From contig OZ017761.1 of NCBI GenBank assembly GCA_963969365.1, positions 1,736,001 to 1,800,000 of the forward strand: a stretch of DNA of 64,000 nucleotides, given 5' to 3'. Positions 1 to 64,000 of this stretch are shown here, one piece after another. Position 1 is the first letter of the stretch, and every line of letters begins with the position of its first letter. Made by a program: the position numbers and the translations under genes. This DNA comes from Asterochloris sp. CNOR1. Taxonomy: Eukaryota; Chlorophyta; Trebouxiophyceae; Trebouxiales; Trebouxiaceae. A model generated the notes under the pieces. That model had not been told where the DNA came from. It worked only from the letters and a program-made list of their open reading frames with translations, and did no database searches.

Positions 1-203
1 CACCACGGAATCTTCCGCGTCTAACGATGATCTCAGACAATGCATTGTCTGCCACTCAGCATGACCAGATCTGGCCTGAGCACAGCAAGGAAGACGCTCT
101 AGAGGCCAGGTGATGCCACAATGCCACAGCTATAGCAGCAGGTGTAGGGTCAGGATGTCGCAAGACTTGATGTCCTCCAAAGTGTGAGGTCTTCCAGCAA
201 GGC

Positions 204-800
204 TTAGCACTTTGTCAGGCCAAGGCTGGCAGTGTAAATGTCACAGCATGAGCAGGAGCGTCCATGAAGGAGGCTCCAATGGTGGGAGAGGCTGCATGCA
301 GAAGCGTGTGACTCATGTCTGCCAGGGCTTTTGAAAACCACCATTGCACGCTGTGACAGGGCATGATACATCCTGCTGGGGAGCCACTGAGGAGACTGCA
401 GCTGGGCCTCATGTAAAAAGCTGGCAATCTGTCTTGCCCTGCTGACAGCATGCACATCCAGAAAGAGACTGCGCACCCAGTATGAGATCGCCCACTGCGC
501 AGTCTTAAGGATGCTGTGCTGTTCTACCGGGCTGATGCCACTGGAGAAGGCCACAATGGCGTGAGAGGCTGCTGCTTGCCCTCAGCACTTCCCAGAACAG
601 CAGCATCCTTTCTGCAGGGGCGGCGCTGCCAAGCTCCAGGCTGACATGCCCAACTCTCTGGGCGATGTGTCAAGGCGACCTGCAAATCACTGACCAATGG
701 TCAGGAAGACAACAGGAGGCACTGATGACTCAAGCTGCTGGCAGTGGCAATGACTTTCCCACCTCCAGCCTGTGCCGGAGGGAAGTGCTTCGCTACTGCT
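204..800 (-). other. Sequence duplicated at 9.07-9.8 kb, downstream of lipase gene
   Basis: This stretch, 3' of the lipase gene, is a diverged paralogue of 9072-9800. Shared blocks include the ATGCCCA-containing segment near 640 and 9410, the CCCTCAGCACT block near 580 and 9345, and the CCCACTGC.CAGTCT block near 495 and 9257. Both occurrences encode a similar peptide on the minus strand (TAQW here, TEQW there). It may be an additional 3' exon or UTR of the lipase gene, or a separate repeat; I could not connect it by splice phase. No domain is recognised. Confidence 0.4.
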
Positions 801-1329
801 GAGATGTCGGGTACTGACCTCCTCCGAGAGGCGTGACTGGGGCCCACTGAGCAACTCAGCCATGGTGCTCAAGGCTTCCTGCGGAAGCTGCGGCCGGCAA
901 GGATTGCATTGGCCTGCCTCATCTCCTCCCCCACGATGTCTGCATCCAGGTCTGTGCTGTCTGCGCCAGACGGCAGAGGGAATGTACCAGAGTCTGTGTC
1001 CAGGTCTGGCATGTGAGCTCGCAAGCTGCCACCCTGCACAGGCAGGCAGGGAGCAGGGGTGGGTCTTGCGTGAGCCTATCTGCTCACAGCAGGTCTCTGC
1101 CAACATGTCATTGCCAAATGCAAGTGTCTGCAATTGCAGGCCAGGTGCCATGCACTCTGTCATAGAAGAGTGCCGAGGCTGCATTTGGAATAGCTCACCT
1201 GGGAGCTGCTCCCTACCTGCTTGCGGTGGACTGGTGCATGGCGCTTTGACTTGCACACCTTTGCAGGTGGCCCTGCTCAGTACTGCAGGCAATGTGCCTT
1301 CGACATGGCAGGCACACCTGCAGGCTCAG
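801..1329. other. Stretch with no supported gene
   Basis: Open frames occur on both strands but none shows a domain, a splice-consistent model or a recognisable motif. It may be the 3' UTR of the lipase gene on the minus strand. Confidence 0.3.
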
Positions 1330-4300
1330 TCAAAGGCAGGCCAGATGCTGTGCGCGCAGCGTTGCTGTGATAAATTGAACTGAAGCTAGGTAGGCAGAGG
1401 TCACCTGGGTACTACTTCCTGCCCCCTCCTTGTCTGCCTCTAGGCGGTCCTCAGCTTCCAGCTCCTCAGAGAGGGTACGGCCGTCCTTGCTGTACCGGCC
1501 CTGGAACCAACACCGCTTGTTGAGCAGATCACCGCGTCTGCCTGCCCTGATATAGTCCATCAGGTCTTTCTTGGTGATGCCAAACACGGCCTGGAACAAC
1601 TGCAGGCAGCGCAGAATGTGGCAGTTAGAGGTGCAGGCGACTCTGGCAGCTGCTGAGATGCGGCCTGGGCTGTCAGGCACCAACCATCTCGTCAGCGTCC
1701 CCTGAAAACAGAGGTGTTAGGAAGGGGTTCCCAAACCTGCTGACATGCTCAGCTATTGCCATCCAGGGCGCTTCTTACTGGCCGCAGAGGCAGGCCTAAC
1801 AAAGCTGCGTGCCCATGAGCCACAAGTCAGGCAGGTCAGGAGGGTGGAAGCTGCCAAGAGTCCAGCAACCTGCCCCAATGTCACTGCCACAAAGTGTTGC
1901 GCTGCTATTGCATGCAGCGCCCCGCTGAGATAGACAAGCAAATTATGCGCACAGTGACCTGGCAGCTACTGCCGCCTCACCTCACGCATGCAGGGCTTGC
2001 TGGCCATTGCCAGCAGTGCCTGCCTGCCGCCCTTGCTGGCCTGGTCCATGGTCATGTAGCGCTGGATGACCGCGGCAAAAGACTGCAGTGCAGGGGAGAT
2101 GAGTGCACCTCAGAGCGATATGTGTATCCTGTGCCATTGGCGGCCATCAGCTGAGGAATCAAGCCAAGCTAGTGAGTGGAGTGTCACACACTGTAGTATA
2201 GCCACCATCTTTGTCAATGGACTGGCGCCCAGCTTGTGAAGCTGGCATGCGATATGGGGCCTGGTACGCACTTGTTGCGCTCCTTAAACATGGGGCTGCG
2301 AGATGGGCGCAGCAATGGGCAGGGAAACAACAGACCTCAAATGAAGCCAGCATGCCCTCCCTGTCAGCCTGGCACATCCTGAACACTTCCAAGCACCTCT
2401 GTCTTCCTGCTTGTCTATGCTGCCTGTCAATGCTGTCATTTGCAGATATCATATGGATGCTGCCCCACCCTCACCTTCAGATAGGCCGCCATCATATGAT
2501 GCCTGACACTGGTGTTCCCCAGCTTGCGCCACAGGGCTGCCTCCAGAAAGATGGGGCACACCAGCATGTCTCCCTTCTGGTTCAAGAAAATGCGGTCCCC
2601 GGCCCTCTTGAAGAGCCCCATGAACTTGCCTCCCCTGGCCACGGCATCCTGGTCATTGATCACGCTCCAGCTCTCCACACCTAATGTATTGAGGATACGA
2701 TGTGCTTGACACGAATGCACCGGCAGGCACTGCCAAAAGTGTAGAGGGCCGAGGCAGTGCTGAGCATGCACCAGCCACAGAGGATTGCGTGCAGCCGGCA
2801 TGCTGGATGGGTGCAGGCTGCCGCACTGCCTGCCTCAGTCCCTCGCAGCAGGTGAATACCCGCAAACATTTTGCTCTATCAGCAACACTGCCAAGAAGGG
2901 GGCCTAGCTCACATAGATGTTGCTGCCTGGATGCAGCTGGCCCTGACAAGTCGCAGCAGACATAACCGTGGCGGCACAAATAGCGCAAACTCTGGCCGCT
3001 ATCCAAGAGGCCATGCTGGCTAGCAGCAGTTGACACCAATGTGCAGGCTTCAGTGGTGCATGCTGGTGCAGAGGGATGTGCAGGTGACACCAATGTGCAG
3101 GCTGCCATGTGGAAGTGCATGCTGCGCTGGGAATGCCCAAAGAGACCAGCAAGACCTGAAGCCTACCACTCAAACATCGCTGGCTGCCATGATCTGAAAC
3201 ATGCGATTAGGCCAAGAAGCACCAAATAGCCAAGGGGTGCAGCCCGTGATTGCAGGTCATCAGGCAGTGCAGCATTCCCCACCTGACTTGCAAAAGGTGC
3301 ATGCAAAAGCGCTGTTGCCCACGCGTGGGCTTCCCAGGGCGTAGCAGCTGACCCAGAGGCGGGGGTACTGCTGCTTAAACTCTGTCTGGATGTCATGCGC
3401 AGCCAGCTGGGCAAGCGCTCCGCCCAGGCTGTGGCCTGCAAACCACATTGCCCCACATGGGCTGTCAGCTCCTGGACTATATGTTGGTACCAGGTGGGCA
3501 GCTTGCTGGCATCCCTATGCTGTGGGCTCAAACTGGAGCAGTGGCACCTCAACCATAGGGGAGGCCCTGGTGCTCCAGCTAACTTACTCCGCCTCAGCAG
3601 GTCGCAGAGCAGCTACAGGGCTGCCGCAGCGAGGTCAGGGGCACTCCTGCCAAACAGGCACAGGCTGGCTGCGTCAGAGTCAAGGGTCTAGGATGAGGGG
3701 TATATGTTGTCAAAGCACCGTGAGACAAAGCTCACATGGGGATGGCAGCAATTGGGTTGAAGACAGTGAACAGCTTGCCTGTCAGCAGGATTTTACAGCG
3801 CTGGTCTGGTTCAAGTTTTTCCAGCAAGGCCCCCACACATGCCAGCACCTGCTCCCGCAGGCCGCCCACCAGCCAGGCTTGCAGGAACCCTGCAGGGCCC
3901 AGCACACAGCCTCTCAGTGATGCAGGCTGGCAAGCAGCAGCGCAGGATGCAATTCACTGGCCAAGCAGGGGGCCCATTGAAGCATGTAATGGCCATGCAG
4001 GAAGGCCAACAGCAGCAAGCAATCAGCACTTCAGCAACCAAGCAGAGGGGCCAGGACACAGTGTGACACGCCATCATGCCAGGCTGCAGCCTGGTGCCAC
4101 AAAGTCACAGCATATGCAGGGTGGCCAGCACACAGTGCCACTTGTTGTGCAAAATGGCGGACAGCAGGGGGCACACATGCTGATGGGACACCAGGTACGC
4201 CCCAGCAGATCATTGCGCAGTTGCTCAGCAATCGCTGCAGGTTCAGCAATCTGTGATGTCATGTCTGTTGCACAAGAGGACCAATTCATGTTGCGGCTCA

Positions 4301-7300
4301 AAGACCAGCCTGACCTTTGTGCACTTTGCTCCGTTGTCTGAACCATGTGCCCAGCTTCAGATGAGATGGCTGTTCTCGAGGCCAGGTAGTACGCCACATC
4401 TGCAGCAGACCACTGTGCAGATACTTGAGCCATTTGTTGGACGCTAGACACTGCCATAAGCGCACCCAGCAGCCATCCAGCAGACCCTGCATGGAGGCCA
4501 TGCCCCAGACAGCATGAGGTGTGCATACAGGGCATGTTTAGGGCCTTGGACAGAGGGAGGTGGCATGCAGCTGCAGTGAGGCACACCAGTGAGTGTCAGC
4601 GACTGCACCTGGAAGTCGCTGAGCAGGTTCTGCATGGAGGCCGTGCCGCGGAAGGACAAGACGATGCGCGAGGGAGCCTTAGAGTTGGAACTCCATCCCA
4701 CCAGCACCTGCAGTGTGCGGGATGTTGACAGCCCCAAGAGCCAGCAGGAGGAGGCCATCTGCTGCAAGATAGGACCATGTGCAGCTGGGCTGGGACTAAA
4801 CAGCCCACTCTGCAGCAGCCGGCACAGGGTGGTGTTTGATTGACAAGAAAGCAGAGCCTGTAAGGGGTTGCACCATCAGTTGGCAATACACAATCTGCAG
4901 GGGCTATTGTGAGCTGACAGTCGAGGCTGAACCATGAAGCTGTGCTGAAGGCAGCAGCCGTCGCAAAAAGAGATCACACAAAGTGCTGACCAAGCCACAG
5001 TTGCAGCAGCCACATGGGCAGGCGCAGCATGATGCACTGCCTACATGGGCAGCAGTTGGCTTGCCTTGATGTCTGATGGCTTCACCCAGATCACTTTGTG
5101 ATGCTCCAGCCCATGCAGCCGCTTTGCCAGCTGAATGTTGTACCGAGCATCAGGCTTCTGCAGGCAGAGCACCGGCACAAGGTTCAGAAAGCGGGGCCCA
5201 GCCAGCTGGAGCTGGACGTCTGCACCACTAGAGGCAAGCTTGCATATGCACGCCTACCTCATCGTGGTGCCTGTATACAAGACGTGACCAGTAGAAAGCC
5301 TGCAGGCACCAGGAGGTTGTCACCTCTGTCATCAGGCTGTGCAATCAGCTTGTGGCACTGCAGCTCCCTGTGCTACACTTGCCTTGATGGCAGTCTCAAA
5401 GCAGAACATGGGCATGCCCAAGTCACCAGCAGCAGCCAGGGCCGGGTCGTCTTCACTCCAGGCATAGTGGTGCTGAAACGCCTGCACATAATCGCACGAG
5501 CCATGTGGGATGCAGGAGACCGCCTTGAGATGCAGCAGGGGATACGACACCAAGCCTCTTGGCTCTGTGCCATTGTGCTGGAAGCTATTAGCGTCATGCA
5601 GGGCTCATGCCGCGGTTCAAGTTCCCAAACAAGCATATACCAACATCACCATGGCAGGGCATCCAAAATGCTGCGCTGAGTGACTCAAATACCGGCTCTG
5701 TGTTGTGAGATGCTCTTTGACCAGCAGGCAGGCCTTCCCATGATCACCTACCTGGAGCGTTCTTGCTTCGACGTCCACTCGGGGACTTAGCAGAACACAT
5801 GAGACGCAGACAACAGCGAGCATCACAGTTTGCATGGGGAACAAGCCAAGCCAGATCTGCAGGGCAGCACAGCAGGTGCTGGGTTGAGGGTAATAGCAGC
5901 CTGGGCTGTCAATCTGCAGTTGCAAGGAAGGGGCCGCCAGACGCCATCACTGCACTGTGCAGCACAAGCCCGGCTGGCATTTTGCCTAGCAAGCTAAAGG
6001 CAGCAGCAATTGTCAGCCACCGCACTGCTGTACAGCACCTACCCAGCTAGTGCTTGGGTTGGCAAGCTGAAAGAAGCAGCCGGTGTCAGCCAGAGGAGTG
6101 GTGTGCAGCACATGCCCAGGTGGTGCTTGGCCTGGCAAGCTTGGGAAGCACACTGACAGGTTGCCCACCTCCAAGAGTGCTGTGCAAGTGCCTATTTTCT
6201 GAAACCTGCAGTACAGCATATCATTTGGCCATGTGCTGGCCATGTGAGCGCAGGAGGCACAGCTAGGCAGGAAGGCATACTTGTGATGCTCATTGCCACA
6301 TCGCACCAGAGCAACTGTGTTGAATGTATCATGATCAGAAAGGACATGGTGCGAAGATGAATCTGCAGGCAAGCTGAGCCCAATTCTGCTTGGAGCTTGA
6401 GAATTCCCCATCCTAAGCATTGCACATGTCTGAAGGTGCAAAATGCAACTAGTACTCTGGAACAAAGCACCAGGCAGCTGGTACTGCCAGGCACAACGGG
6501 CTGGGACAAATGATGGCAGATACGACACACAAAGAAGGCTGTTTCGTCAGCGGGATGTTCGCAGACCTGCATGTTCACCACCATGCTGACAACACGAACT
6601 GAAGTGTACTGCACTTGTTTCAGTCCTTTTTGTGCCTTCCACACATAGTAGAAGTACCTGCAGTCAGGGGACACAGGGAGCTGACACAAGGAGCTGACAC
6701 ACAAGCAGATCAGCCCAGCAAGAACAGGGAGTTAGGAAGAGTTAGAAGTGCCCTACCAGATCTCCCACATGAAAGGAAAGATCTGTATGGCAAAACAGCA
6801 GGCCTTAGGGACAAAGCACAAGGTGCAGTGATTAGCATCAGTGCCATTGAGGTAATAGCAACAGCAAACCATGAAAATTGAGGTGAATGCTTTGAATCTG
6901 CCGGATGACTGGCAAAGAAAAGGCCACAGCCTACAATCCCCTGCCTCCTCTGGAGTTGGGGGCCGAGACAGACAGAAGAAGCTTGTGGTTGTCGTGCAAT
7001 TCCCTGCAGGCAGTGCTCGTGCGTCTCCACAATTTGCAAGCCACGGCCCCCACTGCCCTGCCCGCAGCAGCCTTCAATGCTGCCTCCTGTGCTGCCTTGG
7101 AGACTGGGGCGCATCTCGCCGGCAACATTGCTTGAGGCATTGGGCATACAGGGCCCTCACCATCCTTAACAAAGATACTTGTGAGACTCCAAAGTGAGAA
7201 GAAGAAGAGGCCGATCCATCCTGAGACCCTGCAAAGTAAGCTTCTGTCAAGCAGGCACAAGCAAGCAAGTTCCTCTGGCAATTGATTTGGAAATTGTCCC

Positions 7301-8946
7301 CCAAAGCGCACCCAGATGAATACTTACAGAAGCAAGATCTTGGGCCAGTGTAATCTCCAGAAAGGCTCGTCAATACAGAAATGACCACCAGGCTTGTGCC
7401 AGCTGCTGCCTGCTGCACTGCCTTTCTTTTTCTGCTGGGGCACAAACACCTGATTATGCGTCCCGATTGTTTGAAGGCAAAAGGTCTGCGCCCAGTACGG
7501 CACTCTCTCAGAATGACTGCAGCAGCTGAGCGACAAAGTGAAAGCTGCTGAAGGTATGGCATGCCCTTACAGTGAACCACAAGCTCCAGCGAACCACGGC
7601 GCAGGCACTGACCTGCAGTGGCAAGGACAGTACTTCCTGGCAAAATTTGTTCTGCAAGTGTAAAGATCCATAGATTTGTCTGCAGTGGGGCATGCTGAGC
7701 ACCCACCACATTGCTACCCCATTGGCATTTCTGCACCAGGCTATAGACGTTGGGTACCAGGTAAAAGGCCACATTGACGAACTGCAGGACCAGCTCCACT
7801 GACTGCTGTACCACCATGGTCTTTCGGCGGTGCATCCTGCACAGTGCATGCAGTCACTGACCAGGCGTGTTTTTTTACTGACAGCCAAAGCGGCTGTTCC
7901 CATCAGCAAGGGGCACAGGAAGCTTCAAGCCTGCCAGCATGCGGCTGCTGCTGGCGCGCTTACGAAAGTGGTGGGAATGCGATCCTTTGAGCAACGTGCA
8001 GCCAAGCAGACTTTTTGCTCACCAGACTGCTCCCTTCTGATGGGTGTTCCAGACTGCTTTGAACCACCAGCAGCACATCCCTAGCAAGGTGACAAGGTAG
8101 AGGCTGGCCGCCACAGTGTTCCAAATCTGCACCAGGGTGTAAGACAGGCAGGCGTCTAGGTCCCGCTTTTGCTTACAGCTGCAGTCACTGCAACAGCTGG
8201 GCACTGGCAGGCAGCACCAGGTTGGATCAAGAAAGCTGTGCAACAAAGCTGAATCACCTGATAGATGGGTTGACGCAGCGCAGCACGGTCGTCCTGTAGT
8301 AAATTGAGGAGGCATTGAGAAACCTGCTGTTGGCAGATCGTAGCATGCAGAACAAGGAGATGGAAGAGACACGCTACAGCAATGACAGCAAGCAGACTGG
8401 GAGCTCTCCTGGTCCATACCTGCACATACTTCAGCGCGATGAGGGGCACCAGGGACACCACAGCCACCACCTCGGCAGCGACCACGATCCTGTCGGCCGC
8501 CTGCAGTGCGAGACGCAATTGCTTGGAGGAGGTGCAGCGGACTGCAATGTGACACAATCTCCAGGCTGCCAGGTGCAGCAGCATTGCTGCTGGCTAAGAT
8601 ACAGAGTGCCCTTGCCAACTATACGGGGCTACACAATACCTGACTCACTCTGATATGGCGACGTCAGCACTGCGCATGCTGTGAGCCGCTGACTGAGTGC
8701 ATCGGCAACAAGAGCAATGACACACGCAGCTGCTGGGCTCACCCGGCCCTCCTTGTCTGTCAGGAGCTCAGCGCGCAGCACGACCAGGGGCCTGCCCTCT
8801 GGCGTTCTGGTGAAACGGCCTCCAAAGTCCACATATGCCTTCTCTGGTTCCTGGTGCAGGGGCAAGTCCTCCGCCTTGAAATCCTCTGAGCAGATGGAGG
8901 CATCACTGGCTCTTTTTGCCCAGGCACTGCACTTCATCGTAGCCAC
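1330..8946 (-). CDS. Four-helix membrane class-3 lipase (sn1-DAG-lipase-like)
   Basis: Predicted to hydrolyse acyl esters of glycerolipids at a membrane. Exons in gene order: 8743-8946, 8420-8500, 8258-8293, 8023-8126, 7718-7836, (uncertain 7.3-7.6 kb), 7161-7228, (unresolved; one likely at 6567-6657), 5383-5481, 5258-5299, 5065-5157, 4609-4707, 4411-4450, 3779-3889, 3283-3435, 2475-2680, 1981-2082, 1330-1701. The 5' exons give four hydrophobic helices (for example SLYLVTLLGMCC and WIGLFFFSLWSL). The lipase core follows: LSFRGTAS, YLHSG|FLQAW, the nucleophile elbow GHSLGGALAQ (split by an intron), GSPRVGN and WSVINDQDAVARGGKF. Helices before a Lipase_3 domain recall metazoan diacylglycerol lipases, but substrate is inferred. 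Three introns (donors at 5382, 5064, 3778) appear to use GC donors. The 3' end is either the stop at 1330 or a further splice at 1403. Confidence 0.8.
3028..3106. repeat. Short direct repeat in lipase intron
   Basis: The phrase GACACCAATGTGCAGGCT occurs twice, about 55 bp apart, inside the intron between exons 2475-2680 and 3283-3435. It is an internal tandem duplication with no obvious function. Confidence 0.6.
5951..6150. repeat. Three degenerate 70-bp tandem units in lipase intron
   Basis: Units start near 5951, 6021 and 6092. Each contains a CAGCAC...CCCAG or CCGG segment, then a GGCAAGCT-type core and TGTCAGCCA. They lie in the poorly resolved intron region between the membrane and catalytic halves of the lipase gene. 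Divergence between units suggests an old tandem duplication. Confidence 0.6.
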
Positions 8947-9071
8947 TGGTCATGCGCTCGCATCTGTCATCCAGCCTTGCGCATTCGGATGTTGTTTTGG
9001 GCAGAGATAGGCCTGCCTGCTGTAAGGTGGAGAAGCGATGCAGAGGATCATCGTCTGCCGGGCATGCTTCC

Positions 9072-10200
9072 CTATGACACTGCCTCGTTGTGAGGCCGCT
9101 CCGATTTCAACAGCATGATATGATGGTTGCAGAAGCTGCTGTCCTCTTTCTTTCCAGATTTGTCACCCCGTCCAGATCTTCCGCAACAGTATTTGCGGCC
9201 AAAAACTAGAAAGCCATCCTGAACAGCTGGCAGCCTGCCCATCTGGTACCCGACCACCCACTGCTCAGTCTCGAGCTTCTTCTGCCATTTGCCGGGCTGT
9301 GGCCCCCACAATGAGGTGAGAGGGTGCCTGAGGCTGCTGCTCGCCCTCAGCACTGCCAAAAAGAGCAGCTTCACGGCTTTTCTAGCAATGACGTTGCAGG
9401 CTGACATGCCCAAGTGTGGGCAGTGTTTCACGATGACCTGAAGGATGGTCCTGGTGAACAGGATGTACTCATGCTGCAGACAGCAGTGAAGTGATTCTCC
9501 TTCTTCTCCAGCCTGTGCCTCCTGGGGTGTACTGGACAGCGCTGATATGTTGGATGCTGACCTGCACTACCTGAATCAGGAATGCAGCGCAGCATTCCAA
9601 GCTATTCAGGGCTGGCATGGCTGGGAAGATGGCAGCCGCTGCATCTGCCAGCAATGTGTGCTGTTGCAGGCCAACGGGGCGGGGTCTGCAGAGCTGTAAG
9701 AAAGATTGGAACTGTCGACTGTCAGAGTCAGGCAGGCTGGTCACTTGCGCAGCTATGGCACATTGGTGCAACACTGCAACTCAGGCAGCTGTCCGCAGCA
9801 TGCTCCTAGAACAGCGTGAATGCCGCAGACCACCTTGCTACAGCTGCACATGCTCCTCAGGCCACACTGCTGAGGAGATCAGTTGATGTCAGACCACACT
9901 CAAGACATCGACTGAACATGGCATGGCCAGCTACTCACCTGCCAATGCAGCACCTGAGCCTGTCATCTAGGCAAGCTTGTATGGTGGCATGACAGCTCTC
10001 AGGCCCACAAGACCTGAAGTTGAGTGGTCACGGATCTTGACTTCCTTGATTGCACATAACGCAGAGTGCACAACCACCAGTGTGTTAACAACACTGCAGC
10101 CCTCAGGAGGCAGATGCACAACATTGCAGCCAGGGCTGCTTAGCACCACAGCCTGCTCTGTGGCACCATGCCAACCTGCGGTGCAGCACTCCACTCAAGC
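9072..10200 (-). pseudogene. Decayed duplicate related to the 0.2-0.8 kb sequence
   Basis: This minus-strand stretch is homologous to 204-800. It begins just 5' of the lipase gene and is cut off by the plus-strand F-box gene further right. A 119-codon frame (9072-9431) includes the peptide LETEQWVVGY, matching LKTAQWAISY in the other copy. No lipase catalytic exon is present, so it looks like the tail of a tandem duplicate whose body is lost, or a dispersed repeat. Sequence from 10200 to 10595 holds nothing recognisable apart from the presumed F-box promoter. Confidence 0.4.
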
Positions 10201-10595
10201 TCGCAGGCCTAAGCAAGCAATGGATGCAAGCTGTGCAACCACGCCTGATGTAGATTGACATTGGCACGGATTTGTCCCAGTCACATCCTGTCCTAGCGAG
10301 GGGATGACTTCATGAATGCCACTGGCAGCCGTTCTGAGGTGACAGGTTTGCAGGATCATGATTGGTGGCCACGAGTTGGCCAGTAGAGGCATGGCGGAAT
10401 GGGCTGCTGTAGCAAGCTGCTCTGCTTGTCTGGCAAGACATTGCCTCGGCAGCCAAGATCCACAGCGGATGACGATGAGAGAGAGCCTGCAGGACCACCG
10501 TCATCTCATGTGTGATAAGTGTTAGACTTTTAATTTTTTCTGGTCAACCCTGACCCGAATGGTGAGGCTCCATTTGTTGTTAAGAAGTGACGCTC

Positions 10596-13500
10596 ATGTC
10601 CAGGAAGCGCTCTCGTCCTGACATGGAGGGCGGCTCAGAGGCCACGAGCAGGGACTCCAGCAGGCCCGCATTGCTGGCTCTTCCTCTCGACATTCAGGAG
10701 CAGATCTGGGAGCATCTCGACGCTTTCAGCCTCGTGCAGCTAGAGCTGACCGCCAGGAAGCTCCGTGGGCAGGGGGAGCGGACAGCAAAGCATTTGTTGC
10801 AGTCCAAAGCCTCGGATACAGTCCGTCTCCGGTGAGGCTAGACCCTGTGTCTATCAGCAGGAGTGGGTCCCGGAGCTGGATCCGCCAACACACCGCACAC
10901 TCGACCGTTGTGACCCTTTCCCTTTGCAGTCGCAAGTCCTGGAAGGAGCGCTTGCTGTGGGACCAAGCGGGTGTTGGCTTTGACCGGGAGCTGCTGGTAG
11001 AAGCAGGTGACTTGAATGACAGTTTGAGTTCTCGAAAACTCCCTCTGCACAGCCTTGACCATGCAGCGGCATGGGATGGTCTCAGAAGCTGCATTTGGAG
11101 ATGAACATGGGGATGTGTTTTACAGTAGTCATCACATGCCAGATTGACGTCCTGCGTGCATGTCATCTTGGCTTAATGCATGCAGGGAAGCCTCCCTCAT
11201 TGGATGCTTGGCCGTTGTGTGCCTTGCTGTGACACACTGTGCTCCTGTGCGCAGGCTTCGTCGCTCTTGCACCTAGAGGGAGAGTTCATCGAGTTGGCCT
11301 GGCTCGCATGGGCCCTAAGCTGCTGGTCTCAGACAAGAGCACAGCAGAACAGCCATTCCTGCGGTGGCAGCTGCAAGTCAGGGGGAGGAATGCCTGCGTT
11401 GAATTTGGCGTAGTGCCCGAGACCCACTTGGTGAGAGCCTGGTGCCTCTTCTGCACTGCATGCGTGTGGTCTTTCATGGCTCAGCAGTCAACACCCTGCA
11501 GCCTCTGCTGCTGTTCTGAAAGCCTGCATGCAGGCCGTCTCGCAAATGCAGGCCTTTGAAAACTCACATGTGGGGACTCTCAACAGGGGACAAACGTCCC
11601 CTGTGTGAGGCTGGCATTGTATATGAGCCTCAGCCTCAGCCTTCTCGTGCAGTTTGTCAGCACTTGGAATTGCGCTGCCCCTCATACAAACTGTGCCTCA
11701 TACAGTCTGTCCCTGGCACTCATGCCCAGTTCCTGCGCTGCAGCGGGAGCATGCGTCCCTGCACAAGGCACTGGGCAGCATCGGAGAGCAAGCTGTGGGC
11801 TTTGCTTCACACATTGTCTCCGGCAGCAAGTTACCTATCAAGGTAAGCTTAAAACCCCCAGTGGTGTAGCATGGACGGCCCATGCTACAATGCCTGGCTG
11901 GAGCACACAGGGGCACAGTACAGCATTTCTGCGAACACCAGCACCGCACAGCTCTGCCCTCAGGTGCCTTTTGGACGTTGGAAGTTCATCACGTTGCCAA
12001 GATTCACGCTGCGTTTTGCAAATCTTCCTTTGCAACCCTAAAAGCCCTCAGAAGCCTCCACATCACTCCATGCTTCCCAGGGCGACTGCAGCAGCCTCCT
12101 ATGTTGAGGTGCACTGGCACAGCTGCATGCAGAGCGCAACACCAGCATGCGCCCCCAGACAGGGCTGTTTCCCTTCTGGCCTGCCCGACTCATCATCAGC
12201 ATGATGCGCCAGCCATCGGCGCTCAGATGCTTTCTTGCCACTCATGCATCCAGCACATCCTGTGGGCTGTGTACGCTGCCCTTTGCCCTGGCACTTGGAA
12301 GTGGCTTGGTAAGCACCAATGTGCGCTGCCTGCGCCTTTGGCTTGAGTCTGTCTTGCACAGCAGGCTTTGGTGGGCCCGGCTTCGGAAGAGCTGCATGGG
12401 TGGCCAGCAGGTCAGCACCTGTGGCTGTTAGGAGCAGGCCACAGACCTGTCATAGCTTAGTCTGATGGCCAGTTTTTAATGTGCCCCACTGCAGGTGTAG
12501 CCCTCCTCAGTCAGCATTGTGGGGACGTCACAACCTGGGGTTGTGCCTGCATACCGGCCCCTGCAGGCTGCAGTCAGCAGAGCCCATTCACTTGTGCCAG
12601 AGCATGTATCTTCTAGGCATGTACCTGATTCCACCTGCAGGTCGCTGTCCTCCAGAACAGCGTGGTGGAGATCCTCTGCCGGCAGGGGCGTGTGGAGTTT
12701 TCGATCACCAACCCCCCTGACTGTGTGAAGATGACCTGGGAGAACGGCATAGCCAAGTGCACGCCTTACAGGTGAGCTGCTGTGCCTGTGAGCAGCGCTC
12801 GGGTATCAGGGCTTTTGCAGGGTTGATGGAGGGCATGGCCACTACCTCACATGGAGCTGCTGTAGAGCGACAAGCCCCTGCGCCTGGGGCACAGGTCTGC
12901 CCTGGTCATTTCCAGCAGCACCCCGATGCTGTGATTTTGCTGCGATGCAGGGGCGGCGACACCCTGCGCTTGGAGCACAGCTTCCCCTCTGAGGAGCATG
13001 TCCGCCTGGCGCTGACCTGCTGGCAGAACGGCAGCTTTGAGGTTCTGCACAGCACCGGCGCAGAGCAGCTGCCCCAGGTCCTGCCTCCGTGCCCGGAGGG
13101 GCAGCCCAAGCAGCCGCCGGCGCTGAGGCAGGCAGCACTGAGACATGTGCAGCCGGGGCTGGGCCTGCTGCCGCTGCCCATGGTGCCGCTGCCAGTCGCG
13201 CCGCTGTCCCCCCCTTTGCAGCTGCCGGCAGCCGAGTGGCGCATTGCCGCTGTGCAGGTGGGGGGCCTGCTGTGATGCGTCGTCCTCTGTGTGGGGTGCC
13301 TCTGGCCTCTTGCAGGCCAGGAGCTGTGCCATCTAGCTGGGCTGTGTTCTTGTTGTAGTGGGGCCCTGCAGGTTACCCCAGTGCAGTGGCCACCTCCTGC
13401 TGTACATGCCGCATGCAGGGCGCTGCCTGTGCATGTCTTGGCAAACAATGCCTCATCCAGTGACCTGTAGTCTCTTGCCAGACAGCGCGCACCACCACAC

Positions 13501-13867
13501 CAGGTGCTGCCCGCTCTCGGCTGACGCTAGGCTCAGCATGTGCAGCTGCAGCTGTGGGAAGCACAGCCCCACGCTCCGTGCCTGCATGGCGGCCCAGCTT
13601 CAACCTGCACTCCCCCTGCAGGACGCCCTCTCTGCTCTCCTGCAGGTGCAGCCTGGGGTGCAGCACCCCACACCCAGCGCCTGCATGGTGGCCCAGCTAC
13701 AGACGATGGGCATGCACTCCGACGGCGACACCGCATCCTCCGTCGCGGGGTCCCCCACGCACCCGCACGTGTCCAATGCAATTAGCTTGGCCGCAGAGGA
13801 TGTGCCTGACAGTGCCAGGGCCCCTGGCCTGGAGTCAGGCACCTCCAGCTGCGGCGAGTCGAGCTAG
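10596..13867 (+). CDS. F-box protein
   Basis: Probable substrate adaptor of an SCF-type ubiquitin ligase. Seven phase-consistent exons (10596-10831, 10930-11006, 11255-11430, 11744-11842, 12641-12771, 12951-13257, 13622-13867) give about 423 residues. The F-box lies near residues 27-62: LALPLDIQEQIWEHLDAF with a leucine/arginine helix, continuing across the intron to SWKERLLWD. The middle (residues about 105-290) is a compact domain with alternating beta-type segments that I cannot name; it should hold the target-binding surface. The C-terminal 100 residues are proline/leucine- then serine-rich and probably disordered. The first upstream start-like codon in frame is GTG; ATG 10596 is used. 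An intron-retaining end at 13275 is possible for the sixth exon. Confidence 0.7.
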
Positions 13868-14483
13868 GTTTCCTGGCTCGGCAGACCTGTCTTGGGCGAT
13901 CTGCCAGGCATTCTTCCACCTCTACAGGCTACCTCCCACCAACAACAGGTCCTACACGCTGGGCGTCTCTTGACCCTTCAGGTGTACTGGGCGGCGCTGC
14001 ATGCCGCAGCCTCCTGGTGCACCTGCTTACTCGCACTGCAAGCTGCTCGGCAGCCCCAACGCCATGACCACACAAGATGCCTCCCCCACTCTGAATGCAC
14101 CCCAGGCCTCTGAGTGCATCGCTTTCGTCAGTTAGCAGCTCACGCTTATCTACGACACTGCTCCGACCCCTCTGCATTGCGCCTTCAGACAGTGAGAGCA
14201 GACGCTTGCTCATGTACACCACACAAATCAACCCAAGCAAGCTCAGCGGAACCTTATATCCCTTTCAAAGTTTTGCACAATGCTCTCCCTCTACATTGCG
14301 TTGCCCACGTTTCTCCACTTGTTTGATTGTCAAGGAAGTTCAGCGCTGCCATCAGTGAACGCGCTTTCATTATGAGATCGCTGGATGTGAATGCTCTGTA
14401 GAAAACAAATTCTTGGAGGTGTGAGCCAATTTTGGCTTTACGTAGCTCTATGTGTTCTCAACGAGTAAGTTGAATGAAGCCTG
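13868..14483. other. Gap between convergent F-box and GH26 genes
   Basis: The 616 bp between two convergent 3' ends hold presumed 3' UTRs of both. No coding signal, repeat or RNA gene was recognised. Confidence 0.4.
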
Positions 14484-17400
14484 TCAAAACAGCATGTGTG
14501 CAGCCACCACAGCAGCGATGCTAAGTAGCATGGCAATGGCTGCTGTGCCATGTATGCTGGGTGCTGCAGCACCATATTGTGCAAGACTGTCCCCTGAGCT
14601 GCTGGTGCCCTGTCTGAGGCAGTTGGGCACACTGCTATAGGCAGCTGTGGACTGGATGGTGAAGTCTGAGACACTTTCAGTGATGAGGCCCCCAGTGCTG
14701 CCAGATGAGGCCTTGTTGGTCAGAGTGATCCAATCACTCAGGAACAACCAGTACCTGCAGAAGAGGGCCGCCGGCAAGGTTCTGGAATGCTGCAGATGGA
14801 GCCCACAAATGGTTCAAGAGTGCACGCAGAGCAGTGCTCAGGCTCTCAGGGGTCGCGCAGATGGTGGTGCTGGCTGGTGCTAGCGCACTCTTGGAGGCAT
14901 CATCAAGGTGATGGCAGAGAGAGTCTGGACAGCCCTCCTCCCTGGCTGTGCAGAAACATATTTGGCTGGAACACAGCCCTAGCTGCCGAGAGATGCATCC
15001 CTGTGCGGCCAGCACGACCGATGTTGCTGCAAACTTGTGCTGCGCTTGAACTGTTCAGCGTGCCAGCAGGAGCGCAGCAGGCACGCCACACAGTGCAGGC
15101 GAGCAGCAGGCAAGCTGTAGAGCAACCAGGCAGCAGGCACCCAGCTTTGCACCCCAGCAGTGCGCCAGCCACTGTGGCAATCTGGCACCCACCCCAGCAA
15201 GGCCGCCCGGGACAGGACCGAAAGAGGCTGCTGTCTTGTGCACCATGTTGCCACAACAGAGCAGCATGAAGGCCCAGAGCGTCCGGGGCTCAGACAGCGC
15301 CCTCTGCAGAATGCAGGCTGCCATGTGCAGGCTGAGCAGAGCAACACTAGTTGCCAGAGCATCAAGGCCTGGAGGCATCCAGCGCTCCACTCACTTGCTC
15401 CCTGTCCCGTTGCTGGGTGTGGCAGCGGTTTCAGCCAGCCAGCCTTGGTGCACTGCTTTGTTGTTTGTAAACGTCCAGTCGATCAGGTCGTTGGAGACAG
15501 TGGCCTCTGTCTTGTTCTGGTCGAACCAGGAGATCAGCTTGAGGTTGGGCATGGCCACAGAGATGTCCAGGGCGTTTGTCGTGTCGCCATTCACATTGTA
15601 GAGCTGCAGCAAACACATGGACAACGCTTGGTGACTGATGACATTGCACAGAAGTAGGGCTCTTGCGGACTGTGTTCGGCTTTGGGCATGCGGCAGGTCC
15701 CGCGTTGGCAACACGCAATGCTGGCAAGCTGCAGGCCCAGACATGAGTACCTGCAGCAATTTGTGGCGGCGCTGGCTGGAAGCGCCTGCTGTCTGGAAAA
15801 GGTGGCCTTCAAAGTGCTCAGCTGCAGCACAAACAAGTGCAAGACGATGCTGTCGTGGTGCCAGAAGTCAGCAAGCTTGCCATGTTGGCCACGAAATTGC
15901 TTCCCACGCTCACCAGCTGGCTTCACACAGATGTGACAGACAGTTGTTACAACCCCTCATCTGCCCGCTGCCTTGCCAAGGGCAGCAGGGATGATAAAAT
16001 GCCCAGGTGTCCCATACCCCAGGCGGATTGGCAAGACAGCCCTGCCTGGCTTCCCTGGCCGTCAGAGCAGCTGCCTGAGCTGCGCCAGCCTCTGAGCTCA
16101 CCTGCTGTCCTAGCAAAGCTTTGCTGGACATCTCTGAGGGCCCCTGTCCTGTCGCTTACCTCACTTCTGCCACTCATGCAGCCCCTGAGCTCACCTGCTG
16201 CCACCAGGTGGACTTGATGGACAGCTCCGAGGCTCCCTGGCCAGCCTGGTTCTCATTGTACAGCGCTGAAGTCTCCGGCACGCACATGGGCTTGCCATGA
16301 GTGGAGTTGCTGCCTGAGTAGACCTCATAGAAGTTGGGGATGCCTCTGTAGTCCACAGAGGCGGACACAAAGGTGCCAAAGATCTGCAACAGGAGCAGCA
16401 GGTCAGCCAAGGCAATGTCAACCAGATGACATCTCTGTAGTCCTTGCATGAGAACCCCAGACTCCAGAGATCTGCAGCAGGCACAGCAGCTCAACCAGAT
16501 CAATGGCAATCAGAGGACACCTCTATAGTCCTTGCATGGAAGCTTCAGGTTCTGAGGATCAGTCAGAGCAGTGCCACCTAGAGGACACCCCTGTAGTCCT
16601 TGCATGAGAGCCCCAGGCTTTCATAGAGCTGCGGCAGGCACGGCAGGGCAGGGGCTGGCTGGCGCTCAAGTGGTGGGCCTGTGTGACATGTGTGCACTGA
16701 TGGGCTGATTGGCAAAGCCAAAGCTTCACGCGTGCACATCAGGTTTGCTGCCAGAACTGAGTTCTGGACACCTGCAGCAAGCACACCAGAACTGCTGATG
16801 GACAGATGTGAGGCTGACAGCCACCGGCATGTGCATGGCAGGTCTCAAAGGGCGAACATGTTCAGGTGCTTGAGTGCCGGTGGGATGGGCTTCATCAAAG
16901 TCGGCCGCCACGTTGCATCATCTGTGCCCTGGCACTGACTCAGAGCTAGCATGCCTCCTGCAAAGCAGGCAAGCAGCAAAGAACTGCACATAGCAAGCAT
17001 CCCCAAAAGAGGTGTAGCTTGCACACCGTTGATGTAAATGTCCGTGGCAGTGGCACAACATTGGCTCCGTATGGGAAGGAGGTGCCAAAGTGGTAGATGC
17101 TGCAGCCCACCCAATCAACGTAGTCATCTCCCTGCAGCCAGCAGCCACAGGTTTGACCAGCACTGAGCTGTGGTGGGCCTGCAAAGCCAGTGGCTGGCAT
17201 GGACCTCTAAAAGCGGCAGATGGCACCTATGATAAACGAACGTTCCTGAAGGCAGGCACCTCCCACCTTGGGTAGGTTGGTACAGCAAGCAGCGCTGGAT
17301 GCCAACCTCAGGTCGGACCAAACCAAAGCCTGCTGGCCAGCGCCCAGGACTCAGCATATGTAGCACCAGCCCCCATAGCAGTGGTTCAAGGATCAGAGAG

Positions 17401-19637
17401 TTCATCACACTGCTTGATCTGGCTGTCTCCCAGTGCGTCCCCTGCTCGTCGACGCCAGCATTGCAAAAAGCCGCTCCTGCCTGCACTTACGGGTCCCAGG
17501 CAAACCAGGCCTACCAAGCCCCCCAGAAGCCACCTACTTGAGGTGCAGACTTGGCTGCACCATGGTGCAGGCAGCATGGCTCACAGGGTAGAAGGGGGCA
17601 TAGGGGTCGTCAGTTTGTGTGATCTGGCCGTCTCCATTGGTGTCCATGGCTTTGAAGTCAGTGGTGGAAACATAGTCTGCGATGGCTGTGCCGTTGGGGA
17701 AGGGGTAACCGCCCCCATTGTTGGGGGCCCACAGCATGAAGGTGCGGCAGGTGTACTGCACACAGAGGCCAGAAGACTTGAGGTCGCAGCAGGAGCAGTG
17801 GTGCTGTGATATGAGACGCCCACAGTTAGAGGTGCAGCAGGTGTACTGCAGGCAGGGGCACCAAGGCAGGCATGCTCAAAGCATCAGGGCACAGTAGGTG
17901 CTTGGTCAGCGGCATATGACAGACGCAGATGTGATGCATGCAAAGGCAGTCTTTGGCACCAGGCAGGGGGCTGTGGGGTGTCTAGGGCTGGACAGCTCTC
18001 AGGTAGCATTTGCAACAGCTCTCGGCGGTTGTGACTGACAACAGGATGCAGCAATGCTGTTCCTGACACCGCCTTGCATTGTGAGGACCGCCGTGCCTTG
18101 CTGGCAACCTCACCTGACGAATGGCATTAGTCATGCGTTGGAAGGCTGCCACATACTCTGTGGGCTGCTGGCCCCAGTTGTACCAGTTCCCTGCAATGCA
18201 GCAGTGGCAGCTTGAGACCCATGGGTGCTAGGATAGACAGCACGCGGCATGATGGCTCGCTGCATGTCTGCCAGGCCTTTCACTAAACGCTCTGAAGGGT
18301 GCCAGCTGTGCTGCAGAGAATGCTGGAGTGCCGCAAGGGCACGCCTGAAAGACATCATGGCTACCAAGCTCTGCCTTGGCGTGCACTGGCTCAGACAGGT
18401 GCACAACATGAGAAAGGCTGTGTGCCCCACAACACGCACACAGGCAGACTCAGCATAGCACTGCAGCGTGCTCACAGGAGGCCTGCAAACGCAATGCAAT
18501 CGAGCCCAAGCCAGTGCCACTTGATGCCCCGCAGCACTACACTGCTCTCACCATTCATCTCATGCCCAAACTCAATCATCACGATAGCGCCCTGCTGCTC
18601 ATAGCCGTTCAGGACCTTGGCAAAGCTGGTGGCCACTGCATCTGTCATGGCTGCCAGGCCCGCAGTGGGCTGAGCCACGATGATGGCCAGGGCCCCCTTG
18701 ACTGCAATCTGCACCAGAGAGAGGCTGTGGGTTGATGACGGTGCCAGTACACTGACAGCAGAGAACCCAGGCGGTTGCAGCCTCCCAAAGACACAGGCTG
18801 CCTGCTGTGCTGAAGCCTGGCCCCTGGGCCCTCTGCGTCGGTGAGTCAGGCAGCCAGCAGCCAGTCCTAGATGGATGCAAGCACGGCATAACACTCTAAG
18901 TCGTACGGGTGATGGATGCATCATGCTTCAAGCAAAGGCCTGCGGCGAATGAAGTAAGGGGGCTGCTTTAGGTCGGCCTGCATGCACCTGCACGTCCTGC
19001 GACAGCAGGCAATTGCTCCAATGCCGGTGCTGTGGGCCAACATGAGCTGGCAAGACCATCATCACCACAGAGACAGGCTGGAACAAGCAACAACTGACCT
19101 GGGGGACAACGTTATCTAGGAGCCCCTTGTCCTGTGCATTCAGGGGCAAACTGCAGCATCAAGCTGGTGTCAGCACAGGGGCAAGCATGGCAGCATCTTG
19201 TGTGTGGTGCTGGCCACAATGCAGGCTTGTCACACTCTGGCATTGCAGTGAGTGTCTCAGGCACTTTGAGGGGTACGGGAGCAACCCAAAGCAAACAATG
19301 CCTTTGTGCACAGGGTGCCAGCAGCAGCAATATCAGGTGCACTTCACAGGCCGCTGCTGGGTGTGCTGCTGCTTTGCAAGCACTCTCTTTGTTTCTCAGA
19401 CACCATGGCACAGCCATGCGGCCACGGCCTGCACATGTCTGCTCACTTGATGTAGACAGTGTAGCTGGCAGGGTTTATCTGCGCATACAGGGAGTAGTCG
19501 TTGACGGACTTCCACTCATTCCAGTCGATGCTGACACCAATGAAGGCCCCCGATGCGGGCACAAGGGGATTGGTGGCCTGGACCAGCGCTGCAGCAGCTA
19601 ACAGGAGGGCAGCCACCCGCTGCAACAGCTGCACCAT
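14484..19637 (-). CDS. Secreted GPI-anchored GH26-like glycoside hydrolase
   Basis: Likely cell-surface beta-mannanase or related beta-glycanase of family GH26; substrate inferred. Nine exons in gene order, all phase-consistent: 19447-19637, 19099-19150, 18552-18708, 18114-18190, 17585-17755, 17027-17131, 16195-16383, 15395-15603, 14484-14754, giving 473 residues. Residues 1-21 are a signal peptide. The acid/base motif GHEMNG|NWYNWG (about 129-139) is joined across an intron. The nucleophile region is KPMCVPETSALY, with Glu near 288. Residues 197-208 form an EF-hand-like loop, DTNGDGQITQTD, followed by DDPYAPFYP and then DYVDWVG. The last exon ends in a hydrophobic tail after small residues (MLLSIAAVVAAHMLF), typical of GPI attachment. 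A stop at 15391 would end the protein earlier, but the splice at 15394 is exactly in phase and gives the anchor. Confidence 0.82.
16343..16635. repeat. Exon fragment and three intronic copies in GH26 gene
   Basis: The exon segment CCTCTGTAGTCC at 16343 recurs in the neighbouring intron at about 16433, 16521 and 16590. The intronic copies share extra sequence (TGTAGTCCTTGCATG). They sit 5' of the exon in gene orientation, with spacing of about 70-90 bp. Confidence 0.7.
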
Positions 19638-20535
19638 GGCACCACAGCTGGAACTGCTGCTGCACGCAGATCAGGCTGGGCTCTGCCTTGCGTGTGCAGG
19701 GCTGTGCAGTCCTTGCTCGGGTTCAGTCAGCAGCTGAGCATGCCAGCGTCGACCTGAATGTGCTCCTGTCCTGCCTGCAGAGGCATAGCAGCTGTTTCCA
19801 TAACCTCTCTGCATCTCCATCACCAATCTGAGACTGCATGCCTTGCCTGAATGCGCAAGTCGCTGTTGGGGCGCACGCGCTAATTACAATGCTTGCGAGC
19901 AGGGAGCAGCGGGGAACACGAGGCTGTGGTCAAAGCAGGGCAGCAAGCTGCTCAATCAGGAGGAGACCTGCAGGGTTGATCAGCCAACCACGCAGGTCAG
20001 GTCAAAAACTCGCCGAAAACCACAGCCTGTGGCTTTCGCTCATGCAGAGGCATCTGTGGCACCAGTGAATCGTGCAGAGGTGGGCAGTGCATGAAGATTG
20101 CCCTGTTCATGCGCCGTCCATGTCGCAGGCCAAGTCCCACAGATGCGTCTATCGTCGGAATGGGATTGGACAGCTTAGCTTGAACATGATTAGCCAGCCA
20201 GCAGCTGCATGGATTCAGGAGTATAGCCTTGTCACACAGTGCTGCACCTGGCCTGCCGTTGGCGATGCACTGCTGCACAGCATGCTTGCCTGACATCCAT
20301 GATTGCTTCTGCAGACTGTACTCTGCCAGACAGAATTGCCACGTACACCCTGCCCCTACCTAAGAGGCAGTCTGACTTAAGGACGGCCCCAGCACCCCAG
20401 AGGCACCTGCAGGCCAGCAGCTGACCCCTGGGCACACCCCAGGCAGTCAGGCACCCCTACCGGTGGCAACACCCCACAGGGTGGCCCTAGCCGTGCCAGG
20501 CACGCAGGGCCTGACAAGCCTGCCGGCTGGACACG
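19638..20535. promoter_or_regulatory. Shared intergenic region of divergent GH26 and GT2-GH9 genes
   Basis: These 898 bp separate the two start codons of oppositely transcribed cell-wall genes. It must hold both promoters and 5' UTRs. No TATA box or named element stands out. The assignment rests on the gene models only. Confidence 0.55.
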
Positions 20536-23500
20536 ATGTCATCCGATCGGGACCACACGCGGCGGGCAGCCCAGGAGCCCGTCCCGCACCGCACCGGCTC
20601 TGTGGAGCACCGCTGGTCCCCCTCACAAACAATGCACCCAGGGAGCGCAGGGCTGACCATGGTGCGTCAGCCCTCTGGCGGCATGCCCCGCGCCCTGAGC
20701 GCAGCGCTGGACCGCGAGATGTCGGGGCAGCTGCCGCCCTCGGTGGTGCCCATTGTGCCCGCGCGACCAGGGTCCGGAATCCCTGGGCACGCTCTGGAGC
20801 TAGATCCAGCCAGGTGGGAGCCACATGCACCAGTGCATGGGTGCATGAGTCTAGGCTGTGTAGGAGTTGTGGAGCTTGATCCAGCCCAGCTGGGGCCAGG
20901 CCGTCACTGGTGGAGACGCCTGGATGTAGCTTGGGCCGATATGACTGCTCGACCTGTTGCATGCCGCCCTTGCTGACGCCTATTGTGCCGACGCACGATT
21001 GGGGTCAGTGATTCCTGTACAGGGCGGATGCTGCTGACGTCGGCAAAATTTCACCTTGGGCCTTGCTATAATGCTCTCAAGCAGCCTTGCACTGCAAGGT
21101 AGCATGTCTTCTTGCAAGACTGGTGAGTGCTGCATACAGCAGATCTTCCCTACAGGGCTGTCAACTGGAGCTGCCTGCATGGGAAGGCTTCTCTGCAGGG
21201 CTCTGCAACAGCTGCTGTTCTGCATGGGTCCCCTGGGAGCAGCCTTTGGCAGAAGTTCGCCACTTTATTTCAGGCGAACCTCCTTGAGCGGCCCACCCCT
21301 AGAAAAGGTGAAGGAGGCTGGGTCAGGGATCAACTTAGATGCGTATGCGGGCGACAACACGGGGACCATTAAGGCGCAGACGATGCAGGCTCTGCAGCCG
21401 CCGTCTGAGGCCTCCAATGTCCCCTTCTTTGTGGTGAGGCTGCCTGATACTATGACAGCCTGTGCATGACGGCGGCCCGTGCCGGCACCATTGACTGTCT
21501 GCAACTGTGTTGCTGCCGGTCACTCCATTTGCCATCAAGACAGGCCCAGCAAGCAGTGCAATCAAGTACAAATTGGTGGGTTGCAGCACTGCCAACATGG
21601 CATGCTCCGCAGGACATTATGTGGTGGTTTCATTGCTGTTAGGCTCTGCCAATGCAGCTGCCGTGAAGGTGGCATGCAGTAGCACTGGCCCTCTACACTC
21701 TTAGAAAGTCTTGTTCTGTCCAAACATGCCACTAGCTCCAATGCAACACTTGATTGCGTGTCCATACTATCCTGCCTGCAGAGCATGCTCCTCTGGCCCT
21801 TTCAGATATGTTGTAAGTGTCCCACGCCTACTGCCTGCAGAAACGAGTCAACACCTTCGGCCTGCTGCTGTTCCTGCTGTTCTGTGCTGTATACGTGTTC
21901 TACTTCTACGTCAGAATAGCCCACACCCTTCAGACAGGGTTCCTTGGCTACTCCATCTTTGTACTTGTCATTGAATTCATTAGCAGCACCAACATGGTGA
22001 GGCTCAGCTTGCACTATCAAGCATGCAGGCGCTGCATGCTTTGAGGCTCCTTGCAGCCTCTGAGGCTGTCAGCAGGGAGATTGGCACATCATGTTGCAGA
22101 GCCTTGTTTCTCAACTTGCTCAAGCACAGCCTGCAGTGCTGGTCACGCAGAATGAGGCTGGCTTTAGCAAATTCGTCATAAGGCGCCTCAGCATACTCGG
22201 CAGCACCTGTGCAGCCTCCTGCTCACCCAGAGAGCACAGCTCAAGTTCAGCACATCGTCACCAGCTGCCCGCAGCCTGCACAGCTACACTGACTGCTGCT
22301 TGCATCGTTTGACGAGCAGTGTCCAGCACCTCCCTCAAGCTGCTTGCGGCAAGGACGACCCCACTGACTGCCAAATTAGTGGCCTGCAGCTCATGTGTGC
22401 CCTGCAGCCAAAACGCCTTTACCAAATGCTAACACTGTGGCCTGCAGCTCCTGTATGGCCTCCTGCTGACCCGGAGGAAGGCTTACGTTGAGCACCCTGT
22501 CACGCGGCGCTTCCACGTGCGTGTCCTCATCCCCTGCTACAGCGAGAGCCTGGAGATTGTCCAGGCCACCACACTGGCCGCATTCAGGGCTGCGTTGCCC
22601 CCCGGCTGTGAGCGCACAGGTGAGGGTCGCTGCCTGAGTGCTGCTCAGCATGGGTGCAGCCGCCTACAGCAATGTAGTGCAGTCCAAGACCCAATGAGAG
22701 CTGTGCTGCTGCCAGTGTATCAATTGCTTAGATGGAGGAGTGGGGGCTGCTTTGCTGCTAGGTGTGAGCCCAGTTGTGGCCACAGCTGCGCTCCTGCCTA
22801 ACCGCAACTGCACATGAGGGCCCCTGCCAGGATGCTGCCTGGTGTGGGTCCAGCTGCGCTCAGAGCTGTGCTGCTGCCTAGCTGCAACCTGACAAGTGAG
22901 GGGATGGAGACTGCATAGCTGGGCAGGTTGTGTATAATGGTGCCAGCATAGCAGAGGAGGCCACATGGCTCAAGATCAAGATGTGGGAATAGCAATGCTG
23001 GTGCCGCTGCTCAGTGCCAGCTGATTGCAAAGGCACAGCGGCGGGATGCTGCATCACAAAAAAAAAAGCTTGTAATGCGCCATGCTTGTGCGCCTGCCAT
23101 GAGATGAGGGCAAGCGCCTCCGGAGCAGGCCTTCTGGCTGGCAGGCTTCTTCTTTGCCACGCCTCACTGCTGCCCCATCCCTGTTACAGTGTACATCTTG
23201 GATGATGGCAAGGATGCCTCCAAAAAGGCCTGGGTCAAGAACCTTGGGGAGGACAGGGTGGTTTACATCCCCGGCCACATCAAGGGCGAAAATGAGATCA
23301 ATGGGAAGGCCCACAACCTCAACAATGCGCTGGGCATGATCTACCCCCCTGGCCATGAGATCTCCTTGGAAGAGGTGAGCTGCAGTGCGCTGGACACTCA
23401 GCCTGGCAGCTATAAACCTACTGGGCTGAGGAGTCCAGCGGCGTTGGGGATGATTCTTGCCCGGCTGAGTAGCAACATGCTCACAATCACGGCCACAAGG

Positions 23501-26500
23501 AGAAGTCTGGCCAGGAACAGCTACTGGATGGTTGAGACGCATGGCTTGCATTCTGGCACTGCAGGTGCAGCCAGCCATTCTGTAGAATCCGGCCGGCCTG
23601 CCTCAACAGTGGTTGCTGCAGGCGCCTTTGCGCGATGCCAGGGGTGCATGCTCGTCATGTGGATTCTTGCAGGCTTGCGTGTGCTGACACATGCAGTCTG
23701 AGGGCCTCTGCACCGTGAGGCCCCCTGCAAATGGTCACCTGCAGGCTGTGCACTTTGAAAGCCATTTGTACAGTACATCTCTGAGCTGCATTGGTTTGCT
23801 GACTGCAACTACTCTCCTCTTTTAGCAAGGATACAAAGCTGCTTTGCCACTAACCATTCATCTGATGCCCTGCAGCTGCTGTGCGTCTTTGACGCTGACA
23901 TGGTGTGCACAGCCGAGTTCTTCTTGAAGACCATGCCCCGCATTGGAGATGACAAGGTGACCTGCCCTTCCCCAGCAGCCTTGTTGGCAGCAACTTTGCA
24001 TTGATCAGCTTCCGCAGAGTCTTGACTTGCCATGATGGCAGAGCCTGAGAGTGTAGCAGCTCTGGCACTGGCACCTCAATCTCTGACTGGTGCTCTCAGC
24101 ATCGCCAAGTTTGCTTGCAGATGGCATGCACCAGCTGTTGGTCATGGCTGGGTCACGGGCTGGTTGTGACTGCCGCACGTGAGCTCCTTGCATCAAAAAC
24201 CCAAAACTGGACCGAAGCGTGAATTTCTCTGCAGGTCAGCATTGTGCTGACGCCGCAGGCCTTCCACAACTACAAAACTGACAAGGACATCTTTAACCAC
24301 AGTGCCTTTGCCTACTGGAATGTCATGGTGCCTGGCGAGGACGCTTGGGGCCACATTGTCTGCACAGGCAAGTAGACACTGTGTTGCATGAGGCTAGTTG
24401 TGCATGATTGAGAACCCAGGAATGCCATGTGCTGGTCTCAGATGAGGGTGCCTGGCAAGACTTCCTGGGTCCACAGTGTCAGCACAGGTGCGCCCTCTGC
24501 CTGCTGCATCTGTGTTGCAGTGGCCGTGGCAGTGCCTGGTACCACGTTGCGTGCACAGGCATGCTTTCAGTGCTGCACAGGCGGCGGCCAACAAGATGTG
24601 CAGGGGGTTGGGTGCCAGGCTGTCATGCCTTGGGTGACATCGGGTGCACAGGTGTGTGCATTCCTGCTCCACCCACAGCAGTAGTGCCTCTCAATATTCC
24701 CCTTGCAAGCGAGATGGAGCGTACATACGCTGCAGCATAGCCAGGAGCAGGTCTGTGCTTCTCGCAGCTCTTGTAGCAGGGCAGAAAGCCTTGGACGCAA
24801 CTCCCTTCTGCACAGCTGACTGCAGGCGTCTGGCAAGAGTGGACAATCACCTGTATCTCTGGCCTTGCAGGCTCTAAGTCTGTCATGTCCACCTGGCATA
24901 CCAAGATTTCCTTGCAGTCCGTTTAGTAGAGTCTGCAAAGCTGTAACCTGTGCGTCCCTGCAGGATCCAACTTCCTCATGCGCGCCCGCTACTGCATGGA
25001 GGTCGGTGGCTTCCCCACATACACCATGTGCGAGGACTTTGCGCTGGCCCTGGAGTTCCAGGCAAAGGGCCTGCGCAGCGCCTACGTGCAGGAGTACCTG
25101 GCGGTGGGCGAGGTGCCCACCACCATCCGTGGGACCTTCCAGCAGCGATCTAGGTGAGCAGGATTCTATAATGGTCTTCATGTGCCCTGGAAGCTGCCTT
25201 TTTTGGCGATTTGGTAAGACCAGCAGGGCGAGGTGCCCACCAGCATGCGTGGCACCCAACAGCAGATCTTTGACTTCGGTGAAAGCGTGCATGCAGACCG
25301 TCATTTTGCACTTGGCAGCAATTAAGTGTGTTTCCTGTCTGCCTGCAGGTGGTGCAAGGGCGGCATGCAGATCTGGTTCTCGCGACGCAACTGGTGGATC
25401 CGGACAGACATCAGCCTCCTGCAGAAGATCATCTGGAGCATCAGCTGCTGGGGCTACCTGACACACTCCATCTCCTGCCCCGTCTTCCTGCTGATCCCTG
25501 TCATAGGCATCTGGCTGCGCATCTTCCCCCTGGAAAACAACATCTGGTGAGCTGCTTTGTGCAGCTGATCAGCTTGTAGCTGTGCGCACCGTGTCAGCTG
25601 CTGGCTGCTGATGCAGCCCTTGTGGAATGCTGGGTCTCCTGTGACCTTCTCTCAATGTGATAGGCACCCCTGACTTGGGTGCAGACATAGTATGGGAGGT
25701 GAGGTCCTAGCAGCTGCCTGGTGGCAGGTTTGAGTGTCCTGCACATACTCAGCAGCCTTCCCCTCCACATCAAGGCGAGGTGGCTCCATACTGAATGATC
25801 GCAACTGCAATGCCTGCAGGTTTGCGGCGGCGTTCACTCTCTACTTCTTGGTGATGCACATCATGGCCTACTGGTGCTCCGACTGGCTCACCTTCCGCAG
25901 CATCTGGTTTGCCTCCATCAACAGCAACAACATGTGGTTCTCCTTCCTCAAGGCCTGGACCAACGTGCTGGTCAGCAAGTTCACCCAAAAGCAGTCTGGC
26001 TTCAAGGTGTGTACTGCAACCTTGAGGGAGTGCATTAGTTGGGAGCTTTCTGGGATGTTGAGCTTGTTGCCGCAGCCTGAAATCAGTTCATTGTACAGAT
26101 AGGTGCTGCGTGGACTCTGCATCGTACAGGCTGCGAGAAATGTCCTGCATGCAAGAAATAGGGATTCTATAACAAGATCAGGAGGAGACACAAAAGCATG
26201 TCTCGCACAGGCTGTGACAGATGCAGGCTGCTGTTCAGTCTTCTGGCTTGCCACCTGTCCGCTCCTGCGCTCCCGTACTGGAATGGCAGACGGCCTCTGC
26301 TCAGCTGCCTTGCTGCACATCAGTGCCGCGTTTCTGCAGGTCCACCCCAACTCTGACACCACTGCAGCTCCCCGTATGAGACAGCACAAGAGGGCTGCAG
26401 CCCATGCCCAACACAAGGGTGGCATGCTGGTGCTTGCAGGTGACCCCAAAGTCCGACTCCATTGCAACCTCCACCCCCGTCAAGGGACAGAAGGCTGCAT

Positions 26501-29500
26501 CCCCCACCAGGAGACGGTGGCGTCTTAGCCCGGCCTTCAGGGATCTCTGGATGCCCATTGCCATCCTGGTCCTCAACCTGGCCACCATTGGCCTGGGCAT
26601 CTACCGTCTGTACAAGGTGTGCACTGACATCAATGGGTTGGAGCCTTTGATGAGCTTGAGCAGCACACCTGGGCAAGATGCTGCCATGCTGCCATCCTCT
26701 GGGCCTGTGTCCCACCAAGGCTGCAGCATCTTTGAAGACATGATGTGTGTGGCCTTGGACGGTTATTTGACAGGCCATCCTGCAGCACGCTGCCCTCCCC
26801 AGGCAGGCTGTAGCCCCTGCCTGTCAGTGTCCTGTTGCAAGTGCTCACATCCTTTCTCTGAGATGCGACCAGTCATCACCGTTGTCTTGCTTCCTGCCCG
26901 CAGGAGAGCGAGCCTTCCCAGCTGGAGACCTTCTCCCTGGTGGTCTCGCTGGCCTGGGCCTGCTACAACACCATTCCCCCCCTCCTGCTGCTGCACTATG
27001 CCTGGGTCCAGAACAGGTTCCTGCGCGCCACTATCACCTTCTCCACCATCTGGGGCACCCTCATGCTGCTGGTCGTCATCGTGGCCATCTGGCTGCTGCT
27101 GCCCAACATCTATGATTTTGGTTCGGTGAGCTCTGCACGCAACACACTGTCAGTCATGGCTGCTCCTGTCCAGCACACAGGCTCAGATCATGTGTGTGCT
27201 TTTGTTTGTGTGCTGTGGAGCATCCCTCATGCTGCTGGTGGTTCTCTTGACCATCTGGCTGCTGCTGCTGGGCACCTGCGACTTTGACTTGTTGAGCTAC
27301 CAGAAGTACAAGGGTGCTGTGCATGCCCAGCAAACTCCTGCCCAGCACCTGCGGCCCTCATGAGTCTGGCAAAGCTGCCTGTCTGGCTGCTCCTGGCCAG
27401 CACCACCTGCAGATCCAGCTGCCAATACTGATGGTAAAACAGCTGAGGCTGCCACACGCACGCACCACCATTGCTGCTTCTATGTGCAGGCACTGCAAGG
27501 ATCAATGAAGTTCTATGACGCCGAGAGATCTGGAGTGATTCCTTCTGGCTACGACATCCCCTGGCGGGGCAGCTCAGCCCTCAAGGACAGCTACAATGGG
27601 CAGGACCTCACTGGGGGTTTCTATGATGGTGGCAACGGTGTGTACCCTCGACTGCTAAGCTGATTTGTAGATGCCTAGGACCGCAAACGATGCTCAGCCG
27701 CGCCATGTAGGCTGCTTAATCACAGCAAATCGAAGCCAGTGCGCCATGCAACAGCTACTCAAGTCCCTGTTCCAGGCCTTTTGGGCAGCTGTTCTGCAGG
27801 GCAATCTAGGATATACCGGCATGACATCATGACAACTCCGCTGGCCTGCCTGCAGGGTACATCAAGTCGGTGTATCCCATTGCAGTCAGCACAGCCCTGC
27901 TGTCCTGGGGCCTGCTGGAGTTTCCCAAGGTGAGGGACAGGCTGTTGCTTCTGCGAGCCTCACATGCTGCACGACAAATCTTTGCTGGAAGGCTGCATTC
28001 ACCGTGGGCAATCCTGCACAACTATCGACAGGTGTGTTTGCTAGACTGAGGTCAGCAATGTTTGCCTTTGACGCAGGTCTGCTCCCAACTTGCTGTGCTG
28101 CCTGAGGTAGCTCGCTCAGCTGCGTCAACTAGAGCAGTGCATACACTTGGGCTTCATTCCAGAGCACCTCTGAGCTTCTGCTCAGAGATGCGCTGCCGGC
28201 TGACGGTCGCAGCAGAGGCAAAGGGACAGCAACCCTGGAAACCTGAAGCCTCACACAGGGTTGCAGCACTGTGCAGTCTGACAGTGCTGTGCTTGAACAC
28301 TGGCGGCAGTCGTGCGTCGCTGTCTGTAGGGGTATCAGCGCACCAACCAGACAGCCAAGGTCATGGACACCATCAGACAGGGCACCGACTTCCTGGTCAA
28401 GTGCAACCTGGGGAACAACCAGTTCGTGGTCCAGGTTGCTGAAGTTGCCTGCCGAGATGGGCTCCTTGTATGGTGACACAGTAGGGCTGCAGAGCGACCC
28501 TGGTGCATTTGATTGAATGGGCACGTGGGTGCGTTGGCCTGGCAAGACGGCTTGTAGGGAAGTAACAAAGCAAGGATGGACAGGGACTTCAGTGTCATCA
28601 GACTGTGGGGTCCTGAACCGCATCCAGCCACTTCCCCTTAAGGAGCAGCGACTTCTTGTGGGGTCCACACGACATCAGCAGCTGTTCTGGCCCTTGCATG
28701 TCACCAGCCTAAGGCGGTCAACAGATCTTGCTGCAGGGCCGCCCCTTTGACCGAGCGCTTTGCCGAGCAACAATTATACCAGGCATTACTTGCATTCACC
28801 CCTGTGCAGGTGGGCTCGTATGCAGATGATTCAACGGATCTCAACCCTCCAGAGCAGATGACGCAGGCACGCCCAGTCTTCCTGGTCAATGCTACTGCCC
28901 CCGGCTCCGACATTGCCGGCTCCAGTGCAGCAGCGCTGGCTGCTGCCTACATGGTGTTCCAGAGCACTGAGTCCAGCTACGCGGCCACCCTGCTGACCAA
29001 TGCAAAGTCTTTGTACACGTGAGCGCCTGTGCAGTCACGCCAGCTGATTGTTGTGGTTCACAGCAGACCTCTAAGAGGCTGCATGTCGTGTCTAGTGTGT
29101 TCTCATCACATGGCACATGAAACACCTCTTGCTCCGCAAGACTCCTGCGCTTCTGCTTGTCCTGTGGGTGGCAATCTGCATTACACTGGCAGCTGATGCA
29201 TCAGCCAAGCCGCCTACTGCATTAAAATGGCAGCTGGTGCATCAGCCTGATTGTCCACTGGCCAGGTCTGCCCATGCTGAAGAACTGCCAGGCACACATC
29301 CATGCTACCATGCTACTGCAGCTGCAACCTGTGGCTGGCTTTGCCCTTGCAGGGGCCTGCTGGCGCATAATTCACTGCTCCAGCCTCCAGCGCATGAGAG
29401 GACACCTAGAACTCATTCATTTGCAGGAAGTGCCGGGGGCTAGCGCTGCTCTGTGCAGGGCTGACATGCAAGTCGGTTATGATGCTGAGGCGTGCCTTGT

Positions 29501-32040
29501 GGCTGTAGGTTTGCAACCACCTACCCAGGCCTGGTGGGCAACTCTGTGCCTGAAGTCTCCAACCTCTACTTCTCCACCTCCTTCCGGGACGACTTGGCAT
29601 GGGCAGCCATCTGGCTCTATCAGGCTACAGGCGACTCCTCGTACCTCTCGGTACGTGAGCCCAGGAATGCTTTGCCGACCACCTGCTTTTGGTGGACTTG
29701 GGGTCACTCTGTCATGCTACCAGGGAGCGTTTTAACCTCTCATTGAGTTGCGCTGAACTGCATGCTTGTAGAGCTGAGCTTCACATGTCCGGCGTCAGAC
29801 TTTGCTCAGCCTGCAGGACCTCTGGGAAATTGTGGAGGGGTTGTATCGGAGTGCTGGCTGCGTTTACATCTTGATGCCTTTTCATGCTGGCAGCTTGCAT
29901 GCAGGGGCAACTGTGTCAGGCTTCAGGGTGTTTACTCACTTCTGTTGCTGTGGTGACTCACTTGTTCAAAGTAAAGCCGCCTGCTTGGAGCTTTCTATGG
30001 GGGCAACCGCTGGCCCACACATATTGCCTTAGGCAGATCTCTGCAAGGCTGCAGCAGGTCTAGTTGTGCTGCTGGGCTTGCAACACACTTAAGGCAGGGA
30101 ATTTGTGCGGCTTCGTCGGCTCCTGCCCCTTCACAAGCCTGACTCCCCCCTCCAGGTCTGGCTAGGGCCCATACCTCTGGTCTGTGCTTGCTTGCTGCCC
30201 TTCTGCAGCCGACCCTGCAGGACACTGGGCAGACTCCAGAAGCCACCTGTAGTGTCCACTCCACTGCTATCCCACACAGATGTGCTGGTTCAATCAATGT
30301 TCTCATGCCCTGTTCACCTGGAGTCCATCTGGCATGCAGGACGCGGAGATGTACAAGGCGCAGAGCCTGTCAGATGAGGTGGACGCCGACCGCAACTTCA
30401 ACGTGTGGAACTACCAGAACAGCCTGCCAGGCGTGAACCTGCTGCTGGCTCGGGCCACAAACTTCTCCACTGCCAACCTGTACACGCTGGCCACTGAGGG
30501 CTTCCTCAAGGTCTGGATGATGGGGTGGCTCACCATCAGGTGAGGCATAGGCACAGTCTCAGGGAGACGAGGGCAAGGTGTGCTGTGCTGTGGGACTGAC
30601 CAACTACTCGGACAAGATGACTTTCACACCTTTGCATAGACTGCTCGCGGCCCTTGCTGGGCACTTTGTGATATGGCTGAGCATGGGAGACAAGCAGGAT
30701 GCTGTGACCTTGTACGTGCTGCAAGCTGGGTGAGGACATCTGCTCAGCTGGGCGGCTATACATTGAAGTTTGTCAAATGCATGCCTTGAGGGAGAGGGGG
30801 ACAGCATGACTCATTGAAGTGGGCAGCCTGTGCTGCCCTCAGAAGATGAGCCCTGCCATTGCCTGCTCCCTCTGCCGGTGTGATCCTGGCAGTGTCAACT
30901 TGCAAGCATCCTCCCTAGCCCCTGCCGGCCAAAGGCACCCTGCAGGCGGCTCCGCCCCCCCAGGCTGTTGCCACAGCTGGCAGCCGCCCTGCCTGCGTCC
31001 TGTCCTGCGGGCAGCTCTGCACTTAGATGGGCTCTGCAGATTCTGCAGCCAGTTCTGCGCCCTGCAGGTACACCCCCCATCTGCTGGCCTACACCCCAGA
31101 TGCACCCCTCAGGAACTCTGCCAACGCAGCGTTCCTGGCGATGATGTATGCCAAGCACCGCCCTGCCAAGTATGACTGCTGGGCGGAGTCTCAGGCTCGC
31201 TACTTCATGGGCAGCTCGGGACGCAGCTTCATGGTTGGCCTCGGGCACAGCCCCCCTGTGCGCAGCTATGACAAGGTATGTCTGTCTCTGGGGTTTTTCT
31301 GGGGTGTTCTGCAGGTGGCTGGAGCTGCTGGCTGATTTAGGGAGGCCCATAAGCCATCAAGGTGCAGCCAGAAGCCTCTGCACAGCCCACAGCCTGTGCC
31401 CAGCCGTAGCCAGCCATGCTGTGGGGACTGTTCAGGCAGTAGTCATATTAAAAGTGTGGTGGTTTGTGGGCAGAGGCCGGTGGGGCAGCACTGAGCAGCG
31501 CAGCCAGGGCAGCCAAGTGCTCAGCTGGTCAGCTGGCAAGCCATGAAGCAGGGCTTGCAGGAAGCATGCAGCCATGTCTCTAGGCCCCCATGTCAGCCAA
31601 TTCATGGGATCAGGCCATCAGCAATTGGCAGCTGTCTGATGACCCCAGTGAATGCGGCAGTTCAACAGCCCCTGCCTGGATGAATCGCAGCCCTGCAGTC
31701 TTCAGGCCGCATGTGGCCCTCAATGCTGCCCCAGCGGCATATGATCACACAGCGCTGCACGGCCAAGTGATGCACATGTGCCACACCACACCAGCATTCT
31801 GCAGGCGCCTGCAGTGCCCAGCCCAACACGACTGTCCTGCGCATGCAGGTTGCCATGTGCAGCACCAACAACGGTGCTGGGTACTGCCTGGCCGTCACCT
31901 CGGGGCAGCCGAACCCCCACGTGAACACTGGGGCCATGGTGGACGGCCCAGACGTCTCTGACGGCTACAACGACGAACGGAGTTTCATGTCCATGGCTGG
32001 CGTGCACCTGGACAACAATGCAGGCCTGTCAGGTGGGTGA
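20536..32040 (+). CDS. Cellulose-synthase-like GT2 fused to a GH9-like module
   Basis: Integral-membrane processive beta-glycan synthase with a C-terminal GH9 module, about 1199 residues. Exons, all phase-matched: 20536-20813, 21274-21433, 21841-21996, 22448-22619, 23190-23374, 23876-23956, 24235-24367, 24964-25153, 25349-25546, 25820-26006, 26440-26616, 26904-27125, 27490-27637, 27856-27929, 28330-28434, 28810-29018, 29509-29650, 30340-30539, 31068-31275, 31584-31766, 31849-32040. Residues 1-92 are hydrophilic. Two helices follow (about 150-215), then the GT domain: VYILDDGKD (about 256), VFDADMV (321), CED (412) and QQRSRWCKG (448). About five more helices follow, with a gating-loop-like GFKVTPKS near 578. 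Residues 714-1199 are GH9-like. The end may be the stop at 32038-32040 or a further splice at 32033. The glucan made is inferred to be cellulose-like; other beta-glycans are possible. Confidence 0.85.
20858..21030 (+). repeat. Copies of exon-1 end inside intron 1 of GT2-GH9
   Basis: GGAGCTTGATCCAGCC (about 20870) repeats the exon-1 end GGAGCTAGATCCAGCC (20796). A second, weaker copy of CCTATTGTGCC...GATTCCTGTACAG (20976-21020) echoes CCCATTGTGCC...GGAATCCCTGG of the same exon. Both are degenerate and lie in the intron. Confidence 0.6.
24446..24565 (+). repeat. Two copies of exon-7 end inside intron 7 of GT2-GH9
   Basis: GGTGCCTGGC at 24327 in the exon recurs at 24447. CCACATTGTC at 24351 recurs as CCACAGTGTC at 24471. 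Both offsets are exactly 120 bp. A third, weaker version occupies 24531-24562 and keeps GTGCACAGGC. The copied part includes the splice-donor neighbourhood. Confidence 0.75.
25217..25276 (+). repeat. Copy of exon-8 end inside intron 8 of GT2-GH9
   Basis: GCGAGGTGCCCACCA in the exon (25108-25122) is repeated exactly 120 bp downstream (25228-25242). Similarity continues through a diverged CAGCAG..ATCT segment. This part of the exon encodes the region just before QxxRW. Confidence 0.8.
27218..27293 (+). repeat. Copy of exon-12 end inside intron 12 of GT2-GH9
   Basis: TCATGCTGCTGGT at 27061 recurs at 27227, and CCATCTGGCTGCTGCTG at 27085 recurs at 27251, an offset of 166 bp. The copy would encode a similar hydrophobic helix (LMLLVVLLTIWLLLLG) in one frame. 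It lies in the intron that joins the synthase and GH9 parts. Confidence 0.8.
27490..32040 (+). other. Catalytically degenerate GH9 module of the fusion gene
   Basis: Nine exons (residues 714-1199) cover essentially the whole GH9 catalytic-domain length. The start FYDAERSGVIP...WRG matches the family's first helix. Other landmarks are GGFYDGGNG, LLSWGLLEF, AAALAAAYMVF, DDLAWAAIWLYQATGD and LDNNAGLSG. Family knowledge: GH9 uses two Asp in a DAGD motif, a late Glu in a NEVA-type motif and a His in HHR. Here DAGD is DGGN (base Asp replaced by Asn at about 762), the acid position is Gly (about 1187) and the HHR segment reads VRSYDK. The module has no signal peptide or start of its own, which supports the fusion. 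Confidence 0.8.
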
Positions 32041-33252
32041 CCTGAGGAGCAATTGAAGTCTGGAGTACCGAGGAACTGTCTGCTGCGTGGGGCTGCCTGT
32101 GCAGTGAGCAGCAATGAGGACCTTGTCGCCTGCGCTGGTCATTGAATGGGCTGCGTCGGCATGCCTTGAACAAGCCACTCAGCCTCATTTGGCCCAGCAA
32201 ACATCACTTGCTAGCGCAAGTACTAATGCTGAGTTTTGGCACCATGTGTGCACCAGATCCGCCGGAAGGTGTCGCAGCTTTTGCACTGTCTCTCCCTGCC
32301 TTGTCCCTCTTTGGAACCATCTCCCCGCCCTCCTCTCACCAACTCAGAGTGTCATGGTTTGAAAAAGCAGCACTCTCAGCACCTCCTCCCGCTACCAGAT
32401 GGTGCAGATGTTGGCCTCTGGTTTAGGCAGCTTTGGCTGCACCTCCTACATTTGCCTGCTGCACCTGCAGGACTTCTTGCTGGCTTGGAGCAGCTGGATA
32501 TAAATTGGGCGTCATGCACAGCAGGCGTCAATTTTGTCAAGATGAAAATTCAGGGGCGCCCAATCTAGCTTGGGCTGTCGAAGTGACTCACATTGCACAT
32601 ACACAGGCAACTCTAGCAGTCTCTCAAAGCAACAAGCCCAGGTCAGCACACCCACTAGTGATAGTTTCTGATTGGTTGACTTACTTTATGACTGGATTCT
32701 TCAAATAATCCTCACTCAGTGCTGGACATGCAAGAACCAGCCAGAGTTAGCAGAAGTCAAGATTTGCCAAACAGCAGAACCCAGATATTGTAGGTTCGTG
32801 GGCAATGTCTGCAAAGCAGGGACTCAACCTGCACTGACCAACCTATGACCACGGCCTGGGACATGAAGTACTGATGCTTTCCAACATGGTACACACAGGC
32901 GATGTGACAGCAGGTGAGTCATCAGAGAATGAAGGGGCCTAGACTATGCCAACGGCTGCTTGGGCATTCCCCATGCCAGCCATCTGTGCAGCCCCCGTCT
33001 TCCCCTCCGCTAACCTCCTCCTGCTCCTTGCTCTTTACCTGTGCTGATTTCATTCAGGAGATGGGGAACACTAGTCCCTGAAAACCTACGATGGTGGGTG
33101 TCAATAAGTGACACTCAAACGAGCGTTGGTGGCATAGCCACAGCTTCAGGGTCGCGGGTTTGTACATGCTGTCACAACATAAGGGAGGGGGCCAATGTGG
33201 AGTACAACTTTCAAACTAGAGACAGCCCTGATAATGTGAGGGTTGGTGCGGT
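32041..33252. other. Gap between convergent GT2-GH9 and UAH genes
   Basis: The 1.2 kb between the two 3' ends should contain both 3' UTRs. Short open frames exist but no domain or phase-consistent continuation of the GH9 gene was found. One segment near 33120-33170 vaguely resembles a tRNA T-arm but does not fold convincingly. Confidence 0.4.
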
Positions 33253-36200
33253 TCAAAGCTCCTGGGAGCCTGCGCTGGTTGCCGAGGCCGGCGCCTCCCC
33301 AGCCAAAGCTGCCAGTGTGAGAGCCAGTGTCTTTACTCCATTCTCGATGTCACTGGCGGAGGAGAACTCGTCAGGCCTGTGGCTCCACCCGTTTTTGCAG
33401 GGGATGAAGATCATGCCAGTGGGGGCCAGCTGCGCCATGAACAGGCTGTCGTGGTATGCCCTGCTGACCATGCGCTTGTGAGACAGCTTGAGCTGCTTGG
33501 CGGACTGCTCCACAGCCTTGAGCACCTGCAGCACGTTGGGGGTCAGGGGTCGTCAGGAGCATCGCCTGGCCTGCTGCACCGCCTGGGCTGCTGCGCTGCC
33601 GAGCATGCCCAATTTCATCCAGCAAACACATACAAAGCTGGCTGACAGAGGCCCATGTGCCTAACAGCCACTGAAAGATCAGCCCCAAGCTGCACACTTG
33701 GACTGGAAACATCTTTCAGATGAGAAGCGCTCAAACCACCACCCATGGTAGCAACAGCAAGCCCGGTGACATCAGACTCTTACCACATCGCTGCAGGTGG
33801 CAGGAGGGTCGGAGTTGATCATCTCCAGGGTGTGCTGCACGCCTCTGGCTTTGGCTACAGCCTGCAGGGCAAGGCGGGGGGTTCCACCAGACGTGTAGCC
33901 ACACGGACCTCTGCACAACCCTTGATCATAGCCAAGCCTGCAGGCTGAACTGCTCTGAGATCAGCAGTTCGACCTGCAGACAAATCCCCAGCCCTGGTGA
34001 TGGCCAGTGAGGGAGACTGCCCACAGGCTGGGAGTGCCACCACAGCATGTGCAGCTGCAGCGAGCTGTGTGGATGCCTGGACGCTGCCTCGCGCCTGCCA
34101 GAGCAGCCATGGCATTCCTTTGGGTGCCTGCATGCTGATCAGCTCCAACTGATGAAACCCTGATGGGGGTTTCCATGCTGACCATAACCCCACAAAGACA
34201 GCGTGCTCGCCCAGGCTGGCTGCCGGCATGCTCCCCATCCCAGGACGTCCCGCTGGGACTGCTCACCTTGGCCTTGTTCTGCACAGACTTGACAGTCCGG
34301 TCCCGCCGCCGGCCATCAATGTCACGAATGTCGACCTCTACCCTAGCTTCGTTGGGGACAGCGTTGATGGCGTTGGACTTGATGTGCCAGGCCCCAGTAG
34401 TGCCGACAGCATCATGGGAGCCTGCAGGTCTCAGGGGACCACTTCCGTGAGCAGCCATGGGGGGTGTCACTGGCTCTGGAAAGTCATGTTGTGACTGCGC
34501 AGGGTCAGGCATGGCCAAGCACCGCTTCAGACAGATCAGACATAGCATGCCACCTGCCAGCGCAAGCATATACCAGCCAGGCTGCACATGGCAGGGCGTG
34601 GTAGCTGGTCACGCGAGATGTGTACTCACAAACCCCTGCTGCACTTGCAAGGTGCCATGCAGCCCGTGCCAGAAAATGCAGACCGCAGTTGCAGAGCAGG
34701 CTGACCTGTGTCCAGAACCGTCTTCTCAATGTGGAGGGCCACCTCTGCCGCAGCGAGAACAGGGTCATGCCTGCATGCAAGATGCATGTCCCTCTGGCAT
34801 GGTCTTCTGGCTAGCATTAGAGAGGCAAGCCTGGCTGCACCGAGAGGAGGGTTTCTGTTTCACTGAGGTACTGCCCTGAGGCCCACTTCATTGTTGGGAG
34901 AATCAGGCTTCACTTGTTGCATGCCACCTCTTGCAAAGGCTCTGCTGCTGCCAGGCTGCACTTGTTAGCACAGGCTGCATGGCACCCTGGCAATGCAGCA
35001 GGGGTACATGAGCACTTGAATTGCATGCCCAGCTGCCTTTCCCTGTGTGTCTGTAGCAGGCCCTAGGCAGGGCTTCCCCAAGCAGTCTGACACCGCAATC
35101 TGGCATTCTTGTGCGATTTGCAGCAGCAGGCGAGGCTATGAGGGTCCACATTGGGCGCCTGCACGACCTACCTCCTTTTTCCAGCTGCAGAGATAGACTA
35201 CAAGCAGACTGGGGCTCCAGGAGCAGACAGCATGCATGGCACCTGCCTCCTTCCCACTTGTAGGGCTCACACTAAGCCTGCTCAGCAAGCGAATCTCAGG
35301 CGTGCACCTGTCCTTCCAAACAGCCGTGCATGCCACCCACCCCTGTGAAGTAAACTAATCTGCAGTCTGCCCAGCAAACCTGTCTAGTAGGCCAGCAGGC
35401 TGCACTGCTCACCTGTCCTTCATGAGCAGAGCCCCCGCGTGCCCACCGCCCCCATTGAACTGCAGCCTGAACGAGGCCGGCGCTGCAATGGCAGTCACCA
35501 CCCCCAGTTTGTACCGCTCCTTCTCCAGCAGGGGCCCCTGCTCAATGTGCAGCTCCACAAAGGCAGCAACCTGGCCCTTGGCAACCTTAGTATTCTTGAG
35601 GATCTCCTGCAGAAATGAGTGAACAGACTGTCAGTGCAGCAAGGCCTAATGGCCGGCCCTTGCGGGCCTTGACTTCTGCAAGACAGTCTGTGGGCACGAC
35701 ACACTACATGCTTCTGCCAGGCAGGGTCACCAATGTGGCGACCTGGCCATGGGGGACCTTTGACATTGTTGAGATCTCTTGCTGGCAGGATGGACTCTCA
35801 TCGGGAACAACAAGCTTGGGGTTTTCAGGCACGCTGCTGCCCATATGCAGGCAGTCAAGCTTTCATAGGAAATTCACGCGTGCTGTACAAGGAGATGCTC
35901 TGAAGGTGAGCCAGACCAGACCTGGCTCAGCCATCTGAAGCAGTTAAGATGCAGCCTCATCTGGAAGTTCACGCTGCACCCTGTTGCAGTTCAGCCCAGT
36001 CCCTGAAGCTGTCTGGTGCCAGCAGCCTTCAGAGAAGGCAAGCAGAAACGACACTCGACCCTATAAGACCAGCTCATCCACTACAGCGCCAAGCAGCAGG
36101 CTGACATTGTGGGAGCTGCCGCTGCAGCCTGCTGTGGCAGCATTTGAGAGCTGGAGCCAGTAAGCTCAGGTCAAAACAGCACTACCAAGCCGCAGCAACA

Positions 36201-38542
36201 GGCTGCAGCCTTACCTTGTGAGAGCTGCCGCCATAGCCAGCTGCTGTTGCAGCGTCCTTGAAGCTGGAGCCATTGATGTCCAGTTTCTGGTCCAGGTACT
36301 TGGCGGTCAGGGTGCCAGCCATGCCCCGACTAGAGGAACAGCAGGAGCCTTGTGAGCTTGCTCTGAGGATTTGTTCACAACTTGAAAATCTAGTAGAATT
36401 ATTGGCAGTCTGAAAGCCTGCGCTGGGGCAAGTGACAATCAAGGTGACACAATGCTGCGGCATTGCAAGAGAACCTCAAGTGAGAAGTGCTCGTGATAGC
36501 GCTGCTCTGGGTGTGCAGCTTCCTGCAAAACAGCATGCTCCACACATGCCTGCCACCACTACTGGTCGCAGACCCGAACAGACACACAGGATCAAGGCTC
36601 ATGTGCTCAAGCAGCCCAGCCTAACTCTGGTGGACCCAGAGGGGCCCATAGGCGGAAGAGTAGCATATGGCAGGGCCTCACTAGCCGATGCAGCCCATAC
36701 CAGATATGGTAGGCCCCTCAGCAGTGGACCAGGCAGAGTGGGCTAGATGAGATGGTGCTGTGAGTGTCAGAGACCAGGGCCTCACCTGCCAATGCAGCCC
36801 AGGCCAAATCTTGTGGGCTCCTCAGAGGTAAACATGAGGACGTCAATGGGCTTGGCAGGCTTGAACCCTGCCGACTGCAGCCCCTTGACTGCTGCAATGG
36901 CTCCAATGACCCCCAGCGTGCCGTCATACGCTCCTGCCAAGGGGATGGCGTCGCAGTGGGAGCCTGTCACCACTGCCCCTGCAGCAACAACCGGGCCTAA
37001 GTCAGTTTACAACAGATTTGAAAGCGGTTCCACTAGCTTGTATGGCTGTGTGGAAAGGTTGTCAAGTGCCCCTCATTCTCCCGGGTGGGCCACTGCAGCT
37101 TCTCCAGCCTGGCCAATGCTCAGCAGTCAGCCTCAGCCCGGCCGTGCTGAGCTGAAGACCACCTGTCGCATGAAGCGGAACAAAGGTTGTGTGCGCACTG
37201 CAGACATAGCAGCAGTCCTGCACACGGTAACGCCTGAGCAGCCAGTCACAATGGCCGCCCGGGGAGCGAATTGCAACTGCGTGTAGCACTGCAGGGACAG
37301 TGAAGCCGTGCAGCTACCAACCAGCACTATGGGCTCCTGCCACGAGACTGGTGTTGCAAGGGGGCCTGTGATAACCGCTGGTGCAACACTAACGGCAGAA
37401 GACCATTGCGTGCGGCAGCAACATGGCGCCCTTGCCAGTCACACACCTGCTGCAGCCTGCTGTACACTCAGCAGGGGGCTCGAGAGGGCTCTTGATGCAG
37501 CTGGGCACAGCATGGCAATTTGATAGTATTGTGGGCTGCTCTGGGCTGGAATGTCCCAGTGGCAGCCTCTCTCCTTGCTGCCTCCCAGTGCCGTGCTGCC
37601 AGAGCCCTCAAGCCCCTCCCAGGGCGGCCCCTGTGCACATTGTTCACGAGAAACTAGCCACCTTCTCTCTGTGCTACTTCCTCAGTGAGAGGTTGTCCGC
37701 TTGCCTCAGGGTCGCTGCCTGCCAGGCACCCTTGCTGCATGCATCTACGTATACTTATGACAGAGGCCATAGTCTTGCTGCCCCGCCTTCTCCATGAGAG
37801 GTGAGCTCACCTGCCTTGGGCTCGCTGCCTGGCAGCCGGCCCCATATGTTCCCCATGGGGTCTTCTCTGATGGCCAACCCAGCCTTTTCCATCAGGACTT
37901 TCACATATCTGCACACAAGAAACTTACTGAGCACCCATCTCAGAGAGAGCCGGCCAGAACTAAGGCAGAGGGCACCACATCAATCACAAGGACCTGCTGC
38001 ATATTGCAGAGCTTAGTTGCAAGAATCTGCTGCAGTGCTTTGCGAAAAGCTGCGGGAGTGCATCCCTGACTGCTCTGCAGGCAACAACAGAGGGCCCAGT
38101 GCACAGGCAGCCCCTCCTGCAAGCCGGCCTTCAGGCGCTCTGGGGGGCTCAGAGCCAGGCGGTCTGTAAGTTTTGCCTCACACAGGAGGCCATATAGCAG
38201 GGCAGCTCACTTCCTGCCATGTAGGTCATTCTCTGTGAAAAGCACCCGTGTCACTGCTGGGTTGGGGTCATCTGAGAACCTGGCCAGCTCCAGCAGCTGC
38301 AGTGCAGCGGCAGAAAGTCTGATCCAGGACTGCAAGGGCTACCAAATTGGCCCCAGGTGGGTCAAAGTACATCCAGCAGCCAAGGCTCTGCTGATAGCAG
38401 TCAGCGCAGCACTCGCCTGGTCTACCACATCTTTGCCGGAGATCTGCAGTTTCTGAGGGTCCACTGCCGTGCATGCTGGCCAGGTCAGCCAGGAGGCAAG
38501 CAGCATCAGACCGAGCGATGCCCTTCCTGCTGGCATCACCAT
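33253..38542 (-). CDS. UAH: Ureidoglycolate amidohydrolase (M20 peptidase family)
   Basis: Last step of plant-type ureide breakdown: hydrolyses ureidoglycolate to glyoxylate, ammonia and CO2, recovering purine nitrogen. Ten phase-consistent exons in gene order: 38417-38542, 38211-38296, 37811-37908, 36786-36978, 36215-36329, 35413-35606, 34706-34770, 34267-34421, 33784-33861, 33253-33525, giving 460 residues, close to plant UAH. The N-terminus starts with a hydrophobic signal (LGLMLLASWLTWPACT), agreeing with the ER location known for Arabidopsis UAH. Metal and active-site motifs are complete: GSHCDAIP, AYDGTLG, FTSEEPTRFG, ELHIEQGP and SRAYHDSLF. PAVTRVLF, IAAPAS and MIFIPCKNGWSH also fit UAH. 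The close relative allantoate amidohydrolase is the main alternative; the SRAYHDSLFMA and TRVLF segments favour UAH. Intron 1 appears to use a GC donor (CAG|GCGAGT). Confidence 0.9.
35729..35785 (-). repeat. Copy of a UAH exon edge in the upstream intron
   Basis: ACCTGGCC and GATCTC of exon 35413-35606 (at 35569 and 35601) recur at 35741 and 35773, both offset by 172 bp. The copy lies 5' of the exon in gene orientation and includes the acceptor side. Confidence 0.65.
36107..36163 (-). repeat. Copy of UAH exon 5 end in the downstream intron
   Basis: GAGCTGCC (36222) and GCTGGAGCC (36263) of exon 36215-36329 recur at 36113 and 36150, offsets of 109 and 113 bp. The copy covers about 55 bp with small indels. 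Confidence 0.75.
36670..36724 (-). repeat. Copy of UAH exon 4 end in the downstream intron
   Basis: GGGCCTCAC, TGCAGCCCA and CCTCAG around 36777-36825 recur 104 bp away at 36673-36720. The copied block spans the exon end and its splice donor. Confidence 0.75.
37690..37726 (-). repeat. Copy of UAH exon 3 end in the downstream intron
   Basis: TCGCTGCCT at 37822 in exon 37811-37908 recurs at 37712, offset 110 bp, with GCCTCAGGG matching GCCTTGGGC beside it. Confidence 0.6.
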
Positions 38543-39347
38543 CGGTCAGATATGCAGCGCAGGCTGCGCAGACCTCTCTGCTCTGGTCAAAGTCAACCTA
38601 GAAGAGGAGCGGTATTCAGGATCTGCGTTCTGCTCTCCGATGTCCCTTGATGTCTCAGATTCGACTTCCACTCATTCCCCACTAACATTGCTGACATTGC
38701 TGGATCCCACCCAGTCGTTTTACAATTGTTGGAGCCAACACCAGACAGCTGCTTTGGCCACTTCTGGGCAACACAGATGCCCATCTTCATCGGTCCATCT
38801 GCCATTGGATATCAGCAACCCACAAGCTGGGACGCCTGAAACTCAGTCAGTCTCTCTCTGTGGCACCCAAAAAGCTACAGCAGCAAGCCTCACAGGGCGT
38901 CGACGGTTAAACTGGGTGAGCCTTCATCAACATGGGGCCTGCTCTGCCAGCCTGCATATGTGCTCTCCTTCAGCGTATTGCTGAGGGGCTGGAAACACCC
39001 ACATCGCTTGTTATGTTGTGCAAGCTTGCATGACGGCCTGTTAAGGCTGAACATTACCTGCCTTGCAGGCACGGACGCAGGTTGACAGAGCAGCATTACG
39101 AGCAGGCTCTGCTCAAACACCAGGAGACAGTGGGGCAAAGAGTCAACAGCATTACAGATTTGGACATCAACAGCACTTCAACTTACCTGTCCCATTCTGT
39201 ACAGTGTAGTCAAACGCAAGCTTGCTAGTTCAGCGCCGCTGCAGAAGGGCAACGATGTCATGATGAAAGAGCGCCGCAACAGCGCGAAGAGCTCGTGGTG
39301 AGAGATGAGGCTGGTATGCAAGACAATGCTACGCTGCGACCAGTACC
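38543..39347. other. Region between UAH start and small unknown gene
   Basis: Presumed promoter region of UAH (minus) and of the divergent small gene (plus). No motif or coding exon is recognised. Confidence 0.35.
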
Positions 39348-40064
39348 TTGCTCCTGGCCTGCCATGTTCCATGTCCTGTGTGTGGGCTCCTGATATGTGC
39401 AATCCCATTCAAAAGTGTGTGCGCTGCCACACAAGAGAAAACCTGGCTCTTAGAGAACGCGGTGAAGCAGCTGGCGAAGAATGAGCTGCAGCAGTTTGCT
39501 ACCACAGTCCAGCGCCGCATTGTCAGTGGCAGGCCCATGAAGGACAAGAAGGACGCGTCAGGCTTTGCTGCCAAGGTGGACACGAATGTCGCGGCATTTC
39601 AACCATGCCTCGAAAAGACAGGTACCAGCCACACCAGCAATAACAGCAGCTGGCTTCTGCACCGCCAGCTGCAAACGGCTGTCTGCTCCTTTTCTTGGAA
39701 GCACTTGGCTAAGGTAGCACTGCTGCTGTTCAAAGGCGGGTCATACTGCACCTTATCCCAGCCAGTGCCTCTGCAGCTGCTGGTAGTGCATCTGTCATTG
39801 CACTTTTACCACACTTGCTCTCTTTTTCGAAGTGTGCACTAATTTTGTCATGCAGAGGTCAATGCCGAGGCCCTCAAGAGGAATGCAGCAGATACTTTCA
39901 GGGAGTGTGGCGAGTCTGTCCATGCCACCGATGATGAAATCCACATCATGGCAGAGGACTGCCTGGACTTCGTTGAGCTGATGCAGAGCAAGTGCCCCCA
40001 TGAGTGTGCGTTGGTCCTCAATATTGAATGGGTTCAGAAGAACCTGTTTGGGCTGCCCACCTGA
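39348..40064 (+). CDS. Small protein of unknown function, two exons
   Basis: Exons 39348-39621 and 39856-40064 join in phase 1 and end at TGA 40062-40064, giving about 160 residues. The first part has a hydrophobic, cysteine-containing N-terminus, but the true start may be further upstream with an intron. After residue 30 it is a charged helix (ENAVKQLAKNELQQF, RRIVSGRPMKDKKD). The second exon is acidic and helical (DDEIHIMAEDCLDFVELM). No family is recognised. Confidence 0.45.
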
Positions 40065-40780
40065 GCCCATTGTGGAGGCATGTCCTCATACTTGCGCCAT
40101 GCGGGTCACCAGCAAAGGACAGAGCATGTCAGTCAGAATACTTGGCGGGCTCCCTGCTAGCCTAAAACCAGGCCCACACCCTCTTTGGCATTCCTCCCAA
40201 CAGATGTGCTGGAGTCTGTTTGGAGGAATGCCAGCGTGTGGTGAAAGGGATGCCAGCCATGCCCTCCACTCTGCATCTGGCACGGTCTTGTCAATCTTGC
40301 CTGGCTTAGTACGTGCCGTCAGCGGCGCCTCCAGCTGCGCCTGGGAAGGCATTGCACAGGTCACCAGCTCCTGCACCGACCCTTTCCTGACGTGGAGGTG
40401 GAGCTTCAGCATTGCTGGCAGACAGCAGACAAACCCCCAACATGGTGGCCCTTCAGAGCCTGTGCGCTGACAGCAAGCAGACATCTGTGCACTGGATGCC
40501 ATGTGACAGCAGGCTACAGCTGATGGGGATGGTAGCATCACAGCTCAAATCGTGCACACGTCGATCAACCACGCACGCTGGCAGACTGCTCACTCCGACA
40601 TGATCAAGCAGCTTGCTGCATTATTTTGGCCTCGTGACCTATAGAAAGCCATGTGACGCCCTGCAACATGGCTTGAAACTCAATGGCCTGCTCCGCAACA
40701 GAGCCTATTCATCGTGCTCATGCCCACCGGGATACTTCTTGATGAAACTTTGAAGTTTTAAATGAAAAGTCAAAGAGCTA
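40065..40780. other. Gap before the left mobile element
   Basis: No supported gene. Short frames on both strands have no recognisable domain. Similarity to the right inverted arm stops near 40781. Confidence 0.4.
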
Positions 40781-40860
40781 GGACTGTGTGCCTACTTAGA
40801 GCTTTTCAATCTCACCATAGGTAAGGCAACCACCATGTACATTTCCTGGTGATGTCTGAG

Positions 40861-41719
40861 GCTCCTAAAGACCAAGAGCGCTGTCAAAGCCAGTATTGCT
40901 GCCTCCATGGCACTCATCTTTGGCACACAGACTGACTCTGTGGAAGTGAAGTTGTTCAACGAGTTGAAAGCAGATGCTGGACCAGCTTACGGCCTGAAGG
41001 GGCTTGGCGACTACAGGTCGCTGTACGTGAACAATAACGACCATGAGAGTCACCGCCCAAAGCATCCTGAGCACAGGACAGTGGAGTTCATGTGTGGTGG
41101 AGATTGGGAAATTTCACATGGAGGTGCCAGGAATAGTGCTGGACGACAAGGGCCAGTGCAAGTGGCAATAGCGGCCATCAGGGCAGGGACTCCAGAGTTG
41201 CAGTGCAAAAATTATGAGGATTTCCAGCGTCTGCTGGAAGCCGCTGCGAAGAGTGTGGGTTGCACCATATATACCGTGCCGAAGGTACCGGGCTTCTTTT
41301 AAATTTAGTACTGTGCCCAAGCGCGTGGAGGGTGACTTCGTCCCCAACCCTGCCTATGATGAGGAGGAGTTCAAGGCCCCACCCAAACAGGAGCAAACCA
41401 GCAAGCGGAAGCGCACCATGAAGTATATGCAGGGGCCAGACGGGCTAAGCCTAAGGGAGGAGGTGGTGGTCAAGCACAACTTTCTGGTGGGATACCCTCC
41501 TGATTTTTACAGATTCAGGCTCCTAGAGCCAATCAGGAAGTTGCAGTCTAACAGGATGCTCACAGTTCCGAGTTGAAGCAGCTCTATGAGGAGGCATTCA
41601 TCAATCTGTTCGAGGACTACCCACCTCCTGGATGGATGTCTGGGCGTGCGCCAGCAAGGGCATGTGTCAGTTACAATCTGCCAGCAGCAGTTATTGCTGA
41701 TGTGATGAAGGCCAGATGA
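40861..41719 (+). pseudogene. ORF2 of the left element copy, frameshifted
   Basis: Homologous to the intact reading frame at the right edge (63068-64000). It covers SVEVKLFNELKADAGP, GLKGLGDYRSLYVNNNDH, EISHGGARNSAGRQGP and the C-terminal LEPIRKLQSNRML. The frame breaks near 41290 (a stop after GFF) and again near 41575; the end VMKAR then stop (41717-41719) lines up with VMRAR of the intact copy. The 5' part carrying the HVH motif is largely missing: sequence jumps from the leader near 40830 to the region after the motif. Function unknown. Confidence 0.65.
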
Positions 41720-41781
41720 TGCAAGTTTGTTTACAAGATCATGAACTTTTTAAATCACCATGCCACAGCACAGGTGTGGAA

Positions 41782-41814
41782 CACTAGCAGACCAACCTGC
41801 ACACTTATGCACAC
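41782..41814 (+). repeat. CACTA left terminal inverted repeat
   Basis: Begins CACTAGCAGACCAACC and ends TTATGCACAC. It pairs with 46195-46229 with two single-base differences in run length. Confidence 0.88.
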
Positions 41815-42255
41815 TTTTGGCACACATATGCCTTGACAAGCAATTGTGTGCAGGGCCCTGCACACTTAATGCCACACATGACAGCTTAGCTTAAGGGGCA
41901 AAGAGGCCCTGACTTCCTGACAGTGTTCAGTCAGACACTCATGTATAGACTGGAAGCAGGCACTTAAACTTTTCGACTGCCCTTCTGACAAGCTTGCAGT
42001 CTGGATCGTGATCGAGGCTTGAGGTGAGACCTCCAGCCAGCATGTGCATGCTTCCAGCCTGCATGCCTATAGATGGCTTTACATGACTCCTGCCCTAATA
42101 TTTGAGTCATGCCTGCAGACCCTTGGGCTGTCAGGCAACGCTCATGCGTGACCCAGACTGAGGCGCAGGATACCACCTGCTGCTGCAGCCTTGCCAACAT
42201 ACCATGGAGCGCGAGATTACATGCGACATCCTCGCTCTTGCAGCCCCTGACAGCA

Positions 42256-42540
42256 TCACAAAGGGCTACGCACAGTGCTGAGTGGCACTCTGGCAATCTC
42301 AAAGCCTGGCAAAGCCTTGGCCTTCATCTCACCGAGCTCATACTCCCTGTCATCGCTGTCAGGCGCCGGGAAACTGCTAGGCTCTGAGCTGGGGTCAATA
42401 GGCAGACACCAGATCAAACAACCAAATGTTGCATTGCAGTCTGAGAGGAGCTTGATCTCACCAGAGGAGGCCTCTGTCAATAGCTCATAACGGATGAGAT
42501 CTCATCCTCTGAGGTCAGGTCCTCGCTGTCAGCCATGTCC
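42256..42540 (-). other. Acidic open stretch inside the CACTA element
   Basis: A minus-strand frame contains an acidic segment (APDSDDREYELGEMKAK), and just upstream in another frame MADSEDLTSEDEISS. It may be a decayed or spliced N-terminal exon. No family is recognised. Confidence 0.25.
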
Positions 42541-42626
42541 GCTGGCCTGCCAGACAAAGCGGGTCACATGGTGGTCACATGGTGGCATCAAGACTTTTCC
42601 TTTTTTAATATACCCTATACGGAACA

Positions 42627-45600
42627 TTGCGGGGGGTCCTGCCTTTGGAGCCCCCCGCCCATAGCATGCCGAGCAGCATAAGGACTGCATTGAAAGGCCC
42701 AGGCCTATCAGGGCAGTCACGCTATGTCCGGTTCAATACCCATTGTTCAAACGATGACTTCCTGGCGGATCTAGCGGCTGCTCTCTGCCTCAGCCAAGCC
42801 AGCCTGCTTGGCACAGTCAGTTTCACCTCGCTTGGCGAAGCGCATGGCCATGCAGCGATGCTGAACAAGCTGCGAAAGCTTTTGGCTGGTGAGGATGAGG
42901 GGCCAGAGCTTGGCCTCCAGGTGGTAGAAGGTGAGCTGCGAGTTTAAGTGGCAGCCATGTTGTTGTGACCACGCAGACGTCTGCTGTATTGCTGAGCACC
43001 GCGTTGCATAAAAGCTTTGGGAGTAAAGGGGCTTCAACACTTGAAAGCAGCCAGCAGCTCACCCAATGGCTGCCAGACATCAGCAAGGGACTGCAGCATG
43101 CCATTACGGCTGCAGCTGACACTTTTGCTGCTCCATGTTCAGGCTGTGGCCACCTCTTGTCTCTCACACCTTGTCCTGCAGGCTGCAAAATGGTTAGCTC
43201 AAGCCACTGTCTGGGCAAATGCCTACAGCTTCAGCTATGGGTGTCTGCAGGAGTTGTGCATTTTGACTGGACAGTCAACTGTACTGCAGCATCTCAGCAG
43301 GTGCAGCTTCGTCATCCCACAGCCCAGGTTGCCTGCACCCCAGCCTTGAGCCCCCCACCAGGCAGCCAGCGCTCCAAGTCAGGCAAGAAGTTGCAGCCGT
43401 GGCATGAGAAGTTCAAGGAGGAGATGTTGTATATGCCCAGGCACCTCAAGGATGGTGAGGTGGGAGGACAGCCAGTGAAGAAAGGACAGTGGGTGCAGGT
43501 GCGCAGCTGCATGTGCGAGATGAGCTTGCATGTCTGTCGCCTCCAGATGCACTGCTGTGACAGTGCAGCATTGTGATAAGCTGCTCTGAGTGCAGGTGAA
43601 GCAGGAGGGCCTTACTAAAGCGCAACGTGACCTGGTTCGTGCAGCTTTGAAGTGTGCCAGCAAGTGCACCTTGCGCAAATACAAAACCTGTCGAAAGGTT
43701 GACAAGACACTTGATGTGCAGACAGAGGCCACGATGGAGAAGCACTACACAAGGTGGGGTTAGTGCATGCAGCTGGGATACCTACGTATGGTGGCAATGG
43801 ATGCTTGAGCTACAATGTGCAGCCAGCCTGTGTTGCTGCATTTTTGTCATGAAGCAAACAAACCAACCGCTTCTGTCTGCGCCTGCAGCACTATAAGAAA
43901 CAACAATCTCAGGCTGGCAGGCAGATCTTCCAGCTGCAGCAAGGATGGCCAGAGCCAGCCCGAGAAGCCTCCCAAGTGGCTCTTGCAACCAATTGGAGCA
44001 GGTCGAGAAGTTCTTCTCAGCATCCTCAGGGCTAGTTGCGCTCATCAGAGCGGAGTGGCAGGCGGGCACCTTTAGCCCATGGTGAGCTGACTGTTGCACC
44101 TCCTGCAGGCAATACATCTCAGGTGCTTGTCATGCCCATGTGAGTTGCCTCGTGGTCACTCACAGGTGCAAACTCGCTGCTCTGCTCTGCTGCCGCCTAC
44201 TCTGTCCCAATATAATGCCTCCTGGCTGCAGTTGGAGCAGAGGTCAGAGCCGCCGCCGCTAAAGCAGCCTACGGCGGCAGCTCCTTTGGCCCCTGAGCCT
44301 GGTCAACCTGTGGCAGGGCAACTGGGTAACGCAGACCTGCTGGCTGGCGCTGCAGCGCTGGCAGAGCTGGGACAGTCCGCTGGCAGTGGCGATGACCCGA
44401 TATGGCTTCTAGACATGTGCTGTGACTTTGAACACCTTTCTAGGCTACAGTGCCAGTTCCAGCCCTCAGCCAGGCCTGCACTTTGCACAGTCAATTGACA
44501 GTGTCTTATGTGTGCTTGTGCAGATGCCAGCCCTGCTAGTTGCTATGCATGCTGCTGGCTCCTATCCAGTGTTTGCCTGCCCTGCAGTTTAGCAACGCAG
44601 GGAAGAGCCTCACTGTGAGTGAGGACGAGGGGGGCGTGGCACGTGCTCGCCAGGTGGGATGTTCTCTGTAGATATTGAGGCAGAGCTCGCAAGCAATTGC
44701 AGTCTTCTTCAGTAGCGAGTCTGTCCCTTCACAATACTGTGCGCTGGCCCTTGGGCTACTTGTGCTGCATCATTGAGTGTCAGCAACAATGCCTTGCAAA
44801 TCACTGCAGAGTGTTGGCAGAGGTGGGACACAGACCAACTGGCAGACAGCTGGCGGGCGCAGCTCTGCTAGCAGTCACGGCGGGCGCAGAGGTGGCCAAG
44901 TGCTTGTGCAGGTGAAGAATAGCAGATAACAGAGCAAAGTTGCTCGCTTTTAAGTGGGCATCCTTGGCCAGCCTGGGACTATCAAGCTCCCATTACTCCC
45001 AGGGTCCCCTGTAAATCTCCAGAGTGTCGCTGAATGTGACAAGCACTCACAATGCTCTTCCGAGGTGAAAACTGCAGCCTCCTGCCACAACTGCTTCAAG
45101 CCTGGCTGGTCATGCACGTACAGGAGGAGCCACTGACAGAGTACGCGCAATCTTGCTTGAACAAGCAGGCAGAGAATCAGGCAAGACTGAAATCCTCTGG
45201 ACTTCGCGCTATGTGCGATGCGCTTGAGGAGGCTACAAAGCCCGCCGCGAAAAAGGGCAAGAAGCGTCGCGCTGACCAAGAGAACATCCCGAAGGTACTG
45301 TGTGCCTGTGGACGTGATGCCAACACCTGTTGTGCACAGTCACGGCACATGTAGCTGCCTCCACCATCACTGCAATCAGTGCACTCACGTGCGTGTAGCG
45401 GCCTTGCTAGGCAACACAGTTGCCTCTGCCCTGCAGGCAGTTCCAGGCTCTGATAGAACTCTAAGGGCCTTGAACACAGAGCCTGTTAGCAAAAAGGGCA
45501 AGACGCGTCCCTCCGGCAACGAGAACAAACCAAAGGTGCGCATTTGTCATGAAACCTGCCACAGAATTTCCAATGCTACTCATTGATGAGTCCCTCCCTT

Positions 45601-45877
45601 ACCGCACTGTGCGCTACTGCTTGGGCTACATGTGCTGCACTACGAGACTTAGCGACCCAACGTGTCTAACACTTTCACAGTTGTGCATGGACAAGGCAAC
45701 CGTGGACCTCATGCATTCAGCAAAGCTGGCAGCGCACAATGCCTGATCATGCAGAAGTGCCTCTGCACTGCAGGCAGCCCCACTCCCTAAGCGCACTCGA
45801 CGTAGGCGCATGCCTCCTCGTGATGTCCCTTCAGATGCAGAAGCAGCTGTTGCATCAAGTGATGTCAGCAGTTTATA
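42627..45877 (+). CDS. Partly resolved multi-exon gene inside the CACTA element
   Basis: Probable element-encoded protein, product not recognised. Coding-looking exons are: one ending at 43498 (KKLQPWHEKFKEEMLYM...), 43596-43753 (AQRDLVRAALKCASKC, CRKVDKT), one from 43889 (two frames possible), one ending near 44496 (LGNADLLAGAAALAELGQS), lysine-rich segments near 45240 (KKGKKRRADQENIP) and 45490 (KKGKTRPSGNENKPK), and a final exon from 45774 (LPKRTRRRRMPPRD) to the stop at 45875-45877. The three basic stretches look like nuclear-localisation or DNA-binding tails. I could not match a TNP2-type transposase; start and several junctions are unresolved. Confidence 0.35.
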
Positions 45878-46014
45878 GAACTTGCTAGCCTTTGATGACA
45901 GTCCGACAAGGGACGGTCCCTTGTGTTTCTTGTCACAGATACCTGCAGCCCTGCTAGCTGCCATGCATGGCATATGCATGCTGCTGGCTCCTAGCCAGTC
46001 TGACACACAATGAA

Positions 46015-46180
46015 GCACACTTTTCCAAGCACACTTTGCCTTGTTCACACACTTTTTGCACACCTATTGCACACTTCATTGCACACAATGTAAACACTTT
46101 CTGCACATGATCAAGGCACACAAAGCACACACTTTATGCACACTTTCTGCACACTTGTTCCCCTGCAATCAGGCACACTA
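46015..46180. repeat. Subterminal GCACACTT repeats of the CACTA element
   Basis: Many copies of GCACACTT or CACACTTT with T-rich spacers lie just inside the right terminus, with fewer at 41797-41870 inside the left one. In known CACTA elements such subterminal repeats bind the small element protein (TNPA class). Confidence 0.7.
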
Positions 46181-46194
46181 ATTGGCTCATTTAC

Positions 46195-46229
46195 GTGTGC
46201 ATAAAGTGTGCAGGGTTGGTCTGCTAGTG
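46195..46229 (-). repeat. CACTA right terminal inverted repeat
   Basis: Ends GGTCTGCTAGTG on the plus strand, the reverse complement of the left end, followed by the GAA duplication. Confidence 0.88.
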
Positions 46230-46234
46230 GAAGG

Positions 46235-46545
46235 TGCGTCCACGTACCACACCGTATGATTTTGTAACAGATGCACAGATTGCGCAAGTGCAGCCCTTTT
46301 CAAGGGCCCAGGAGGTCCTCTTGTGCCACCAGGGATTCAAGTGTAGATGCTGCCAGATCCACAAAGTCACCACATGTGTTGGTCAGGCCAGCTCCCTCTG
46401 AGTAGTACCTTCAAGTGTAGTTCAAGTGTAGTGTTGTGCAGTGGCAAGCCAAAAGTGGTTGACTGGCCCAGAGAAAAGGGTTACGCGGACATGCAGATCT
46501 TCAGTTCATGTAGACCAAGAGTGAAGAGTGTTTCAAGTGTAACCT
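46235..46545 (+). other. 3' region of left ORF2: knuckle-like code and TTCAAGTGTA repeats
   Basis: In one frame it encodes TPYDFVTDAQIAQVQPF and FKCRCCQIHKVTTCVG, similar to the right arm (KCSQCQVQKATTCVTC). CxxC pairs suggest a zinc knuckle. TTCAAGTGTA occurs at 46336, 46410, 46421 and 46531. It was separated from the rest of ORF2 by the CACTA insertion. Confidence 0.5.
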
Positions 46546-46548
46546 GTG

Positions 46549-46577
46549 GGGGACAAGCCTTTTAAGGCTTGCCCCCT
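46549..46577. repeat. Hairpin between the two genes of the left element
   Basis: GGGGGACAAGCC and GGCTTGCCCCC are inverted around TTTTAA. The equivalent hairpin at 55560-55588 is conserved. It lies between convergent genes and may act in 3'-end formation or as an element landmark. Confidence 0.6.
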
Positions 46578-46731
46578 GCGTGAGATGTAATTTTGTGGAG
46601 TGAAATGTCACTTTACGAGTAAAATGTTACACCACTCAGTACAACATGACTTTCAACAGAGAAATGTGACCTGTTCAGGTAGATGGCGGTAGGAATTGTG
46701 AATGCAGGTCAGCAAACAATCAAAGGCTTGC

Positions 46732-49700
46732 TCAGCTGCTCTGCTTATGCTTGGCAAGCAGCTTGGAATCACTGCTGTACCTGCTGCATAGCTGCTGCAG
46801 TGAGCTGACTGTCCTGGTGGCGGAAATTTGCTCACATTCCATTTCTAAAGCCCGGACCACAGCAGCTATGGTGCTTCCTAGGGCATCCATGCGGTTCCTG
46901 ACCTCAGCAGCTAGGCCATTTTTGAATCTTGAGAAGGCCATGCTGCTGGCCCTTGCTTCCTTCTTGCTGCCATGCCACCTTCGGAGGTCTGATGGCACCG
47001 CTGAGATCTTGGAGAACGCCTCAAATGCTTCTGGGACTGTCTGGAAATCTGAGAGCTTCCACACCTGCAGTTCACAAGGCGACAAGGTCTGACCAGTGCA
47101 CAGGCGCTCAAGCTGAAAGGCAATTGACTGCATACCTGTTTCTCGACCAAAAAGGAGTCCCTCTCATCCCCGGGGGTCAGCGCACTGAGGGCCTGAGGCG
47201 GCAGAGTAACGCCATAGCTGGCCTTTGAAGCCAGAGGCACCCACGGCATGGGGTTGGCGGATGCTGGAGGCTGAACACTGGAAAGAGGCACCTGGGGCAG
47301 CATCACCACAGGAGCAACTGGCATAGACGTGGCCTCCTTTCCACTCAGCGTCTTGAAGAAAGCCTGCGACATGGCAGGGGAAAGGTTCAGAGCATGGTTG
47401 ATCTGGACACCTCAAAGCCACAGCGCTCACCATTGGGTTGGTGAAAAACTCGTTTTTGTCTTTGAGAATCCTCTCAGCGGCAATGTGTTTGTCCCAGGTC
47501 TCTTGCCGCAGCTGCTTGCCTACAGCGCTCTGCAGAAGGCGACTGGCTGCTGGCGGGATGGTGCGGAGCCACTGGTCCCCACATGACTGAATTCTTAAGC
47601 TGGCGTTCTGCACAAACACCTGCCGCAGGTGGTCGGTGGCGCGTAAAGGGCGCCAGCAAAGGATGTGCAGGGTGGCACCGCACGCCAGCTTGGCGCAGGA
47701 GCACTGTCAAACCCGGGATGATGCGATCCAGCACATCCTCCTCAGCCTGCAGAACACAATCAGATCAGTCCCCCCATTCCCCAATTTTGGTGATTTGCGT
47801 GAGAAGCACTGGCACTGCAGTGACCTTACCTTGAAATCAGCCTGACCCATACAATGATTCTCCTTCCAGTCCCATCCCCATCCAGCCAGCCTGTGGGCTG
47901 TGTCTGGGTCAAAGATGCAATACAGGTCTGTGGTGTCAGACTCATGCCTGCATGGCACAACACTGGTCAGCTGGGGATGATGTTGTTCAAAGTGCACAGC
48001 ATGGCCTGAGTTGCCTACCTTGCCGCCATCTTGATCTCCGCTTTGTTGATGCCCACATTCTTTGCCGCCTCCACACCATGCTTCTTGAATTTGTGGCTGA
48101 CTTCCCCTTTCGTTGAGTACCCATCAAGCCTGCCACGGGGCACACCTGCGATATAACAAGCCACAGATGTCACCCACAGCCGTGTCCAAAACCTGAAGCA
48201 TTAACGCACTGGCTCACCAGCAAGGTCAAAAGCCTGCCGAAGGTGAACGTTGAAGGTCTGCCCGCTCATGGGCTGATTCCCCTGCATGCTAGGGGCTGCA
48301 ACAATGTAGTTGGCCAGATCCTCAAGTTAGATGCCCCTGTGAAAGGTAGCGACAGCCAGGTCGGCAAGCGCTGCCTGAGGACAGTGTCATGGTCTCGATA
48401 CCTGCGGCAGAGGAGGCATAAAACCTGAGAACACACTGCAGCAAACTGCCCAAGTGCGTCTGACAACATGAATGCACATACCTGACGACACCAGGAATAT
48501 CCACCTGCCCAGCCTTCACAGTCTTCCCCTGCATGCTACCACAGAGGATTGCCACAGAGGGCGTTGGCCCCACACCATCCTGCGTCCTCAGTGCCAGGCA
48601 GCTCCAGGGAAGCTTGCGCAGGTCATCAGAGCGGCCCAGTGTGGCTGGCATAAACGTCATTGCCATCCTCAGCAGACAGGCCCATTGCCACTGCTTCTGC
48701 TGGAAAGCTTTTTGCAGGGACTGGCGACGCTGCCCTGCGCTCAGTGCAGCATCCACCTGCACATTCAAACAGCAACTTGACGCATGAATGTCACAAGTAG
48801 CGGCTGGGCTTGTGCCAGCCGAGCTGATGGAACGTTTCAAGACAGACAGAAAATCTCATGGAGAGAAGTGCATGAACAAAGCAGAGCTAGGAAGCATGTC
48901 AGTGATCTGTTCAGCCAACCCTGAGAACACCCAGCGCTGAGACTTCTTGGCCAATGGCAGCTTGGAAGCCATGGTCAGGGCAAAAGACGCCAGCTTCGTT
49001 GATCCAGGCTGATGCCAGCCCACCACAGTCCACCGACATCGACCTCAATACAGGGAAGCCATCTGAGGTCCATACACACCTGAGCTGCCACCTGCGCATT
49101 GAGGTTCTCAGCCTGCATCTCCTTGCCACGTGCACGGACCAAGTCCCTAACTGCCTGAATCTCCAGGGGTGCGGGTACATCTGAGGTGATGCGGGCCTGT
49201 GAGTACTGCTCTCTGCGGACTTCCTTGAGGTGGCACAGATAATCACTGCACACACCAGGCCAAATCTGGGCAGGGCAAGACTTGAGTGCAGCTCAGACAC
49301 GGCAGTGGAGTGGCCTCTCACCCCACACTGCTGAATGAGTATCGAGCACCATCCTGCTGCACTGCCTCATCCACAAGCCATATCGAGAACTCAAGAATCT
49401 TGGCCTGGGACATGAGGTCGCCATCAGGGGACGCCTCCTGCTCGCAGTATCTCTGCAAGAATGGGTGTGTGTGAGCGACATGTCCTCGTAAGCATCAAGG
49501 GCGCCATGAAGAACGGGATCAAAGGCCTACGGTGTCTACCTTCCAGAGCTTGGCAGCGGATTTTTCAGCCTGGACTGTGTTTTGTGGCTTAGCCGCACCA
49601 TGATGTACATTGATGTGCTGGGTGCACCGGAGAATACGAGCTTCCTCCTCAGGAGTGTTAGGCATGGTTGCTGCCAAGCCAACTGCTGCGTCTGGGATTG

Positions 49701-49950
49701 GTGCTCCATTCTGCTGGCCCAAGGTCTCTAAACTGTGCACACCAAGGGCAGAGACCGGCACTGGCTGGAGATCATCCACCACGCCAGACAGGTGTCTGCA
49801 GGCTTGATTAATGGCCGCTCTGAGAGAACGGGGGCTGTCTGGGGAGCAACTGCCATGCAGGTGTGCTATGTAGTCCCCAGCCAGCCCCAGGTTGATGACC
49901 TGGTTGATGTAGCTGCTGTACTGAGCAAATGGCACTTGGTAGTGCTGCAT
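46732..49950 (-). pseudogene. Crypton-like tyrosine recombinase, left copy (frameshifted)
   Basis: Same exon structure as the right copy at 51946-55185. The start MQHYQVPFAQYSSY is at 49950. The exon with the first catalytic Arg (GRSDDLRKLPW) is open and continues through VGPTPSVAILCGSMQG. The next exon (after YRDHD, about 48395) has lost one base relative to the right copy and runs out of frame. Downstream exons with HxxK, GHESDTTDLY-type sequence and the C-terminal helical region still align. The C-terminus ends at 46732. Not able to make a full protein as it stands. Confidence 0.7.
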
Positions 49951-49989
49951 GAAGATGGATCTGAGGAACTTTGGCGCGCTAGGGTTTCT

Positions 49990-50007
49990 GACCTAGTACT
50001 TTAGGTC
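49990..50007. repeat. Dyad GACCTA-N6-TAGGTC at recombinase end of left element
   Basis: An inverted repeat of GACCTA, 40 bp upstream of the recombinase start codon. The reverse complement matches the dyad at 51889-51905 of the right copy. Beyond it the two arms are no longer similar, so it marks the element end. Symmetric arms around a short centre are the shape of a tyrosine-recombinase crossover site. Confidence 0.55.
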
Positions 50008-50025
50008 GGAAGGCGGTACTTCAGC

Positions 50026-51655
50026 TTTGGAAGGCCCTTGCAGGCTTTAGGAGACCCTGAACCCTTGCAGTTCGTAGAAGGCTGCTTACAATCGGCACTT
50101 GCAAACTTCTGTCATCTGCAAACCGTCAAGACCAAGCACACTTTGGTACCTGTCAGCAAGCTCTTGTCAGCAGCGAGAAACAATCCTGAGTACCTTGCTG
50201 ACAGCAACCTTTTGTCAGCAGCGAGGAACATCCTGAGCGCAACCTCAACACTGCAGGTGAGCACATCCTGCTGTCACTGCCTCGTGCTGCCTGGAATGTG
50301 CCTGAGGACATGGAAGCAACCAACTATCCAAAGCTCTCCCAATGCTGGTGGCTGTAGTTATGGATGCTCAGCAACTGGAGGTCAAGCTGATGGGCGAGGT
50401 GGAGAAGGCCTGGCAGTTATTTGAAGCTGAGGTGGATCCAATGAGATCCTCAAAGCTCGAGATGAAATGGAAGGAGGCAAAGGAGGAGCTGAACATCTTC
50501 CGAAGGCAACAGATGGCTGGAGGTCAGGATTCAAATCGGGGCTGCAATCTGCATGGCGTGCGGCAGCAGCTTGTGTGCCTTGCGGGAGGTGCTGGTCAGG
50601 GCCCTGCTACCAGGTCTGGCAGAGGCTTCGAAGCCAGGGCATGCCGGAAACCTCTGCACTTGCCCACCTGGGGACACAGACCCATCTCTGTGTGGCTACA
50701 CCACGTCTGCAAGCTTTATCCTGCTCAGTTTGCGTTCGTGGGACAGTAGGGGAAGGCCCTGGATCTGTCCAATTACCGAGAAGGTCTACTGACTGCTTGC
50801 AGGTGCATCAGCCCTGCCGAGCTCTGCCTCTGCAGGTACCTCTAGCATGCGTTTGCATACGTTGCATGGCATTTCATGTGAGACGTTGCTGTGCAGCATT
50901 CATGATCTGTTCAGCATATTGTGCTTCAGCTGTTGTGCCAGTTCTTTGCAAGCAGGTAATGGGGTCACTTAGACTGGGGCTATGCTTGGCTGCAGGAGCG
51001 AGGTCACCACAGCTGAAATCACTCTGGGTCAAGTCTCCAAAGGGCAATGCCATCCAGATCCCCGTCAAACATGGCAGGATTGACGTCTCAGGGACAGGGG
51101 GGTCAGCTGCGCCAAAGCTTGGCAGCTACTGGGCATTATGTCAAAACAATGTAGGTTCCACATGCTCCCTGCTGCCTGGCAAGCTGCCTGAGACTTGCAT
51201 CATACAGCACCTTGCGTCTGCAGGGAGTGCTTGGATGTGGCACGTGTGGATGACGAAGGTTTTGTTTTGCTGGACATGGAAATATTGGGACAGCTGGGCG
51301 AGTCTGAAGACAATGCCATCATTTTAAAGTTTGGTAAGCCTCAAGCTTTGTGCAGAGACTCTGTGGTCTCCATGGTGTCAGTGAAGCATTTCATGCTGTG
51401 CCCTTTAGGTTACGAGACAGGTTGGAGCAAGCATTCCCTCATCTCAGCGTGGCGGCAGCATCCAGCCTTGCAGCAGAAGAAGGTCTCTTGATCCACCCAT
51501 GCAGGCTGGTGGAGAAGCGCAGGAGCACCGCACAAGATAACCTACAGGCTTTGCTGGACTGTGTGGATCGTTGTAGGCGGCGGTGTGGTGGCACTTGTGG
51601 GCTGGAAGCCAGGCAAAGATCTGCTGTCAGGGCTGAAGTCAGCCAGTGCCTCTAA
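50026..51655 (+). CDS. Unknown protein encoded in the spacer of the inverted pair
   Basis: Coding-looking plus-strand pieces: 50026-50260 (LVPVSKLLSAARNNPEY with a second LLSAARN copy), a charged helix at 50350-50520 (DAQQLEVKLMGEVEKAWQLF, KWKEAKEELNIF), 50998-51150 (SPKGNAIQIPVKHGRIDVSG), 51222-51330 (ARVDDEGFVLLDMEILGQL) and a last exon to the stop at 51653-51655 (LRDRLEQAFPHLSVAAAS, EKRRSTAQDNLQALLDCVD). Exon joins were only partly checked. The alpha-helical character suggests a coiled-coil protein. No family recognised. It may belong to the host or to a larger composite element. Confidence 0.4.
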
Positions 51656-51888
51656 GCCTCCTGCTGAAGCATGACTCCCTGACAATTGGAGAGCATGCAT
51701 CGCATATCCAGCTGTCCCTCTGAAGTGTACATTGCCAATTGATCACCTCAAGCCTGACGTTTGAATGAGCCCTCCTGGTCAAAGCAAAGAGTAAGGTGCT
51801 ACTGCCATCCTGGTGCTTGTGTGGGAAGATGCCTCATGGCTGTAATATGGGGATTTGTTGCAGGGTGTCACATGGCCTGTGATGATAT

Positions 51889-51905
51889 GACCTAAGTCCT
51901 AGGTC
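51889..51905. repeat. Dyad GACCTA-N5-TAGGTC at recombinase end of right element
   Basis: Counterpart of 49990-50007, 41 bp upstream of the recombinase start at 51946. Similarity between arms begins here and includes the following AAACCCTAGCGCGCC. Confidence 0.55.
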
Positions 51906-51945
51906 AAGAAACCCTAGCGCGCCAAAAAGCCCCAGATCGACCTTT

Positions 51946-54900
51946 ATGCAGCACTACCAGGTGCCATCTGCTGAGTACAGCAGCTACATCAGCCATGTCA
52001 TCAGCCTGGGGCTGGCTGAGGACTACATTGCACAACTGCGTGCCAGCTGCTCCTCAAACAGCCTCCCTCCCCTCAGAGCGGCCATCAATCAAGCCTGCAG
52101 ACACCTGTCTGGAGTGGTGGATGATCTCCAGCCAGTGCCAGTATCTGTCCATGAAGTGCCCAGTTTAGAGACTTTGGGCCAGCAGAATGGTGCACCAGTC
52201 CCAGACGCAGCAGTTGGCTTGGGAGCAGCCATGCCTAACACTCCTGAGGAGGAAGCTCGTATCTTACGGCTCACCCAGCTTATCAATGCCCGTCATGGTG
52301 CAGCTAAGCCACAGAACACAATCCAGGCTGAGAAATCAGCTGCCAAGCTCTGGAGGGTAGGCGCTGCATGGCCTTCCCTCTTAATCTAATGGCGCCCTTG
52401 AGGCTTCCAAGGCCATGTCACTCACACACATGCGGTCCTGCAGAGATACTGTGAGCAGGACACGCACCGGTTCCCTGATGGCGACCTCATGTCTCAGGCC
52501 AAGATTCTTGAGTTCGCGATGTGGCTTGTGGATGAGGCAGTGCAGCAGAATGGTGCTCGCTACTCGTTCAGCAGTGTTGGGTGAGAGGCCACTCCACTGC
52601 TGTGTCTGAGCTGCACTCAAGGTCCTGCCCTCCCCAACTTTGGCCTGGTTTGTGCAGTGATTATCTGTGCCACCTCAAGGAAGTCCGCAGGGAGCAGTAC
52701 TCACAGGGCCGCATCACCTCAGATGTACCCGCACCCCTGGAGATTCAGGCAGTTAGGGACTTGGTCCGCGCTCGTGGCAAGGAGATGCAGGCTGAGAACC
52801 TCAACGCGCAAGTGGCAGCTCAGGTGTGTATGGACCTGATGAGAGGGCCTCCCTGTTGGGGTCACTGTCGGTGGACTGTGGTGGGTTGGCATCGGCCTGG
52901 ATCGATGAAGCTGGCTTCTTTGCCCTGACCATGGCTTCCAAGCTGCCATCGGCCAAGACGTATCAGCGCTGGGTGTTCTCAGAGTTGGCTGAACAGATGA
53001 CTGACATGCTATCTAGCTCTGCTTTGTTCATCCACTTCTCTCTATCAGATTCTGTGTCTGTCTTGAGATGTTCCATCAGCTCAGCTGGCACAAATTCAGC
53101 CGCCACTTGTGACTTCCACGCGTCAAGTTGCTGCTTGAATCTGCAGGTGGATGCTGCACTGAGCGCAGGGCAGCTTCGCCAGTCCTTGCAAACGGCTTTC
53201 CAGCAGAAGCAGTGGCAGTGGACCTATCTGCTGAGGATGGCAATGACGTTCATGCCAGCCACACTGGGCCGCTCTGATGACCTTCGCAAGCTTCCCTGGA
53301 GCTGCCTGGCACTGAGGACTCAGGGATGGCGTGGGCCCAGTGCCCTCTGTGGCAATCCTCTGTGGTAGCATGCAGGGGAAGACTGTGAAGCCTGGGCAGG
53401 TGGATATTCCTGGTGTCGTCAGGTAAGCATTCATGCTGTCACATACAGTGGGGCAGTGCGCCGCAGTGTGTTTTCAATTATTATGCCTCCCTGCCACAGG
53501 TACCGAGACCATCGCATCTGTCCTCAGACAGCGCTTGCTGACCTGGCTGTCGCCACCTTCCACAGGGGCATCGCACTTGAGGATCTGACCAAGTACATTG
53601 TTGCAGCCCCTAGCATGCGGGGGAACCAGCCTATGAGCGGGGAGACCCTCAACGTTCACCTTCGGCAGGCTTTTGAACTTGCTGGTGAGCTTGCTTGATG
53701 CTGCATTTGGACGTGGCTGTCACTGACATCTGTGGCTTGTTCATTGCAGGCGTGCCCTGTGGCAGGCTTGATGGGTACTCAGCAAAAGGGGAGGTCAGCC
53801 ACAAATTCAAGAAGCATGGTGTGGAGGCGGCCAAGAGCGTGGGCATCAACAAAGCGGAGATCAAGATGGCGGCAGGGTAGACAGCACAGGCCTTAGCGTG
53901 CATTCAGAACAGGGTCGTCCCCAGCTGACCAGTGTTTTGCCTTGCAGGCATGAGTCTGACACCACAGACCTGTATTGCATCTTCGACCCGGACACAGCCC
54001 ACAGGCTGGCCGGTTGGGGACGGGATTGGAGGGAGAACCATCGTTTGGGTCAGGCTGAGTTCAAGGTAAGGTCACTACAGTGCCCGTGCTTCTCACGCAA
54101 ATCACCAAAATCTGGGGAGGGGGAGACTGATGTGATTGTGTTCTGCAGGCTGAGGATGACGTGCTGGACCCCATCATCCCAGGCTTGACAGTGCTCCTGC
54201 GCCAAGCTGGCATGCGATGCCACCCTGCACATCCTTTGCTGGCGCCCTTGAGGGCCATTGACCACCTGCGGCAAGTGTTTGTGCAGAATGCCAGCTTGAG
54301 AATTGATTCATATGGGGACCAGTGGCTCCGCACCATCCCGCCAGCCGCCAGTCGCCTTCTGCAGAGCGTTGCAGGCAAGCAGCTGCGGCAGGAGACATGG
54401 GACCAACACGTTGCTGCTGAGGCAATTCTCAGCGACAGGAATTTGTTGTTCACCAACCCAACGGTAAGCGCTGCGGCCCCTAGGTGTTGTAGTCAAACAT
54501 GCATTGCTCTGAACCTTTGCACTTCCATGTCGCAGGCTTACTTCTTGAAGACGCTGAGTGGAAAGGAGGCCGTGCCTATGTCTTCTGCGCTTGTGATGAT
54601 GCCGCCTCAGGTGCCTCATTCCGGTGTTCAGCCCCCAGTATCAGCCAAACCCATGCCTTGGGTGCCTCTGGCTTCACAGACCAGCTATGGCGTAACTCTG
54701 CCGTCTCAGTCCCTCAGTGCGCTGAGCGCCCCGGATGAGAGGGACTCCTTTTTGGTCGAGAAACAGGTATGCAGTCAATTGCCTTTCAGCTTGAGCGCCT
54801 GTGTACTGGTCAGACCTTCTCGCCTCGTCAACTGCAGGTGTGGAAGCTCTCAGATTTCCACACAGTCCCAGAAGCATTTGAGGCGTTCTCCAAGATCTCA

Positions 54901-55185
54901 GCGGTGCCTTCAGAACTGCGCAGATGGCATGGCAGCAAGAAGGAAGCAAGGGCTAGCAGCATGGCCTTCTCAAGGTTCAAGAAAGGCCTTGCTGCTGAGG
55001 TCAGGAACCGGATGGCTGCCCTGGGAAGCACCATGGCTGTTGTTGTTGGGGCCTTAGAGATGGAACGCGAGCGCATTCCTGCCACCAGAACAGTCAGCTC
55101 ACTACAGCAGCTATGCAGCAGGTACGTACCTGTATACAGCAGTGATTTCAAGCTGCAGCTTGGCAAGCGGAAGCAGAGCAGCTGA
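51946..55185 (+). pseudogene. Crypton-like tyrosine recombinase, right copy (frameshifted)
   Basis: Ten exons: 51946-52356, 52444-52580, 52658-52823, 53147-53422, 53500-53684, 53750-53876, 53948-54065, 54149-54463, 54535-54766, 54838-55185. The N-terminal part is an array of helices (core-binding-like). Catalytic landmarks: Arg in GRSDDLRKLPW, His in EVSHKFKKHGVEA (HxxK instead of the usual HxxR), and AAGHESDTTDLY, which fits the GHxSxxTTxxY box with the nucleophile Tyr. The C-terminal 300 residues are an extension with a Pro/Ser-rich linker and a coiled region. Exon 4 carries one extra base near 53322 relative to the left copy, putting the end of that exon out of frame. Splice phases otherwise agree throughout. 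Confidence 0.75.
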
Positions 55186-55579
55186 GCAAGCCTTTAATTG
55201 TTTGCTGATCTGCATTGACATTCCCACCGCCATTTACCTGCACAGGTTACATTTCTCTGCTGAAAGTCATAATTTACTGAGCGGTGTAACATCTTACTCA
55301 GAAAGTGACATTTCACTCCACAAAATCACATCTCACGCAGGGGGGCAAGCCTTGAGGCAGCAGTGATTTCAAGCTGCAGCTTGGCAAGCGGAAGCAGAGC
55401 AGCTGAGCAAGCCTTTAATTGTTTGCTGATCTGCATTGACATTCCCACCGCCATTTACCTGCACAGGTTACATTTCTCTGCTGAAAGTCATAATTTACTG
55501 AGCGGTGTAACATCTTACTCAGAAAGTGACATTTCACTCCACAAAATCACATCTCACGCAGGGGGGCAAGCCTCAAGGC
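55138..55579. repeat. 221-bp tandem duplication at the recombinase 3' end
   Basis: Two adjacent copies, period 221 bp, are essentially identical over their whole length (for example TGATTTCAAGCTGCAGCTTG at both starts) and differ only at the right end. The unit spans the recombinase stop codon and 3' flank. The left arm has a single copy, so the duplication is recent. Confidence 0.85.
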
Positions 55580-55588
55580 TTGCCCCCT
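55560..55588. repeat. Hairpin between the two genes of the right element
   Basis: GGGGGGCAAGCC and GGCTTGCCCCC around TCAA. Conserved in position with the left copy, and half of it marks the start of the third copy near 62643. Confidence 0.6.
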
Positions 55589-55978
55589 GACAGACTACAC
55601 TTGAAACACTCTTGGTCTACATGAGTCGATGATCTGCGTTCCTGCGTAACCCGTTTCTCTGGGCCAATCAAACATCTCTGGCTAGCCACTGCACCAAAAG
55701 GTTTCACCATACTTGAACTCCACTTGAAGACATCAACCTGAGGGAACCAGCCTGACCAAAACATGTCACACATGTGGTGGCTTTTTGGACCTGGCACTGG
55801 CTACACTTGAATCCCTGGTGGCCAAAGAAGACCTCCTGGGGGCTTGAAAAGGGCTGCACCTGCACAATCTGTGCATTTGTTACAAAGTCATACAGTGTGG
55901 GTACGTGGGTGAGCTTTCCACACCTGTGCTGTGGCATGGTGATACAAACAACTTCATGATCTTGTAAACAAGCTTGCA

Positions 55979-57074
55979 TCATCTGGCCTGCATCACATCA
56001 GCAATGACAGCTGCCGGCAGGTTGTAACTGACACCTGCCCTTGCTGGGGCGCGGCCAGCCGTCCATCCAGGAGCTCCTGGGTCCATGGACCTCGAGGTGG
56101 GTACTTCCCAAACAGATTGATGAATCCCTCCTCATAGTGCTGCCTCAGCTTGGCGATTGAAAGGTTGTCACCTCCAGATTGTAACTTCCTGACAGGCTCA
56201 AGAAGCCTGAATCGATAAAAGTCAGGAGGGTGCGTCTCTCAAAATCCATGAGCAACCACCAGTGACTCCTCTCGCAGGCTTCTGTTGGGGCCTTGCAGGT
56301 ACTTGATGGAGCGCTTCCGCTGGACGGTCTGCTGCTTCTTTGGGAGGTCCTTGAAATCGTCCTCATCATAGGCAGGGTTGCGAATCAGGTTGCCTTCCTT
56401 AAGCTTTGGCACTTTGCCAAAAGTGCTCTTGGCCAACACCCTTGGCAAGACGCTCTTTGTGCAACCCACACTCTCTGCAGCAGCTTCCAGCAGACGCTGG
56501 AACTCGTCATACGTCTTGCACTGCAACTCTGGAGTTCCTGCCTTGATAGCTGCCGTGGCCACCTGCACCGCAGTGCCTTGTCGCCCAGCACCAGTCCTGG
56601 CGCCTCCATGGGAGATGTCCCACTCTCCACCGCACATGAGCTCCACTGTCCTGTGCTCAGGATCCTTTGGGCAATGATTCTCATGGTCGTTGTTGTTCAC
56701 GTAACGCGACCTGTAGTTGCCAAGCCCCTTCAGGCCGTGAGCTGGTCCAGCATCTGCTTTCAACTGATCGAACATCTTGACCTTCACAGACCCAGTCTCG
56801 TGCCAAAGATGAGTGCCATGGAGGCAGCAACAGGGGCTTTGACAGCGCTGTTGGTCTTGGCAGCACTAGGAAATGGACATGGTCATTGCCCGGCTTGTGG
56901 TGAAGGGTGCCAGAGTGTTTCTTCATGTTGTGTGTGTCCATACACATTCTTCAGAGCTGCCAAGCTCTGCCGCGAAACCTGGGGCAGCGGGGCCTCATTG
57001 ATGCTGATGTGGTTGACAACAACCTCAAAGTTGCGGTCTTGCCTCTTGCCGCTGCCTGGCTTGGACTTCATCAT
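55979..57074 (-). pseudogene. ORF2 of the right element copy, frameshifted
   Basis: Minus-strand gene convergent with the recombinase. N-terminal MMKSKPGSGKRQDRN and VVVNHISINEAPL, then a frame break near 56940 (two extra bases), HSGTLHHKPGNDHVHFLV, further breaks near 56870 and 56800, then SVKVKMFDQLKADAGP, GLKGLGNYRSRYVNNNDH and a long open stretch to about 56240. The end VMQAR then stop at 55979 matches the other copies. Downstream sequence to 55600 encodes a knuckle-like FKCSQC...CVTC in one frame. Function unknown; see the intact copy. Confidence 0.6.
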
Positions 57075-57125
57075 GGCCTGCTTTCCTATAGAGTGAGGTT
57101 GACAAGCTCTAAGTAGGCACACAGG

Positions 57126-58165
57126 CCTTCACTGTGGCAGGCAATGAGCACCCACGCTCCAGCTGGCGCATGTGCCTCCCTACTGATGCTAAGGCTGCCA
57201 TGATGAAAGGGTTACAAAGGCCTCTGGTGGTCGCTGGGAGGTGTTGTGCATACGGAGGCATCCATACGGCTTGAAAGTTTGCTGTGTCCCAAAGGTCATG
57301 ATGGTATCTTGCCCTCCCTGTGGTGGTGACAGCACTGCTGACGAACAGGTTGTGGCAGTCATGGCAGTCATGGTCATGCTGGTGGCTGTGAAGCAGAGTT
57401 TCACTTGAGATTGCACAATGTGGATTTCATCTTCGAGCCTGCTGGTGTTCCGTCATCGTGCGCCTTGCAGGTGGTGGTGGTGGTGCACCACGTGGTGTCG
57501 ACACCGAGACCATCACTCACTGAGGCCTTGCCATTTGGTGGACAATTTGAAAATCACCCTTGCTCACAGTGCCCAAGGTGTGGATAACGTCGCTCACCAG
57601 GTGGAGGTGGTGGTGGTGGCGGCGCCAGTCTAGAGCAAAGGAGGGCAATATAGTGGAGCAGTATGCCAATGTGGACTGTGCAGAGCCTGCTCAAGTCTCG
57701 CTGTCCCGCTTGCTACACGCAGTGTTGCTGGTGCTGGCCCTGTGCGTTGCCTGAAGCCTTTGCAGTCGTTGGACTGTCCACTCAAAAGGCACCTGCTGGA
57801 TCAAAGCCCTCTCTTTCCCGCGGTGCAGAACTCACTGAGGTGTAACCACGTTGAGCAGCCAGAGGCTGCCGAAGTGTTCCCTGCTTGCAGACAGTGGTGA
57901 CAGAGATGGCTCAGTGCTCCCGCTGCTTGTGGGTGCAACTCATTAGTTAGACCAAATGAAAATTGCTGAAGTAATCCTTTTGCCCCTTTGCAGACCAGTG
58001 GTGGTGGTGGTGATGGTGCTAGCTGTATGCACAAATGAGAGACTTACACTCAGTCACCCAAACAGACAAATGAGATTCTTCAACTCATCACCTGCACCAC
58101 CAAGCAATGGCGCCTGTGCACGAAGCGCTTGGCCTTCTGAAAAGGTGATTGGAAGACCGCACATG
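57126..58165. other. Low-information region with GTG-rich tracts
   Basis: Three GTGGTGGTGGTG-type tracts (57470, 57600, 58000) each follow or resemble a splice acceptor (TTGCAG, ACCAG). No gene could be assembled. The tracts are inverted relative to the CACCACCACC tracts of the minisatellite that follows. Confidence 0.35.
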
Positions 58166-58169
58166 CAAA

Positions 58170-58690
58170 GAGCACCACCACCACCTGCAGCAGAGGGCAG
58201 GCGCTGAATGCAGCGGGTGAGCTGTCAGTACACAGCCTGTGAGTGACCAGCCCATGCAATGTAAGTTTCTCCAGGTATGTGCACAAGGCACCACCACCAC
58301 CTGCAGGTGAGGGCAGGCGCTGATTCCAGGGAACAGTTTAGGAGCAACCAGCCCAACCAGTGTAGATTTCTCAAGGGTGCAGACACCACGACCACCTGCA
58401 GATGAGGGCAGGCGGTGACTGGGTTGGTTTTCAGTGAACAGCCTGTGAGTGACCAGCACAAGCAATGTAAAGTTTTCAAGGTACTTGCACAGGACACCAC
58501 CACCACCTGCAGGTGAGGGCAAGCGCTGAATGCAGCGGTAGGGATGTGCATGAACAGGTCGTGAGCAACCATCCCAACCAATGACGATTTCTCAGTGGGA
58601 GCAATCACCGCCACCACCTGCAGATGAGGGCAGGCGGTGAATGCAGCGGGTGAGCTGTCAGTGAACAGCTGATGAGTGCTAGTCACATCA
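58170..58690. repeat. Minisatellite: five units of about 108 bp
   Basis: The core CACCACCACCTGCAGNTGAGG recurs near 58183, 58292, 58390, 58497 and 58608. Each core is followed by GGCAGGCG.TGA and a variable stretch with GTGAGTGACCAGC. On the minus strand each core reads as a splice acceptor (CTGCAG) followed by GTGGTGGTG. The long minus-strand frames here are products of the repeat. Confidence 0.75.
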
Positions 58691-59910
58691 AGCCCAAAGT
58701 AAGAAACCTGGATGATAAGGCAGCTGTGATCTGGCTGATGTTTGTGCCAAGGTCTGCGCCTGTTGGACCTGATCAGACTGTTGGCCAACACACCTGCCGG
58801 CATGCTCAGCGGCTCTGATTGTAATGAGACTTGGCGCACACTTCATGCCGTTGAGACGCCCAGTGAGGTAGCCCCTGTCATTCAGGCACGCAACGGCAAG
58901 GGGCCCGGGACACCTGTGCCAATCTGGATGTCATGGACGCTCAAGCACCACACTGTGGGGCCTCAAGCTCGGCATTGTGCAGATGGCCATCGTGCAGATC
59001 GCCGGTGACCGGCCCAAAATCCGCACCTGACTCTTGGCGTGGATGTCACAGCCCTCCAGCTCACCCAGCGCATCCAGACATTGCCCCCAGGCTCCCCTTC
59101 AGCAAGCATGAGCTGCACGACGCGTCCCTTTGCCTTAGAAGCTTCCCTGTGGACGCTGTCCTCTGCTGCACCACTTGCTGTGTGGACCTGCTGGTGGGTG
59201 CGCTATTGCGGCCTGTCGCTGTGTCTCCAGCATTGCCTTCATCTGCAGGTGGAGATTTGAACAGAGCTTGCCAAAAGGAGGACCAAAGGGCGGCTCCGGT
59301 CATTAAAGACTCGTCGCGAAGCCTTCTCGTATGCATCAGGACCGCCAAATGCGCGCATCGGCAATTTGACTTGGTCAGCCCCACAATTGACCTGGTCAAA
59401 CTGGATGGGATTATGAAGAGCAACATTTTTGTGGCCCTGGCCACTGGAAGTTCTGCAGGTTCGAACAGATTCAGGAATTCACTGTATTCGTGATGACGGA
59501 TCCGCACTCATAATCCGAATTTGGGAGCCCTGCGTGTCTGGGGGAGGTGATCAAGCTGCATCTGTGCAGCCACTTTCTACCCGTTCTGCAAGAGCCTGTG
59601 CTAAGAGATCACTTTGTGCACAGGATGCCACCTCACACAGCAAGCATGGCAAAAACAGTGCCGCGTGGTACTAGCAGCCAGAGAGATGAGCCTGAGGGGA
59701 CAGGGTCCGTGCGTAAACTCGACTTTGGCCCTCAAGATGACAGCAGCGCTGCAGCCGTGGACATCTGAGGTGGTGAGTAAATTTTGTGCAGCAGCAGATA
59801 GTACTCGGCCAGGACATTCTTTTTAAGCCCATGGCCTGAGCTGTGGCGGACCCCTGCAGCACAGCCCTGGCCCCAAGACCCTGCATACAGCTGCCCAAAC
59901 AATGGTGACT
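58691..59910. other. Possible 5' exons of the following gene, unresolved
   Basis: Plus-strand frames near 58742-59008 (IRLLANTPAGMLSG) and 59646-59774 (TSSQRDEPEGTGSVRKLDF) look coding but do not join by phase. They may be upstream exons of the gene at 59925-61688. Confidence 0.25.
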
Positions 59911-59924
59911 ACTCTGTGTGCAGG

Positions 59925-61688
59925 CGATCTGCCTGAGCAGGTGTCTGCCTTCTTCAGAAAGTTTCAGGAAGCTGCTGTAGCGCCCCTCGAGCAGCGTTGG
60001 GCACAGCTCAACGAAGAGCAGAGGGAGGTCGTGAAGAAGCAGCCAGGTGCCCTGCTCAGCGAGTAGGTCTGATTGCACAGTACTGCTGCTATGAGCTCCC
60101 CGTCAAGTACTTGGCAGGGCTGGCCTGACATGTTACACGCCAACTGCTGGTGGGTATACCTACGTGATCACAGCTTGCCTTCAATGAGGTTGCTGTTGCA
60201 GGTGGCCCAATTGGGACTACAACAACTTCCACTTTCAGATGCGTTACATCCCAAACTACTTCACAGAGCGCGCAGAGCAGGTGTACCGGTGCCTGGATGC
60301 GTGGAAGCCATCCATGGAGGAACATGACGTCATTGCTGTGGTGATACTGGGTCCTGGTCCAGGCCCAGAGGTTGCAGCTCTGCAGGTACCCTGCTGCTGC
60401 ATTGCTTCTGTGTATTGAACGCTGCTGCTTGTTAGCACGTCCCAACACTGTCCCCTGCAGGCTTGCCTCCTGCCTTCACGGCCTTGCTGTGCGCTGCTGC
60501 GAGTGAGCATGTCCCAACACAGCCCCTGCAGGTCTACACTTGTGGGTCTGACCCAGTTGCTCATGGTCCAGTTGCTCACGGGCTGTAATATGAACACCAC
60601 TGCATGCAGGCGTTCCTTGCCCAGCACATGCCAGGCAAAAAAGCCATGTACCGCCTGGTAGACAAGGCTAACTGGTTTGCAACCTGGAGCCCTTTGGCCA
60701 AGGCAGCCTACGTCACTTGGGACGAGACTGACTTGTCACACCCTCCGCCAGGGTGGTGGGACGAGCTGAGCAAGGCACAGCTCATCGTCGCATGGTATGT
60801 CCATGAAACGCTGCAGAAGCGGCTGTCCAGAGGCGAGTGTCTGGCAGCACTTGTCAGCAATGGAGCTGCTCTTCTAGTGGGAAACCCCGACAAGTGAGCA
60901 TTTGCTTCTGCAAGATGATGCCTGACACTTGTTGATGAAGCACTATCACCTGAGGCTGTGTGAAACTCTTTATGCTTCCCGTCCAGGCAATGAGCTGCTT
61001 TGGATGTGGGTTTGTCAGGCCTGAACTGCCCAAGTTGGTGATCATTCCAATGCAGGTACCCCACCTCACGTTGCAAGGGCACCAGAGCTATAAGGCGCCA
61101 ATACAGCGGTCCTCCCGAATGCCCAACATATGCCCTGTACACCAGGCAAATCCTCTGTCAACTGCTGGCGGCTCACACTGCGCACCATGTCAGCTGCTCA
61201 GTGTACTCTGCAGAATTGACAGCCAAGCTGAGTCATCGCTGCAGCACTCACATGCCATCGCTGGCACCAAGGTTTCTGCCGAGCAGGTGTGTGGCTGCAA
61301 TTCTCTAGCAGGGCCAGATCTTCAAGTTTTGCTGATGGCACCTGCTACATTTGAATGACTGTCTTTGAAAATCCAGCAGAGGTCAGTACTGGTGGACGAC
61401 TCTCATGCAGCACAACCACTCCTTGAAGCTGCTTGAATGCTGCAGGCTGGCATCAGTGAAAAGGGTGAGATACTAGATGTGGAGGCCACAGATACAGATA
61501 GCAACACCAGTTCTGTCCACAGCTTGACTGCTGTGACATCGCAGGCTGAGTCTGACCTCGGTGAGACTACTGCACACTGTCAGCAGCCTGGTGCGCGGTC
61601 TGTCCACACTGAGATGAGTCTAACTGCAGAGATTCTCGGAAATTTGCAACACTTAAGCTTAGGCCAGCGTCTGAGCAAGGCAGGGTGA
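59925..61688 (+). CDS. Unknown protein with a possible methyltransferase-like fold
   Basis: Exons 59925-60058, 60202-60387, 60610-60893, 60987-61053 and 61444-61688 join in consistent phase; the true start lies further upstream. It begins with a helix (SAFFRKFQEAAVAPLEQRW), then WPNWDYNNFHFQMRYIPNYF and DVIAVVILGPGPGPEVAALQ. The glycine-rich turn after a hydrophobic strand is the shape of SAM-binding motif I, and MYRLVDKANWFATW could supply the acidic residue of motif II. CFGCGFVRP is a possible metal-binding pair. The C-terminus is Ser/Thr-rich. The methyltransferase idea is weak and other Rossmann-like folds are possible. Confidence 0.45.
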
Positions 61689-62639
61689 CTGAGTCTTCAT
61701 GAGCGGTGAGCAACACTGTTTTGCTGCTCCAGCATGGGCGCTGCCTGACCGCAATTATTGTGTTTTGCATCCTGGTCCCTCATGAGGCAGCAAGCTATGC
61801 ATTTGATTGCCTCCTGAAGCATTGGTGCCATGGCTGGCAGGTTCAACAGCATCAGCAGAGAAGAAATCCACTGACAGATTGGGCTGCAATAATGCCGCTC
61901 AGCACCTATTTCACACAGACTGGCCATTGCCTGTCTTGTGAACCAAAAGCCTCTCTGTACTTTGTAATGCACTGGCTTCACAACAGGTGTATGTAGTCCC
62001 TGCACATTGCTAATTCTGCTTGCTGTACTCTATCATTGTAAAGCAGGTATTGAAGACCAAAAGGGCAGACCCCTTCAAACTGCAGCAGCCACTGCTGCGT
62101 GGACTGGCCTATCAAAAAGGTTTATATAAGCACACGGCTGAGCAGCGCACCCTTTCTAGTTCAAAAGCCCAGGCTGCTGGGCCAGACAGGGTAGGAGCGC
62201 CAGCTCCTGTACAAGCACTTGTACAGGCTGGCGCAAACAGCATCGCTCTGCTTGATGTTGCCATCAAAGATGGACTTCATGGAGCCGTGGGTCCCCACAG
62301 GCTCCCGCAGTCATGAGGAAGCCAATGTTGGCAGCCACTGACAAGCTTTCATGTCAATCAGGCTTGCATGTCAAGCCTGACACCATTGTCTGCCTGCTGA
62401 CAGCCCGTCAGGCCTCAGGACAACTGCAGCAAGCCCACTTCTGTGGTGGCTGGTACCAGGCAGCACTCTGGGAGCAGCAAGGCTGTGGAGGGAGCCACAG
62501 AGGGCCTGTTGGCCCTGAGCTTGGCGCATGCACCCGCCACTGCTACCAAGTACTGGGACCAGAGCAATTGGGCTGATGTGTCACACAACCCCCTGGGCCT
62601 GCACTCAAGACCTGGGCAAGTGCTGACTGTGACGCGTCC
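61689..62639. other. Region with no supported gene; contains a strong hairpin
   Basis: Frames at 61706-61996 and 62020-62316 have no recognisable domain. The only distinct structure is the 38-bp hairpin at 62197-62234. Confidence 0.35.
62197..62234. repeat. Near-perfect 38-bp inverted repeat
   Basis: GCGCCAGCTCCTGTACAAG and CTTGTACAGGCTGGCGC pair around a CA centre with a 2-base bulge. It could form a cruciform or RNA hairpin. It lies upstream of the truncated third mobile element. Confidence 0.75.
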
Positions 62640-64000
62640 CCTCAAGGCTTGCCCCTCACTGACTACACTTGATACTCGCTTGGTCCACATGAAACGATGA
62701 TTTTGAGTACCTGCGTAACTTACGCAGGGTTAGTAACCCTTTCCGTGGGCCAGTCGATCATACTGCCTGGCCGTTGCACCAGACGCCTTGACTACACTTG
62801 AAACTCAGCTTGAAGATGGCGACATTGGGATGGTGAGCAGACATGCCTTGCCAACACTTGTGGTCGGCCTGCGAGCCTCGCGCGACTACACTTGAATCTT
62901 TGGCAGCAAGCAGGGAGCTCCCTGGGCTGAAAACTTGTGCGCACCCGTGCATTTGTGCACGTTAAAAAATTCGAAAGATGTGAATACGCAGGGCAATCTA
63001 CAGAGGTGTGTTGTGGCAGCAAGATGTACTTGAAGTGGCTTGTTATCATTCCTAGGACAGGCTAGAATCATCTGGCTCTCATCACATTGGCCATGGCAGC
63101 TGGTGACACATGGTACTTGGGTGTCGCCCTTGGCGGCGGGCAATCAAGCAACCATGCGCGAGGCGCGCGCTGGCCAAACAAGGAGATGAAGGCCTCCTCG
63201 TAGTACTGCTTGAGCTTGGCGGTGGTAAGCATGCGGCCAGACTGCAACTTCTTGATTGGCTCCAGGAGCCTGAAGCGGTAGAAATCAGGAGGGTGCCCCT
63301 CAAAGAATTTATGGGCAACCACCTGTTGCTCCTTCAGGCAACCTCCGTTTGGCCCTTGCAGATACTTCATAGAGAGTAGTCGCTTTCCAGTCTGCTCCTT
63401 CTCTGGTAGGGCCTTGTACAGCTTCTCATCAAAGGCAGGGTTGCGAATCATGGGACCCTCCTGCTGCTTGGGTACACTGGCAAAATCGCCTGGCACCCTC
63501 GGCAGAGTGCCCTCGGTGCAACCCACGCTCTCTGCGGCGGCCCCTAACAGGGTCTGGAACTCCTCATACGTCTTGCACTGCAACTCTGGGGTTCCAACCT
63601 TGATAGCCTCAATCGCTGCCTGCAATGGACCCCGCCGGCCCGCGCTCTGTCTGGTGCCACCATGCGAGATTTCCCATTGCCCAGCTGAAAGGAATTCCAA
63701 TGTCCTGTGCTCAGGATCCTGGGGTCGGTGGTTCACATGGTCGTTGTTGTTCACATACAGCGAACGGTAGTCGCCAAGCCCCTTCAGGCCATGCGCTGGT
63801 CCTGTGTCTCTCTTGAGCTCGCTAAACAGTCTGACCTCCACAGACTCAGCATCTGTTCCAAAGATGAGCGCCAGAGGTCCAGCAATACAGGCCTTGACAA
63901 GCCTTTCGATCTTGGGAACCTGGGACACCGCCAGGAAGTGCACATGGTCGTTGCCCGGCTTGTAGTGTATGGTTGCGGAATACTTCTTTACGTTGTGTCC
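62640..64000 (-). mobile_element. Third copy of the two-gene element, truncated (ORF2 side only)
   Basis: Similarity to 55570-57000 starts at CTCAAGGCTTGCCCC (62641), half of the intergenic hairpin, and continues through the CTACACTTGA repeats (62662, 62791, 62885) into ORF2. No recombinase gene lies to the left. It runs beyond the window. It may be a derivative lacking the recombinase or a fragment. Confidence 0.65.
63068..64000 (-). CDS. ORF2 protein of the element family, intact but partial at window edge
   Basis: Open from the window end to the stop at 63068-63070, more than 305 residues without a break, unlike the two other copies. Order: KKYSATIHYKPGNDHVHFL, ACIAGPLALIFGTD, GLKGLGDYRSLYVNNNDH, EISHGGTRQSAGRRGPL, TPELQCKTYEEFQTLL, MKYLQGPNGG, HPPDFYRFRLLEPIKKLQ, and the end MANVMRAR. 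NDHVHFL is a His-hydrophobic-His motif as in HUH nucleases, and FYRFRLLEPIKK contains Tyr and Lys, but I cannot establish the HUH fold. NNNDH and the LEPI segment are conserved in all three copies, indicating selection for protein function in the recent past. Confidence 0.6.
   Translation of the reverse strand, partial: GHNVKKYSATIHYKPGNDHVHFLAVSQVPKIERLVKACIAGPLALIFGTDAESVEVRLFSELKRDTGPAHGLKGLGDYRSLYVNNNDHVNHRPQDPEHRTLEFLSAGQWEISHGGTRQSAGRRGPLQAAIEAIKVGTPELQCKTYEEFQTLLGAAAESVGCTEGTLPRVPGDFASVPKQQEGPMIRNPAFDEKLYKALPEKEQTGKRLLSMKYLQGPNGGCLKEQQVVAHKFFEGHPPDFYRFRLLEPIKKLQSGRMLTTAKLKQYYEEAFISLFGQRAPRAWLLDCPPPRATPKYHVSPAAMANVMRAR

Follow-up and report, generated by a model that had tools for sequence, protein, structure and literature searches.

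Why a cellulase-like partner accompanies cellulose synthesis is an old question, to which the usual answer is that the partner edits or releases the chain. Bacterial synthases have a separate GH8 protein as their hydrolase partner, the plant GH9A protein KORRIGAN carries a membrane anchor of its own, and GH6 and GH9 have different folds. In the part of the literature cited here, KORRIGAN stands as a protein of its own, and its glucanase activity is needed (PMC9099982). For the tunicate CesA-GH6 protein, the section cited describes a catalytic Asp that lacks conservation and a domain that may be inactive, with its activity still to be determined (PMC7464555). In the green alga Coccomyxa subellipsoidea C-169, 4 of 9 GH9 proteins are described as having a cellulose synthase-like domain attached (Blanc et al. 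2012, PMC3446292).

The gene examined here lies in a 64,000-nucleotide stretch of DNA from Asterochloris sp. CNOR1, the whole of which is called the window. It consists of a single spliced frame of 21 exons on the + strand that runs from the ATG at 20536 to the TAG ending at 32568 and passes from GT2 into GH9. The predicted product has 1168 residues, wherein a BcsA-like GT2 (residues 1-713) is followed by a full-length GH9 (714-1168). A sequence-only reading of this DNA knew of no description of such a single chain, yet this kind of fusion is already in print for Coccomyxa, as far as the cited part of that account goes (Blanc et al., PMC3446292). The two cases are alike in that a green alga carries several GT2-GH9 copies in its genome (4 of 9 GH9 proteins there, 6 of the 8 GH9 loci found here); the likeness is one of description and not of sequence, with catalytic residues and domain order falling outside the portion of the account cited (PMC3446292). 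The features of the gene are as follows.

Exon 1, 20536..20813, + strand: start ATG; N-terminal tail (low confidence)
Exon 2, 21274..21433, + strand: N-terminal tail; weak similarity only in paralogs C8a and C4
Exon 3, 21841..21996, + strand: predicted TM1-TM2
Exon 4, 22448..22619, + strand: GT2 domain begins
Exon 5, 23190..23374, + strand: GT2; DDG motif, residue 260
Exon 6, 23876..23956, + strand: GT2; DAD motif, residue 323
Exon 7, 24235..24367, + strand: GT2; GC donor
Exon 8, 24964..25153, + strand: GT2; ED motif (CED, residue 411), QQRSRW begins
Exon 9, 25349..25546, + strand: QQRSRW ends (448-453); predicted TM3
Exon 10, 25820..26006, + strand: predicted TM4; FKVTPK gating-loop-like motif begins (residue 579)
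Exon 11, 26440..26616, + strand: remainder of FKVTPK; predicted TM5
Exon 12, 26904..27125, + strand: predicted TM6-TM7; GT2 part ends (residue 713)
Joining intron, 27126..27489, + strand: phase 0; position and phase the same in C8a, at most 1 residue off in C4
Exon 13, 27490..27637, + strand: GH9 begins; DGGN instead of catalytic DAGD (residue 759)
Exon 14, 27856..27929, + strand: GH9
Exon 15, 28330..28434, + strand: GH9
Exon 16, 28810..29018, + strand: GH9
Exon 17, 29509..29650, + strand: GH9; Y206, D213 and W221 conserved (1ks8 numbering)
Exon 18, 30340..30539, + strand: GH9
Exon 19, 31068..31275, + strand: GH9; SYDK instead of PHHR motif (residue 1072)
Exon 20, 31849..32032, + strand: GH9; Gly instead of the catalytic acid Glu412
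Exon 21, 32471..32568, + strand: GH9 C-terminal tail, stop TAG; beyond the end given in the sequence-only reading

All 20 introns are of the GT-AG type with the sole exception of intron 7, which is GC-AG. A spliced aligner supplied with the model protein as query returned identical exons, which is a check of consistency and not independent evidence. The least certain part of the model is the N-terminal tail encoded by exons 1 and 2, most of which is missed by the alignments of paralogs C1, C8b and C14. Three earlier claims were upheld by these data, namely a single in-phase frame of 21 exons (borne out by the spliced model and by six loci of the same order), a joining intron at 27126-27489 that is phase 0 on both sides, and a GH9 part lacking a start of its own. 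With regard to the last, no in-frame ATG exists upstream of exon 13 as far back as the stop at 27361, and the first in-frame ATG of exon 13, at 27505, is already within GH9. The sequence TGTAA is absent from the + strand after 24942 up to 36000 and the gene's own end likewise lacks it, such that its absence carries little weight on the matter of a separate promoter or poly(A) site in intron 12.

The end of the gene had been placed at 32040, where reading exon 20 through its GT donor reaches a TGA (32038-32040) and shortens the GH9 domain. Splicing from 32032 to 32471 instead yields the tail GLLAGLEQLDINWASC, with the stop codon at 32566-32568. A tail matching GLLAGLEQLDINWASC lies inside the last exon of paralogs C8a, C1, C4 and C14. 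Because exon 21 (32471-32568) restores the GH9 tail and four paralogs read a matching one, we set the gene end at 32568.

Two other genes flank this locus. The divergent upstream gene (about 13500-19637, - strand) appears GH26-like by eye, with HEMNG and GNWYNWG sequences that we take to be GH26-type motifs; no GH26 match at a threshold of 0.01 was obtained with the unspliced pieces searched. The downstream gene (about 33200-39000, - strand) is convergent with the fusion gene and matches an M20 peptidase (E 5e-07).

The GT2 half matches Pfam families PF13632 (E 6.3e-15) and PF13641 (E 1.8e-14), and the six distinct sequences matched among solved structures are all cellulose synthases, with BcsA (5ej1) the best at E 3.6e-21. 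The NCBIfam model CelA TIGR03030, for UDP-forming cellulose synthase, scores 148.5 bits, far under its curated cut-off of 699.1. GT2 proteins of the BcsA/CesA type are distinguished by the motifs DDG, DxD, ED and QxxRW and by an FxVTxK gating loop. All of these occur in the window copy, as DDG at residue 260, DAD at 323, ED at 411 (CED), QQRSRW at 448 and FKVTPK at 579. The protein thus resembles bacterial BcsA/CelA in its motifs (DDG, DAD, ED, QxxRW, FxVTxK), its best solved relatives and its NCBIfam match, and differs from them in that Pfam finds no PilZ domain in the window protein. Elsewhere in the genome the gating loop reads FKTT or FKAT (C8a, C1, C4, C14 and the GT2 copy at C6) or FKIS (C8b).

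We searched the alga's own genome (56.4 Mb in 21 contigs), scoring the best candidates, so that locus counts are lower bounds. At least nine GT2 loci (47 matches) and at least eight GH9 loci (32 matches; 45 matches to the same eight loci at E up to 1) were found, and at 6 of the 9 GT2 loci found, which are also 6 of the 8 GH9 loci found, a GH9 comes after the GT2 in the same orientation. These six fused copies are the window gene and its five paralogs, C8a, C1, C4, C8b and C14. Each paralog aligns with the window protein through a single spliced model that extends from the first membrane helix as far as the GH9 tail and is free of stops in its aligned codons; that the frame is preserved in six copies, like the fusion itself, is read directly from the sequence. 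In two of the five, a single exon covers the last membrane helix (TM7) together with the start of GH9 (C1, 207434-207192; C8b, C8:1798016-1797791). Six of the seven closest GT2 loci have a GH9 neighbor within 1 kb, for which the chance would be about 1e-24 if placement were independent. Since the same-strand order of GT2 and then GH9 recurs at six loci of one genome, the fusion does not look like chance; it is practically certain to be real, and the six neighbor pairs likely share descent from one fused ancestor.

Among the best matches of the genome searches (E up to 1), no GH9 is present at the other three GT2 loci (C6, C12 and C13). The GT2 copy at C6 (about 1653400-1647500, - strand) is near the fused copies and has no convincing GH9 behind it. 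It pairs with C4 in the tree (82/89), and therefore its GH9 domain has probably been lost. A candidate GH9 remnant behind this copy, with a best tblastn E of 0.007 (E up to 10), was judged to be noise. Spliced GH9 alignments at C6 with four queries scored 60, 97, 60 and 68, and controls for two of these queries scored 48-54 (query C4, real score 60) and 54-70 (query C4lone, real score 97). Although the value of 97 is above its controls, we consider it noise because it is far below the scores of the real lone GH9s (347 and 502).

The GH9 half matches Pfam PF00759 over profile positions 4-444 of 444 (E 3.8e-105), and no other hydrolase family is matched in the chain. It aligns over nearly its whole length with solved GH9 endoglucanases (20 distinct sequences, 5 of them as alignments), the best shown being 1ks8 (E 2.7e-79), which we take to be termite NtEgl. 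In that structure we assume that E412 is the catalytic acid, that D54 and D57 of DAGD are the catalytic Asp pair, and that HHR is an active-site motif. The six fused GH9s were aligned to 1ks8 and to a second solved endoglucanase, 8ihw. E412 is missing from all six: the window copy has Gly there and the other five show a gap next to Arg, Leu or Ala, such that in five of six copies its loss depends on the alignment. H359, H124 and W301 are each lost in every fused copy. No copy keeps the D54-D57 pair whole, as the window copy alone retains D54 and C8b alone has an Asp in the D57 column. The HHR motif is nowhere complete (YDK in the window; the second His in C8a; Arg in C1). Y206, D213, W221 and R405 are retained in all six, W253 in five and W127 in four; the window copy has neither of the last two (W127 to Leu, W253 to Tyr). 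New invariants have also arisen among the six GH9 halves, including Cys-Trp at 329-330 and one extra Gly.

Like the fusion and the frame, this loss of catalytic residues is read directly from the sequence, and the fused GH9 is very probably catalytically dead. The sequence-only reading had proposed that the chain would tether two activities 1:1, an idea that is not supported, since each of the six fused copies has lost the catalytic acid along with further residues of the active site. KORRIGAN too is a membrane-linked GH9 in cellulose synthesis, whereas the window GH9 lacks the catalytic residues and is joined to a GT2 as the C-terminal half of the chain. We found no report in the open-access literature searched of an algal GH9 described as catalytically dead.

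When the rest of the genome was searched for a canonical GH9, the Pfam profile (E up to 1; best 25 of 45 matches scored) and 1ks8 (34 matches, best 34 scored) reached only the same eight loci. Two of these are lone GH9s, at C4:1873329-1876191 (+ strand) and C6:2567372-2561358 (- strand), and the active sites of both are altered. The lone C4 GH9 lacks E412 and is nested in the fused clade (93/92); the lone C6 GH9 keeps E412 and has Glu at D54 and Gly at D57. Because both are altered, the genome provides no intact GH9 as a control.

Mean identity between the six copies is 40.3% for GH9 and 43.8% for GT2. Mismatches at codon positions 1, 2 and 3 are 0.488, 0.429 and 0.563 for GH9 (6485 aligned codon pairs) and 0.464, 0.347 and 0.513 for GT2, as counted from all 15 pairs of the six copies, which are hence non-independent. 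The lack of stops, the identity near that of GT2 and the pattern of codon-position mismatches give the GH9 halves the look of domains that are not decaying, and the signal of constraint would be a modest one because third positions are near saturation. The GT2 and GH9 trees concur in pairing the window copy with C8a and in placing C1, C4 and C14 apart from that pair, and they conflict over C8b. A single early fusion may be the simplest reading of these trees, which fall short of proof.

Paralog C8b (C8:1804358-1792728, - strand) has lost the GH9 active site and also lacks DAD (KSD), ED (ES) and QxxRW, and its aligned codons are free of stops. C8b has the longest GT2 branch (1.57), while its GH9 branch (0.83) is no outlier, those of the other fused copies measuring 0.40-0.95; identity to C4 is 47.1% for GH9 and 38.6% for GT2. 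C8b is possibly a non-catalytic subunit. The loss of its GT2 motifs, together with its long GT2 branch and ordinary GH9 branch, suggests that the GH9 domain may have a role apart from synthesis in the same chain.

Alternative accounts of the GH9 half differ in how much of this evidence they accommodate. That the model wrongly joins a GT2 gene to a neighboring GH9 gene is scarcely credible: in its favor, the window's junction falls at an intron, yet this intron is shared with C8a, single exons cross the junction in C1 and C8b, the window GH9 has no upstream ATG, and fused proteins are reported in the cited part of the Coccomyxa account (PMC3446292). Nor is it at all likely that the GH9 half is a decaying relic free of selection. 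Such a relic would explain the lost active site, and the C6 GT2 copy, which has no GH9, is evidence that the domain can be missing; the aligned codons of five paralogs are nevertheless stop-free, GH9 identity (40.3%) is near that of GT2 (43.8%), and position 2 changes less than position 3.

An active endoglucanase, which would use other acidic residues and edit or release the nascent chain in the manner ascribed to KORRIGAN, is improbable. The match to the full-length profile, D54 in the window copy, the Asp in the D57 column of C8b and a Glu or Asp at position 416 in five of six copies are consistent with activity, as are, in the portions of those papers cited, the need for KOR1 activity in plants (PMC9099982) and the failure of AtMAN2/AtMAN5 catalytic-residue mutants to rescue glucomannan (PMC13181414). 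However, the catalytic acid and H359 are absent from all six copies, no copy has both Asp residues together, and position 416 is four residues away from 412 and is Ser in C14. A purely structural GH9, acting in folding, oligomer contacts or trafficking without contact with glucan, and with C8b as a pure scaffold subunit, is a possibility to be taken more seriously, albeit still a doubtful one. Several cleft residues are gone, and C8b, devoid of DAD, ED and QxxRW, remains stop-free in its aligned codons and has a GH9 closer to that of C4 than its GT2 is. Against this, Y206 and D213 are kept in all six copies and W253 in five.

The explanation that we prefer, and hold to be somewhat likelier true than false, is a secreting beta-glucan synthase with a dead, extracytoplasmic GH9-fold domain at its channel exit that would bind or guide the emerging glucan without cutting it. 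Its topology, product and guiding role are what we infer from the sequence. A hydropathy scan detects seven hydrophobic stretches ahead of GH9 in the window protein and eight in each of C8a, C1, C4 and C8b but seven in C14, such that seven is not uniform; we read the extra stretches as GT-domain or interface helices. Because seven is an odd number, the GH9 would lie across the membrane from the GT domain, either outside the cell or in a lumen, and the three Cys columns invariant in the six GH9 halves would fit an extracytoplasmic side. The product would be a beta-glucan, most likely cellulose. In the proposed mechanism, the GT2 would polymerize UDP-glucose, the growing chain would pass through the GT2's own membrane channel, and at the exit it would meet the GH9-fold domain, which would bind and guide it or else hold synthases together. 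The loss of the catalytic residues suggests that the attached domain may not cut new wall polymer but guide or hold it. The lost cleft residues (H124, H359 and W301 in all copies; W127 and W253 also in the window copy) weaken the argument that the domain binds glucan.

Tunicate CesA resembles this protein in combining a GT2 with a cellulase-family domain in which, in the section cited, the catalytic Asp is not conserved (PMC7464555). The two differ in that the tunicate domain is GH6, whereas GH9 is the only hydrolase family that Pfam finds in the window protein. The tunicate GT2-GH6 fusion presumably arose independently, and by analogy it is a possible convergent parallel. Among the viral contigs searched, 2 stretches fit the pattern for the GH9 protein and 33 and 69 for the two alignments, and none was confirmed; among prokaryote genome contigs, 38 and 46 stretches fit it for the GT2 alignment and its core, and again none was confirmed.

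More broadly, there may be a whole family of algal synthases with a built-in dead cellulase that guides the chain at its exit, with tunicates having independently acquired a dead GH6, wherein a non-cutting fold would be a recurrent feature of synthases. We regard this extension as tentative and somewhat more apt to fail than to hold. If it is true, then cutting would not be the sole reason that cellulases accompany glucan synthases. The partner found here is covalently attached and, as judged by its residues, unable to cut in all six of the fused copies found. If this is confirmed, a single gene family could allow the role of a GH9 fold in synthesis to be told apart from hydrolysis, and tunicate CesA-GH6 would be a parallel case.
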